NCBI GenBank assembly: GCA_905116865.2
Contig: CAJHNH020008547.1
Coordinates: forward strand, 828,743 to 892,742
DNA from: Candidula unifasciata
Taxonomy: Eukaryota; Mollusca; Gastropoda; Stylommatophora; Geomitridae
Direction of reading: 5' to 3'
DNA: 64,000 nucleotides
This document shows, one piece after another, positions 1-64,000 of the stretch. The position numbers were made by a program, and so were the translations under genes. Position 1 is the first letter of the stretch, and every line of letters begins with the position of its first letter. The notes beneath the pieces were generated by a model that was not told the DNA's origin, searched no databases, and saw only the letters and a list, made by a program, of their open reading frames with translations.

Positions 1-184
1 AAGGTAAAAGGGCCAAAACATTCAAAGAGAGGGGGACTGCTGATGATCACAAGACTTCTGTTATGCTAGCTCCTCTGAAGAGTTTCTGCTAAATTTATTT
101 TTAGTTCCTGTTCATGTGATATCAGCCATAGTCACATTGCGGCGAAACACTTGCCTGCCAGTCCGAAGGGCTTGGTTCCAAATT

Positions 185-262
185 AAAATTGAGATCGGGC
201 CTTTTAAAAAAAATTGACCTTGGCTTCTGGGTTGACCCAGGCTAAGATGGGTACCAGGTAAT
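185..262 (+). mobile_element. SINE family 1 fragment
   Basis: GACCTTGGCTTCTGGGTTGA and GATGGGTACCAGGTAA match the body of the SINEs at 37500 and 56975. Confidence 0.5.
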
Positions 263-560
263 GTCCAGAGAATCCCCATATGGGTTCAGAGGCCCTATTA
301 TAGGAAAAACAAGAATTGACCCACTGCCTACCCAAAAGCATGTCGTAAGAGTCGTGTAATTGAGAGCTTCCTTTGAAATCAGAGTGCATCTGCCTGAGAG
401 GCAAGGAACCAGCAGTCTGCATACAAATAAGTCAGATCTGTAAAACAGATGCACACGCAACACTCAGGTTCTAGAACAGGACTGTAGTCTAAAAGTGGAT
501 GAACAACCAGAACTTTCCGCCAGATTTTAAAGCTGGTGAACAAAAAGAAAAAGATGTCCA
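262..560 (+). repeat. AAG-tailed interspersed repeat (family A)
   Basis: CACTGCCTACCCAAAAGCAT, GTCGTAAGAGTCG, AGAGTGCATCTGCCTGAGAG, GAACCAGCAGTCTGCATACA and AACCAGAACTTTCCGCCAGA form a ~290-bp element found nine times in this window. No frame, no clear tRNA head; a SINE-like element with AAG/GAA-rich end is most likely. Confidence 0.75.
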
Positions 561-917
561 GAGAAGCAAAGATGGATGTTGTGATTTTGATTCACATCAC
601 ACATGGAATGCCGATTCATCTGTGAAAACAGATTTAGCACAGTAATGCCCAAAAGTGTTTAATGGGTCCAAAACTGTTAATTCACTTATGTGATATTCAA
701 ACGGACTGTCTCATGTTATCTTTTTACAGTGGTGTATTATAGTATCACAGGCACAGCAGCAGTTCCACATAAGAGGTATGTATACACACATTAATTTGTG
801 GCTTTGTCTTGTAAATTTTTTCACTGATATTCATGTTGGAACCTACACATATATGAGTCCGTCACAATGAGATGGTACACACTTCAGCTAATGAAAACCC
901 TATATACACAATTGAAG

Positions 918-1195
918 TAAAGTAAAGATCACTTTTAACGCCTTTAGGCGCATCGGGCATATGGGAAGAGCACCCATATTTTTACAGACCAATTGGCACT
1001 TGGTGGGTAATGTGGTCAACATTACGCCGGCCGTCTTTACTTCCCCAGGACAGCCATCCTGGTACCCATTTGAGGCTGGGTCGGCCTGCGAGGTCCCATA
1101 CCATGATAAAAATTCACGCAGCCCGCAGTGGGTTTTGATCGCGGTAGGTTGGATTATGAGTCAGACTTGCAAGGCCTTAGCCACGGACGCCGTAC
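918..1195 (-). mobile_element. tRNA-derived SINE, family 1
   Basis: Minus strand head CGTCCGTGGCTAAGGCCTTG then TACCGCGATCAAAACCCACT is tRNA-like and matches 37400-37790. The 3' end carries the shared GCCTAAAGGCGTTAAAAG segment. The head abuts the 20-bp array. Confidence 0.75.
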
Positions 1196-1203
1196 AATTG
1201 AAT

Positions 1204-4135
1204 ATGATAAATGAATACAGGCATCATGGGATACTTACAGGCATCAAGGGATGAATACAGGCATTGAGGGGTAAATACAGGCATCAAGGGATGAATAAAG
1301 GCATCAAGGGATAAACACAAGCATCAAGGGATGAATACAGGCATCAAGGGATGGAATACAGGACTTGAGGGATGAACACAGGCATCAAGGGATGAACACA
1401 AGCATCAAGGGATGAATACATGCATATAGGGATGAACACAAGCATCAAGGGATGAATACAGGCATCAAGGGATGGAATACAGGACTTGAGGGATGAACAC
1501 AGGCATCAAGGGATGAACACAAGCATCAAGGGATGAATACATGCATATAGGGATGAACACAAGCATCAAGGGATGAATACAGGCATCAAGGGATCAATAC
1601 AGGACTTGAGGGATGAACACAGGCATCAAGGGATGAACGCAAGCATCAAGGGATGAATACAGGCATCAAGGGATGAATACAGGAATTGAGGGATGAACAC
1701 AAGCATCAAGGGATGAATGCAAGCATCAAGGGATGAATACATGCATATAGGGATGAATACAGGAATTGAGGGATGAACGCAAGCATCAAGGGATGAATAC
1801 ATGCATATAGGGATGAATACAGGAATTGAGGGATGAACGCAAGTATCAAGGGATGAATACATGCATATAGGGATGAATACAGGAATTGAGGGATGAACGC
1901 AAGCATCAAGGGATGAATACCGGCATCAAGGGATGAATACTGGCATCAAGGGATGAATACAGGAATCAAGAAATAAATTCAGGCATCAGGGGATGAATAC
2001 AGGCATCAAGGGATAAATACAGGCATCAAGGGATGAATACAGGAATTGAGGGATGAATACAGGCATCAAGAAATAAATACAGGCATCAGGGGATGAATAC
2101 AGGCATCAAGGGATGAATACAGGCATCAAGGGATAAATACAGGAATTGAGGGATGAACACAATCATCAAGGGATGAACACAAGCATCAAGGGATGAACAC
2201 AAGCATCAAGGGATGAACACAAGCATCATGGGATACTTACGGGCATCAAGACATGAATACAGGAATTGAGGGATGAACACAAGCATCAAGGGATGAACAC
2301 AAGCATCAAGGGATGAATACCGGCATCAAGGGATGAATACAGACATTGAGGGATGAATACATGCATTAAGGGATGAACACAAGCATCAAGGGATGAATAC
2401 AGACATTGAGGGATGAATACATGCATTAAGGGATGAACACAAGCATCAAGGGATGAATACATGCATTAAGGGATGAACGCAAGCATCAAGGGAAGAATAC
2501 AGGAATTGAGCGATGAATACAGGCATCAAGGCATAAATATGGGCATCAGGCGATGAATACAGGCATTAGGGGGTGAATATGGGCAGCATGGAATGAACAA
2601 GGGCATCAAAGCATAAATACAGGCATTAAGGAATGAATACAGGGATTATGGGATGAACAAGGGCATCCAGGGATGAATACAGGCATCAAGGAATGAATAT
2701 AGGTATTAAGAGATGAATTTGGGCGTCTTGGGATAAACAAGGGCATCAAGGAATGAAAACAGGCATCAAGGGATGAATACGAGCATTATAGGATGAACAA
2801 GGGCATCAAGGGATGAACACAAAGCAACCAGGGATGAACACGGCTATCATGGTATGCATACGGCCATCAAGTGATGAACACAAGCAACCAGGGATGAATA
2901 CGGCCATCAAGTGATGAACACAAGCAACCAGGGATGAATACGGCCATCAAGTGATAAACACAAGCAACCAGGGATGAATACGGCCATCAAGTGATGAACA
3001 CAAGCAACCAGGGATGAATACGGCCATCAAGTGATGAACACAAGCATCAAGGTATGAATATAGCCATCAAGTGATGAACACAAGCATCAAGGTATGAATA
3101 CGGTCATCAAGTGATGAACACAAGCAACCAGGGATGAATACGGGCAACAAGGAACACAAGCAACCAGTGATGAACACAAGCATCAAGGTATGAATACGGC
3201 CATCAAGTGATGAATACGGGCATCAAGGGATGAACACAAGCAGCCAGGGATAAATACGGGCATCAAGTGATGAATACAAGATCAAGGTATGAATACGGCC
3301 ATCAAGTGATGAACACAAGCATCAAGGTATGAATACGGCCATCAAGTGATGAACACAAGCAACCAATGATGAACACAAGCATCAAGATATGAATACGGCC
3401 ATCAAGTGATGAACGCAAGCAATCAGGGATGAATACGGGCATCAAGGGATGAACACAAGCAACCAGGGATGAACACAAGCATCAAGGTATTAATATGGCC
3501 ATCAAGTGATGAACGCAAGCAACCAGGGATGAACACAAGCATCAAGGTATTAATATGGCCATCAAGGGATGAACACAAGCAACCAGGGATGAACACAAGC
3601 ATCAAGGTATGAATACGGCCATCAAGTGATGAACACAAGCAACCAGGGATAAACACAAGCATCAAGATATGAATACGGCCATCAAGCGATGAACGCAAGC
3701 AATCAGGGATGAATACGGGCATCAAGGGATGGATACAAGCAACCAGGGATGAATACCGGCATCAAGGGATGAACACAAGCAACCAGTGATGAACACAAGC
3801 ATCAAGGTATGAATACGGCTATCAAGTTATGAACACAAGCAACTAGGGATGAATACGGGCATCAAGGGATGAACACAAGCAACCAGTGATGAACACAAGC
3901 ATCAAGGTATTAATATGGCCATCGAGTGATGAACACAAGCAACCATGGGTGAACACGGGCATCATGGTATAAATACGGACATCAAGGGATAAACACAAGC
4001 ATTAAGGTATGAATATGGCCATCAAGGGATGAGCACAAGCAAGCAGAAATGAACACGGGCATCATGGGATGAATACGGGCATGAAGGGATGAACACAAGC
4101 ATCAAGGCATGAATACAGGCATTATGGGATGAATA
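1204..4135 (+). repeat. 20-bp minisatellite, ~146 units
   Basis: Unit consensus GGCATCAAGGGATGAATACA, highly variable. Left part (to ~2820) is a simple 20-mer with variants such as GGAATTGAGGGATGAACGCA. Right part is a 40-bp dimer alternating CAACCAGGGATGAATACGG and CCATCAAGTGATGAACACAAG types. The array starts at the edge of a minus-strand SINE. Frames through it on the minus strand are repeat artefacts. Confidence 0.97.
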
Positions 4136-4224
4136 CATGTTACTTTGACTTTTACAACTACATGAGATTCTCAGCCTGTATGTCATTTTCACCAAGCAAG
4201 TTATCACTGCATAGGAATGTCTGC

Positions 4225-4480
4225 TGAATCGCTTCTATCCTTAGTTGTAAGAAACAGAAGATGGCAGTATATCAGAGACACCATAAGGAGAAGCAGAGAG
4301 GATGTTACTAAACTGACACTGAAAGGGAAACAAATGCAGGATGAAGGAAATGATGACATCCAAGAGAAACCCTTAGATGAATATCGTGGAGAGAGGCCAA
4401 AGATGCTGGACTAGATTCCATCCATGATATTGAAAGGATTGCACATGACAGAACTGAAAGGAGGATCAGACTTTGAACCT
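4225..4480 (+). mobile_element. LINE C-terminal fragment (RRWQYI type)
   Basis: Frame SLVVRNRRWQYIRDTIRRSR followed by EDVTKLTLKGK and a MLD...HDIERIAHDR-like tail matches the C-terminus of non-LTR elements (RRWRYIGHILRR). The same family recurs at 32290, 58085 (minus) and 62635. Continues into an AAG-tailed repeat. Confidence 0.7.
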
Positions 4481-4484
4481 GTGC

Positions 4485-4588
4485 GGCACATAAGATCTGT
4501 TGTGCATACAACACTCAAGTTCTGGAAGAGGACCTGATTACGGAGATGGACATACAGCCGGAACTTTCCACCATTTACAGCTGGTGAC

Positions 4589-4619
<31 letters not shown>

Positions 4620-4622
4620 ATA
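4485..4622 (+). repeat. family A repeat, 3' half, with (GAA)n tail
   Basis: ACAACACTCAAGTTCTGGAA, CAGCCGGAACTTTCCACCAT and a tail of eight AAG units. Follows a LINE fragment without gap. Confidence 0.7.
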
Positions 4623-5589
4623 TGTCACAGTTTTGAATCGTTTATATCAGTGGCTGTCAACCTTCCTAATGCAGCGACCATTTAATACAGTTCCCTCATG
4701 TTGTGGCGACCCCCAAACAATTATTTTCCTTTATAACTTTAATGAATATGTGTTTTCCGATGGTCTTAGAGGACCCCTGTTAAAGGGTCATGTGACCCAC
4801 TCAGAAATGGGGTTGTGACTGGCAGGTTGAGAACCGCTGGTTTTCATCCTTAAGAGCAAAGTGATCTGTCACTCTGACCAATGTAGAGTGTTATTTAATC
4901 CATTGAAAAAAAAAAATTGTTGTATAGTTTAATTGTTGTTTTGTGGCTTCGTATTGTAAGTCATAGTTTAGAATTGTTTATCTCCTTGTTGGGCTAACTG
5001 ATCTGTTTTCATTTGTTGTTTTGTGGGCGTTGTAATAAAAAAGTGGTATGAGTGGAATTGTTCAGACAGTGGTGGTAAACTAGAGAACATAACAATGTCC
5101 CTGCAGTGTGTTTGCAGCATTCTGTTAAGGATATGCAACTATATTTTCATTGTAGAATTGTTTCATTGTTGTTTCCACTCATTTATAGTCTATTTCAGTT
5201 TATTTCGGAATATTTATTTTCTTGTTAGTTAAACAGTTCAGTCCTTGTGGCCTAATTTAGGGTGGCATTGAATTCATTTCTCATTGTATAATTGTTTCAT
5301 TGTTTAAATTTCTTCATAGTGAATATCATAAATTAGGATTGTTTAGTTCCATGTTGTGCTAGCTGATCTTCCATACTGTCTCCAGTATTGCATCCTAAGG
5401 TTAGTCATTGTGGGACTATGGCTTCTACATTTTCATGAATTTTTATAAGCGAATAGTTTCTGCCTAGCCCACAATCAAATAAATAAGTCATGTGTGCATG
5501 AGCATGTGTCTGTTTGTAAAAGTGTGTGTGTGTGTAAGTATGCATGCGGACATGCACATATAAAGTCTATTTTCTGTCTGTTTCCACAG
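4623..5589. other. no gene seen; AT-rich sequence before the first supported UXS1 exon
   Basis: Contains a (TG)n/(GTGTGT) stretch at ~5519-5535 and a degraded repeat around 4630-4850 (GGGGTTGTGACTGGCAGGTT type). No exon-like frame bounded by splice sites was found. Confidence 0.5.
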
Positions 5590-5655
5590 AAGTAATGATG
5601 ACCTTGAAGCAGCCATTAGAATAATTGATCACAGGATTTTACATTTAGAGCAAGG
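5590..5655 (+). CDS. UXS1: UXS1 exon, helical stem region
   Basis: Acceptor TTTCCACAG and donor GGTAGGTC bound a 66-bp exon reading [21 protein letters not shown] in a frame that joins the next exon (GG|A = Gly). It matches the stem region before the catalytic domain in position, phase and helical/heptad character rather than by strong sequence identity. It is the most upstream exon I can support; coding exons further 5' are probably outside the window. Confidence 0.8.
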
Positions 5656-8600
5656 GTAGGTCTGTCATCACATAGTTATTGTCTGTGAGAATGTCAGCTG
5701 TTTGCTGGTATGTCTCTCTGGTTGTCAGTCTACTTTTAGTGTGTTTATTATGCTGGCTAATGTGCCTTTTTGGCATTTATCTGTTTCTCTCTCCGCCCCC
5801 CCCCCCCCTTTTTATCTTTATGTTCTCATTTGATATATCTTTTTATCTTTCTGTTTGGTTTGTCCTATCTCCATTTGTTAATCTCTTACTGTCTTTTCTG
5901 TCAGAAGTTCATGTTAGTCACACCAAACAAACAAATGAGTCACATATTAATTGTGAACTTCTGGTGATAATCAGGACATGCCGGGCAACAGCTTGTACTC
6001 CAGTTCAATATGTCCAGTCCTGTGCCCTGGAGAAGTTACTCACTAAACAGCTTCTACACAACACTGCAGGCAGCAGTTACCGGTTGTAAGCCTGTACCTC
6101 AATTGGCGTAGAGCACATCACCAGGGGTTGCTTCCAGCGGTGGGAGAGATCATTGAAATCTCATTGGACAGCTACGGCCTGCCTCAGCTGGGCAGCCCCC
6201 CGTCAGTAAGGTACTGTCTCACTGCAGTCGGTTTGCCTTGCTGGGTGCTCAGGGCTTAGGGAACAACCCCACCTACAGATCTAAAGCTTGATCAACCTAC
6301 AGAGAACATGACTTTCCTTCTCTGATAAATTCAAGGAGAAGGACTATACATTCTTTTAGCAGTGAAAATAATCTTCGATGTCCAGGGAACAAGGCGTAGG
6401 CTTTGCAGTCAGGAACTGTTTGCTTGGAAGTGTCACACCGCCTACATGGGGATCAGAAAGGATCCTTAAAATCCAGATTCAAACAAGAGAAGGACCAGTG
6501 ACCATTATAGGTCCCTAAGCACCAACGCTTCTTCTTCTTATTCTGATTCAAAAGACAAGTTTTATGAGAAACGTAGTGCTGCACTTCGTGAGGTCCCAGA
6601 CATGGGTACCTTATTCATTCTAGGGAACATTACTGCAAGAGGGTGAGCTGAGCACAGCTCTTGGCCATCTTGTCTGGGACACTTCGAAGTGGGAAAAATG
6701 AATGAAAATGGACTGTGGCTGCTCGAACTCTGCTGTCTCCACCACCTCTGCATCACAAACACCTATGTTGAAAACTGTGCCCCAGCACAGATTCTCTTGG
6801 AGGCACCCCAGATCTAACCACTGGCACCTACTCAATTTTATTCTCACTAAACGTAGTTGGTAGTCTGGTAGTCTGGTAGTCTGGTAGTCTGGTAGTCTGG
6901 TAGTCTGGTAGTTGGTAGTCTGGTAGTCTGGTAGTCTGGTAGTCTGGTAGTCTGGTAGTTGGTAGTCTGGTAGTCTGGTAGTCTGGTAGTCTGGTAGTCT
7001 GGTAGTCTGGTAGTTGGTAGTCTGGTAGTCTGGTAGTCTGGTAGTCTTAGTTTCAGCTTCATAGCAATGAGTCGTCCCATCTTTGCTCCGCTCCTGTGCC
7101 AACGAAAAACACCCAGTATGTTTATCACAGTCCCTTGTGGAAAGATTGACAGACTGCTGTCTCAGCATATCTAGCATACACTCGCATTAAAGCATACGGT
7201 AGCCATCCGAAGTGCTAACTCAAACAGTCCAACATTAGAAATGCAGTTCATCATTGATGATAGCAGAACTTGTCGCCAACAGTTCAGCAGTTGTCCACGT
7301 GATCAATTTTAACCAGATACATGCACCGCCAACATTGCACGCCATTTTCTGAATCTACAATTCACACCACCATGTTGGTCACAGTCGAAAATACATTCCA
7401 AATGCAATCCGCAGCTCACAGGGTCACGCCATGCATTCAACTCAGAAGCTGGGCGACGAAACTATATCCAGTCTACAAATGGAGCAAAAATACTTCGGCC
7501 ACCGTCCGGCAGAAGCAAAAAATTTGCCTCTGCTTTGAACAGCGCTGCTGTCTAGCGTCCATTTTAACCGGAAGTTTAACCGGAAGTTCACTAAACACTA
7601 CTAAACATAGTTACTTTCACCTTGTGACACAGATCACTCCCTGGTATGCAGCAAAGACACTTCCAATCAGAATGCATTGATCAAACAGGCCAGGACTGCC
7701 AGGCATTGACACAGGCCAAACTCGAAACTTGTTTTAAAAAAATGCGGGAGAATTTGTAGAAACTATGAGTACAGTTCTGCCTGGCCTATCAAACACAGAT
7801 GCTAGCAACACAGGGGAGCACCTTTGTATGATTCTCAGTGTGTGTATTCGGCAAGAAACAAACCCATTCACTAGACTTGTTGAGGCACTGTGGTGTGGAA
7901 TTCACTTTGTTATATCAAATACACCAGGGGCAGTCTACAGAAGGCAATATACATAATTTCTCCTTTGTTCTATACAAGACAGCAAATGACTGACATGGAG
8001 AATACTGCTGTTATGAGATTGACTTCAATTCTACAGCCCAAGAGGCTAGTTAGAAGATGAGACCTCACAAGTAGACAGTATACAGAGGGAATCTCAAACA
8101 GTGAAACATCCTAAAAGATCTGATCTATCCCCCAGCCTTGCTGGTTAAAGGAGAGGATCCGAGGTTTGCTCACTTCTGATTCCCTGCTGTTAATAAATGG
8201 TATATTTATGTATATTTGAATATTCTAGCTATTGCTCACTGACATACAGATGACTGCTGTTAAAATTAACTTCACAAACTGGAAGAAACGCTAACATATA
8301 TGACATTTAATTTGGAGTAAACCTAATCATTGGACTGGGGAGATAACTGATGGTCCCGGATTGATGTGGTGTACTGTTGTGTTCATTCATCTGTAGTTTG
8401 TGCTCCTTGGGTCATTTTCTGGCTCAGCCTCGAAGACACTTCAGGGCAGGTCAAATTTTCTAGGCCAGTCTAGACAGTCTGACACCTACAGCTACACTGG
8501 AACTTCCCCTGGAACTTCCCCTGGAACTTCACCTGGAACTTCCCCTGGAACTTCTCCTGCAACTTCACCTGGAACTTCCCCTGGAACTTCTCCTGCAACT

Positions 8601-11600
8601 TCACCTGGAACTTCCCCTGGAACTTCTCCTGCAACTTCTCCTGGAACTTCTCCTGGAACTTCCCCTGGAACTTCTCCTGGAACTTTCCCTGGAACTTCAC
8701 CTGGAACTTCCCCTGGAACTTTCCCTGGAACTCCACCTGGAACTAGAGTAATTTAATAGTCCCTGTAGAAGCAGTTGGGAAAGTTAAGACTGAGAGGCCA
8801 CAGTGACTTCAGTCCTCATATATTATTTGTTACACTACACACACGTATGAAGTTTTATAGTAACATGTTTTCACATTCTTGTCTGGTATAGAATGTTCTG
8901 TTTACAGAGTAGTGTCTATACTCCTGATAGAGCTAATATTTTATAAACAACGGTTTCAAGAATCTTTCATAAACAACAGTTTCAAGAATATTTAATAAAC
9001 AACGGTCCCAAGAATATTTCAAAAACAACGGTTTCAAGAACATTTTCAAGCACAAGAGTTTAACACCACTCAGAAAGAGAAAACATTTCTCTGTGTAAAT
9101 TGTTTCAATCTCTTTACAGTAGTACTCCTTTAAGGGGTTAACATGTTTAAACACCCCATCACATTTCACAAGGGATTCTCATTTCAACCACATGGGTTCA
9201 CATCACAAAGAATAGGAATCGGGGAGTGCATTTACATGGGTGTGAGACTCATAACATGTGAGTTATGCATTCGGAAACCGAATGGGAATTATAAATATCT
9301 CAATCAATATAACTAGGTGCTGGTATAGTTGTCTTAACAAAATCATAGATGACAATGGAATTTCCTGTCTGTCACATTTGTAACATTACAAAATATTCAA
9401 CACTAACTGTAATTGAACACTGAATGAATACCCTGGCTAAATCTTATTCAATGCAGGAAAGAAGTTGACAAGGGTGAAATACAATTATTAAAATTATAGG
9501 GCCACACACAGTGGTACTGGAAATATATTCCTAGTAATGGGGACTTAATATAACGATAATTATTACAAACTTGGGCCATACACCTTTCTTCTTTTTTTCT
9601 GACAGCCTGAATCTAATAAATGATATTCCTTTTTCGAGCTCTTAAACTAGTCACATAATTCTCTGGACTAAATGTAAATTAAATTCAGGCCGTGATTTAT
9701 AAAATTAAAATCACAATAAGGTTAAATAAACCTACTAAAGATTGGGTATAGTGAAAACACATCTGTTTCCTTCATTAATCAAATCTCACCATTCTGGAAA
9801 TCGAGACTGGCCTGAGATATCACATGAGGACATCAAGTGTTAATTATTAAAAATAAGCCTAATAACCAATTACACCAAATCACGTTTCTAGTATCAAAAA
9901 AAAAAACATTATTTCAATCAATATATAATTAATATGTTTACATACATGTACATACTAGAGCATAAAAGTGGTTAGTGAGGAGGACACAGAAATTTATCAA
10001 GATTTCTCCCAAATGTGGGCTTCGACTAGAGTCCAGCAGATAATAGGAATTTAGAGGCATTAGCAGCAATATATCAAATTAGAAAAATAATAATAACTAT
10101 TCACCCACCCCTGGTAGGGATTTCAAACACACAGTGGTGACCCGTTATAACCTCCTACTAGGTGCTCTGCTAACCTACACAAATCTGCCAAATGACAGAA
10201 ATCTACAACTTCTTAGAAACCTCTGGGCCAGAGTCTACAAGATTGCATGATGCTGTGCAGATGGTTACTAGATCGGACTCTATGAGCAGAGTCAGTTAGC
10301 AGCTAACATTGGCAACATAAGAACTATGTATGATGGCATCAAGAAGACTATTGGACCAATAAAAAGAAAAGTTGCCACAAATCAGCCACAGATGAGGTCA
10401 TAAAGGATCACAACGTTGGTGGAGCATTACTCAGAGCTCTACTTTACAAGCACTGGACTCTATGAGCAGAGTCAGTTAGCAGCTAACATTGGCAACATAA
10501 GAACTATGTATGATGGCATCAAGAAGACTATTGGACCAATAAAAAGAAAAGTTGCCACAAATCAGCCACAGATGAGGTCATAAAGGATCACAACGTTGGT
10601 GGAGCATTACTCAGAGCTCTACTTTACAAGCACCTATGTGATTGATGAGGCTTTAAATGCAGTTGGGCGTCTGCCCACCTGGAATGAACTAGACATTGAG
10701 CCTACTGTCACAGAAATCAGCAAAGCATTGAATGGGCTTCCCTCGGGCAAGACTCCAGACAACAGTAGTATCCTGCCTGAGATTCGAAGTGCTTGAAGCA
10801 CGTTATCCTTCTGGAGCTACACAAGATTCTCTGTAAATACTGGGAAGAAAAATTGATACTCTAAGAATTGAGAAATGCTAACATTATAACACTCTACAAA
10901 AACAAGGGAGATGGAAATGATTGTACTATCGCGTATCTCTCCATTACACTACGTTGGCAAAGTCTTTCTTTCATGATCCTGAAGAGACTGCAAGTTCTAG
11001 CAGATAAGGTGTGTCCAGAATCACAGTGTGGTTTTAGAGCCCAGAGATCAGTAGTAAATATGATCTCCATCAGGCAGCTACAGGAAAAGTGCAGAGAGCA
11101 ACAGAACTCACTAAGGCTTTTGATTATGTTAACAGAGATGGCCTGTTCAAGATCCTTGCTAAATATGATAGCCCACCCATACTACTATGCTTCATCGAAT
11201 CTTTCCTTGGGAATATGAAAGAGACAGTCATTTATGAAGATTCATCACAGTCATCCTTTCAGATTTGTAATGGTATAAAGCAAGGCTGCATTTTGGCTCC
11301 CACATTGTTTGGCATCTTCTTCACTGCATTGCTTCGGCATGCTTCTGGGATAGCCACTATAGGGATATGTCTCCGAACAAGTTCACATGGCAGCTTTTTC
11401 AATCTGTCCAGGTTTCTTGCAAGGATTAAAGTGCAGACAAGATGCCTCAGGGACTTCCTATTTGTGGAGATGCAGCATTACTGTACAAACTGAAAATAGT
11501 CTGCAGATTCTAATGATTCGCTTTTCAAATGTATGCAAAGAATTTGGACTGACCATCAGTATTAACAAAACGCAAGTGATGGGGATGAATTTGGTAAACC

Positions 11601-14600
11601 CATCAAGCATTAACCTTTACGACCATGAGCAGTTGGTTGCATATGAGTTTGAATACTTTCACAGATGATTAGTGCATAACTAAACAGATGAGAAGGAAAG
11701 CCTTCTACAGTACTTTCCAAACTCACAACAAGAGTGTGGTCAAACAAGAAGCTTACAGATAGGGCCAGAATGAAAGTTTATGAAGCTTGCATCCTGAGCA
11801 TGCTCCTTACAGCAGTGAAACTTGACTCTTTATGCTCCTTAAGGAAAAAACCTGAATACCTTCCATGTGCGCTGTATGAGACACAATCTTGGTATATCAT
11901 GTCGCGACATTGTCCTCAATGAGTGTGTACTCAAAAGAGCAGGAATGCCAACAGTGTACTTTCTAATAAAGCAAAGGCGCCTGCTCTGGTTGGTACGTGT
12001 CTCTTGCATGGAGGACGGTCACATTCCAAATCTCCTGTATGATGAACTGGTGACAGGGATAAGACCTTCAGAAAGGCTAAAGCTACGCTATGAGGACATA
12101 TGCAAATGTGACCTGAAAGAAAACAACATTGACACAGACACTTGGGAGAAATCAGCTGCAGAACAATTCCTTCGGAGGCAGACAGTGAAAGATGGATTGT
12201 CAGTTTAAAATAGAGGCCAAATGCAGCAAGCTATAGCGAGAAGGTGTCTGAGAGAAAACCAAGCTTCAGAACGATAGGCATCAACATTTCAACATTTCTA
12301 TATGGACATTGTGGCAGAGACCGACACTCCCACATCAGACTTTACAGTCATTGCAGATGCTGTTTCCATGACCAGCGACACAACCCCATGGTCCCCAGTG
12401 GACTGATAGTTGCCTACTTGAGATACAGCGAAATATGCCTGCTAATAAATTGTGCAACATATTGTTTGTCTCTGTTTTTTAAATGTTTTGTGCTGTTGAA
12501 TTAATTTCTATAATCTTCTTCTTGTTCCCTGGCATAAGGCTCTGGTTGTTTGTCCAGTTCAGAACTTTAATCCTGTTCCAAAACCTGAGTTTTGCATGCA
12601 CAACTGTTTCACAGATGTGGATTATTTGTATGTAGAGTGTTGTTTCCTTGCATCTTAGGCAGGTGAACTCTGACTTCACAAGGAACACCCCTAATTAGTC
12701 ATCTTGTACAACCTGCTTACTAGGGGACATTGAGTTTACCTTATCCCCCCACAACTGTTTCTCCAGATAGGGCCCTGGAAAATACATGGTGAACTTCCCA
12801 TAATAAAACCTTTTTTCTCCTTATAGAATTACTTTACTACCCAACATAAATATGTGTTTATATTGTTAGAATAGCTATCTAGGATGGTTGCAATGATCCG
12901 CATGATCTGCCTCTAATCACATGTTTTGTCCTCAGAAAGAAAACATATCCAGAAGTGAAATTTCTGATGTATAAAGATCGGAAGCGTATTTTGGTAAGTG
13001 TTTAAAGAGAAAACTCACAACAACAAAATACACAACAAAGAAGACCGTTTTTTTCTTACCATTTTTTATATTGCTATTTTTTTTGACCCACTTGTCCCTT
13101 TTGTTATGATCCATGATTCCCATTGTTTTATTTGTTGTTAAAGACTTTGGTCTCAATCTTTGGAGTATTTGTGCTCACCTTTTCCTTTCTCTTCATTGAA
13201 CTTGCTAATCCTAGTTTGTGTTGTGTAAAGTTGAATAAATGAATGAATGAATCAGTCAAGAATTGACATCATTGCTTCCTTTACACACACTGCATCCTTC
13301 ACACACATTACTTCCTTCACACACATTACATCCTTCACACACATTACTTCCTTCACACACATTACATCCTTCACACACATTACATCCTTCACACCCATTA
13401 CATCCTTCACACACATTACTTCCTTCACACACATTACTTCCTTCACACACATTACTTCCTTCACACCCATTACATCCTTCACACCCATTACATCCTTCAC
13501 ACCCATTACATCCTTCACACACATTACTTCCTTCACACACATTACTTCCTTCACACACATTACATCCTTCACACCCATTACATCCTTCACACACATATTA
13601 CCTCCTTTACACACATATTACCGCCTTCACACACATTACTTGATTCACACACATTACTTGCTTCACACACATTACTTATTTCACTCACATAACTTCCTTG
13701 ACACACATTATCTACCTTACACACACATTACCTCCTTCACACACACATTACCTCCTTCACACACACATTACCTCCTTCACACACATTACCTCCTTCACAC
13801 ACATTGACCTCCTTCACACACATTACTTGATTCACGCACATTACTTCTTTCACTCACATTACTTCCTTGACACACATGATCTACTTCACACTCACATCAC
13901 CTCCTTTACACACATTACTTCTTTCACACACACATTACCTCCTTCACACACACATTCACTCCTTCACACATATTACCTCCTTCACACACACATTACCTCC
14001 TTCACACACATTACCTCCTTCACACACACATTACCTCCTTTACACACACATTACCTCCTTCACACACACACACTACCCACACACACATTGCCTCCCTCAC
14101 ATACATTACCTCCTTCACACACATTACCTCCTATACACACACATTACTTCCTTCACATACACATTACCTGCTTCGCACACATTACCTGCTTCACACACAT
14201 TACCTCCTTCACACACACATTACCTCCTTCACACACACATTATCTGCTTCACACACAATTCCTCTTTCATACACAGCCAAAATGTGTTTTCAAGCCTGTG
14301 ATTAGAATGTATTTTTGTTCCCACACAGATAACTGGAGGTGCGGGCTTTGTTGGATCTCACCTCGTGGATCGTCTCATGATGCAAGGTCATGAGGTTGCT
14401 GTTGTAGACAACTTTTTCACTGGCCGGAAGCGAAATATAGAGCACTGGATCGGCCACGAGAATTTCGAGTTGCTGCACCATGACATAGTCAACCCATTGT
14501 ATATTGAGGGTGAGATGTTTTTCAGCATTGCAGTGTGTAGTCTTTTACATTTACTGCAGTTACACATAATTTCTTTGAAACAGTATTTAACCATGCACAG

Positions 14601-17600
14601 GACAGAAACATTGTAGGAGTGGCACAATTCTGACGGGGGGCAGTTATAACTAGTGTCAATAAAACGTTGTCCCTGTTTGTGTTCTGGGACCCCATTGTGG
14701 GGGGGGGGGGGGGGCAATTATAACTAGTGTCAATAAAACATTGTGGGGGGGGACCCCCATTGTGGGGGGGGGGGGGGGGGCAATTATAACTAGTGTCAAT
14801 AAAACATTGTCCCTGTTTGTGTTCTGGATCCCATAGTGGGGGGGGGGGGGGGGCAGTTATAACTAATGTCAATAAAACGTTGTCCCTGTTTGTGTTCTGG
14901 GACCCCATGTGGGGGGGGGGGGGGGGGGCAATTATAACTAGTGTCAATAAAACGTTGTCCCTGTTTGTGTTCTGGGACCCCATTGTGGGGGGGGGGGGCA
15001 GTTATAACTAATGTCAATAAACGTTGTCCCTGTTTGTGTTCTGGGACCCCATTGGTGGGGGGGGGGGGGGGGGGGGGCATTATAACTAGTGTCAATAAAA
15101 CATTGTCCCTGTTTGTGTTCCGGAACCCCATTGTGAGGGGGAGGGGGGGGCATTATAACTAGTGTCAATAAAACATTGTCCCCGTTTGGGTTCTGGTGCC
15201 CCGTTGGGGGGTGGGGGGAGATAGACCCACTGCCTCCCTGAAGCATGTCTAAAAAGGCGACTAATTAGAATTTTTTTTCTGATGTCGGAGTACATTTACA
15301 TGAGAGGTGAGGAGCCAACAGTCTGCATACAGGTAAGCTGGATCTGTAAAATGGATGTGCATGCAAAACTGTGATGCAAACGCTAGCAGAAGAAGAAAAG
15401 AATGTTAACATTCTTAATTGCTGTTATTGTTATGAAACCCACATTAGATTAGTGCTGTGACATTTAAGTATGCAGTAGTGATACTGAAGTTTAGCTGAGG
15501 AAAAACAAGACATAAAATGAATGACTGCACAGGGGTGTCATATATTCTATCTGACCCTGTCATATATTCTGTCTGACCCTGTGTCCTTCACTCGCCATTG
15601 TTACGTGATCTCACTATTGCAGACTCATTAGATAGAAATTTTCTTCTTCCCTACTTTCTTTCAGTCCTTTAAATTCACTGTTATTTGTCATGACAATAAG
15701 TGTTGGAGGTCATGGCTGGCCATCTTACGTGACGACTAGAATCACAGATCTGGTCACGCGTACACCGTCTGGCAGTAACTAATGAGACTGGTTAAATTAT
15801 GGTCAAGACAAAAATTCCATCCGTGAAACAAAGAAACTCATTAACACACACTCACACACACACACACACACACACATAATAAAAATTACTCATTCACACA
15901 CACACACACACAAATTATTTATTCACACACAACAAAAATTATTCACACATTCACAACAAAAATTACTCATTCACACACACACAATAAAAATTACTCATTC
16001 ACACACACAACAAAAATTACTCATTTACACACACACACAACAAAAATTACTCATTCACACACGCCCAACAAAAATTATCTGTTTTCTGGCAAAATTGTAA
16101 TGTGGCCCAGTCAGCAGCCATGTGGCTCACCATTTTGATTAGCTAGAGAGATGGGAATGGTTATTTATGCAATGTGGAGCAAATAGTGAACTTTAAATTG
16201 TGTCGTAAAACTTGTAAAATGTGCTATTGAGACAGCTAAATTAATGAAACAGGTTTATAGACAAAAGCGTAACGAAGATGTCTTTATAGAAACTGACTCA
16301 CAAAGAGACCTAATTGCTCGCATCAGAAGGCGAAGTACTTTCATTTTAGCACACCCCAAATAAAGTGAATCCCGGAATTCCCCAAGAAATCCTATTCTAT
16401 GGTGTTATGGCATTACTTCATTCGATGTTAATACAGTGTGCGAAAACATGTGTGAACCATGTGGACAAACTGTGGCAAAATAGTGTGCCACGCGCGGCAG
16501 AAGCGCCTCTGCTGTTCTCTCTGGGAGGCTTGGATGACTTGCTGATGACAGTTGGAATGCTGGCATCTCAAACGGTCCTGGCGTTCAGTCAGTAACACCA
16601 CCATGACATGATTATTGGAACAGACAGCGTCTGGTAGAATGTAAGATGCCATGCTGCTGCAGAAAAGCAACACTGCTCTGCTTGTCATGCACTATTGCTG
16701 GCTGTCAGATCAAGGAAATTCATGGTGAAGTAAGAACCGCCGCTTCCAGGCACTTAGTTACAAAGTGATAATAAACAAAAGAAACGCTGAAAATGATGAG
16801 GAACTGAAAAGAACCAACACATAACACGCCTAGAATATTGGACTTTACCAGGGATTCTGGGATTCCCTTTGTTTGGGGTGAGTTAAAATGAAAGTACAAA
16901 GGAGACAATCTACATTCTTTAGTCTTGTCATGAGAAGAAGAAAACTGGAGAACATCGTGATTGTGGGAAAGTTGGAACTGAAAAGAGGCAGAGAAGGACC
17001 TAGAGAAAAGATGCTGGACAGTTTGACATCAGGGCATGGAAGATCATTTGTGTCAGAATTGATTGAAAGTACATGAGACAGAAGGTTGTGGATAGACATG
17101 ACTACCACATGGCATGGACTGTAAGAAAAAGAAGAAGAAGAAGAAGAACATATAGTAGATCTGACTGTTGATGGAAGTGTGTCTGTATGCATCTGACCAG
17201 AACTTTGTCATTTATAAAAATTGATTTTTCTGTTTTCAGTTGATCAGATCTATCACCTTGCATCACCAGCATCTCCACCTAACTACATGTATAATCCAAT
17301 CAAAACACTGAAAACAAACACTCTTGGGACTATCAACATGCTGGGTGAGTTTCTGCATAGTCAGTTTTCTAGGTGAGCTTTCTGATGCAGTCATCATGCT
17401 AGGTGAGTTTTTCAGATGTACTAGTTATGCTTGGTGAGCTTTCAGACACAATCAGGGGAGTTGAGCCACATTTCTCTCAGATTTACGGTATCTATCATGG
17501 AATCGAGGCCGAAGGATTGCGATATCCATAGTACCAAGCCAAAAGGTTAACAACTCATGGTTTCTGGATATTTAAAAAAAAAAAAAAAGAAAAAGAAACA

Positions 17601-20600
17601 CATGAATATTTTTTTTAGCTACCAAACCATCCGTCCTAGCCTCCGTTCATTCACCCATTGAACAGGCTCTCATCCAGCCCTTATCCTTTCAACCAGCTAG
17701 CCATCTATTTTGCCACCCGTACATCCTTTAACCCAGCCACCCATACATCCGTTAAGTCATCCACCTAGAAACCCATCAATGCAATGAGTGACCCATTCAT
17801 CCAGCGAGCCACCCAACCAGCCACCCATCCAGTCACAAACCACACATCCAGTCACACAACCATCCATTCACAGTCCTTCAGTTCAGTCACACATCCACTA
17901 TCTATTCATCCATTCACCCATCCATCAGTCCACCCATCCAGTCACAATCCACACATCCAACCAAACTTCCATCCAGTCAGACTCCTTCAATTCAGTCACA
18001 CACCACCACCATCCATATTTCCTTCCATCCATCCATCCACTCTTCCACTCACCCATCCATTGATTTGTGTGTCCCAGACTGGAGGCAGATGTGAGACCAG
18101 AGTAGAGGGGCTTCTTTTTGATCTTGAAACAGTCTTAGCCACTTTACAGATCTCAAAAAGAGATATAAAACTTAACGAAAAGTATATTAGCAAGCTTCAC
18201 AATATAACAGATAAAAATAAAACTAGAACATTGCGGCTATGGAGCCTTCATCAGCACACACAAATCAAACAAAACTACACAAATACACAAAATCACTTAG
18301 CTGGTACCTCGAAGCAGCCAGGTCGATGAAATCTCAGCAGAATGCCTACAGGCATCTCAAAAACTTGTTCAAGGCTGTCTTTAGCCACTTTCAGACCTAG
18401 TAGCCTGAACTAAGTTAATACATCCTAGTGTGAAAATTTGACCTGATGCTCTACCAATATTTAAGTGGTATTTATAGTTTTTCCTTCAAGCATCTGATTC
18501 AGCTTTTGCTGTGTCTTTTGTTTACATTGGGTTAATATTCAAATGTAATCATCCTCCTCACGTAGCAGGTCTTTTGCAGAATGTCACTCTCATCACAGTC
18601 TGCCTGAAAGAAACTCGGTCTCTCGCCTGCTCTCCCGCCTCATGTACTTTTATACTCAAGGAGTCAATTATATCCTGTGCCCATCTTATATTCCCGTGTA
18701 CCGTTTGGAAACTTGGAAATCTTGTGGATTGTTTGTTTCTTTTTTTCAGGTCTGGCCAAGAGGGTCAGAGCACGGTTGTTACTGGCATCTACATCTGAAG
18801 TTTATGGAGGTAAGCTTAACTACTGTGGTTAGGGTAATAAGGTGATAAGAGACAAGGAGAAAGAAATTCAAAAGTCTTCATACAAACATTTAATTGTGAA
18901 ATAAGTTTTTTTCTCTCAATAAGTTCTCTACTGTTGTGTTCAGTGGAACATATGGAAATACACAGAGAGATGGAACCAGTGTTTTAATTTTATGCTTGCC
19001 TTTTAAACAGTTAATTTAGAGGAAAAAAAAAAAAAAAAAAACTAGTGAAGACAGCTTATGTTTGACTACTCGGATGTTGCCAATTTAGAAACTGTCCTTG
19101 GAGTTAGTTAATTGTATATCCTTCAGAGCACGGGTTCTGAACACATGGGTTATGACCCCAAATAAAGTCACAGATAGTTCTCCATGGGGTTGCTTGACAG
19201 TGACTGGCTGTGAACAATTTTTTCAACAAGAAAACAACAAATCATATTAATTATATTGTACTGATAAATTCCTTTTCTGTGTCTTCTAATTTATTCTGTA
19301 AATTCATTTTCTGTGTCTTTTCATTTACCCTGTTCAGTGAGTAAAGAACCCTTTTCCACACTTTTAAGCTAAATGGGCATATAGGGCTAGACCTACATTG
19401 TATAGATCAATCGGCACTTAGTGAGTGATGTGGTGAACATCATACCAGCCACCTTTGCTTCTGAGGACTTCACATGGTACCCCATTTAAGGCTGGATCGA
19501 CCTGGCTTGGGGCCAAGGTCATTTATGGAAATAGTCCAGCTCTGCCAGGACCTGAACACATGACCTGAGGATCTGCAGGCAAGCATCTAGCCACTAAACT
19601 GCGGCAGCTCTATTTACCCTGTTAAAAAGCCTATTTTTTTTATTGTTGGAGGTCACAGGTCACATTGTAAAAAATGGAGTCGACTCAAAAAAGGTTGAGA
19701 GCCACTGCTTTAGAGGATGATGCAAACCAGCCCCACATTTGTTGGCTGTTTGTGGTTTTGCTAGGAAATTTGTACACTCAGAAGTTTGCCATTGCTTTCT
19801 GGTTGGTTCTCAATACCATTGTCAAAATCGGTCCAAAGCAGTTAGCTGCCATATTGACTGCAGTTGGAATCAAATGGATGTCTCTTAATCGCAAACCATG
19901 TTTTCTCAAGCCACAGATGCCAGTCTCCTTGGAGTGCAGTAATGGAAATGCAGCAGATATGAAGTAAAATGATTTAAATGTTGAAATTCTTTCACACTCA
20001 GCTGATTCTCTTGTTATGCTTGGTGAACTTCTATATACAGTTGTTGAAAACAGAGTGGCAGAACATATTCCTAGACTGCCCTTTATACAACTGAGTGGAG
20101 ATCCTATATGAGACTAGAAGAGAGATCCTAATTCTTTTATAGAACAGCATTTGTTTGACTCTGGGCATGTGTTAGAGATTATGCCTTCAGAGTTATTTAT
20201 AATAGGCATTTACTAAAACTAGCTGAGGCCGTATCAATAAAACTGAACTTTCCTCTTCTTTGTAAACAATAAGGTCACCTGATAAATTTGAAGTTTCCGT
20301 GGTAATCACCGGCTGATAAAAAAATTTATGATGGAGAGTTGTACAGCCTAACTTGACAGTGACAATGTGATTTGGTATTTAGCAAAAAGGATTGACTTTT
20401 GTCCGCCACTTTATGTTGATTTAACTCTGCAGTATTTCAACTGTTGGGCTCTGCTCCGAATGATAGGTCTGAACGATCACGTCTAAAAATATACTCTAAA
20501 AGGGTCTCAGCCATACGTAAATTGTGGACTCCTTTCCGGCAAGTACATTGCGGCAAAAGTAATATTACTTTCGGGAAATAATTTTGCAAAACTCAAAAAT

Positions 20601-23600
20601 TATCATCATGGCAGGCAGACATTAGCTCTGACACTGGGTCTTAGGTTTAACCTCTCCATGAGTCCTAGGTTTAACCTCTACCCTGGGTCCTAGGTGTAAC
20701 TTCTCCCCTGGGTCCTAGGTTTAACTTCTCCCCTTAGACCTAGGGTTAGGGTTAGGGTTAGGGCAACGAGTATTACAACACCGCCACCAGAATCTGTAGC
20801 AACAGTCCAACCGCGACACTAATGATTGACGGGTTATGCGTGCAAATAACACAGGCACAAGGTTATGAAAGCGTACCTTGTTGCATGATTTGCCGCCCGC
20901 TCCTGATGATATTTGCCGGACAGACATCCTAATTTTAATTGTACACACCATTAAGGCCCTGTTGGGATATATTTTAGAAGCGATCATTCAGATTTATCAT
21001 TCAGAGGAGAGCCAACTGATGAGATGCAGGAAAATGTGCCAGGCAATAAATTGTACAATATATTGTTTGCGTCTGTATTATTTAAATTATTCTCTTGTCA
21101 TTTCTATGAATCAGATCCTGAGTTGCATCCTCAGAATGAAGATTACTGGGGTCATGTGAACCCTATAGGACCCCGGGCATGTTATGATGAAGGAAAACGA
21201 GTGGCTGAGACGATGTGCTATGCCTATGAGAAACAGGTGAGGCTGACAGCGTCAGTCATCATCAAGTGCCTTGCTGGATGGTTTGAGTGATGCTGCTTCT
21301 GCACCTCTTTTTGTGCCCATCTGCTTATATCATTTCTTTTGCTGAGAGAACACAATGCACACACACATCATGATTGTAGCTGACTCAGAAAGCATGCTGA
21401 GGAAGACCAGGACAGCCATGCTTCGTGCAGAGTGGCATGCCTCGCTGCGGAGGACACGGGTGAAAAGTATTGTCTGGATTTTTTCACCGGCCCATGCCGG
21501 TGTGTTGGGAAATAAACAGGCGGACAGACTGGGTGGCTCTGCACAACTTGGTGGAATACACATGCATGATAAAGCAGACGTGGTTAGTGCCTTGTGGGAG
21601 AGCGTGTACAGTTAGGAGGAGAAGATGGATCACCACTGTCTGGTGAGATTGATGCAGGGGGGAGTGACGAGAGGTTCTGGCATATGCCCGAGACTCGGAG
21701 GAAAGGCAAGACGGACGTTAAATCAGAATGCTGCTGGCACCATTAGCATCGGAACTCTTCATTGGCTGCTGAAGATGGGAATGGAGCGCTTATGGGAATG
21801 CCCTGAGTGCTGAGATGTCGGTTCTTGAATCAAATCAAATCAATTATGCTGAGACTTTTGATACCATAACAAAATGTTGTCCACAATCTTCTCTTCATTA
21901 TCTTTGTTTATTTATCCATAAATCTTTCCAGTTGTCACATGTTTCAGTTTCAAATGTTCTCTTCTCACAGTGTAATGGTCTCTTTATGATTTTTGCCGCG
22001 GCACCCCTGGCATACGCACCTAGTTTGAGAACCTCTGCTGTAATGCCTTGGTCGAATCAGCAGGCAAAGACCTTGTCAGCTGCTGTACCACGCAAACCGG
22101 GTCGCAGTTTCCCTGGCTGTGACAGTCTTAGGCAACAGCAACTATTGTGTTAATGAGAGAGTTATTTCAGTCCATCGCAGTGTATGCAGAAATGGGTGTA
22201 AGGTAACCAGTATTTGTATTTGGCCCTACCGCAAGTATTCGGCTGAATACCGAATAGTTATTAGGTCCACTATTCGGCCCTGAAGCGAATATTCGGTACA
22301 GCCCTAATTTTTACTCTTACTTTTGCTTGGTTCTCCAGCTCATGTTTTTGTTGTTTGTTTTCTGTTTTTGCTGATGGTCTGTATTGAATGTGTTTGGGAT
22401 CATTCACTGTATGCCGTTGCCTCTTTCAGAGCTTGAGCCTTTCCTTGGGTGTTAATTTTTAGGGATCCCTTGAGACTATTTCAATAGCATCCTTAGAGCC
22501 GTGGTAGTGTAATGGCTAGCACATTTGTTTACCAGCCCAATGGTCATATTTTAGAAGCCAGGCCGACCCACTGACCCATCCTCAAATAGGTGCTAGAAGG
22601 TATTAAAAGTAAAGCCGCCTTTTAGACATTGATCGACATGATCTATTAAATGCCAAAAGCTGTATAAATATTAGGTGCAACACCATACGTTCATTGCTCC
22701 TATAAGCGTAAAAACAAATCCTTTCAGCTTATGTCAACGTTTAGTCTACTACATGCAAAACAAATATCAAGAAATGTTTTAGCCAGTGCCGACTCAGTCT
22801 AACAATATTGGTTACTAGGAAGTAAAGATAGCCCACCGCTACCAGGTCATTAACATTTTAACCCTCTTGTCTAAGAGGAGTCTACTTTATCAGGGACCCA
22901 CAAAATCTGCATGTCATTGACATGCAAGCTGACACCAAGGCTAGGATGCTGTCGTAAAATTAGGATTGTTTCTTCAAAGTCAGAGTGCATCTGCCTGAGA
23001 GGTGAAGAACCAACAGTCTGCATGCAAATAAGCTAGATCTGTAAAATGGATGTGCACGCACAAGACCAAAGTTTAGAGGTTGATAAACAACCAGAACTTA
23101 CTGCCTGAGTTTACAGCTCGAGAAGAAAAAGAGGAAGAAATAATGATGATAAAAACAATATATTGCCCAGCCCATTTTGCTGTATCTTATCAAGTATTTT
23201 AAGAAACAAACTATAATACAGAAAATATAAATAGTACATTTTCTGACTGCAGGAAAAAGTTGAGGTCAGAGTGGCACGCATCTTTAATACATTTGGACCT
23301 CGAATGCACATGAACGATGGAAGGGTGGTCAGCAATTTCATTCTTCAGGCTTTGCAAAATGAATCCATTACAGTAAGTGCTGCCCTTTAAAGAAGTAACA
23401 TCATTTTCCTCGGCGACTGTTTTGTTAAACAGTCAGCGAGGTGCCATCTCCACAGTGAAGGTTGGCTGTGACATATCTCTAACACACATCTGTCTCTTGT
23501 CCTGCTTGCAGATTCTATGAGGCTGCTGTTTATCTGTGTCCTAATATTATCCTTTCATTTGTATCACTGCCTGCCTATTGACTACCTGTCTTTAACTGTT

Positions 23601-26600
23601 CCATTGTATGGTTTTTAAGACTGCTGTTTGTCCACTTCTTGATGTCATCCTCCAGTTTGTATCACTGCCTGCATTTTGCTTCCTGACCTTCAACTTTTCA
23701 CTCAAATATGTTTTTTAATAAGAGTAGCATGTTCATTCTGAGGAGAGGGATGATGCGCAGTGGTTCCCAAACCGGGGCTTCGGCCACATGCACTTTCCAG
23801 GAGCTTTGTGACAGCCTCAGGAAGATAAATAACAATTGAATGAAATTAAAGGTTAAGAATGAAGTGGTCCTGCCACACACACACACGCACATAGGCACAC
23901 ACGTGTTGTACTTTGATTGATTGCACTTTGGAGGAACGTTTATATATGACCGTGTTTTGACAGTATGTATATTCATAGTAGTTGAAAATAGATGGACTAT
24001 TATGGTAAATTTCAAAGTTTTAAAAATATAATTTCATGCATGGTCATTGCGCAGCTCTTTAGATGTCTGTTTACTTTAAATTCCCTTGCTTTCTACCCCC
24101 TCTTTCCTCACTCCTTAATATTTCTCCTAATCATCATTGTAATGGGGGATATTTTCACCTTGATTGGCAAGGTTGGAGGGAAAGCCCCCAAGCTAACAAT
24201 AATACCGAGAGAAGCCAGATACTCGGATTAAACAAGGTTTTCAAGATAGGGGATGACCACGAGTTATCATGTGGAAGTAAAGGAGAATGACCACAGGTTG
24301 CCACATGGAACCCAAGAACAACCAAGTATTGCCACGTGGAACGAACACTGTGTATAAGTTCAGACCCCAGTCTGATTAGTATGTGTCGACCGTCAGAGCG
24401 AAAGGATGTGAGAGTGTTCGGGAGAATGACAACGTGAGACTGATTGTTGAGAGAGGAAGACCAGACGATAACATCTATCGAAGCCAAGTCCAGCCAGGCC
24501 AGTCTGTGTGAAGTCGGTGGTAAAAACCAGATCCATCTGTGTGAACTCTGGTCGATGATTGTGTGAGAAACCAGCATGGAGTCTGATAACTGTGGTGCTT
24601 GTAAGCTGTAAATTAGGACACGGACAGGACTTTTATGTAAGTGATGAGATGTCAATAGACTGTATCGTACTTTGAAGTCGGTGTCGGCTTGTCCCAGTTA
24701 TGTCATCCTAAGAATGTGTGCTAAGAGCATTCACTAGACACATCATCTCCTAGACAACGTCTCATTGCATTCATTAAATGGATTCTGTTTGGGCTGTGCA
24801 AATTAAAATAGTTGGAAACCGCTGAGTTACAGGGGATATGATTTCGTTCACTTGTGTGTGGAAACTGCTGAATTACAGGGGATATGATTCCGTTCATTTG
24901 TGTGTGGAAACCGCTGTGTTACAGGCGATATGATTTCGTTCACTTGTGTGTGGAAAGTGCTGAGTTACAGGGGATATGATTCTGTTCACTTGTGTGTGGA
25001 AACTGCTGAGTTACACGGGATATGATTCCATTCACTTGTGTGTGGAAACTTTCGAGTTACAGGGAATATGATTCCGTTCACTTGTGTGTGGAAAGTGCTG
25101 AGTTACAGGGGATATGATTACGTTAACTTGTGTGTGGAAACTGCTGAGTTACAGGGGATATGATTGCGTTCACTTGTGTGTGGAAACTGCTGAGTTACAG
25201 GGGATATGATTGCGTTCACTTGTGTGTGGAAACTGCTGAGTTACAGGGGATATGATTCCGTTCACTTGTGTGTGGAAACTGCTGAGTTACAGGGGATATG
25301 ATTCCGTTCACTTGTGTGTGGAAACTGCTGAGTTACAGGGGATATGATTGCGTTCACTTGTGTGTGGAAACTGCTGAGTTACAGGGGATATGATTGCGTT
25401 CACTTGTGTGTGGAAACTGCTGAGTTACAGGGGATATGATTCCGTTCACTTGTGTGTGGAAACTGCTGAGTTACAGGGGATATGATTGCGTTCACTTGTG
25501 TGTGGAAACTGCTGAGTTACAGGGGATATGATTCCGTTCACTTGTGTGTGGAAAGTGTTGTGTAATTCTGCCATTGTATTCTTCTTTCTTCTACTTTTGT
25601 CGCCTCACTGATAGCAGGTTGTGGCCCAGTGTTGTGGTTTTCTGTATTCGTCCTGATCTTCTCGGGTGCTTGGGGGAGGGGTTCGTTCATTGTTTTGCTG
25701 GATAAATCTAGACACCCTGTGTGGTGTGTGGGTCATTTCAGTCCCCTGGAGTTTAGCATCAGAGGCCCGAGGGGTAGTACAGATACACATATAGTTGGCA
25801 CGTCTTGCGTTCATTGGGTGTCTAGGTAGTAACCTATGAATGTATGGTTCGTTCCTTGGGACTGAAAGTTTAAATCCCTTACAGGTTTAGGATCTCCTCA
25901 CCCCTTCCACTGTAATATTTGTTTTTAAGGAGAGGTTTTAAGATGCCTAAGCCCCCTGGGTTCCCCCTTGTGCTATCATCAGCTCTCGAAGTCATTGGGA
26001 CAGGCAAGCCCCTCTACCACTACAGAGTTGGGATAACATGAGGGAACATGTAACAAAAGAGAGAAGATGTAACAGTCTGTATATGTATATATGGGTTCTG
26101 ATCAGTTTACTTGTCAGGGAATTTCATTTATCATTTGCTCATGGAATATATTTTGTGAACATTTGGTAATATCATCAGACTTTAAGTATTTTGGTTCCAT
26201 AATTATTAGCAGTGGAGACTTTTCAAAAGAAGTAAAACTTAGGTTGGCCATAGCAATACAAAGATTAAATAAGGACTAGCAAAGAAATCAGTCTACATTT
26301 TTTTAGCACGAATCTTCCCTGTAGCAACATATGCATGTGAGTCATGGACTATCCCCCAGTCCTTAAGGAAGAAAATAGGGGCTTTTGAGCTGAAATGCTA
26401 TAGATTCCCAGAATATAAAGGGCAAAGAAGAACAGAAATACAGACATTCTAAAAGATCTGTACGACAAGAAAGACTGGCTGGTAAACAACATCTTGTCTC
26501 TGTGGATTGTAAAAAAAACCAGAAGGCATGGTATCAGGAAAGAATGGCAGGGGCCGGCTAGCACAAAGATTGATTGGCACAGGATATAAATGACACCTGG

Positions 26601-29600
26601 GGTAGGAAAGTTCATGAGGGGAGAAAACTGGCAAGAGACCAAGTTTCTTTCATGCAGGTTGTGATGAGAATGCTATTCTGTGAAGGACCTGCTACATGAT
26701 GATGATGATGTCATATATTTTTATCTTTGTGCAACAGGTATATGGTGATGGTGACCAGACAAGATCGTTCCAGTACGTGAGTGACCTCGTTGATGGACTG
26801 ATGGCTTTAATGAATTCAAACTACTCGCAGCCTGTCAATATTGGCAACCCCGAGGAGCACACGATCATGGAGTTTGCAAAAATTATTAATACACTTGTAG
26901 GTGAGTTCCACAGTACCTGCTCTCTCTCTCTCTCTCACACACACGCACATACACAGATAGAGATAACTTTTTTGCTGTTGCGGTTTTTCTATTCAAATTT
27001 ACGCTACTTTGCCATTGCTTCGGAAGTCAGCTCTTAATACCACCGTTGAAATCAAGCTAGTCTGCTGCAAAGTTGCCTGCATCTGGGATCCAATGCAGCA
27101 TGTAGAGAAAAAAAATGTATTATAAGATATGAAAAAATAGTTATGAATTGTGGAAAAGGGGGGGGGGGGGAATATGAATTAAATGTGGGGGACAAAAGTA
27201 TGGATTAGATGTAGAAAAAAAAAAGTTATGAATTAGATCTGGATGGCTAAGTTCCACTGCAGAACAACTTGTACTTGCCAGTAACACTAGTGCAGAACAA
27301 CTTGTACTTGCCAGTAACACTAGTGCAGAACAACTTGTACTTGCCAGTAACACTAGTGCAGAACAACTTGTACTTGCCAGTAACACTAGTGCAGAACAAC
27401 TTGTACTTGCCAGTAACACTAGTGCAGAACAACTTGTACTTGCCAGTAACAGTACTACAAAACAACTTGTACTTGCCAGTAACACGACTGCAGAACAACT
27501 TGTACTTGCCAGTAACACTAGTGCAGAACAACTTGTACTTACCAGTAACACTAGTGCAGAACAACTTGTACTTGCCAGTAACACTAGTGCAGAACAACTT
27601 GTACTTGCCAGTAACACTAGTGCAGAACAACTTGTACTTGCCAGTAACACTAGTGCAGAACAACTTGTACTTGCCAGTAACACGACTGCAGAACAACTTG
27701 TACTTGCCAGTAACACTAGTGCAGAACAACTTGTACTTGCCAGTAACACTAGTGCAGAACAACTTGTACTTGCCAGTAACACTAGTGCAGAACAACTTGT
27801 ACTTGCCAGTAACACGACTGCAGAACAACTTGTACTTGCCAGTAACACGACTGCAGAACAACTTGTACTTGCCAGTAACACTAGTGCAGAACAACTTGTA
27901 CTTGCCAGTAACACTAGTGCAGAACAACTTGTACTTGCCAGTAACACGACTGCAGAACAACTTGTACTTGCCAGTAACACTAGTGCAGAACAACTTGTAC
28001 TTACCAGTAACACTAGTGCAGAACAACTTGTACTTGCCAGTAACACTAGTGCAGAACAACTTGTACTTGCCAGTAACACGACTGCAGAACAACTTGTACT
28101 TGCCAGTAACACTAGTGCAGAACAACTTGTACTTGCCAGTAACACTAGTGCAGAACAACTTGTACTTGCCAGTAACACTAGTGCAGAACAACTTGTACTT
28201 GCCAGTAACACTAGTGCAGAACAACTTGTACTTGCCAGTAACACTAGTGCAGAACAACTTGTACTTGCCAGTAACATGACTGCAGAACAACTTGTACTTG
28301 CCAGTAACACTAGTGCAGAACAACTTGTACTTGCCAGTAACACTAGTGCAGAACAACTTGTACTTAACCAATAACACTGCTGCAGAACAACTTGAACTAA
28401 GTGTTATGTACTGTATAATTAGAGAAGGAGAGATGATGTGACCATAAACACAATGTACTTGGGTGACTTGCTTGAAATCGAAAAAAAAACAGAAAACTTC
28501 GGACGGCTTCAACCTGCCTCTGGGGCTTGGTTTTATTTGCGTCCTGGTGTCTTTGCGGTTTTAGCTTCTTTGTTTGTGGGTGACTCCGAATCTTATTGCT
28601 TTTATTTCCAGGAGGCCAAGGCCAGATTGTAAAAAAGATGGCGATGGAAGATGACCCACAGAGGAGAAAGCCAGATATTTCCCGTGCTATGAAGTATCTG
28701 AATTGGCAGCCAAAGGTAAGATGTCGTCAATCAGTCAGGTGCCATCTTCACAATGAATGCTGCTGGCTGCGGTGGATCTTCACACTGTGTGTTTCTTGTC
28801 TTGGCTGTACACTGCCTGTCTCTTGTCTTGGCTGTACACTGTCTGTCTCTTGTCTTGGCTGTACACTGTCTGTCTCTTGTCTTGGCTGTACACTGTCTGT
28901 CTCTTGTCTTGGCTGTACACTGTCTGAGACTGCAGTGATGATTAACAATGGACAAGAGCAACCAGCTGGGAACAACACAGTCAATGGGGAGATTTCAGAA
29001 TAAGCTCCAAGTTTCTCTTATCTCGGGCACATAATAACAGATAATGGCAGAAGTGAAATAGAAATAAAAAACGAGAGATACAGCATGCAGGATGATGCGC
29101 TACCTTCTCGGTCTTTCCAACCATGAAAAACAGAAAACAGATTTCCCGAGCGAGTGCTTACCTCACAGTCAAGGCGGACACACAACATCCATTATATAGT
29201 CAAATCAAGAAGACAATTGAATGTTGTATAATTGTTTTTATTTGTCCGATTGAATGCTGTGTACTCTTTTTTTGGCTGTCTTATTGAATGCTGTATACTT
29301 GTTTTTGAATGTTGAATTAAGACTCAAAATCACAGCCTTCAGAACACCTCTTTAAGCGATTAGTCCCTATCTTAAGCAGCCTTTGAATAGTTCAAGTTTC
29401 AATGGCACCAGTAATTGATTGTATATTTGTCTCATCTTTCCCTTCAGTGTTGATCGTAACTGGTAAATCCTCGAAGCTCCATTCTCAGACCACAATGATC
29501 TAATTATTCCTCCCCACTGTTCAATCACTCCCAGAGGGCCCTCACAACATTCATACATCAATTCACCACCAAGTGGTGCAGTGCCGGTTAGTCTACTTGT

Positions 29601-32600
29601 TTCCCATCACTCTGTCGTGTGGCCTGGAGAAAAAATCCAAAAGACGCTAATTGCTCAGGACCTCTGAAGTGATGCTTGCCACTCTGCATGGAGCATGCCT
29701 GTCTGCACGTTTCTCAACATGCTCTGTGAGTCAGTTACAATTACAACATATGTGCACAGCTAATTCTCAAGCCAGCGGAAGGCAGCAGTGACTGCCTCCA
29801 CCTCCATTCTCAAACTAGACATTGTGATATCATATGCCAGGCTTTGCTGCACCAAACGACGTCCATTCGCTTTTGCGATGAACTCCCATGCACTTGGTCT
29901 GCCTCTCAACACAGAGCCATTTGTATAGATAATCACATCACCTGGGCGGGAATTGTCATAAATCATTTATTGAACTGATTCAGCAACACCAGCTGGCCCT
30001 GCGCTTATGACCTAAAGTGATTAGAACCCTACACATATCTGATTCTTGCACTGACACTTTGTTTCACTCCTGGCCACTCCCAAATTATTCAAGCTTGCAT
30101 GCATTTCTGATTGTGTCTTTAGCCTGCACCATCCTCTTTTCAGTCTGTGACCTTTAGCTCTACCTGGGGCTTCATACAGGAGGTACTTCTTGTCTGCAGC
30201 TACTCTAAGATATGACTTTGCTTGCAGAAGTTTGAGCCTATCTGCAATAGTAGGCAGTGCAAGTATATATCACATACATAATTTGAACATACCAGAATTA
30301 CTAGCATGGCTTTATTCTGTGTGTTCAAGGTTCATTAGCTGCCTGTTTGATATGGTAAGCATTCCAAGTCCATAATCTATCACCGACAGGATCACATGCT
30401 GGAACATTGTGAACAGCATTCTTTGTTCCATGTCCATTGCTGCCATAATCTTTAGAGCATTGAGTCATTTTGGCATTTCAATGCAACTATCTCTACATGA
30501 TCTCTGAAGGACAGCCTTCTTTTGAAAATGATACCCTAGTACATCAGTTTACTTTCCCTTTTGATGTTATCCCTCTTAATTATGAGACTTGGGACATCAG
30601 CTTTTACAATTCTAATGTCCAGAGAGCACCATAAACAGTTGCCTTTTCAGAGTTGATGACAGCAACCATCTCTGCCCACCGGTCAGTCACTTTGTCTACA
30701 GTTGCCTGTAGCTCTTTGGCTGTCGGTTTCCTATTGTTCTCCTGCCAGTATGCAAGAACATCATCTTCAAATGTCAATATCCAACACCTGGTGCTTCAAG
30801 TTCTTCAATCCTGCTTTTATACACATTGAAGAGCACTGGTGAAATTGCAGAACCCTGAGGTAGTCCCGGGTGGATGAAATCCTTCTTTTTGATGCCACAT
30901 TGAGTACCATATTATTTTTTTCTGTGTGGGTCATCTTATTGTGTGCTAAATGTTTTTTGCAGTCTCGTTGAATACTGTGATTGTTTTTGTGTTAACCATT
31001 GCATGCTGTATGATTATTTGTGCTGTGTCAGTGAATACTGTAATTAGTTTTGTTGTTTTATTTTATACTGCATGATTGTTGTGTTTACCATTGCAGGCTG
31101 TATGTTTTTTTTGGGCCACATTATATGCTGTATGATTGTTTTTTGCAGTCTCATTGAATACTGTAGGTTTATTTTTGTTGCTACTAAATACTGTATGATT
31201 GTTTTTGTTGTCACATTGAATACCCTATGATTGTTTTTGTGTGCCATTACATGCTGTACTATTGTTTTTGTTGTGCTGTTGTGTGCTGTACTATTGTTTT
31301 TGTTGTTCCATTGTGTGTTGTCTTATTTTTTTGGGGTCACTGAATACTGTATGATTGATTGTTTTTTGTTTGTCTTATAGCATGCTGTATGATTGTTTTC
31401 TTTCACATTGCATGCTGTATGCTTGTTTTTGTCACTGAATACTGTGTGATTGTTTTGTTGTCTTATTGTATGCTGTATGATTGTTTTTGTCACATTAAAT
31501 ACAGTATGATTGTTTTTGTTGTGTCATTGAGAACTGTATGATTGTTTTTGTCACATTAAATACAGTATGATTGTTTTTGTTGTGTCATTGAGAACTGTAT
31601 GATTGTTTTTGTTGTGTCATTGAGAACTGTATGATTGTTTTTGTTGTGTCACTTCCTGCATTATGAAAGTTTTTGTTATGATGGATCATTACACAGTAGT
31701 GTATCTTTGCTGTCATTATTGATGATTTATTCATTTGACCAAAAGAGGCACTTTGGAAGCCATCCAGTCTGTTTTGTTCTTGCCATAGACCCCAGCATGT
31801 CTAAGACAATAAATTGTCAGTTTTGATAAATTTGTCACATTCACAAAAGGCACTCACACATGGACTAAATAAACAGCCTGTAAATGAACATCCGGTTGAG
31901 AGATGACAGAATACTTGTTACCAGCTGCCCGTATCAACATCCTAGCACATTGATCTGATCCTCTCATGCTCTGTCTGCTCATGCAACGGCCATCTCAGTG
32001 TCTCCATGCTAAACCTGCCCGGTAGAAGTTGATCGGCATATCATCTATCAATTTCTTTATTCTTGTCCTCATTGAATACCCATTTCCAACAGGTGGTTTA
32101 TTGTCTTTGACTCCTTCATCCCAAAGTCTGTAGAATGCAGAGCATTCATTATGTCTGCCCTGTCTAAACTTCTTCCTTCACCAAGCGCTGCAGACATGAC
32201 CAGTCTGTCAGCTCTTTACTCCGGCATGTCTGATTTATACTGCAAGATAGTTTCTTGAGGCAGGATAAAAACAGTATTTAATTTCCAGTGGACTAATGAA
32301 AGGATGATGCCCAAGAGAAACCTTCAGATAAACACAGACAAGAGGCCAAAGGTGCTGTTTAATTCCATCCAGATCAGAAGGATTGCACTTCCCATAGGGG
32401 TTCCAGAGCTTCCTTTCAAAGGATAAAGAATAGACCTACAGCCTCCCACCCCAACAGACATTTTGTAGGAGGCCACTGGTCAGGGGTGTTTCCTTCAGAG
32501 TCAGAGTGCATATGTCTGAAAGGCAAGAAACCAACAGTCTGCATACAAATAGGCCAGAACTGTAAAATGGAAGTACACGCAGTACTCAAGTTCTGGATCA

Positions 32601-33294
32601 AGACCAAAGTCCAGGTGTGGACGAATAACCAAAATTTTCCACTGAAGTGTACAGCTGGTGAATGCTTAAAAAAATAGACGAAGAAAAGGATTGCACAGGA
32701 TAAAAGGATGTGGAGGAATGTAATATGAACCGTCTGTGACATATAAATAGCACAGTAGAATGCTGATGAGGATAAATTGTTAATTATACTGTTCTTAACA
32801 ATTTATTTCAATTTTTCAGATTCCATTGATGGTAGGCTTCAATAAAACCATTGAATATTTCCATGTTTCAAATTTCATTGATGGTAGGCCTCAATAAAAC
32901 CATTGAATATTTCCATGTTTCAGATTCCATTGATGGTAGGCCTCAATAAAACCATTGAATATTTCCATGTTTCAGATTCCATTGATGGTAGGCCTCTATA
33001 AAACTATTGAATATTTCCATGTTTCAGATTCCATTGATGTTAGGCCTCAATAAAACTATTGAATATTTCCATGTTTCAGATTCCATTGATGGTAGGCCTC
33101 AATAAAACTATTGAATATTTCCATGTTTCAGATTCCGTTGATGGTAGGCCTCAATAAAACCATTGAATATATCCATGTTTCAGATTCCATTGATGGTAGG
33201 CCTCAATAAAACTATTGAATATTTCCGCAATGAGCTGCGACGATCCCAGCACAGTGAGAGAAACTTCCACATGCCAGAAAAATTTCAAGTCTGA
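5590..33294 (+). CDS. UXS1: UDP-glucuronic acid decarboxylase 1 (UDP-xylose synthase), spliced, 5' end outside window
   Basis: Ten exons (5590-5655, 12936-12993, 14329-14509, 17240-17344, 18750-18809, 21115-21236, 23253-23372, 26738-26900, 28612-28715, 33184-33294) join in one frame for 362 residues and a stop. All junctions are GT/AG and all phases agree. The enzyme converts UDP-glucuronate to UDP-xylose with bound NAD in the Golgi/ER lumen, supplying xylose for proteoglycan linkers. Fragment residues 44-50 give the GGAGFVG dinucleotide-binding loop; [12 protein letters not shown] follows; 150-156 are STSEVYG; Tyr180 and Lys184 form the YxxxK pair of extended short-chain dehydrogenases; [10 protein letters not shown] and QYVSDLV are also family hallmarks. 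The first ~20 residues are a helical stem. The N-terminal cytoplasmic/membrane segment, about 60 residues in vertebrate UXS1, must lie upstream. The terminal exon is preceded by seven partial copies of itself (see 32820-33183). Confidence 0.97.
6340..6850 (+). mobile_element. LINE endonuclease-domain fragment, frameshifted
   Basis: Plus-strand words such as [48 protein letters not shown] and [14 protein letters not shown] fit the apurinic-type endonuclease of RTE-like LINEs (LGDFNAR region changed to LGNITAR). Stops and frameshifts show it is dead. The 3' edge runs into the 8-bp array. It may be the 5' part of the element at 10180-12410. Confidence 0.7.
6853..7047 (+). repeat. 8-bp microsatellite TAGTCTGG with 7-bp interruptions
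   Basis: About 24 units of TAGTCTGG, regularly interrupted by TAGTTGG (e.g. 6910, 6955, 7010). It lies directly at the 3' edge of a LINE endonuclease fragment. The open minus-strand frame LPDYQTTR is an artefact. Confidence 0.97.
8490..8747 (+). repeat. 12-bp array CTGGAACTTCCC
   Basis: About 21 units of CTGGAACTTCCC with C/T/A variants. It is open in frame on both strands because the unit is four codons; no coding flank is visible. Confidence 0.97.
8935..9050 (+). repeat. ~27-bp imperfect array, 4 units
   Basis: Repeated motif AACAACGGTTTCAAGAAT followed by an A/T-rich spacer, four diverged copies. Confidence 0.8.
10180..12410 (+). pseudogene. LINE reverse transcriptase with C-terminal zinc finger, degenerate
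   Basis: In order: [57 protein letters not shown] (normally NYRGISL after it); [44 protein letters not shown] (RT motif GxxQGcxLaP); then [44 protein letters not shown] and a final [18 protein letters not shown] finger. At least four frame changes and internal stops; no YADD could be placed. Lies in UXS1 intron 5656-12935. Confidence 0.9.
10275..10633 (+). repeat. perfect 179-bp tandem duplication inside the LINE
   Basis: 10275-10453 and 10455-10633 appear identical (GGACTCTATGAGCAGAGTCA ... CTCTACTTTACAAGCAC), separated by one base. The identity contrasts with the decay of the surrounding LINE, so the duplication is recent or an assembly artefact. Confidence 0.9.
12515..12690 (-). repeat. 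family A repeat
   Basis: Minus strand GCACAACTC-like 3' half: TTCCAAAACCTGAGTTTTGC in plus is the reverse of the family's AACACTCAAGTTCTGGAA. Confidence 0.65.
12936..12993 (+). CDS. UXS1: UXS1 exon, linker into catalytic domain
   Basis: CTCAG acceptor and GTAAGTG donor. It encodes [19 protein letters not shown], the YPxVKFL...KDRKRIL linker that directly precedes ITGGAGFVG in animal UXS1. Ends in phase 0. Confidence 0.95.
13270..14280 (+). repeat. 18-bp CA-rich array upstream of a UXS1 exon
   Basis: Unit ATTACTTCCTTCACACAC and variants; perfect 18-mers to ~13600, then 18-20 bp with extra CA pairs. It fills most of UXS1 intron 12994-14328 and ends ~50 bp before the acceptor at 14328. The frames SFTHIT on plus and VCEG on minus are artefacts. 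Confidence 0.97.
14329..14509 (+). CDS. UXS1: UXS1 exon, NAD-binding Rossmann start
   Basis: CACAG acceptor, GTGAGA donor, 181 bp, ends in phase 1. It encodes [12 protein letters not shown] through [11 protein letters not shown] and contains the glycine-rich loop, the acidic end of beta-2 ([12 protein letters not shown]) and [12 protein letters not shown], all near-invariant in animal UXS1. The long CA-rich array at 13270-14280 stops about 50 bp before this exon. Confidence 0.97.
14630..15225 (+). repeat. ~73-bp poly-G minisatellite, about 8 units
   Basis: Each unit holds CAGTTATAACTAGTGTCAAT, AAAACATTGTCCCTGTTTG, TGTTCTGGGACCCCATTGTG and a run of 8-20 G. The last unit flows into an interspersed repeat (15190-15395) whose own 5' end is GGGTTCTGGTGCCCCGTTGG, so the unit is derived from that repeat. 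It lies in the intron just after a UXS1 exon. G-runs may be imperfectly assembled. Confidence 0.95.
15190..15395 (+). repeat. family A repeat, source of the adjacent poly-G array
   Basis: GGGTTCTGGTGCCCCGTTGG, then GATAGACCCACTGCCTCCCT and GGAGCCAACAGTCTGCATAC. Its first ~30 bp are the same as the end of each unit in 14630-15225. Confidence 0.75.
15838..16076 (+). repeat. CA-rich array with AAAAATTACTCATTC units
   Basis: About eight units of ACACACAACAAAAATTACTC type with variable CA length, in UXS1 intron 14510-17239. Confidence 0.9.
16900..17110 (+). mobile_element. LINE C-terminal fragment
   Basis: Reads [20 protein letters not shown], then [18 protein letters not shown] and a tail with AAGAAGAAG. 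FFGHVMRR-x-LE..v..G is the usual C-terminus of RTE-like LINEs; the GRPR..W motif is changed. Confidence 0.7.
17240..17344 (+). CDS. UXS1: UXS1 exon, [10 protein letters not shown] motif
   Basis: Strong pyrimidine tract with TTTTCAG acceptor; GTGAGT donor; 105 bp. It encodes [20 protein letters not shown] and the following [14 protein letters not shown] segment, a UXS1 signature that lines the cofactor and substrate site. Confidence 0.97.
17455..17560 (+). mobile_element. SINE family 3 fragment
   Basis: GAGCCACATTTCTCTCAGAT then TTACGGTATCTATCATGGAA matches 44440-44480. Confidence 0.6.
17620..18060 (+). repeat. degenerate CCAT/CCAGTCA tetranucleotide-rich tract
   Basis: CCATCCATCC, CCACCCATCC and CCAGTCACA motifs repeat irregularly over ~440 bp in UXS1 intron 17345-18749. 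Confidence 0.85.
18550..18715 (-). mobile_element. LINE 3'-end fragment
   Basis: Minus strand words ([20 protein letters not shown], preceded by a HLGDTL-like segment) match the 3' ends at 26095 and 56130 (plus) and 40090 (minus). Abuts the UXS1 exon at 18750 without overlapping it. Confidence 0.6.
18750..18809 (+). CDS. UXS1: UXS1 exon, catalytic STSEVYG
   Basis: TTTTTTCAG acceptor, GTAAGC donor, 60 bp. It encodes [20 protein letters not shown], including the Thr/Ser-Glu catalytic segment of the family. Confidence 0.97.
19366..19608 (-). mobile_element. tRNA-derived SINE, family 1
   Basis: Minus strand GCCGCAGTTTAGTGGCTAGA (A-box region) and GGTCATGTGTTCAGGTCC (B-box-like), then the family body ending near ATATGCCCATTTAGC. 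In UXS1 intron 18810-21114. Confidence 0.7.
19730..19905 (-). mobile_element. SINE family 2 fragment
   Basis: GTGGTTTTGCTAGGAAATTT, TTTGCCATTGCTTTCTGG and CTCAATACCATTGTCAAAAT match the antisense family-2 body. Confidence 0.6.
20040..20260 (+). mobile_element. probable LINE 3'-end fragment (Jockey-like)
   Basis: RVAEHIF...CPLY...[11 protein letters not shown] is recognisable as the degraded C-terminal cysteine/histidine region of a LINE that ends after an RNase H domain. Confidence 0.45.
20447..21013. mobile_element. non-autonomous inverted-repeat DNA transposon, copy 1
   Basis: Ends GGCTCTGC...GGAGAGCC, with flanking 8-bp duplications AACTGTTG (20439-20446) and AACTGATG (21014-21021), 7/8 matching. 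Sub-terminal inverted matches include GGGATATATTTTAGA at the right and TCTAAAAATATACTC at the left. Internal TTAGGGTTAGGGTTAGGG lies at about 20744-20763. No transposase frame. Same family as 58568-58981 and 60651-61188. Confidence 0.8.
21115..21236 (+). CDS. UXS1: UXS1 exon, YxxxK catalytic pair
   Basis: GAATCAG acceptor, GTGAGG donor, 122 bp. It encodes [17 protein letters not shown], then [16 protein letters not shown] and the end CYAYEKQ. The Tyr and Lys of YDEGK are the catalytic residues. The exon starts about 95 bp after an inverted-repeat transposon (20447-21013). Confidence 0.97.
21355..21835 (+). mobile_element. LINE RNase H domain and C-terminal zinc-knuckle fragment
   Basis: Plus strand [20 protein letters not shown] is the RNase H motif (W-PgHaGv-GNE-AD). 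It continues as a [18 protein letters not shown] segment, then [25 protein letters not shown] and the tail AATCAAATCAAATCAA. Related 3' ends at 35026 (minus) and 46190 (plus). Confidence 0.8.
21970..22330. other. UXS1 intron with two unclassified repeat fragments
   Basis: CCGCGGCACCCCTGGCATAC at 21998 and the repeated word CGAATATTCGGT/ACTATTCGG at 22236-22300 look like fragments of dispersed repeats; no coding capacity. Confidence 0.35.
22495..22645 (+). mobile_element. tRNA-derived SINE, family 1, truncated
   Basis: AGAGCCGTGGTAGTGTAATG then GGCTAGCACATTTG resembles a tRNA head; body words GCCGACCCAC and AAAGTAAAGCCGCC match the family. Confidence 0.55.
22925..23140 (+). repeat. family A repeat
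   Basis: CAGAGTGCATCTGCCTGAGA, GGTGAAGAACCAACAGTCTG and CAACCAGAACTTACTGCCTG, with an AGAAGAAAAAGAGGAAG tail. Ends ~110 bp before a UXS1 exon. Confidence 0.75.
23253..23372 (+). CDS. UXS1: UXS1 exon, [10 protein letters not shown] segment
   Basis: CTGCAG acceptor, GTAAGT donor, 120 bp, phase 0 at both ends. It encodes [18 protein letters not shown], then [17 protein letters not shown] and NESIT, the conserved substrate-contact region. Confidence 0.97.
23435..23700 (+). repeat. family B interspersed repeat
   Basis: AGTCAGCGAGGTGCCATCTC, GTCTCTTGTCCTGCTTGCAG, GCTGTTTGTCCACTTCTTGA and CAGTTTGTATCACTGCCTGC. Relatives at 28728 and 57775 (plus) and at 45745 and 51040 (minus). Confidence 0.6.
24825..25560 (+). 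repeat. 46-bp minisatellite, 16 units
   Basis: Unit contains GAGTTACAGGGGATATGATT, CCGTTCACTTGTGTGTGGAA and ACTGCT. Later units are nearly identical and differ at one site (TTCCG/TTGCG). In UXS1 intron 23373-26737. Confidence 0.97.
26095..26695 (+). mobile_element. LINE fragment, post-RT thumb to 3' end
   Basis: [48 protein letters not shown] and the end [30 protein letters not shown] are collinear with RTE-like LINE C-termini (YLGSxISxxG...RL.K.W...YGcEsW). Frameshifts present. Ends in GATGATGATG directly before the acceptor of the UXS1 exon at 26738. Confidence 0.85.
26738..26900 (+). CDS. UXS1: UXS1 exon, [12 protein letters not shown] segment
   Basis: GCAACAG acceptor, GTGAGT donor, 163 bp ending in phase 1. 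It encodes [20 protein letters not shown] and, further on, [17 protein letters not shown], typical of UXS1 C-terminal substrate-binding sequence. Confidence 0.97.
26965..27100 (-). mobile_element. SINE family 2 fragment
   Basis: GTTGCGGTTTTTCTATTCAA, TTTGCCATTGCTTCGG and TAATACCACCGTTGAAATCA match the antisense family-2 body. Confidence 0.55.
27255..28395 (+). repeat. 33-bp minisatellite, ~34 units, in UXS1 intron
   Basis: Unit CTAGTGCAGAACAACTTGTA plus CTTGCCAGTAACA, in intron 26901-28611. Main variant replaces ACTAGTGCAG with ACGACTGCAG. Three frames stay open (336-421 codons) because 33 is divisible by three; there is no start context or coding flank. Confidence 0.97.
28612..28715 (+). 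CDS. UXS1: UXS1 exon, [11 protein letters not shown] segment
   Basis: TTTCCAG acceptor, GTAAGA donor, 104 bp. It encodes [19 protein letters not shown], then [15 protein letters not shown]; DDPxxRKPDI...LxWxP is the family's C-terminal hallmark. Ends in phase 0. Confidence 0.97.
28728..28935 (+). repeat. family B repeat with internal 27-bp expansion
   Basis: AATCAGTCAGGTGCCATCTT and CACAATGAATGCTGCTGGCT match family B; its TGTCTCTTGTCTTG part is then tandemly repeated. Confidence 0.65.
28790..28927 (+). repeat. 27-bp array, 5 units, just after a UXS1 exon
   Basis: Unit CTTGTCTTGGCTGTACACTG plus TCTGTCT. It begins ~75 bp after the donor at 28716, inside a copy of the interspersed repeat also present at 23435 and 57775, and so looks like a local amplification of it. 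Confidence 0.93.
29360..30930 (-). pseudogene. degenerate LINE with reverse transcriptase and RNase H (Jockey-like)
   Basis: On the minus strand the RT motif [20 protein letters not shown] lies at ~30900-30800, and the RNase H start [18 protein letters not shown] with [19 protein letters not shown] and [17 protein letters not shown] at ~29960-29760. The W-PgHaG part and 3' end follow to ~29400. Multiple stops. In the last UXS1 intron, antisense to the gene. Confidence 0.85.
30935..31665 (+). repeat. degenerate 32-40-bp array
   Basis: Motif AATACTGTATGATTGTTTTT recurs with GTTGTGTCATTG-like spacers about 20 times, strongly diverged except for near-identical units at 31490-31640. Lies in the last UXS1 intron. 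Confidence 0.85.
31670..32290. other. last UXS1 intron, nothing recognised
   Basis: No splice-bounded frame, tandem structure or known element is visible between the degenerate array and the LINE fragment at 32290. Confidence 0.5.
32290..32395 (+). mobile_element. LINE C-terminal fragment
   Basis: ATGATGCCCAAGAGAAACCT ... TTCCATCCAGATCAGAAGGA aligns with the 3' part of the element at 4225-4480. It is followed by the interspersed AAG-tailed repeat, as there. Confidence 0.55.
32397..32695 (+). repeat. family A repeat
   Basis: GTCAGAGTGCATATGTCTGA, AAGAAACCAACAGTCTGCAT and GTTCTGGATCAAGACCAAAG; immediately precedes the UXS1 terminal-exon repeats by ~125 bp. Confidence 0.75.
32820..33183 (+). 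repeat. seven tandem copies (52 bp) of the UXS1 terminal-exon start plus its acceptor
   Basis: Units begin at 32820, 32872, 32924, 32976, 33028, 33080 and 33132, with the functional exon as the eighth at 33184; spacing is exactly 52. Each unit holds the first 46 exonic bases (ATTCCATTGATGGTAGG...) and then ATGTTTCAG, which recreates the acceptor of the next unit. The acceptor of copy 2 reads CAA and is destroyed; the others keep AG. 52 is not a multiple of three, so entering at any earlier copy changes frame in the next unit and meets TAA after 25 codons. The first copy has the longest pyrimidine-rich tract (ATTTATTTCAATTTTTCAG) and is probably the ancestral intron end. Confidence 0.95.
33184..33294 (+). 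CDS. UXS1: UXS1 terminal exon with stop
   Basis: Acceptor TGTTTCAG, then 37 codons starting [20 protein letters not shown] and ending KFQV-stop. GLNKxIxYFRxEL matches the end of animal UXS1. This is the eighth and only complete member of a run of 52-bp repeats built from this exon's start. Only this copy continues past the 46th exonic base into the full C-terminus. Confidence 0.95.
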   Translation: MPLMVGLNKTIEYFRNELRRSQHSERNFHMPEKFQV

Positions 33295-33839
33295 TGCCTT
33301 ACTCATATTTCATGATGCACAAGAAAGAAAATGTTGACCCATTGCCTGTTTTTGTTTGTAGCATGTTGTACAATAATTTATTATTTGATTTCTTTGCTAC
33401 CACACTTTGATAATTTTGTTCATGCAAATGGTTCGTTATTGTATAGTGATTTTTGTTTTGTTTCATTATGCTGTTAAGTCAAATCTCACAGTGTGGAATG
33501 AATTCATAGGCTGTAATTTTGCAGCAAAGTCCACTGTAGCCCACACTGATGTGGTTTATCATAATAATCCCTGTATTTCATCATTTTGTGAACAGTAATT
33601 CATTGTTACATTATTACCTTCAACATAACAATAATAGTGGTTAGTTGTTACCTTATTTCCCATCGCCGTGGGCTGTAAGTCCCATGTCTTCTCATAGCGC
33701 AATAATACACTATCGTCTGGAACGGTGTCAATAATTTCCCTATTCATTATTAACAATAATAATAATTGTATACTGATTCATCACCTTGGGGTGGGGAAAA
33801 GTATTATAAATTCAGGGCTTGTGCTGGAACCCACAGGAG
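33295..33839 (+). other. UXS1 3' UTR candidate and intergenic sequence
   Basis: AT-rich, with no canonical AATAAA in the first 500 bp after the stop. The first two are at 33846 and 33889 inside a LINE fragment, so the mRNA end may be supplied by that insertion or use a variant signal. Confidence 0.4.
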
Positions 33840-34020
33840 CATAGAAATAAAGGAAGACCAAAAAAACACATGGAAAAGGGAACTAGAGAATAAAGTTAAA
33901 AAGATGGGGAGAGCTGCATGCGATAGCAAAGGACAGAATGACTTGGCATGAAACATGAGTTGGTTAAGGGCCTATGCTCCACTGGGGGTTAAAGAGGCAG
34001 AAAAAGAAGAATTCATCACT
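33840..34020 (+). mobile_element. LINE 3'-end fragment
   Basis: A GRPKNTWKREL-like frame, then ENKVKKMGRAACDSKGQNDL and a tail containing AYAPLGVKEAEKEE. This is the GRPk-TW...m-W..l...A.DR..WR...ALC end of RTE-like LINEs. AATAAA at 33846 and 33889 could serve as UXS1 poly(A) signals. Confidence 0.7.
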
Positions 34021-34026
34021 TTACTG

Positions 34027-34058
34027 CCATTATTCCCCCCCCCCCCCCCCCCCCCCCC
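34027..34058 (+). repeat. poly-C run, ~31 bp
   Basis: Uninterrupted C tract. Similar C/G homopolymers of 10-25 bp occur at 5808, 27158, 34728, 35823, 35890 and 37160. Length is likely unreliable in assembly. Confidence 0.85.
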
Positions 34059-34639
34059 ATGTACATGGTGATTCACTGCTGCATGATTTCCTCCTTGTCA
34101 TTAACCAATGCCTGTAATGTCACACATCCATTCACAGCGATGCATTGCACTCAAGGAAGCAAGGAAAGGTCAAAGGTCAACACTGTGGACATTTAAATGC
34201 ATAATGAAAAGTCGTGAAAGAAATTTAAGCCTGTGGTTCCAAGAAGCCACAAAACTAACACAACTGGGTGGGTCCAAATCCCTATATCTGTCCCTTTTCT
34301 GACTGCGCAAATGTTTAGGAGGTGGGGGCATGAATATATTAACTAAAAATAGCATTTAAGGTGTTTTTCTGTGAACCATATGGCTTTTTATAGTCAATTT
34401 GACATCAGATTTTCAGCTTTATAAAGTCAATTTGACCTCAGATTTTGCCATGAGCCCCAATGATTACAAATATAGATAAGTAATTAAACAAAAAATATAT
34501 TAGTAACCTTTGTAAGATTTGTTTTTTGCAGGGGACTTCTGTGGAGCTATGCTCCCCCCCCACATTTTTTTAAAAAGCAATCCTGGGGCAACATGGTCAG
34601 CTCATAGCATGAACTGATTATAAGTGTCAGAAAAAAAAA

Positions 34640-34760
34640 ACATATTCTACATTCTTTGGGTATGTCACGAGAAGGGGAAAACTGGAGCATGTGATTTTTG
34701 GGTTCCAGGGACCATTTGAAAGGTGGGGGGGGGGGGGGAAAGAATCGTCCTGTTGCTTGC
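34640..34760 (+). mobile_element. short LINE C-terminal fragment
   Basis: TFFGYVTRRGKLEHVIFG, matching the fragment at 16912-16975, then a poly-G interruption at 34722. Confidence 0.55.
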
Positions 34761-35025
34761 CCTGACCAATCATGTCATAAAAAAATGACTAATTAGAAGC
34801 TTGATGAAATCAGATATATGTCCTGAAAGTTGTAGACATCACAGCCTAGCTGTAAACTACAACCAGCGTGCCAACCAGCCCTTTAAAGAGTAAACACAGA
34901 TTCACGATAGACAGATGCCTGCTAATTAATATTGTTTTTAAATTTTAAAAACTTCAAATTCATCTGTGTTTTATAATGGCAGATTCATGACAACAGGAAT
35001 GTTGAAAAGTTGAGTTGAGTCAAGA

Positions 35026-35370
35026 ATTGACATCACAGCACTCAGGCATTCCCCATGCATGATCCCTCCTCATCTTCAGCAGCCAGCTCAGAGTTCCAAT
35101 ACTGATAGTACTGGTCACAATCTGGTTATATATCTTGCCTTTCCTCTGAGTGTAGTGAGTCGGCCAGACCCTCTGGTTACACCTCATTCTCTCCAGGCCA
35201 TAATCTTTTTTTCTCTACTGATTCCGTTGTTTGTTCTCAAAGGGCCTTGGCTACAACTGCCTTGTCATGTATCAGTTCACCACCCAGTGGTGCAGATCCA
35301 GCCAATCTGTCTATCTGTTCATTACCCACCACACCGTCATGGGGAATGCTGGATAAGAGGAGACCAAGTG
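35026..35370 (-). mobile_element. LINE RNase H end and 3' tail
   Basis: Minus strand HDGVVGNEQIDRLAGSAPLG then ELIHDKAVVAKAL is the end of an RNase H domain; its 3' tail (35026-35090) is shared with 55555-55690. It lies between the UXS1 and ELP5 stop codons and may overlap ELP5's 3' UTR. Confidence 0.75.
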
Positions 35371-35520
35371 AGAAGATGTTGAACAGTTTGACATTGTGTG
35401 GATAATAATAATAAGAGAGTTTTTCCGAGTTACCTATGTATTGCATTGGCAGACAGAAAACTCAAAACTAGCATTGGTTCAGTCAGCTCTTCACTTGTTC
35501 AATAACATGATTTTAATGTG

Positions 35521-35620
35521 TCAGATATCCAGATCATCATCTGGATCCTCTTCGTCAAAGTCGTCTACGTCGTCAGGCTGGTAGAAAATTCTTCCACTTG
35601 ATGCTTCAGAATCGCCACTT
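35521..35620 (-). CDS. ELP5: ELP5 terminal exon with stop
   Basis: TTTCTCCAG acceptor, 100 bp. It encodes SGDSEASSGRIFYQPDD, an acidic run and DEEDPDDDLDI-stop (TGA on the minus strand at 35523-35521). The IFYxPDxxDDxDEEDPDDDLDI tail is nearly identical to that of vertebrate ELP5. An ATTAAA-type hexamer lies only a few bases beyond the stop; I cannot say whether it is used. Confidence 0.97.
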
Positions 35621-38600
35621 CTGGAGAAAAGAAAGAATGCGACCTTGATGAAAGGAGGTTTTGGGGTATTTTAAAGGGATTATAAAGTCTGATGGGAGAT
35701 TCAGATTAGAATCCTCGGTAAGGCTGGGAATTTTTTTTGTTGGGGTCAAAAATAAAATCCTAAACTGCACAGTCCGTGGCGATAGCACTAGTCATGAGGC
35801 CCTAAATCCTCAGGCTCAAATACCCCCCCCCCCCCCCAAATACAGGCAGTAATATAGGTGTATTTTGAGACAGTTTATAAAGTCTGACGTGGGGGGGGGG
35901 GGGGGGGGGGGGGCATATTCCTATTTGATGCTAAGACTTGCTAATCATGACTAGAGATTGGACAAAAATACAGCAACACTGCTCTTTTACTCAACTTATT
36001 TTGCATATTCCTAGCATTATCACAATCATTTGTAACATATTTATTCCTGCTGATTCTGATCTGAAAACCAGCCTGCACCACGTGCCTGTCACAGACCAGA
36101 TTTCAGTTATAAATAACTAATCAACATTTATATATTTTATGTACTGTTTTAAGTTTATATACACTATATAGAATAATGGAATACATTACAAAATATTAAC
36201 TTTGATGTTTCATTAATATCAACTTCCATTATAACTGTCATTCATAAACTGGTGCCTGCACAGAACAGAAGGAATTATATAGTATGGCAAAATCAGCTTG
36301 GGAGACAAACAAGTTCCAGTGAATCAAGACACTGTATGCTCCACATAAAACCCCAAGTAATTTTATTTCTACACAAAATCAATATTTTTTATTTGCCCAA
36401 AATGTTACTTATTTAATCATTTTTCTGGTTAGTATTTTATATCTTCCTTTAATTCGTTAAAATCTGTGTTAGATACTATAAAGCCCATCATTTATTCTCC
36501 GAACACATTTAATATATTTTATTCTCCACCAAACCCATTCCCCCCCTCCCCACACACATATTTTATTCTCCACCAAACCTATTCTCCCCCCTCACCACAC
36601 ACATATTTTATTCTCCACCGAACCCCATTCTCCCCCTCCCCACACAATTTTATTCTCCATACAAACTCATTCTCCCCCTCCCCACACACATATTTTATTC
36701 TCCACCAAACTCATTCTCCCCCTCCCCACACACATATTTTATTCTCCACCAAACCCATTCCCCCCTCCCCACACACATATTTTATTCTCCACCAAACTCA
36801 TTCTCCCCCTCCCCACACACATATTTTATTCTCCACCAAACCCATCCCCCCCCCTCCCCACACACATATTTTATTCTCCACCAAACTCATTCTCCCCCTC
36901 CCCACACACATATTTTATTCTCCACCAAACCTATTCTCCCCCCTCACCACACACATATTTTATTCTCCACACAAACCCCATTCTCCCCCCCTCCCCACAC
37001 ACATATTTTATTCTCCATACAAACCCCTAGATGCTTTATTTGCCCAGATGTTATGTTAGTTATGTATTCAATTGTTTTCCTGTTTAGTACGTCAAGCCTT
37101 CCTTTATTTCATTCATACAAAGGTGTATTGGATACAGTAATACACATAAGGAGGATACCCCCCCCCCCCCCCACCATGTATTCCACACATCTAATTCAAA
37201 TGACAATCTACCATTTGCTATGTTTTTATTTAAAGTTCATGTGTGTCTCATAAGTATAATTACCTATCACTTCTCTTTTTTGTTTTCTTTATAACTTCTA
37301 CCCTTCCTTTAAAAATCAAAAAAAAAGGTACGAAATTGTCACTGGAAGTTGAATCTCTATATGCATCTTTAGATATGTGTCTGGTATTGTTTGCTATATG
37401 TGGCGTCCGTGGCTTAGGCACTGCGAGTCCGACTCGTAATTCCAACGTACCGCGATCAAAACCCACTGCTGGCTGTGTGGATTTTTTAACACGGTATGGG
37501 TTGTCGCAGGTCGACCCAGCCTATAATGGGTACCAGGATGGCTGTCCTGGGGAAGTAAAGACAGCCGATGTAATGCTGACCACTTTACCCACTTAGTGCT
37601 GATTGGAACAAAGCCGGACAAAAAGACCCCGGGTCCCAGGTTGATCCAGCCTTAAATGGGTAACAGGTACAAGTCCTGGAGAGATAAGGCGGCCAGAATG
37701 ATGTTGAAAACATCACCTAGCTAGTCTTGACTGCTCAATAAAATATAGATCTAGCCCTATACATATGCCCAATCCGCCTGAAGGCGTGAAAATGGTCCTT
37801 TATGCCTGTCTGTGTAACAATAACAGTGAACTGTTGGGGAAACGAGAAGAAGAGATGAGCTTTAAAAAACCAACATTACAATGAACAAAGGGCTTGGTAA
37901 CGAGCCTTCATTAGCAAATAAATATTACACAATAAAAGAGAAAGAATTAACGCTATATTAAAGGCGTTATAACATACAAGTATGTAATATAATGCAGAAC
38001 AAGTCAAGCACCTCCCTGTGGGTTAAAGGTCCCCATTGTGAGGAAAACAAGAAAATACTTCTCCAATGAGCATGTCACAAGAGTCGACTAACTGGGGGGC
38101 TTTCTTTAAGGTCAGACTGCATCTGCCTGAGAGGCAAGGAACCAACAGTCTACATAAAAATAGGTCATATTAGGGGACATTGTAGTTACTTCAGCAACAT
38201 TTCCTTATTTATAATTAACCTGTTGTGCGTTATTTCTTGTGGCTTTTTGTGTGTCCTGACGAAGACTTGTTGCAGCAACACCAGTGGCTCCCTTTGTCTA
38301 TGGCTCCCTTTGTCAAGCATCTAGCTACTATGGTACACTGGCTCCCTTTGTCTATGGCTCCCTTTGTCAAGCATCTAGCTACTATGGTACACTGGCTCCC
38401 TTTGTCTATTGTTTCCTTTGTCTATGGCTCTCTTTTGTCTATGGCTCCCTTTTGTTTATGGATCCCTTTTGTCTATGGCTTCCTTTTGTCTATGGATCCC
38501 TTTTGTCTGTGGATCCCTTTTGTCTATGGCTCCCTTTTGTCTATGGCTCCCTTTTGTCTATGGCTCCCTTTTGTCTATGGATCCCTTTTGTCTATGGCTT

Positions 38601-41600
38601 CCTTTTGTCTATGGCTCCCTTTTGTCTATGGATCCCTTTTGTCTATGGCTCCCTTTTGTCTATGGCTCCCTTTTGTCTATGGATCCCTTTTGTCTATGGA
38701 TCCCTTTTGTCTATGGCTCCCTTTGTCAACTGTTATTTTATAAAACTAATCTAAACAGTGTTTTCCATTTGTTTACATGTTCATATCTCTACCACAGTTC
38801 AACCATCTTCATTTTACAGTTGGAAGAATAATTTTCCACATGTTAGGGTATACTATCGACCGATCAATTTGTCCCCTCTGGATTGCTCTTAAAGGTTTAC
38901 CACTACCATACTTATACTACAAGGCTCAGCAGAGGAAAAGAGGCAGACCAAGAAAAACCTGGATATAGAACATGATTTGACTGGACAGGCCTTAGGCATG
39001 CAACCATGAGGTCCATCATGTTTGACCATCAAAAGTGGAGAAAGCTGATCAGACAGTCAACAGCAACTGGTGACCTAATGACACGCACTGTTACAGGATG
39101 ATGAGAAAACCATACTAAGATTTAAAAATGTCAGTCTGTACGGCAGACCAACAAGGCAGATGCCAGATACCTCGTTCAACCTCTAGAGATGTTACAATTA
39201 GAGCTCCTCTAATGGCCAGGTGTCACCTTCAGTACTACTGCGGATAAAGTACACTAGTTATTGAGGCATATACAGTGCTCGCTCCATATTTCTGAAGATG
39301 GGTGATGCATTCGACAGCTACATTTCCTGGTGATTTTCAGAAGAAAAGATTTAGTGTACCAGATTCGTTAAAACAAAATCTCGCCTCATTAGAAAATTAA
39401 ACAAGTGATCAGAGTGTCAACATGCTGGCCACTGCGCCCTCCCTGATCCCTGTTAATGTAATAGAAAATCTGTAACCCCATCACCCTGAGAATGCTAAAT
39501 CTGGTCACTTCCCACTGTGATACAGCCCCATAAATGCAGATAAATCGCCAGTTCTAAAAAAGTAATTAAATGCCATTTGTTTTATATGTGTGCCTGAAAT
39601 GTTTAGGAGGCTTGCCTGTGAATATATAAACTAAATAACAGCATTTAGAGGGATTTCCTTGTGAATAAAAAGCCTTTTTAAAGCCAGGGTGACTAAAAAT
39701 GTCTCCGTAAACCTCAGTGATAAAGGTCACAAGGTCACTGCATGAGTCACCTGATGCACATTTGTTTTAAGAGCTGGGGAATGCATTCCATTTAATGCTT
39801 CACTTTTTGTTTACTGTTTGCTCCATTATATACATTTAAAAAGCAAAATTGATAAATACATTTTGAAGCCATTTATTAGTTATCTGTTTAAAATAGTTTA
39901 TTTTGTTAGGAAATTGGCATAGGTTTATAACCCATTAGTTATAGCATTCACGGGGTGAAAAGGTTCAACTTGAACAAATAAACACATCTGTTATAAAAAT
40001 GTGTACATGTTATGTTGTGAACTGAGTACTTGTTAGTGTGTACTGTTGACCCTAGGCAACTTAAACTCATTCTGTATGTATTCAGTTCATCATTATGTAG
40101 CAGGTCTTTTGCAGAATATCACTCTCATCACAGCCTACCTGAAAGAAACTCTGTCTCTAGCCAGATCCCTACCTTGGTGTACTTCTCTCATTTCCAAGGT
40201 GTCACTTAGATCCTATGCCCACCTCAGTTCTGTTCAGCCCCTACCCCTCCTTGCTGGTACCATGCCTTCTGATACTATTCTTTCCAATCAGCTCTGGTAC
40301 TTGATAAGGCCAAAATTTTTCAGCTTTTGAGACAAGATGCTGTTGACTAGCCAATCTTCCTTGATGTTCAGATCTTTGAGGATGTCAATATTTCTTTTCT
40401 TGTTGGTCCATGGTATTGTAAGCAGTTATTACAATATAAAGGCTACGGCTGGTTCTACAATGACACACAATGCAGGTAACTTTTAGGAGACAACTCAAAG
40501 AGGCAGAACAAGTAGAACCTTCGAGTATAAAAGAGTTTTGCCATATTTGTTTCCACAGTAAGTGCTGTGCATGGCAGTGATAAGCTTGCTTCTGTCCTGT
40601 ACTGGACCAGCCATAGCAAACGCAGTGTCTGCAAGATAATCTACACGCTCACTGCCTCAAACACCTGCCTTTAAACAACAAGCTTACCCATCTTTAAGGT
40701 ATGGCAGCTTCACTTTACTCCGAGCATCCTTTTCAGCATCTGTTAATGACAAATTGAAGGGCAGCTTGCTGGTCAGATCATCCTGAAATTTGAAAAGAAA
40801 AACATCAGCCAAAACACAGATGTTAAAAAAACATTCATTTACAGTGAAAGAAAAAGAAGAGAGTCATTTCAATAAAACCCACTCATAATGGAAATGAGAT
40901 TACTTTGTAACCGTTGGGTGCCCTTAAATAACTGTTATACAGTCGGTCAGCTTTCTGAAGGGCGTTTATTTAAGTCACTGGGTGCTAAGCAATCCCAGAG
41001 CCAAAAAAAAAAGACAGTGAATGAAATGGTTAATTTTATTTTATACAGTTTGCAACATCTAGCAATTAACCATTTAAAATTGCTGACCTATTTCCTGAGC
41101 CCAGACAAGAGGAACACTTTGAACAGCATTTGAAAACATGTACATTTCACTACAGGGAATTGGGACAAAGGGCGAAAGCTGATGCACCGCTTGATTGATA
41201 ACAACCACAACATTCCTTACAACACGAAAGAAAGAAATATTAAAGGGTGACATACAAGAGAGAAACATAAAAACACACTAAAATCTAATCTTCATTTCTA
41301 CTTTGTTCCTACTACCTTCTCAAAGTATAACAATCAATATTTATTATTTCATGAATTAAATTCAGCTAACATGTCTCCAACAGAAAAAAACAATATTCCA
41401 TGTTAGACTCTTTTAAATAGGATATTTTAGTGGAAGTTTACATTAGAAAATTTAAAAAGTTGTTCATCATCATCATAAACCACTTCTGCCGTTAGGGGTC
41501 GTGGGGAGGAATAATTTGCGATCCAGTGCACGTTAGCTGCCACTGGCTATTGTCATGCCGTACAGGCGTAGTGTGTCTAATGTTGTCATGCCGTAAAGGC

Positions 41601-44303
41601 GTAGTGTGTCTAATGTTGTCATGCCGTAAAGGTGTAGTGTGTCTAATGTTGTCATGCCGTAAAGGTGTAGTGTGTCTAATGTTGTCATGCCGTAAAGGTG
41701 TAGTGTGTCTAATGTTGTCATGCCGTAAAGGCGTAGTGTGTCTAATGTTGTCATGCCGTAAAGGTGTAGTGTGTCTAATGTTGTCATGCCGTAAAGGTGT
41801 AGTGTGTCTAATGTTGTCATGCCGTAAAGGTGTAGTGTGTCTAATGTTGTCATGCCATAAAGGCGTAGTGTGTCTAATGTTGTCATGCCGTAAAGGCGTA
41901 GTGTGTCTAATGTTGTCATGCCGTAAAGGTGTAGTGTGTCTAATGTTGTCATGCCGTAAAGGTGTAGTGTGTCTAATGTTGTCATGCCGTAAAGGTGTAG
42001 TGTGTCTAATGTTGTCATGCCGTAAAGGTGTAGTGTGTCTAATGTTGTCATGCCGTAAAGGTGTAGTGTGTCTAATGTTGTCATGCCATAAAGGTGTAGT
42101 GTGTCTAATGTTGTCATGCCGTAAAGGTGTAGTGTGTCTAATGTTGTCATGCCGTAAAGGTGTAGTGTGTCTAATGTTGTCATGCCGTAAAGGTGTAGTG
42201 TGTCTAATGTTGTCATGCTGTAAAGGTGTAGTGTGTCTAATGTTGTCATGCCGTAAAGATGTAGTGTGTCTAATGTTGTCATGCCGTAAAGGCGTAGTGT
42301 GTCTAATGTTGTCATGCCGTAAAGGTGTAGTGTGTCTAATGTTGTCATGCCGTAAAGGTGTAGTGTGTCTAATGTTGTCATGCCGTAAAGGTGTAGTGTG
42401 TCTAATGTTGTCATGCCGTAAAGGTGTAGTGTGTCTAATGTTGTCATGCCGTAAAGGTGTAGTGTGTCTAATGTTGTCATGCCGTAAAGGTGTAGTGTGT
42501 CTAATGTTGTCATGCCGTAAAGGTGTAGTGTGTCTAATGTTGTCATGCCGTAAAGGTGTAGTGTGTCTAATGTTGTCATGCCGTAAAGGTGTAGTGTGTC
42601 TAATGTTGTCATGCCGTAAAGGCGTAGTGTGTCTAATGTTGTCATGCCGTAAAGGTGTTGTGTGTCTAATGTTGTCATGCCGTAAAGGTGTAGTGTGTCT
42701 AATGTTGTCATGCCGTAAAGGTGTAGTGTGTCTAATGTTGTCATGCCGTAAAGGTGTAGTGTGTCTAATGTTGTCATGCCGTAAAGGCGTAGTGTGTCTA
42801 ATGTTGTCATGCCGTAAAGGTGTAGTGTGTCTAATGTTGTCATGCCGTAAAGGTGTAGTGTGTCTAATGTTGTCATGCCGTAAAGGTGTAGTGTGTCTAA
42901 TGTTGTCATGCCGTAAAGGTGTAGTGTGTCTAATGTTGTCATGCCGTAAAGGTGTAGTGTGTCTAATGTTGTCATGCCGTAAAGGTGTAGTGTGTCTAAT
43001 GTTGTCATGCTGTAAAGGTGTAGTGTGTCTAATGTTGTCATGCCGTAAAGGTGTAGTGTGTCTAATGTTGTCAATCCATATATACCGTGGCCGTCCTCTT
43101 GCTCTTGCAGCTGATCTTCTAAGATGTAGTGCTTGTGTTGGTATCTGATCTTCCTGCATTCTAATGAGATGGCCAAATCACTTGATCTGCTGTTTCTCGA
43201 TGAATCTATTACAAGGTGTCATTCCCACAATTTGCCTGATAGTTTTTATTATTCACTTGATCCTATAATTTTAGTGTGCCGGATTCGAACCTATTTTACT
43301 TGGTCTCACTGCAGCAGCTGGTCACACACACAAACTCTGTAGCTAAAATACCCCCCCTCTCCCGAATATAAAAAAACACTGGCAGGTAAAAAAAAAAAAT
43401 AATATGAAATCAAACCTATAACCTTCACAACATAACTCTTACAGATTAACCATTTTGTTATGGAAAAACCTCCAGAGGAAAAAACAAGCAAACTATGTCA
43501 AACAAACCTGAGGTTTGTGCTGAGATGAACCGTCCTGAGATGTAGCACTGCCAAAGTTGTAGATGTGAAAGCTATCATCTGTGTAAAAGTATTCCCTCTG
43601 AAAGTAGAAAAACAAGAAGCATAGTTACAAGACAAGCTAAAAGTTTCATTTTGGTTCAGGATGATTTAAATTAAACACAGATAACTTCATAAGGACTTAG
43701 TCTCCTATAGATCATAGAAGGAGTACTGAGTACAGTGCACAAACCTTTTAGCACAGGGGAGGATCCAAATTACATGCACACCAAACATTTTCTCACTAAG
43801 CATGCATTTTTTCCCTGGCAGGTTTTCATATTATTACACTTAGCCTGGACAGTCTATTTTTACTTTCAGCCCCTGAGGGATTTTAAATATTTATAAAGAT
43901 CCTCCAAGTTCCTCACCCTTGTTCATGAAGGCTATACATTAGGACTCCCTCCCCCTAGAGCTCCAGGAGTGGGAAGTAAACCATCCTGTTCTTATATATA
44001 TATATATATATATAAAACAGCTCTCACATGGACACCAGAGGAAAGAGAAAGAAGGGGCGCCCAAAAACAACATGGAGACAAACGATGGAGAGTGACCTGA
44101 ATGCGGCATCTCTGACATGGAAAACTGCATTGAAGATTGCACAGGACAGGAAAGTCCTCTCTGAAGCCTCATGTGCCACTAGGCATAAAGAGAATTGATG
44201 ATTTTATATATAAATATGCCTAGTGGCACATGAGGCTTCAGAGAGCACTTTCCATGTTTTTCCATGTCAGAGATGCCATATTCAGATCACTCTACATCAT
44301 TCG

Positions 44304-44341
<38 letters not shown>

Positions 44342-47300
44342 AACGCCCAGCTCGCTAGCGTAGTTGGCTAAACCAGATTGCGCAGTGACCGGGTGACCAA
44401 CTCCTTGTGGTCCGGGTTCATGCCCGGCAGTAAGCAGAAAAGCCACATTTCTCCCAGATTTACGGTATTTATCATGGAATCTAAGTTGTACCCCACCAGG
44501 ACATCACACAAAGCTATAGACACCCGGTGACACAAAGTGCCACCATGCAGACGAGGATCACCCCTGGATAGGTCCCAGAAACCCCTTTCAGCCTTTAGAC
44601 CATGTTTATGGCCAGGCTATGTTCAGGGCCCCCCAGCAAAAGCCAGGGTGGGGCTTCAAATAACGAAAAATTGGGGACGACTAGATGTTAAAACAGTGTT
44701 TAACTGACTAGTCTATTCTATATCTATAAGTCTCAAAAAGTCAAAAGCTAGCACTGTGGAAGAGGCAGTAAGTGGCCAGGTACTTTCAGTAATCTTTTTT
44801 GTTTAGCTTTTGGCCTGGTTATAATTTTTGAATTTTCAATTAATCTTCTTCTTCTTCTTCTTTGCGTTCACCAGCTGTAAACTCTGGCGGAAGGTTCTGG
44901 TTGCTCATCCACTACCGAACTGCAGTCCTGCTCCAGAACCTGAGTGTTGCGTGTGCATCAGTTTTACAGATCTCCTTCTCTTGAATACAGACTGTTGGTT
45001 CCTTGCCTCTCCGGCAGATGCATTCCGACTTCAAAGGAAGCTCCCCAATGAGTCGACTCATTACGACATGCTTTTGGGGAGGCAGTGGGTCTATTCTTGT
45101 TTTCCCCACAATGGGGCCCCGGAACCCACACGGGGGTTTCAATTAATGTTACGACCGTAAATAAAGTTGTGATAATAGCTTAAAATAGCTGGCCTTTAAA
45201 CTCTAACAATTATGAAAATCCAAAGGTAGAAAACTCTTCCACCAAGACCCAAAAAAAAAAGACTGTAAAAGTCAAGGTTACCAATCCGTTAGGCCATATT
45301 TAAGGCCTGGCTATATTTAGGCCCCCCTGCAAAAGCCAGGTTGGGGCTTCAAAATAACTAAAAATTGCATTCCACATGGGGACAACGCTTTAATCAATTT
45401 ATTTTGTTAAGAAAAACAAACTGCTTATCCCTGGCTAATTTTCTTCTTTGCCTTTGCAAACAATTTCCGGATGTGTGGAATCCGTTTATCACAAACTTTC
45501 AATTATGCTAAATGACTAAACGTGTCCCAACTGTATAATTTGATCTGCTTAAGGCAAACTTTTTGTAAATTCTAATACTGGACATTGGTACAACTGTTCA
45601 GCTGTTTTCAGAAACTGTGTGCATCGTTGGTGTTAGAATTTGAGTTATTTTCCCTCCAAATTAACATGTAGATGCACAGAAGAAAAAGTGGTATTTTATG
45701 GACATAAAAACAATCTAGTAAAACAGGAAATTAAAGTTTAAAGCAAATGAGCAAAAGGTAGACAGTAATACAAATGAGAGGACAGCATCAAGGAATGGAC
45801 AAAAAAGTAGTCTGAGAAAGTGTGCAAACAGGACAAGAGACAGAATGTGCTAGAGATTCACTGCATTCAACCTTCACTGTGAAGACGGCACATGATTAAT
45901 TGATGAACAGAAGTTAAATCTCACAGATTTTAACACTTTTCCAGTGGGTCGACAGTGTCTAATACAGCAGGTGTACTGAGCCCCTCCTGTAGAGGCCATC
46001 TCTACAACGGTGGGGGCAACATGTTCCAGAAGTCTACAAGTGTTCTGATCATGGACATCTCTGTGTAATAAGGCAACCACTTGAGTAACTTGACTTCCTG
46101 TGCGAACAGAGAACAAACTGTTACAATCATGTGATAAGCTCATCAAAGTGGCTTCATTCTACAGACCAGTGCTTGCAGGTGGTGAGTGTCACATACATTT
46201 TTTGCCCAGGTTATTCAGGTGTGTTTGGGAATGAGCAGGCAGATAGACTGGCCCCACTTGGAAGTGCACAAGGCAGAGCTGATTTCTAACCTGTGGGACC
46301 AGGTAACAGGTGAAATGGAAGATAGGGGAAACCTGTATCTGGAGAGAATAATACAGCTGGGAGTGGCTGTGGTCTTTAGGTGCCACTCGAGACTCAGAGG
46401 AAATGCAAGACGAGTAGTTAACCAGATGACAATGGGTACCATCAGTATGAAAATTCTTCGCTGGCTGTTGAGGAGGGAGACGGAGCTAAAATGGACTTGC
46501 CCAGAATGCGGTGATGTTAAATCTTTTCCCAGATAAACCCAGATCAAATAACCAATCAAAGCTCCTTTAAACAGATAAAATAATATTCTTCTATGATACA
46601 AAATTACAATATTCTAACAGGTTGCATACTTATCATTATAAGAGAATTCAATGCACATATATTATAATATTATACAATCCCCATGTGGCCCCATTTGTGG
46701 GGAAGGGGGAATAAACTCACTGCTCCGTAACAAGCATGTTGTAAAAGGTAAATAATTATGGGCGTCAGAGTGTATCTGCCTGAGAGGTGAGGTACTAACA
46801 GTCTGCACAGTAATAGGCCAGATTTGTGGAACAAATGTGCACACAACACCTCAAGTTCTGGAACAAGACCAAAATCCAGAGCGAATAAACAAGCAGAACT
46901 TTCCACTGGAGTTTACAACTAGTGAATGCTAAGAAGATATATCATGTACACTTATCTAATGAAATTAAATGTAGTTTATCTGACGTGTATTGTTAACATT
47001 TTGTGTCGTGAAATGATAGCCATTACGCATCGGTCTGTAAGGCTGATAACCTGTCTTACCTGTAATCTGCACAAAATTCAAACTTGGACTCGCCCAGAAA
47101 TATATAGTCTCTTATATCTATATATATAGGCCTGTATTGGACAGCATTATTATGTCTGCCTTTTCTGGTTACTTTAACTAAACTCCATTTTTAAATGTAT
47201 ATCTCTTGGAGATATATTAAGGGAGTTATTTGAGGTTTCTTTGAAACCGATTTACTCCTTGCCCCAGTATACAAGGGACTTCTTTTGTACCAACGCCTGA

Positions 47301-50300
47301 AGTGTCTAAGTGACGCTATTCTCCTTGCCAGCTTCTCAAGCGTCCAGATGTGTTAATCTGTGCCTGTATAAATTTCACTTTTCAAGGCAATCTGGAATGT
47401 CTCAGTTTTTACATATGCTTGGGTAAGTTAATTATAGTTTACGAGTACCTAGAATGATGTCTGTAAAGTAGTCACTGCTGTAGAGAAATCAGTATCGGCT
47501 GTGTGATCTCACTTAGTTCGACCGTTCTTGATCGCTAGAGTAGCGGATTCGAACGTAGATCTCCCACTGTACAGACTAAATAACTTATGCCCTCAATAAA
47601 CCACCCATACTGGTAAAACTTAATACCCTTACAAAGATGTACGGTTGAAACTACTAGAGAATCTGTACATACGAAATGGGGACAGAATTGGGTCAGGGCT
47701 TTGTTAATCAAAGTATGTGTGTGCTTGACCCAGATCAATGAGTGCTGGGGCGGTTGGGAAAGCTAGTGAATGCAGGTACTGACAGTAAATATTGGTGTCT
47801 GTGTGCAGAGTGAGGGGGAGAGGGAGAGTGATATATGTGTTAGACCACTTTATCTATCTCCACTGTATATCTGACTTGCCTTCTCTTGCACTAAACAGAC
47901 AGATAAATATAGGAGACTTATGTCTTTTGGTCTGGAGAGGCAATCTGAGGAATGAAACAGGAGAGCAAGGGTGGAGTAAGCAAATGTGGGATATGACTGA
48001 TGCTTATTCTGTCTTTCCTGTCAAGATGTTACCCTCTTGGTGATGACTAATGTTGAGTTATTTTCTTGACAGGATGTATCTTTTGTGAAGAGCTGGCAGA
48101 AGTTTCACAGTCCAACCAACATCCACCAACTATAACCCTGTAGTCAATTAACCCATCACATACTTATTGTCACCCAACTACCAATTGAGAAGACTGTCCT
48201 CCTCAAGATGGGGTACAATATAACCCAAACATCATCCAGTGCCAGAGCATGTGTGTAACTCAGGGACAGTACTGTGAGTTACTTGTGGCAGCAAGTTCTG
48301 TGTACCTATCAAGTTGATGTGTCCTCTATGGTGAGGTACTCTTCCATTACCTGATCCAGTGAGCAGAATTACCAGGGTCAAAGACAGTCGATTCACCCGG
48401 AGCGGAGTGAGGCATCAACAGTGGAACTGGGATAAGTGACAATTATGTCTCAATTATGCCATATTCCCCACAGCTCCACTGGATTCCAAGGATGAACATA
48501 TGCTTCTTCCAAGACTGTCTGACTGTTTAACTTTGGTTGATTATAGTCATTGTATTCTGGAATCCAGCTGTTGTGTTTTGACATCTACTTCACTATTTTC
48601 TATTTTGAATATTATACTAAATACATGCATTCATTTTCATGGCTGACTTAGGTTTCTCTATGTCACCTTTTTAAGTGTTTAGCAGTTGTATGTATATGTA
48701 TCTTCATTATATGTGTTAACATGGTTATGATAATGAACTATCATAACCTGGGGGCTTTCTTTAGTAAGTAGTGGGGGTGTCCAGCCAAGTGTGCCTAGAA
48801 ATATTGTAGTTATATACTGATATATTTTGTAGTGCCAATACTTGAGTTGCCCTACTCCAGAGATAAGTTGAGCGTATATTGGCCACAGGGAATCCCTTAG
48901 ACCAGTACGAGCCAAACGACTCAACATAATTATCTCTGAGTGCTGTTGGTTCTGAAGGAGAAATCCTTACATTAGGCACGCGACAGGAGTGATATGTGAC
49001 ATTTTGTAAATAACAGCAGAGACTAGTAAATTCAGAATTTACAGCAGAACATGAGTGCCATTCTGCGTTGTTGTTTGTTAACAGTCGTGTTTGTTCCTTA
49101 GTTGGTAGTTGGTAGCTGTGCACATGTGCCACAAGGTAAAATGGAGAAGCATGATGCTAGACTAAATCAGCAGAGAATCAAGCAGGGATGCTAGACTAAA
49201 TCAGCAGAGAATCAAGCAGGGATGCTAGACTAAATCAGCAGAGAATCAAGCAGGGATGCAAGAACTCAGAAATACTGCAAAGAGCAGCAGAGAGTGATTG
49301 CAAGCAAGTGGCCAGAGTTAGTACAATTGAGGACTCGTCCAGGATCAGCACACATTTAAAAGCACATCAAGGCAAGGATGCTTTGAAACTTAAAACTATT
49401 ACAAGCAAAGTGTCTGTGAAGTAAAGGCAGTTGGCATAAAGTAAAGTTCAGGGTCATTTTTATGCCTTGAGGTGCACAGTAAAGGTCAGGGCCATTTCCA
49501 TGCCTTGAGGTGCAGATTAAAAGTCATGGTTTTATCAGGCCTTGATGTGAAAAGGTCAGGGTCATTTTCATGACTTGAGGTGCAGGGTAAAGGTCAGGGT
49601 CAATTTCATGTCTTGAGGTGTAAAGTTCATGGTTATTTTCATGCCTTAAGGTGAACAGTTCAGGGTCATTTTCATGCCCTGAGGTGTAAAGTTCAGGGTT
49701 ATTTTCATGCCCTGAGGTGCAGAGTAAATATCAGGGGCATTTGCATGACTTGAGGTGCAGAGTAAATATCAGGGACATTTTCATACCCTGAAGTGCATCA
49801 AACATATGGTGTTAATCCGCTAGTGTGTATAATTTTGTTGTTGTCTCTCACAACACGAAGCAAATCAAGACAAAGCAGTGCCAGCCACCCCATCTTATAA
49901 TGCCATGACCTAGTATTTGTGAAGGATCAACAGGAGAAAGAAAGCAGGAGGAGGTGAAAAAGCAAGAGAAGGAGAAAAACAATAAGAAGAGGAGGAGGGG
50001 GAGGTGAAGATGAGGAGGAGAAATGGAACAGGCAGAGTAGAATGAACAGATTTATAGGAGAAGCAGAAGTTGAAAAATAAAAAGAAAAGGAGGAAGAATA
50101 GGAAGATGAAAAAAAAAAAGAAGAAGAAAACAAAGAAAAAAAGCTTATAATATCATTACCTGCGGCGATGTTGTGGAGGAAAGAACATGTGATAGGAGTC
50201 GACTTGACTAGAAGAAGCATGGAAACTGAATCTATCACAACCCCAACACTGCCTCCAGTACGTGATACTTCACTTGTCACATCAGCCATGAGATCAACAT

Positions 50301-53300
50301 TAGTCCTTCCTATATCTGCTGTTTTTCTTCCATCAATAAGGGTCATCCTGTGAGATGAAGTTGGAAAGTCTCTTTATATATCATGCTGTAAGGAAAACTG
50401 TAGCAATATTGATCAAAAAAAGAAAGGAAAAAAACCTCTTTATGTGATCTGTAGAGGGAGATAAAAGCACTTATGCTGATATCTATGTACATTTAAAGTC
50501 TTAAACAAACTGGAAGCTGGAAAATAATATGCTCTGTAGGAAGTAGAATTAAACATAGACAAACTGTTGGATGGCTGGGGAAAACCACTACTTTATTTTC
50601 CTAGCATATTAGTTTTAAACAACTCACAAACATTAAAGGAAAAATACTGGCATCTGAAAAGTAGTTAGGTAGGTAAGTTGTACCCCACCGGAACATTACA
50701 CCCGGTGACACAATGTGCCACCATACGGAGAGGATCAGCAGAGGAGAATTCCCGGAAACCGCATTCAGCCGTTAGGCCATATTTATGGCCAGGCTTTATT
50801 TAGGGCCCCCGGCACAAGCTGAGGTGGGGCTTCAAAATAACTAAAAATTGCACACCACATGGGGAGGACGAGATCAGCATCTAGAAAGATTTTTTTAATG
50901 CATACAAATTATAACTGTCAAATTTTCTGTACATTCAAAAGTAGAATATGGTACACAAACTGGGTCAGTAAATAAAGCAACTGGTCAAATGGATGTTGAT
51001 ATACAAAAAAAAAAAATAGGTTGTATCACACATGGGTAGATAACATCAAGAGATGGATAAACAGCACCCATGGATAAACAGCAGCCTGACAAAGTATACA
51101 AATCAGAGCCTGAGTGAGAGAACATGTTGCAGATTCTTTGCAGCCAACTTGTACTGTGCAACAACACCTGGTCAAATGATTTACAGATGAAACATGTGAA
51201 ATGCAACAATGGATATCTTTGACATCTAGTTAAAAGCGCATCCTTTATGGAACACTACAGCACATTTGCTGGCTGTGTTGGTTTTACTAGGCAATTTTAT
51301 GTTTAATAGTTTGCCATTGCTTTCTGCACAGTTGGCTCTCGATACCCCTGTCTAAATCAACACAAGGCGGTCTGCTGCCAAATTACCCACAGTATGTCTG
51401 ACTAGAAACCGACAATATGGTTCAGAGCAATTTAAAAAAAATCTGATCACTGATATAGAAACGGTTTAAAAAGTGACATATTTTAAAACTTACTTTTTCT
51501 GAACATCTAGTGGCAGCCAGTTCTTGAAAAAGTCCGGGTGTCGCTCAAAACACACCAGGATTAGTTTATCACATCTGATTAAATAAAACAAGGAAACAGA
51601 TTTCTGACAAGAACAGAAGCAAAATAATAAATTATGGAACATGCTGTACACATCACTTTGTGCTTGCATTAATGACATCAATGAACATAAAAATAATAAT
51701 TAACTTGCATGCGGCTATTACTTTGTGGCTGAGTAAGGAATTTTTATGAACACAAATATAACTATTAATTTGTACACATTACTTTGTGCTCTCATAAAAG
51801 ACATGATCCAACACAAAAATAACAAATAACTTGCACACAGCTGTTACTTTGTGCTTGAGTAAACTATATAAAATGAACTACATAAAATGAGAAAGAAGGT
51901 GCAAATGAAGACCTTTCTCTTATCAACAGACGGAGTTAGTTGCGTATCCGATAAAGGATGTCGCAGAACCAACCCCAGCATTTTTTTTTTTTACTGTTGT
52001 GGTTTTTCTAGGCCAATTTATGTCCAGTGGTTTGCCACTGCTTTCTGGAAGGTCGGCTTCTCGATACCACTGTCTAAACCAATGCAAGGCACAAGGCCCG
52101 CAGCTGGGATCGAACCCGGCACTTCTGCATTACAAAGCACGCTCGCAACGCCTAGGCCACAGACACTGACAACAGAAGGAAAGAATAATCAAATCAATCA
52201 GAAAGCCACCAAAACTGACACGAGGATTACCATTTTATGGACAGACCAGAGCAAGTTATTATTTTACGCCTCAGAACAGGACACATTCGACTTTGCAGGT
52301 ACATGTACACAATATTTAAGAGTGGCGAATCAGCCATTGTACACATGGTCTGGCACCTGAGACAACCTATAATGTCCTCTAATACTGTCCCAAAAGCAAC
52401 GCATCAAGGCAAAACTTGCGGCCAAGAGAAACATCGGTGCAAGACAAACTTTACGGGTCGCTGAGGGAATTACAAAAGAAAGTTAAGTTCATACTAGAGA
52501 CAACATTGCAGATACAGATAATCTCTATTTAAAGTGAACAAAAGAAGAAGAAGAAATAAATGAACAAAAAAACGTGTAGACACTATTGTTTGCTTACAAA
52601 AACCATGTGTGAATAACCACAAAAATAAGAACACAATACAGATGTAGTTACCTAGTTCCCAGATGATCAATCCAGTTCAGCAGCAGATGTCTGCCTGGGC
52701 ACAATGCATTATCTGGAGAGAGAGGTAGAAGACAGAAACACATTGTCTGATATTGACAGAATCGAGACATTGTTATAGAAACACTAAGAGGACAGCAACA
52801 TTTTACACTGCTTTATGTTGTTATTTGGTGTCTGGGGCTAAGGGATAGTGAATACATTTCATAATTCTGACATACCCAAGTGCCAAGTTAGTTGCATGAT
52901 ATAAGGCAATGAAAGGTGATGAACATGGCTGATAATGATAAATCTGATTAGGATGGCAGATAATGATGAATCTGATTAGGATGGTAGATAATAATGAATC
53001 TGATTAGGGTGGTAGATAATGATGAATCTGATTAGGATGGCAGATAATGATGAATCTGATTAGGATGGCAGATAATGATGAATCTGATTAGGATGGTAGA
53101 TAATGATGAATCTGATTAGGATGGCTGATAATGATGAATCTGATTAGGATGGCTGATAATGATGAATCTGATTAGGATGGCAGATAATGATGAATCTGAC
53201 TAGGATGGCAGATAATGATGAATCTGATTAGGATGGTAGATAATGATGAATCTGATTAGGATGGCAGATAATGATGAATCTGACTAGGATGGCAGATAAT

Positions 53301-56300
53301 GATGAATCTGATTAGGATGGTAGATAATGATGAATCTGATTAGGATGGCTGATAATGATGAATCTGACTAGGATGGCAGATAATGATGAATCTGATTAGG
53401 ATGGTAGATAATGATGAATCTGATTAGGATGGCAGATAATGATGAATCTGACTAGGATGGCAGATAATGATGAATCTGATTAGGATGGTAGATAATGATG
53501 AATCTGATTAGGATGGCTGATAATGATGAATCTGATTAGGATGGCTGATAATGATGAATCTGATTAGGATGGCAGATAATGATGAATCTGACTAGGATGG
53601 CAGATAATGATGAATCTGATTAGGATGGTAGATAATGATGAATCTGATTAGGATGGCAGATAATGATGAATCTGACTAGGATGGCAGATAATGATGAATC
53701 TGATTAGGATGGTAGATAATGATGAATCTGATTAGGATGGCTGATAATGATGAATCTGATTAGGATGGCTGATAATGATGAATCTGATTAGGATGGCGGA
53801 TAATGATGAATCTGACTAGTATGGCGGATAATGATAAATCTGATTAGGATGGCAGATAATGATGAATCTGATTAGGATGGCAGATAATGATGAATCTGAT
53901 TAGGATGGCAGATAATGATGAATCTGATTAGGATGGTAGATAATGATGAATCTGACTAGGATGGCTGATAATGATGAATCTGATTAGGATGGCAGATAAT
54001 GATGAATCTGATTAGGATGGTAGATAATGATGAATCTGATTAGGATGGCAGATAATGATGAATCTGATTAGGATGGTAGATAATGATGAATCTGACTAGG
54101 ATGGCTGATAATGATGAATCTGATTAGGATGGCAGATAATGATGAATCTGATTAGGATGGCAGATAATGATGAATCTGATTAGGATGGTAGATAATAATG
54201 AATCTGACTAGGATGGCTGATAATGATGAATCTGATTAGGATGGCAGATAATGATGAATCTGATTAGGATGGTAGATAATGATGAATCTGATTAGGATGG
54301 CAGATAATGATGAATCTGATTAGGATGGTAGATAATGATGAATCTGACTAGGATGGCTGATAATGATGAATCTGACTAGGATGGTGGATAATGATGAATC
54401 TGATTAGGATGGTAGATAATGATGAATCTGACTAGGATGGTGGATAATGATGAATCTGATTAGGATAGCAGATAATGATGAATCTGATTAGGATGGTAGA
54501 TAATGATGAATCTGACTAGGATGGCTGATAATGATGAATCTGACTAGGATGGTGGATAATGATGAATCTGATTAGGATGGTAGATAATGATGAATCTGAC
54601 TAGGATGGCTGATAATGATGAATCTGACTAGGATGGTGGATAATGATGAATCTGACTAGGATGGTGGATAATGATGAATCTGACTAGGATGGTGGATAAT
54701 GATGAATCTGACTAGGATGGTGGATAATGATAAATCTGACTAGGATGGCGGATAATGATGAATCTGACTAGGATGGCGGATAATGATGAATCTGATTAGG
54801 AAGACAGATAATGATGAATCTGAATAGGATGGCAGATAATGATAAATCTGACTAGGATGGCAGATAATGATAAATCTGACTAGGATGGCAGATAATGATG
54901 AATCTGACTAGGATGGCAGATAATGATGAATCTGACTAGGATGGCAGATAATGATGAATCTGACTAAGATGGCAGATAATGATAAATCTGACTAGGATGG
55001 CAGATAATGATGAATCTGACTAGGATGGCAGATAATGATGAATTTGACTAGGATGGCAGATAATGATGAATCTGACCAGGACGGCGGATAATGATAAAAT
55101 CTGACTAGGATGGCGGATAATGATAAATCTGACTAGGATGGCGGATAATGATGAATCTGACTAGGATGGCAGATAATGATTAAGCTGACTAGGATGGCGG
55201 ATAATGTTGAATCTGACTAGGATGGTGGATAATGATGAATCTGATTAGAATGACGGATAATGATGAATCTGATTAGAATGGCGGATAATGATAAATCTGA
55301 CTAGGATGGCAGATAATGATGAATCACTGATGCTAACACAATTTCATGACAGGAGTAAAGCTCAGTAAAGCATATTTATGCTGCCTTCGAGGCCAAGACA
55401 AGAGAGACTATAATCAACTTCTCAGGGGAACAAGCAGTGGAGTCGCTGTTGCATCGTAGGACTGAGTATGCATGCGAATGTCCAATGTACTGTGAGGTAG
55501 ATGGTGATAATATAAGATAACATGATATTAGGTAACTGAACGTCTTGTATGTTTTTTTATAATGTTAAATGCTGAATGAAGAATCGACATCACAGCACTC
55601 AGAGCACTCCTATTAGCGCTCCGTCCCCATCTTCAGCAACAAGTAAAGAGTTCCAATTGGAACTGTCCCAGTAAATGTCTAATTGTATATCCCTGTCAAC
55701 TTTCTCTTGAGTGTGTGTTTTTTTTTTTGGGGGGGGGGGGGGGGGGGAGAGGAAAGGGGGGAGAGGAACCACAATGGAATGAGCTTCAAATTGTTCAGAA
55801 AGCAATGGCAAACTAATAATGATTGTGGTGCCTCCAGATTGGAGCTTTGCCGTCTTTAGGTATATCAGCAGGTGAGATACCAATCTGCTCCACTGGAAGC
55901 CTGTCTGAAAGCTATGAAAACAATTTTTAACAGCAGACTACCAAATCTGTGCCGGGCGGAAACAAAAATCACCCAGACCTAACTAGTCTAAAATAGCCAG
56001 CAGGTAAAGTCATGGAAAACAAAGGTGCTCAGGTTCATGCTGACCATATCATCCATTGAGGGTCAACTGGTCTATTAGTCTAGCAATAGTAATATTAGTC
56101 TTGCATCATATGCCCACTCACTGGGCATATGATCATCTTCAACAAGGTACCAGGAAGGAGGGGCAGGGGCCAAACAACCTGAAGATGGGCACAGAATATA
56201 ATAAGTGACTCCTTGGATATGAAAGTACATAAGATTGGAGAGCTGGGGAGAGACTGTTTCTTTCAGGCAGATAGTGATGAGAGCAACTGTTCTGCAAAGG

Positions 56301-57708
56301 ACCTGCTACACGATGAGGACGATGACCATGTCGAGTGAGACGCTGATGTGAAAAGGGTCCGTTACTGACTATATAACTTTAGCCTGATTAGTAAAGGATC
56401 CAGTATGGATTTAGCACAGCCGGAGGTCGACCAAGCAAGTTATAGATAGATAGAACATCCGAGGTCGTAAATACCACCATCTACATAGCACATACCGAAG
56501 CTCTCACCCGATGCATCTTCAAAACCTGACACTGAAAGGTAGAACAGGACGAGAGAAGTCAAGGTTCCTTTTCCTACCAGTGGCGCACTAGGCATATGAT
56601 GCAATACTTATATTTTTACAGACCAGCTGACCCCGTTAGGCTGAACATCACAGCAGCCAGGACATAACCTGATGGGAGCCACCGTAGGATATAACCTGAT
56701 GGTTATGGCTGTAAAAGGTCTCATGCAGTTCAGTCTGGCTGCAATCTCACTAGATGGATCAACCATTTCATTCTTTGTCAATATAATCCAGACATGGTCT
56801 TATTCCAACTTTCTCTCAAATGCTGGTATTTGCAAGCCTGTCTCTTCTTGTGTTGTTATTTCTTGTGTATTAGCAATCAATTACACTACTGCCGGGTTGC
56901 TAGGCCAATTACATGGTGGGGCAGGAATCAAAAGGTTTCCGGTTCACATCTGAGACTTTTTTCTTCAAAAATGACCTTGGCTCCCAGTTTACTCAGCCGC
57001 AAATGGGCACGAGGTAAAGTTCTTGGAAGTAAAGGAAACCATCATGATGTTAAGCACATCACATGACACACTGAGAACTGATTGGTCTATCAAATGTAGG
57101 TCTAGCCCTATATGCCCAATAGGTCTGAAGGCGTGGAAAAGGCTCCTGTTGTTTTACATAACCTGGTATTCACTTTAAGCTAGGTCAACCTGGGGTCAAA
57201 GGTCAAGAAAAAGAAAATAAACGGAGCCTGTATGTGGAACTGAAGCTCATTTATAAACACTTACATTTACCTTGTAACAGAAACAGTGATCAACTCTATT
57301 CTGATAATCTAAACACTGTATAACCTTATACTGATAATATAAACAATAATACTTTATTTTAGGATTGGTTCTTTTTAACTCTTTAAATTCTATAAGTTTC
57401 ACTGCCAAAGATGATGCATATATTTTTTATCTCATGCATTTATTGGACAGACTGAAACAGAGTAACAACTCTGACAATGCAGATTTGTAACAGTTGGTGC
57501 AAAAACATAAGTTAACATTTTGCAAAGTTAAAACTGCTTATAAAAGAGAAGAAATGCAATTAACTAGGATGAACATTTTCCTCTAAATGGTCTTCTAAGT
57601 GGTCATGATTTCTTTTTTTTACTGTCCTATTTCTAGACTAAATAAATGCACACCTGTTACAAGTATCAGACTGGTCTTCTCCACTCCTGTCAGCAGATCC
57701 TGTAGCAT
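35521..57708 (-). CDS. ELP5: Elongator complex protein 5, complete spliced coding region
   Basis: Eight minus-strand exons (57708-57654, 52712-52652, 51574-51494, 50347-50160, 46097-45925, 43597-43508, 40782-40688, 35620-35521) join in one frame for 280 residues, close to the ~300 of vertebrate ELP5. All introns are GT-AG. ELP5 has a RecA-like fold and forms the Elp4-5-6 ring of Elongator, which modifies wobble uridines of tRNA (cm5U/mcm5U pathway). It starts MLQDLLTGVEKTSLILVTD; vertebrate ELP5 likewise starts ML-slLL. The middle has VIDSVSMLLL, the equivalent of LDSLSWLLL. Residues 217-247 carry LPFNLSLTDAEKDARSKVKL, and the end is the acidic DEEDPDDDLDI that is diagnostic for ELP5. Paralogues ELP4/ELP6 lack this tail. 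A non-coding 5' exon is expected because the ATG lies 2 nt after an acceptor. Confidence 0.95.
36520..37030 (+). repeat. ~43-bp minisatellite, ~11 units
   Basis: Unit holds CACACACATATTTTATTCTC, CACCAAAC and CATTCTCCCCCTCCC. Located in the last ELP5 intron. The plus frame HTYFILHQTHSPP is an artefact. Confidence 0.95.
37400..37795 (+). mobile_element. tRNA-derived SINE, family 1, longest copy
   Basis: GGCGTCCGTGGCTTAGGCAC, TACCGCGATCAAAACCCACT, GTACCAGGATGGCTGTCCTG, GGAAGTAAAGACAGCC, then a second partial body and CCGCCTGAAGGCGTGAAAAT at the end. The body appears twice, suggesting a dimer or nested insertion. In the last ELP5 intron. Confidence 0.75.
38020..38175 (+). repeat. family A repeat, 5' half
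   Basis: GGTCCCCATTGTGAGGAAAA, GAGCATGTCACAAGAGTCGA and CATCTGCCTGAGAGGCAAGG. Confidence 0.7.
38280..38733 (+). repeat. 17-bp array plus a 54-bp duplication
   Basis: Two 54-bp copies (38281-38389) containing CAAGCATCTAGCTACTATGG are followed by ~19 units of GGCTCCCTTTTGTCTAT with GGATCC/GGCTTC variants. Because 17 is not a multiple of three the array is open in all three plus frames. Confidence 0.95.
38925..39105 (+). mobile_element. LINE 3'-end fragment
   Basis: QQRKRGRPRKTWI then an in-frame stop; downstream words RPACNHEVHHV and VEKADQTVNSNW resemble the usual end (A.DR..WR..V..S). In the last ELP5 intron. Confidence 0.7.
39106..40089. other. ELP5 intron; short dispersed duplicate only
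   Basis: The segment 39590-39680 (ATGTTTAGGAGGCTTGCCTG, ATATATAAACTAAATAACAG) is a diverged copy of 34305-34390. Otherwise nothing recognised. Confidence 0.5.
40090..40430 (-). mobile_element. LINE 3'-end fragment
   Basis: Minus strand DILKDLNIKEDWLVNSILSQ, KLKNFGLIKYQS and RVSFR-AVMRVIFCKRPAT. Same family as 18550, 26095 and 56130. Confidence 0.75.
40688..40782 (-). CDS. ELP5: ELP5 exon, LPFNLSLTDAEKDAR
   Basis: ATTTCAG acceptor, GTAAGC donor, 95 bp. It encodes DDLTSKLPFNLSLTDAEKDA and RSKVKLPYLKDG; the pattern TFNLxLsxxExxARdsLxLP is characteristic of ELP5. Confidence 0.95.
41466..43190 (-). mobile_element. LINE C-terminus split by a 33-bp minisatellite
   Basis: Minus strand: the right flank reads RMQEDQIPTQALHLRRSAAR then ARGRPRYIWIDNIR; the left flank reads QWQLTCTGSQIIPPHDP followed by the end of the element and a TGATGATGATG tail. 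GRPR-W-DNIR and the final WR.L...S...PPHDP are consecutive in RTE-like LINEs, so the ~1.5-kb array expanded within the element's own coding end. Confidence 0.85.
41550..43073 (+). repeat. 33-bp minisatellite, ~46 units, inside a LINE C-terminus
   Basis: Unit TAATGTTGTCATGCCGTAAA plus GGTGTAGTGTGTC, highly homogeneous (GGTG/GGCG is the main variant). The left flank (41466-41549) and right flank (43074-43190) read, on the minus strand, as the two halves of a LINE C-terminus. The 540-555-codon frames on both strands are array artefacts. Confidence 0.98.
43508..43597 (-). CDS. ELP5: ELP5 exon
   Basis: ACTTTCAG acceptor; donor GTTTGT (weak but valid); 90 bp, phase 0 at both ends. It encodes REYFYTDDSFHIYNFGSATS and a Gln/Ser-rich end. 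Confidence 0.9.
43996..44016 (+). repeat. TA dinucleotide run
   Basis: (TA)n at the 5' border of the LINE inverted repeat; a second run lies at 44305-44341. Both could promote breakage or hairpin formation. Confidence 0.85.
44030..44300. mobile_element. LINE 3' end arranged as an inverted repeat
   Basis: Left arm (44096-44188) reads KGRPKTTWRQTMESDLNAAS, LTWKTALKIAQDRKVLSEAS and CATRHKEN in plus. The right arm (44214-44295) is the reverse complement of the same 3' end with an internal deletion of ~25 bp. The loop (~25 bp) and both outer flanks are TA-rich. Confidence 0.85.
44338..44660 (+). mobile_element. tRNA-derived SINE, family 3, full length
   Basis: Head CTCGCTAGCGTAGTTGGCTA (A-box region), GGTCCGGGTTCATGCCCGGC (B box), body CACATTTCTCCCAGATTTAC and TTGTACCCCACCAGGACATC, end AAAGCCAGGGTGGGGCTTCA. 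Partial copies at 17455, 45285 and 50675. Confidence 0.8.
44840..45145 (-). repeat. family A repeat, best-preserved copy
   Basis: Plus strand shows CTTCTTCTTCTTCTTTGCGT (tail), AACTCTGGCGGAAGGTTCTG, CTTGCCTCTCCGGCAGATGC and ACAATGGGGCCCCGGAACCC; all are the reverse complement of the family. Confidence 0.8.
45280..45390 (+). mobile_element. SINE family 3, 3' fragment
   Basis: GTTAGGCCATATTTAAGGCC, AAAGCCAGGTTGGGGCTTCA and ATTCCACATGGGGACAA match the 3' ends at 44590 and 50780. Confidence 0.6.
45745..45912 (-). repeat. family B repeat next to an ELP5 exon
   Basis: Plus-strand AACCTTCACTGTGAAGACGG and GGACAAGAGACAGAATGTGC are the reverse of family B; ends a few bases from the ELP5 donor at 45924. 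Confidence 0.6.
45925..46097 (-). CDS. ELP5: ELP5 exon
   Basis: TTCGCACAG acceptor, GTGAGA donor, 173 bp. It encodes SQVTQVVALLHRDVHDQNTC and VAPTVVEMASTGGAQYTCCI; this corresponds to the VLGLLHEELH...LAQTEVTL region of vertebrate ELP5. Confidence 0.93.
46190..46560 (+). mobile_element. LINE RNase H end and 3' tail
   Basis: VIQVCLGMSRQIDWPHLEVH is a degraded RNase H end (GNEQADRLA). It continues RLRGNARRVVNQMTMGTISM, KILRWLLRRETELKWTCPEC and GDVKSF, then ATCAAATAACCAATCAAA. Same family as 21355. Confidence 0.8.
46670..46935 (+). repeat. family A repeat
   Basis: AATCCCCATGTGGCCCCATT, GAGTGTATCTGCCTGAGAGG and AGAACTTTCCACTGGAGTTT. Confidence 0.75.
47500..47780 (+). mobile_element. possible tRNA-derived SINE, family 4
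   Basis: ATCTCACTTAGTTCGACCG followed by AGCGGATTCGAACGTAGATC has the spacing of A- and B-box promoters. Only one copy is seen here, so the call is tentative. Confidence 0.3.
47781..49150. other. ELP5 intron 46098-50159, nothing recognised
   Basis: No gene, tandem repeat or identified element; the open frames are short and lack splice context. Confidence 0.5.
49178..49260 (+). repeat. 33-bp array, ~3 units
   Basis: Unit GATGCTAGACTAAATCAGCA plus GAGAATCAAGCAG, three essentially identical copies from ~49151. In ELP5 intron 46098-50159. Confidence 0.9.
49435..49800 (+). repeat. diverged ~40-bp array
   Basis: About nine units built on AAAGTTCAGGGTCATTTTCA and TGCCTTGAGGTGCA, imperfect in length and sequence. 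Confidence 0.85.
50160..50347 (-). CDS. ELP5: ELP5 exon, VIDSVSMLLL core
   Basis: CTCACAG acceptor, GTAATG donor, 188 bp. It encodes MTLIDGRKTADIGRTNVDL (internal, not a start) and SVGVVIDSVSMLLLVKSTPI, the central strand/helix of the RecA-like fold. Confidence 0.92.
50675..50880 (+). mobile_element. SINE family 3, headless copy
   Basis: GTTGTACCCCACCGGAACAT, CCGGTGACACAATGTGCCAC and AGCTGAGGTGGGGCTTCAAA match the body of the copy at 44338. Confidence 0.7.
51040..51175 (-). repeat. family B repeat fragment
   Basis: Plus-strand ATCAAGAGATGGATAAACAG and ATAAACAGCAGCCTGACAAA are the reverse of the family's CTGTTTATCCATCTCTTGAT part. Confidence 0.5.
51250..51410 (-). mobile_element. SINE family 2 fragment
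   Basis: Plus-strand words TGGTTTTACTAGGCAATTTT, GTTTGCCATTGCTTTCTG and GGCTCTCGATACCCCTGTCT are the antisense of the family-2 body. Lies ~85 bp from an ELP5 exon. Confidence 0.6.
51494..51574 (-). CDS. ELP5: ELP5 exon
   Basis: TTAATCAG acceptor, GTAAGT donor, 81 bp, encoding CDKLILVCFERHPDFF then KNWLPLDVQKK. The LILVCFE strand corresponds to VHILGCEV in the vertebrate protein. Confidence 0.92.
51990..52175 (-). mobile_element. tRNA-derived SINE, family 2, with intact B box
   Basis: Minus strand head GTGTCTGTGGCCTAGGCGTT, B box GGGTTCGATCCCAGC, then AGAAGCCGACCTTCCAGAAA and CCTAGAAAAACCACAACAGT. Body-only relatives at 19730, 26965 and 51250. Confidence 0.8.
52195..52510 (+). mobile_element. 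LINE 3' region (Jockey-like)
   Basis: DQVILLRLRTGHIRLCRYMY, IFKSGESAI, a CP-CGTGDQT-like segment and, in the next frame, WPRETSVQDKLYGSLRELQK form the RTGH...C.CG...T..H.L..C end of RNase H-bearing LINEs. Frameshifted. Confidence 0.75.
52652..52712 (-). CDS. ELP5: ELP5 exon
   Basis: CTCTCCAG acceptor, GTAACT donor, 61 bp, encoding NALCPGRHLLLNWIDHLGT. It matches the alpha-helical segment RSLLKALVKK of vertebrate ELP5 by position and phase. Confidence 0.92.
52925..55325 (+). repeat. 28-bp minisatellite, ~85 units, in ELP5 intron
   Basis: Unit GATAATGATGAATCTGATTA plus GGATGGCA. Variation is at two positions: GAT/GAC before TAGG and CA/TA/CT/CG/TG before GATAAT. Higher-order groups (e.g. CA-GAT, TA-GAT, CA-GAC) recur in the first half. 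The right half is dominated by GACTAGG units. Begins ~210 bp upstream (in gene sense) of the ELP5 exon at 52652. Confidence 0.97.
55555..55690 (-). mobile_element. LINE 3'-tail fragment
   Basis: GAATCGACATCACAGCACTC and CCCCATCTTCAGCA match 35026-35090. No coding part remains. Confidence 0.55.
56130..56345 (+). mobile_element. LINE 3'-end fragment
   Basis: GTRKEGQGPNNLKMGTEYN, VSFRQIVMRATVLQRTCY and a GATGAGGACGATGA end; collinear with 26560-26710. Confidence 0.75.
56945..57155 (+). mobile_element. SINE family 1, 3' half
   Basis: ATGACCTTGGCTCCCAGTTT, CGAGGTAAAGTTCTTGGAAG, GATTGGTCTATCAAATGTAG and GTCTGAAGGCGTGGAAAAGG; lacks the tRNA head. Confidence 0.6.
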
Positions 57709-57710
57709 TT
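57654..57710 (-). CDS. ELP5: ELP5 exon 1 of the coding region (start codon at 57708-57706)
   Basis: On the minus strand TTTTCCAG precedes AAATG. The ATG opens MLQDLLTGVEKTSLILVT and ends in phase 1 at a GTGTGC donor. The acceptor just before the ATG means the transcript starts in an upstream, untranslated exon. Confidence 0.9.
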
Positions 57711-57774
57711 CTGGAAAAAAAGAAAAAGAAACAGACAACATAAATTTTACAACAATGAAATGTTATAAGTGTAA

Positions 57775-57940
57775 CCTCAGTCAAAAATTCAATCAATCAG
57801 GCGCTGTCTCAACATTGGAGACTGGCTGCAAAAATGTCCAACTCTCTGAATCTTGTCTTGATTGTATACTCAGACCGCTGTTTATCCACCTCTTGATGTT
57901 TTCAACCAACTTGTATCGCTGCTAATTTGTAACCCTTTGA
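57775..57940 (+). repeat. family B repeat
   Basis: CAATCAATCAGGCGCTGTCT, AATCTTGTCTTGATTGTATA and GTTTATCCACCTCTTGATGT. Lies ~65 bp upstream (gene sense) of the ELP5 coding start. Confidence 0.6.
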
Positions 57941-58084
57941 AAATAAAGTTCGTTCGTTCGTATCTTGCTCTCAACTTTCCACTCCAGTATGGTTTTTAAA
58001 AAAAAATGTTATGACTGGTTATATTCTCATACATTCATTCAATCATTTATTCACTATCCTGTTGTGCCATTATATGTCATACAG

Positions 58085-59500
58085 GGCTCGCAGTCTATTC
58101 CTCCATTATGATCTATCATGTGCAGTCAATTTAATATCATGGATAGAATCTAGTCCAGTAGCTTTGGCCTCTCTCATCTTTCATCTTAGGGTTTCTTTTG
58201 GCATCCTCACCATCTTAATTCCTTTAGTTCCCAATTTAATGCCTGTTTGATGATTTTTCTGCTGGTTTCTTCTCAGGATGTGTCCAATATATCGCCATCT
58301 TCTCTGTCTTATAACTGTTGATACTAGTGGTTGCCCAGACATTTCTCTTTTTTCTTCACTCCTTTTCAATTCATCCTATTTTATTTTAATTTTGTTCTCA
58401 GATTTTGTTTCCAAATGCATTTAACTTTTGTTCCATGGCTTTAGTGGTTCTCCAACATGCGTCTGCATAAGTTCAAACTGAAATAACATTAGAATTGAAA
58501 CCACTTGACTTGGTTTAAAACTATACAATTTAGGGTTCCATATTTTGTTCAGGCTATTAAAAGCTGCGGCTATCCTCCGAATAACAGTCCTAAATTATTG
58601 AGGCAGAAAATATACCCTAACAAGGCCTCAGTCACGTGTCAATTGCGCACTACCGGTGATTTCCGCCACCGCCGAGAGTATTCCCCACGCCGCGTGGATT
58701 GGGGTTAACTAGATGGCTGGGACTCAAGAGCAGCAGCTACCACATCTCCTGCAGCTTCCTTCATTTTATTTGCTCGTAAGTACTAGCCATCTAGTTTAGC
58801 CCCAATCCACGCCACGCGAGCGGTGTGGGGGATACTCCCGGCGGTGGTGGAAGTTGCCGGAAGTTCGCAATTCGGCGGTGGCGTTTTAGTCCCTGGAAGT
58901 GCGCAATTGACTTCTGACTGAGGCCCTGTTAGGGTATATTTTCCGCCTCTATAATTTAGGACCGTTATTTAGAGGATAGCCAAAGCTGCTGATGCCTTGT
59001 CATTGTATGTCATAATTTCTTTCTCTGCATTTCCTTCACCACTGAAATTACTATCTATCTATATTGATCTGTTTCTTTAATTATTTTTGACCCGAGTGTT
59101 ACATCTGCTTAATCTCTTGTTGGTGTCTTGAATACATTTATCTTTTCATATCATTTCATGTCACTGCTGTTCTCACTTAGCAGAACACTATCATCAGCAA
59201 AATCCAGATCTTCCAACTGTGTGTTCTCCATCCAGTCAATGACTGTGTTTCCAACGCAATAATTTTTTTTAATTATCTATCAATCAATGGTTATGCCAAA
59301 CAACAGAGGAGATAAAAGGCACCCCTGTTTCACTCCAGAATCAACTTCAAATCAATCATCTGTTCGCACTGCACACTCTGAACCTTCGTACACTGCCTTA
59401 ATAATATTTATCATTTTCATTGGTTTACCATAGCATTTGAAATTCCCCATAATAATATCCTATGTAAACTATCAATAGCCTTCTTAACCCTTTGGAGACA
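58085..59500 (-). pseudogene. degenerate LINE reverse transcriptase interrupted by a transposon
   Basis: Minus strand from ~59500: KAIDSLHR-ILLWGIS, INIIKAVYEGSECAVRTDD, VDSGVKQGCLLSPLLFGITI, LEDLDFADDSVLLSENSSDM (catalytic ADD), NAEKEIMTYNDKASAA. Then comes the inserted element 58568-58981, after which the frame resumes FNSLNKIWNPKLYSF, WRTTKAMEQKLNAF, RRWRYIGHILRRNQQ and a 3' tail. Several stops. Lies upstream of the ELP5 coding start on the same strand. Confidence 0.9.
58568..58981. mobile_element. non-autonomous inverted-repeat (foldback) DNA transposon, copy 2
   Basis: GGCTATCCTC at the left and GAGGATAGCC at the right, with perfect 8-bp target duplications AAAGCTGC at 58560-58567 and 58982-58989. 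The arms are complementary over most of the 414 bp (shared inner words: GTCCTAAATTAT, AAAATATACCCTAACA, CAATTGCGCACT). No coding capacity. It interrupts a minus-strand LINE whose frame resumes on the other side. Confidence 0.93.
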
Positions 59501-60642
59501 ATGCAGCCGATCTATTGGACTGACACAAAATATTCAAAAAGACGGATGGGCATTATATAATAAAAGCCTTGAGACTGGCTGACAGGTTTTTGTACCAGCC
59601 AATCAGATTGGTTCTCGCATTTCTTGCCCATGTGGACTGTTCAATTATGGCTTTCGAAAAAGTTTGATGTGTTCTGTAATTTTACATCAATTTATTTTGG
59701 GTGGGGTTACCTGTTCTCAACAATGGCAAAAAGGACTGTAGCATCATAGCAACCAAAACATAGCTGGAGGCAGGAAAAGAAGTAGAATCATGTGCCAGAA
59801 GTGTCTGAAGTGCCTCCAAGGGCTTTACTTCCCAAAACACAGGTGTTAGGACTTATTCAAGCTTCATCAATAAAAAATATCACCCAAATTGTTCAGGTTA
59901 GTTATGTTTGTTCCTAAGTAAACAAAATAAATTGCTTGCATAAATTATTTCTTCAGAATAGTTAATTTGAATAAATGTTGAGATTTCAGTTAGATTTATA
60001 TATAGTCTGTTAGCTCACTCAAATTCCTACATGAATATATATATATATATATATATATATAATTCTGTATATGTTAATTATAGCAAACTACTGGACGTAA
60101 TTTGCCTAGAAAAACTACACAACAGCCAGGGGCTGTTGGGGTTGGTTCTATAATGTCCTGTAAAGGATACGCAACTAACCTTATATGTTGATTAAAAGCT
60201 TTATTTTGTATAATTTGTATGTGTGTAAACTAAGAGAATCCCTTCCTGAAGGCAACATCTTTTTAGCATTGAAAATCTAAAAAGGCTCTATCTCCATAGG
60301 GTTAATGAACTTCAAAATGAGTTTTTTTTTTCAATAAACCCCTCAAAGATAAGTCTTAGAGTAAATATTTGATCTAAGCAGCTTCTTCGAGGTTGAAAAC
60401 CTGCTTGTTCCTATCTTAGGATTTTGTTCACTACCTCTTTTATTCTACTGAGAATTATTGTTATAAAAAGTCACTGACATTACTGATAACAACAAGAGCA
60501 CTATGCAGGAAGCCAAAGAATTATAAGAAACCAACACAGAACTGGTGTCGTGAGCATGCTGCGGGATGTACTAAGGAGGAGATCCAAGCACTTATGGACT
60601 AAATGGTTCAATGTGCAATGAGGATAATCTGTCGACTAACTA
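59501..60642. other. upstream of ELP5 coding start; no gene seen
   Basis: Includes a TA run at 60036-60062 and a short family-2 SINE piece near 60090-60150 (GCCTAGAAAAACTACACAAC). Probably lies in the intron between ELP5's untranslated first exon and its first coding exon. Confidence 0.45.
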
Positions 60643-60650
60643 ACTATTAC

Positions 60651-61188
60651 AGCTCTCCTTTAAATAACGGTCGCTAGCTGGAATGCGACGGTCACTTAGT
60701 CGGAGTTCACTCCCTTGGCTTCAGTGCAAATACGGAGTGGTAAAGAGGGAATGAAACAAATGATATAGTTACCTGTCATCCTAGGGTTAGGCTTAGGGTT
60801 TGGGTTAGGATTTGGGGTAGGGTTAGGGTTTGGGTTAGGGTTAGGGTTTGGTTTAGGATTAGGGGTAGGGTGACACATCACGGAAACGACGGAAGTTTAT
60901 CGCTCATTACGACATACAGATCCACAGGTCTCACATCTACGGTCGTGGTCAGAAGAACGCAGTCGCTAATGTGAGTCGCAGCGTGTGGTCTACGAGAGTC
61001 TTGCGTTGCAAGACCGCGGTTGCTAATGTCAGTCGCAGCGCGTGGTCTAGCTCTAGCAGGCATGTCGACCTCACTTTGTTTTTTGATTCGTGACTTGTCC
61101 GCTCTGTATTTGCACTGCAGCCAAGAGAGTGAACTCCCACTAAGCGGCTGTCGCCTTCCAGCTAGCGACTGTTATTTAAAGGAGAGCC
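60651..61188. mobile_element. non-autonomous inverted-repeat DNA transposon, copy 3
   Basis: Left end AGCTCTCCTTTAAATAACGG and right end GTTATTTAAAGGAGAGCC are inverted. The inverted match continues ~88 bp (GCTAGCTGGAA, GGAGTTCACTCCCTTGGCT). Perfect 8-bp duplications ACTATTAC lie at 60643-60650 and 61189-61196. The interior carries a ~90-bp TTAGGG-like block (60780-60870). No transposase. Confidence 0.92.
60780..60872 (+). repeat. degenerate telomere-like (TTAGGG) block inside transposon copy 3
   Basis: About 15 units mixing TTAGGG, TTTGGG, TTTGGT and TTAGGC. It is internal to an inverted-repeat transposon, so it need not mark a former chromosome end. Confidence 0.9.
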
Positions 61189-61196
61189 ACTATTAC

Positions 61197-61800
61197 AGAT
61201 AACAAAGTAATTCCTTTCCAGTTATTACAGTCAGCAAGATGATCTTGACTGGCACATATTAAGTAATATTATTTTGTCCGACTCAAGTTCTGTTATGTTA
61301 ACCCACTTTGTAATTGTAAAAGTTGACACCATTACTGTCCCAAAGCTATTTTTAAAAAAATTACATAAGACAAATAGCAACACAAATGACTTCAAGTAAT
61401 GATTTTACAATATATAGAGAATAGCAAACAAATGCCGTGAAAATACAATGGATGCTGCAATCTCAGTCTGAGTATATAAGTTGTTGAGTTGCTGTGTGTG
61501 TACACATTCACAAGGAATGGAATTTGGCTCAGTGCATTCAGTTTTTGGGGAACACTAAATATGGCGAGATCCCACTCTTTTCCACGATATGAGTGACCCT
61601 GGCCTCAATGACCAAAAACCACGAGAATGGTTTATATAGATAGTATTGTATTCCAATTAAAAAAAAAGTTTAAGTAGTAGCAGTGCTAGTACTAGTACTA
61701 CTAACTACTACTACTATCAATTAGAGAATCCGTGTAGACTACACTATTATAGTGACTATCTATACTACACTGTAGTATTAGTAATACTATAGTAACGTAA
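61197..61800. other. repeat-poor sequence before the divergent promoter
   Basis: Contains a short ACTACTACT/TAGTACTAGTACTA stretch at ~61680-61720. No coding exon recognised. Confidence 0.4.
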
Positions 61801-62392
61801 TTCGTCGCTAAAGTTTAGCTAAACTAAAGCTATGCTATAGGATTCGATCTCGAACTTTGTGATTGTGCGAAGCTCTCGGCAGACGGTCAGCTGCTCTGTG
61901 GTGAATGACAGAATAAAACTACGTAAAATTGTGTCGACCTACTTACTCTCTTTTAAAAATTTGATTATGATGTTTACATTCTGACGATAAACAGGCAACC
62001 TACTTTCGTTTTCCTCTCTATCTGGTTTCTGATGCCGTTTGATACTTTACTTGCTCCTTCTAAAACTTTAAAAACTATTTACCTCCGTTAACCAAGAGTG
62101 GCATCCATTTATAAAGGGGAAAATACCGCAACTATATATACTATATAAACTAAGCTTAAATAAGTTTTGAATTCTATTTCTTCATGTCTATGGTTATTTG
62201 TTATTTGTAAAGGAGATTTATTTTTTAATTAAATGCAAAAAGGTTTAAATTTGTTTTGTTAAAACATACTAACACTTTTCCGCCAGTCATATTTTTAGAT
62301 CTGACCGTATCCTACATAAACAAAAATAAACCAGTCGTCTCCCAGAATTGCTCGTTTAGCGGTTTAGTGTTTCAGTTTCAGTTTCCATAATC
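61800..62392. promoter_or_regulatory. candidate bidirectional promoter (ELP5 minus / unidentified gene plus)
   Basis: Non-repetitive sequence between ELP5's coding start and the plus-strand ATG. On the minus strand AACGGAG|GTAAATAG near 62083-62090 could be the donor of ELP5's untranslated first exon. On the plus strand TATATA/TATAAA-like motifs lie at about 62135-62150. No binding site can be assigned from sequence alone. Confidence 0.35.
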
Positions 62393-62570
62393 ATGAGTAA
62401 AACATTCACTTCCCAGCCTTCGCGCCAAACAAAAACTACAGCAGAAAGACCTGTAAACCGTCGGGCACCTCTAAATCAGCAAGCAGATACTTCCAGCAGG
62501 ACCGTTGGTACCACCAGAGCTCGCAGTTTGAATATGAATCATCAGATTCAGACCTATCATGGTATGACAG
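62393..62570 (+). CDS. first coding exon of an unidentified gene
   Basis: ATG at 62393 opens 59 codons ending at a strong GACAG|GTATGT donor. The product starts MSKTFTSQPSRQTKTTAERP and stays rich in Thr, Ser, Arg and Gln with almost no hydrophobic residues, so it looks like a disordered basic N-terminus without signal peptide or membrane segment. It lies in a repeat-poor stretch divergent from ELP5. I do not recognise the family; the rest of the gene lies to the right. Confidence 0.6.
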
Positions 62571-62634
62571 GTATGTGTGGTTTTGTTTGTGCTAGGTTGG
62601 TAACCACAAAATATTAGTATTATAAGAGCAAAAA

Positions 62635-62890
62635 GATCGCCACTTTATTGGACATATCCTGAGAAGAAGTGAGCAGAGAATCACCCTGCAAGCATTAAAA
62701 TTGGAAATAAAAAGACTGATGTAGCGATGAATGACGTCCAAAGAAAACCAAAACGAACGTTGAGTTCATGAACTTGACGAGAGAAGGCAGAGGTGCTGGA
62801 CTGAATTCCATCCATGATATCGACAAGATAGAACGGAATGGTGAAATAGACTGCGAGCCCTATGAGACATATTGAATTGTACAGCAGGAT
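62635..62890 (+). mobile_element. LINE C-terminal fragment
   Basis: GATCGCCACTTTATTGGACA then ATCCTGAGAAGAAGTGAGCA reads as RRwryIGHILRRSEQ with frameshifts; the 3' part matches 58085-58170 in reverse. It lies in the first intron of the unidentified gene. Confidence 0.7.
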
Positions 62891-63241
62891 AATGTGGATG
62901 ATAGGTGCTTTATTATTAATCCACAATTTTGCCAAGATTCTGCTTACATCTAAACTACGGTTATTATTAGTTATTAGTTCAGGCAAAAGAAATTGTATCA
63001 CATTCACAAATGAATAGTCAGTTACAAATGGAGATTTAATTTTTATGAATTCTTTCTTATGCAAACTGCAAGTAAACTGTAAATATGTTTCAAGGTGAGA
63101 TAATCAACTTCATTTCACTGAGTTTTATTCATTATGGCTCTGTCTATTTCAGTGGAGTGGCTTTTAAGTGGCTGAGTACATCACACAAAGTATGAAAATT
63201 ACTTTGTCTCCCAATTACTTTTTTAATTGTTTTTCTTTCAG

Positions 63242-63307
63242 CATCAGGTTTTGAAAAGGTATCTGGTACAAGCCTTGAAGTCGGCTACATAGATGCTGGT
63301 GTTCATG
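63242..63307 (+). CDS. probable second exon of the unidentified gene
   Basis: A long pyrimidine tract with TTTCTTTCAG acceptor precedes sequence that continues the frame of 62393-62570 (G|CA = Ala) as SGFEKVSGTSLEVGYIDAGV. The donor is uncertain: GTGTTA at 63308 fits but is weak. Without it the frame runs on to a TGA about 80 bp later. Gene identity unknown. Confidence 0.4.
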
Positions 63308-63574
63308 GTGTTAGATATTTCATTTGTCCATTGCTTGCATGGATGACCTCTAGCTCTGCTTCCATTGTATCAGACTGACAGGGCTCTCTATCGTGCACTG
63401 TTTTGTGGCAGTCTTGACATTTTATCTGTCTTCTTATAATTTTTGTTAGCAAGCTTTTAACCACTGCTAGCTTGCTGTAAATATGTTCTGAACCATTATA
63501 GCGAGTGGCTTGATACTGCTTACCTGCTGGCTTGAAGGCCTTTGATTCAAATCCACATTGAGATGGATTTGTAT

Positions 63575-63705
63575 AACAGATCATGTTTCTAGGTTTACCA
63601 AGGGGCTCAAATAAATATCAGGAAGTGTCATGGAAAGTAAAGGTGGCCAGAGTTATGTTGACAACATCTTCAACTCCGCACAATTGATGCATAGAAATAT
63701 CAGTT
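63575..63705 (+). mobile_element. SINE family 1 fragment
   Basis: ATCAGGAAGTGTCATGGAAA then GTAAAGGTGGCCAGAGTTAT and GTTGACAACATC match the SINE body. Confidence 0.5.
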
Positions 63706-64000
63706 TGGCACCATGTATCTGAGTACCACTTTTTACTAAAAATATTTAAAATTATAGCATTTAAATTGAGAATATATGAGGAAATCAAAACTGTGATGAT
63801 AATTGTGCTTCACTACTGAAAGAAATGCCTTCCTGTTTTGGTAGCTGTCACTTTTGACTGTTATGGCATCCTATCTGTCCTATCTCTACTTCTTCCCTTT
63901 GTCTCTATGAGTGTCAGTCAATATCATGCTGTTTCACTGGCATTAAGGATTTACCACTGAGTAATTGTTTTTCTGTTTTAGTGTGTGTGTTTTTTAAACG
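63706..64000. other. right window edge, intron of the unidentified gene
   Basis: No third exon can be recognised before the window ends. Confidence 0.4.

Follow-up and report, generated by a model that had tools for sequence, protein, structure and literature searches.

Mirages are tandem repeats that lie across intron-exon boundaries. They have been described in the amphioxus globin genes BflGb6 and BflGb9 (PMC3087553), in PGBD5 (PMC3902484), and in Adh3 and troponin C, as cited in PMC3087553 or PMC3902484. The BflGb6 mirage is reported to comprise the 3′ end of an intron and the 5′ part of an exon, its two haplotypes carrying 6 and 3 units, with RT-PCR reportedly suggesting that splicing is left undisturbed; mirages are described there as a possibly general cephalochordate phenomenon (PMC3087553). 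A duplication that runs from the 3′ end of an intron into the 5′ part of the next exon, copying the pyrimidine tract and AG, is likewise reported for potato RdRp and the Rogers model of intron gain (PMC4974935), and internal tandem repeats are reported to alter exon-intron structure in human segmental duplications (PMC2812944).

Here we describe UXS1, a sugar-enzyme gene, of the land snail Candidula unifasciata. A 64,000-nt stretch of genomic DNA (the window) carries eight tandem units, each with the close of the final UXS1 intron and the first part of the terminal coding exon. As in amphioxus mirages, head-to-tail minisatellite units span an authentic intron-exon boundary, AG or GT is kept in most, not all, copies, 3′ and 5′ boundaries are both affected, and a regular protein is annotated; the acceptor array shares the BflGb6 layout described above. 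Unlike amphioxus mirages, the snail array belongs to a mollusc rather than a cephalochordate, lies on a terminal exon, and shares its gene with an array of the other boundary type. The amphioxus cases come with haplotype length variation and RT-PCR, whereas snail UXS1 is known here from one assembly and an annotated protein. Unlike in potato RdRp, the annotated snail protein (P0001) shows no new intron, and the existing intron grows at its 3′ end. The IL1RN intron-2 VNTR likewise places repeats, with a possible acceptor among them, inside an intron of a conserved gene, but, unlike the snail array, it is not known to include the authentic exon boundary. Earthworm metallothionein minisatellites and gastropod hemocyanin introns were rejected as precedents, the former being reported as confined to intron 1 (PMC12783039) and the available text of PMC7931591 yielding no such arrays for the latter. 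No mollusc mirage appears in titles or abstract openings among the open-licence literature matches listed. The UXS1 array is thus apparently of the mirage kind, rarely described before, in a new phylum, and a minisatellite that is both exon and splice site, which a sequence-only reading had called unusual, is less unprecedented than that reading implied (PMC3087553, PMC3902484).

Structure of the UXS1 acceptor array

The assignment of the gene to UXS1, with an exon-plus-acceptor anatomy, is borne out. Annotated C. unifasciata P0001 matches the query at 100% identity across its 340 residues, copy-8 tail included. Exon 1 lies ~5.6 kb upstream of the window, and the window contains the following features:

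~729–775, + strand: further UXS1 coding piece
5590–5655, 12936–12993, 14329–14509, 17240–17344, + strand: UXS1 coding exons
18750–18809, 21115–21236, 23253–23372, 26738–26900, + strand: UXS1 coding exons, continued
17333–17443, + strand: donor array, four diverged units 28–31 bp apart, a 5′ mirage in the same gene
28612–28715, + strand: penultimate coding exon, whose donor AAAG|gtaaga pairs with the acceptor array
32804–33225, + strand: 52-bp minisatellite of eight units, a 3′ mirage (sequence, TRF, direct parse)
32804–32809, + strand: left TATTTC motif, in the intron tail
32820–32897, + strand: copy 1, acceptor and exon start, with L7F; truncated ORF ending at 32897 if used
32872–32949, + strand: copy 2, acceptor lost (CAA), with P2S
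32924–33209, + strand: copies 3–7, exon starts 32924, 32976, 33028, 33080 and 33132; AG intact, truncated ORFs
33184–33294, + strand: copy 8, the terminal coding exon, 36 residues and stop, which yields annotated P0001
33220–33225, + strand: right TATTTC motif, in the exon

The minisatellite covers the acceptor of the final UXS1 intron and reaches into the first part of the terminal coding exon. TRF places it at 32804–33226 with period 52, 8.1 copies, 95% matches and a score of 755, and a direct parse finds the eight units spaced by exactly 52 bp, the first exon start being 32820, the next 32872 and the last 33184, as the sequence-only reading had it. Each 52-bp unit comprises 16 nt of intron end and 36 nt of exon, and the exon stretch common to all units is 43 nt (33184–33226 in copy 8), which corrects an earlier figure of 46. 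Past these 43 bases, the upstream copies continue into ATGTTTCAG and copy 8 into GCAATGAG; the intact C-terminus is reached from copy 8 only. The AG is kept, as CAG, in seven of the eight copies, and copy 2 reads CAA, confirming that six of the seven upstream copies retain it.

The array is bounded by two TATTTC motifs 416 nt apart, exactly 8 × 52. All eight units are distinct (smallest pairwise difference, 1), with copy 1 the most divergent (mean of 4.4 differences from the other units) and copy 8, at the opposite edge, averaging 2.7. A DNA search of the 1.34-Gb genome finds the array once, and also a 104-bp match at 78% in a second UXS1 gene. It is most improbable that the array is an assembly artefact over a true locus with one or few copies. 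In favour of an artefact, the assembly is reported to be a wtdbg2 product of long reads, the analysed contig has 1,220,611 bp against 1,233,151 bp given in the database for the contig of P0001, and the analysed genome has 1.34 Gb in 7176 contigs against 1.29 Gb in 8586 scaffolds in the genome paper. The array, at 422 bp, is however far below the reported PacBio read N50 of 9.9 kb, polishing with Racon and Pilon is reported, and the differences among all eight units speak against simple assembly stutter.

Reading frames and conservation of the tail

Joining any of the seven upstream copies to 28715 gives 329 residues, against 340 normally (both counted from the KKTYPEV exon), and the truncated frame lacks the last 22 residues of the normal protein. 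The truncated tails end in a common 11-residue sequence or a variant of it, in copy 3 ending ...RPL, in copy 4 ...DVRPQ and in copy 6 ...SVDGRPQ, while copy 1 has its own variant. The frames, computed for all seven upstream copies, agree with the earlier proposal that upstream splicing would shorten the tail by 22 residues, with the truncating stops in the last exon; because the array sits on the terminal exon, EJC-dependent decay should not remove such RNA. The eight copies show seven distinct codon changes, of which five are nonsynonymous, and the nonsynonymous share of all possible single changes is 79%. The coding changes in the upstream copies are thus near the neutral proportion, and these copies look unconstrained.

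Homologues were the best 120 of 7995, among them the two of the snail itself, and a further one from the 5.8-billion-protein search described below (n = 121); 120 of the 121 align in the tail region. Within these 120, drawn from the best of 7995 plus the one, at least 15 residues follow the 14 common ones in 114, EL or EI occupies tail residues 3–4 in 119, HS[EQ]RN is present in 95, and a tail starting HVS occurs in none. Judged from these alignments, conservation of the copy-8 tail extends to most of the 120 relatives. L7F (copy 1) and F14I (copy 7) are seen in 0 of the 120, and the truncated tail in none of five candidates scored from a 5.8-billion-protein set. The suggestion of a family of shortened UXS1 forms is unsupported by these counts and by P0001 itself, which has the copy-8 tail. 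According to the genome paper, the annotation joined introns from its own RNA-seq with homology; being partly homology-driven, it would pick copy 8 whether or not RNA backed that choice.

The second UXS1 gene (C6538, protein P0005) is full-length; its acceptor is single, and its tail is of the same kind. A third or retro copy was considered and rejected: the best candidates in the genome comprise the two loci and one weak, distant match on C2188.

Acceptor strength and splice choice

Acceptors were scored with a matrix built from 19 real acceptors of both snail UXS1 genes, a paralog acceptor near 29955 being left out because its exact place is unclear; an earlier splice matrix, used with the frame parse, consisted of generic frequencies. 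By the 19-acceptor matrix, copies 1 and 3–7 score 9.75–10.8, at or above 15 of the 19 real acceptors, and copy 1, to which the sequence-only reading gave the strongest pyrimidine tract, has the highest score of the array. Copy 8 scores 6.66, at or above 7 of the 19, and is the weakest intact copy. Copy 2 reaches 4.15 despite its absent AG, owing to pseudocounts in the matrix. A branch-like TTAAC lies at 32795, just 5′ of copy 1, from which a scanning model predicts use of copy 1; every unit, however, has a TTGAT, likewise branch-like, and the final one, at 33138, precedes copy 8 by 46 nt. RNA structure that hides the upstream acceptors was rejected as an explanation, since folding of the array is not better than that of shuffled versions (z = +1.62), with 97 of 100 shuffled arrays folding at least as well.

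We consider it likely that the array is a mirage-type minisatellite, with copy 8 as the main acceptor and the upstream copies as drifting intron. A 52-bp piece, the last 16 nt of the intron and 36 nt of the exon, would have undergone tandem duplication, with replication slippage or microhomology between the intron-tail TATTTC and the exon TATTTC as the probable cause, an origin suggested by the array being bounded by these motifs. Unequal exchange or slippage may then have expanded it to eight units, moving seven exon-start copies into the intron. Copy 8, the sole copy joined to an intact exon, would most likely remain the main acceptor, leaving the protein unchanged; the upstream copies would be presumably drifting intron sequence with leaky use at most, the extra copies probably being passed over by the cell. 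This reading draws on the copy-8 tail of P0001, the single acceptor of the second gene, the conserved tail, the seemingly unconstrained upstream copies, with one dead acceptor and two residues that the 120 homologues lack, the spacing of the TATTTC motifs, and the BflGb6 parallel. Against it stand the higher scores of copies 1 and 3–7, the scanning model, the partly homology-driven annotation, and human boundary repeats, which are reported to yield alternative splicing (PMC2812944).

Another reading, which we regard as unlikely, is use of the upstream acceptors at a real rate, giving truncated and full UXS1 in a ratio set by copy number. In its favour, six intact upstream acceptors score like real sites while copy 8 is the weakest intact one, the RNA should be spared from EJC-dependent decay, and loss of full-length UXS1 could be covered by the second full-length gene. 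For human segmental duplications, changes of splicing by boundary repeats are on record, whereas snail UXS1 is known from DNA and an annotated protein (PMC2812944). The conserved full tail, the absence of the truncated tail from the five scored candidates, the residues in two upstream copies that the 120 homologues lack, and the reportedly regular splicing of amphioxus mirages argue against it.

Nascent mini-exons are far less probable still, although they could coexist with the other readings. In this scheme, splicing would enter at an upstream AG and leave again at an ATG|GTAGGC within the unit for an acceptor further on; the 12 nt thus included would encode IPLM and keep the frame, an arrangement resembling the intron gain by boundary duplication reported for potato RdRp (PMC4974935). 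ATG|GTAGGC lies 12 nt past the acceptor in seven of the eight units (not copy 5); its score, 6.13, exceeds those of 3 of the 20 UXS1 donors that are correctly placed (the matrix holds 21 donors, including the misplaced row p60536, and ranks were taken over the other 20). This donor is nevertheless weak, introns between adjacent units would be just 40 nt, and the IPLM insertion is absent from P0001. For the favoured mirage-type reading, six decoys that outscore the site of the conserved protein make the locus a natural test of spliceosome choice among near-identical acceptors.

Donor array and minisatellite density

The donor array at 17333–17443 is older than the acceptor array. Each of its units has CTNG|GTGAGY, GT is kept in 4 of 4, and the first unit is the real donor of exon 17240–17344. 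This authentic donor, at 17344, scores 11.2, a value slightly favoured by its own inclusion in the donor matrix.

Minisatellite makes up ~20% of a 200-kb sample of the C. unifasciata genome. When the window's 22 arrays were placed randomly against the 18 edges of nine UXS1 exons, an edge was covered 2.2 times on average, with P(≥1) = 0.92, and two arrays actually cover such edges. With about two overlaps expected and two seen, the exon-edge overlap is not more than chance, while the acceptor array as a repeat is clearly beyond it. That a mollusc has a structure matching mirages, and has it at an acceptor as well as a donor within one gene, suggests that mirages can arise wherever minisatellites are dense.

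Copy-number variation of the UXS1 array is plausible. A broader idea, which we regard as unlikely, is that splice-site minisatellites recur in minisatellite-rich land-snail genomes, independently of amphioxus, with the UXS1 array acting as a length-variable dial. If so, each added unit would be another decoy acceptor, and individuals would differ in their share of decay-escaping, tail-truncated UXS1. Of the 12 exon pieces mapped in the second UXS1 gene, some with approximate edges, none has an edge covered by a TRF array (score ≥30); arrays do occur within 60 nt of some of these pieces.

Anatomy and origin of the acceptor array

The last intron of the window gene and its terminal coding exon meet in a tandem array, whose copies are numbered 1 to 8 from 5′ to 3′. 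An eight-unit repetition of the UXS1 terminal-exon start with its acceptor, proposed in the sequence-only reading, is confirmed by the sequence, TRF and a direct parse, and that reading described it well.

Features of the acceptor array and the second UXS1 gene
32804–33225, + strand: 52-bp minisatellite, 8 units
32804–32809, + strand: TATTTC on the intron side, left bound of the array
33220–33225, + strand: TATTTC on the exon side, right bound of the array
32841, 32893, 32945, 33049, 33101, 33153 and 33205, + strand: AATAAA, present in every unit but copy 4 (sequence parse)
C6538:585000–654999, gene-sense strand searched: second UXS1 gene (protein P0005), 12 mapped exon pieces

Each unit contains an intron end (consensus TATTTCCATGTTTCAG, but TATTTCAATTTTTCAG in copy 1) and an exon start (consensus ATTCCATTGATGGTAGGCCTCAATAAAACCATTGAA) that continues into the TATTTCC of the following unit. 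The repetition of acceptor plus exon start in every unit thus stands as first read, while the shared exon part, put at 46 bases, measures 43 nt (14 residues). AG is kept in seven of the eight copies, in line with the claim that a single upstream copy (copy 2, CAA) has lost it. Past the 43 nt, copy 8 continues GCAATGAG and the upstream copies ATGTTTCAG; as predicted for splicing to an upstream copy, all seven run on into one type of foreign tail, 11 residues long, with a stop before 33210. No two of the eight units compared are identical, and a DNA search of the C. unifasciata assembly detects a single occurrence of the array.

The poly(A)-signal hexamer AATAAA falls within the Asn-Lys codons of the unit. 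Copy 4 has TATAAA where the other seven units have AATAAA, and the second UXS1 gene reads AACAAA at this position. Each unit with AATAAA combines an acceptor, a reading frame and a poly(A)-signal-like motif.

Three anatomical features of mirage minisatellites, the amphioxus arrays with tandem units spanning an intron-exon boundary, are present in the snail array; the original Adh3 report is cited as Nucl Acids Res 2002. For a fourth feature, array edges that escape homogenisation, the two edges disagree: copy 1 is the most divergent unit (a mean of 4.4 differences to the others), whereas copy 8 is not (2.7). We consider that the array is probably a mirage minisatellite, in which the upstream exon-start copies would have been turned into intron and be drifting, and copy 8, adjoining the intact exon, would be the working acceptor. 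The likeness is to the BflGb6 mirage, where each unit also joins an intron 3′ end to an exon 5′ part; according to PMC3087553, its two haplotypes carry 6 and 3 units, splice signals are kept in many copies, and RT-PCR is said to suggest regular splicing. Mirage minisatellites are also treated in PMC3902484.

The two bounding TATTTC motifs lie 416 bases apart, exactly eight units. A single-copy ancestor would have had these motifs 52 bp apart, a textbook arrangement in which slippage or a microhomology-mediated duplication may have started the array. In the second UXS1 gene, GAATATTTCC is kept in the exon, the intron end is without the motif and the acceptor is single; no tandem array covers any of its 12 mapped exon pieces.

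Probable use of the copy-8 acceptor

The window gene is UXS1, UDP-glucuronate decarboxylase: in a protein search, its assembled product is 100% identical to P0001, the annotated C. unifasciata UXS1 protein, over all 340 queried residues. The C-terminus of P0001 is the copy-8 tail. Because the annotated introns came from the species' own RNA-seq combined with homology, as described in the genome paper, which names ENA PRJEB41346 for the public RNA-seq, this tail is supportive of copy 8, not proof.

Appreciable use of the upstream acceptors is unlikely in our estimate, although splice signals speak for it. In an acceptor matrix built from 19 authentic acceptors of both UXS1 genes, copy 1 scores 10.8 and copies 3–7 score 9.75 (a range of about 9.75–10.8), against 6.66 for copy 8, and a branch-like TTAAC lies directly upstream of copy 1. 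By themselves, score and TTAAC would make copy 1 win, a prediction qualified by the branch-like TTGAT that recurs in the units, last 46 nt before copy 8. In humans, PMC2812944 reports that tandem repeats at exon-intron boundaries give rise to alternative splicing. Against upstream use stand the copy-8 end of P0001, the truncated-tail protein search, in which none of the 5 candidates scored has the truncated tail, and the conservation of the normal tail. Specifically, we compared 121 homologues (the best 120 of 7995, the snail's own two included, plus one from the truncated-tail search), 120 of them alignable at the tail position. The tail has at least 15 residues in 114 of the 120, HS[EQ]RN occurs in 95, and EL or EI stands at residues three and four after the shared part in 119; no tail starts with HVS or includes DGRP.

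The array copies themselves show seven distinct codon changes from the consensus, five of them nonsynonymous, a share near the 79% that single changes at random would give. L7F (copy 1) and F14I (copy 7), both in the shared exon start, occur in 0 of the 120 homologues. Together with the P0001 tail and the truncated-tail search, tail conservation, the codon changes and L7F/F14I are consistent with copy 8 holding the intact exon while the copies upstream of it drift.

Hiding of the upstream acceptors by RNA structure was rejected, as folding of the array gave no structure accounting for their being skipped. The array has a GC content of 32% and the unique exon tail one of 48%; copy 8 may therefore owe its use to signals on the exon side close to it.

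A second array at a 5′ splice site of the same gene

17333–17443, + strand: diverged four-unit array, 28–31 bp spacing, repeating the donor of exon 17240–17344

GGTGAG is kept in all four units of this donor array. CTNGGTGAGYTT occurs four times on the + strand of the window, every time inside the array, and is found neither on the gene-sense strand in 70 kb around the second UXS1 gene nor in a genome sample of 400,000 strand-bases. In a donor matrix, the authentic donor (17344) scores 11.2 and the three extra ones (17372, 17402 and 17433) have values of 8.4, 10.1 and 12.0, so that the third outscores it; if used, the extra donors would give a frame shift or stop. As in the acceptor array, the known protein comes from the copy that adjoins the intact exon.

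A repeat-rich setting

On the two UXS1-bearing contigs we surveyed 20 stretches of 10 kb, spaced evenly, for arrays with three or more copies and a period of 10 or longer. Such arrays make up 20.5% of bases in the 20 stretches, and the window holds 22 of them (22% of bases). Random placement gives 2.2 overlaps with UXS1 exon edges on average, against two observed; with repeats this dense in the genome, such overlap is no more than expected, and further exon-edge arrays elsewhere in it are likely. The UXS1 introns hold many arrays, some less than 70 bp from exons (13277–14275, 28782–28926).

Two 33-bp minisatellites (27141–28560 and 41492–43218) can each be read without a stop for several hundred codons, and in more than one frame, because their period is divisible by three; no gene-like feature was noticed in either. 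A 180-bp tandem duplication at 10275–10633 shows 100% identity. Inside a UXS1 intron, the span 11038–12208 holds two open frames (11038–11493 and 11843–12208), which, by their motifs, resemble fragments of a retrotransposon reverse-transcriptase region.
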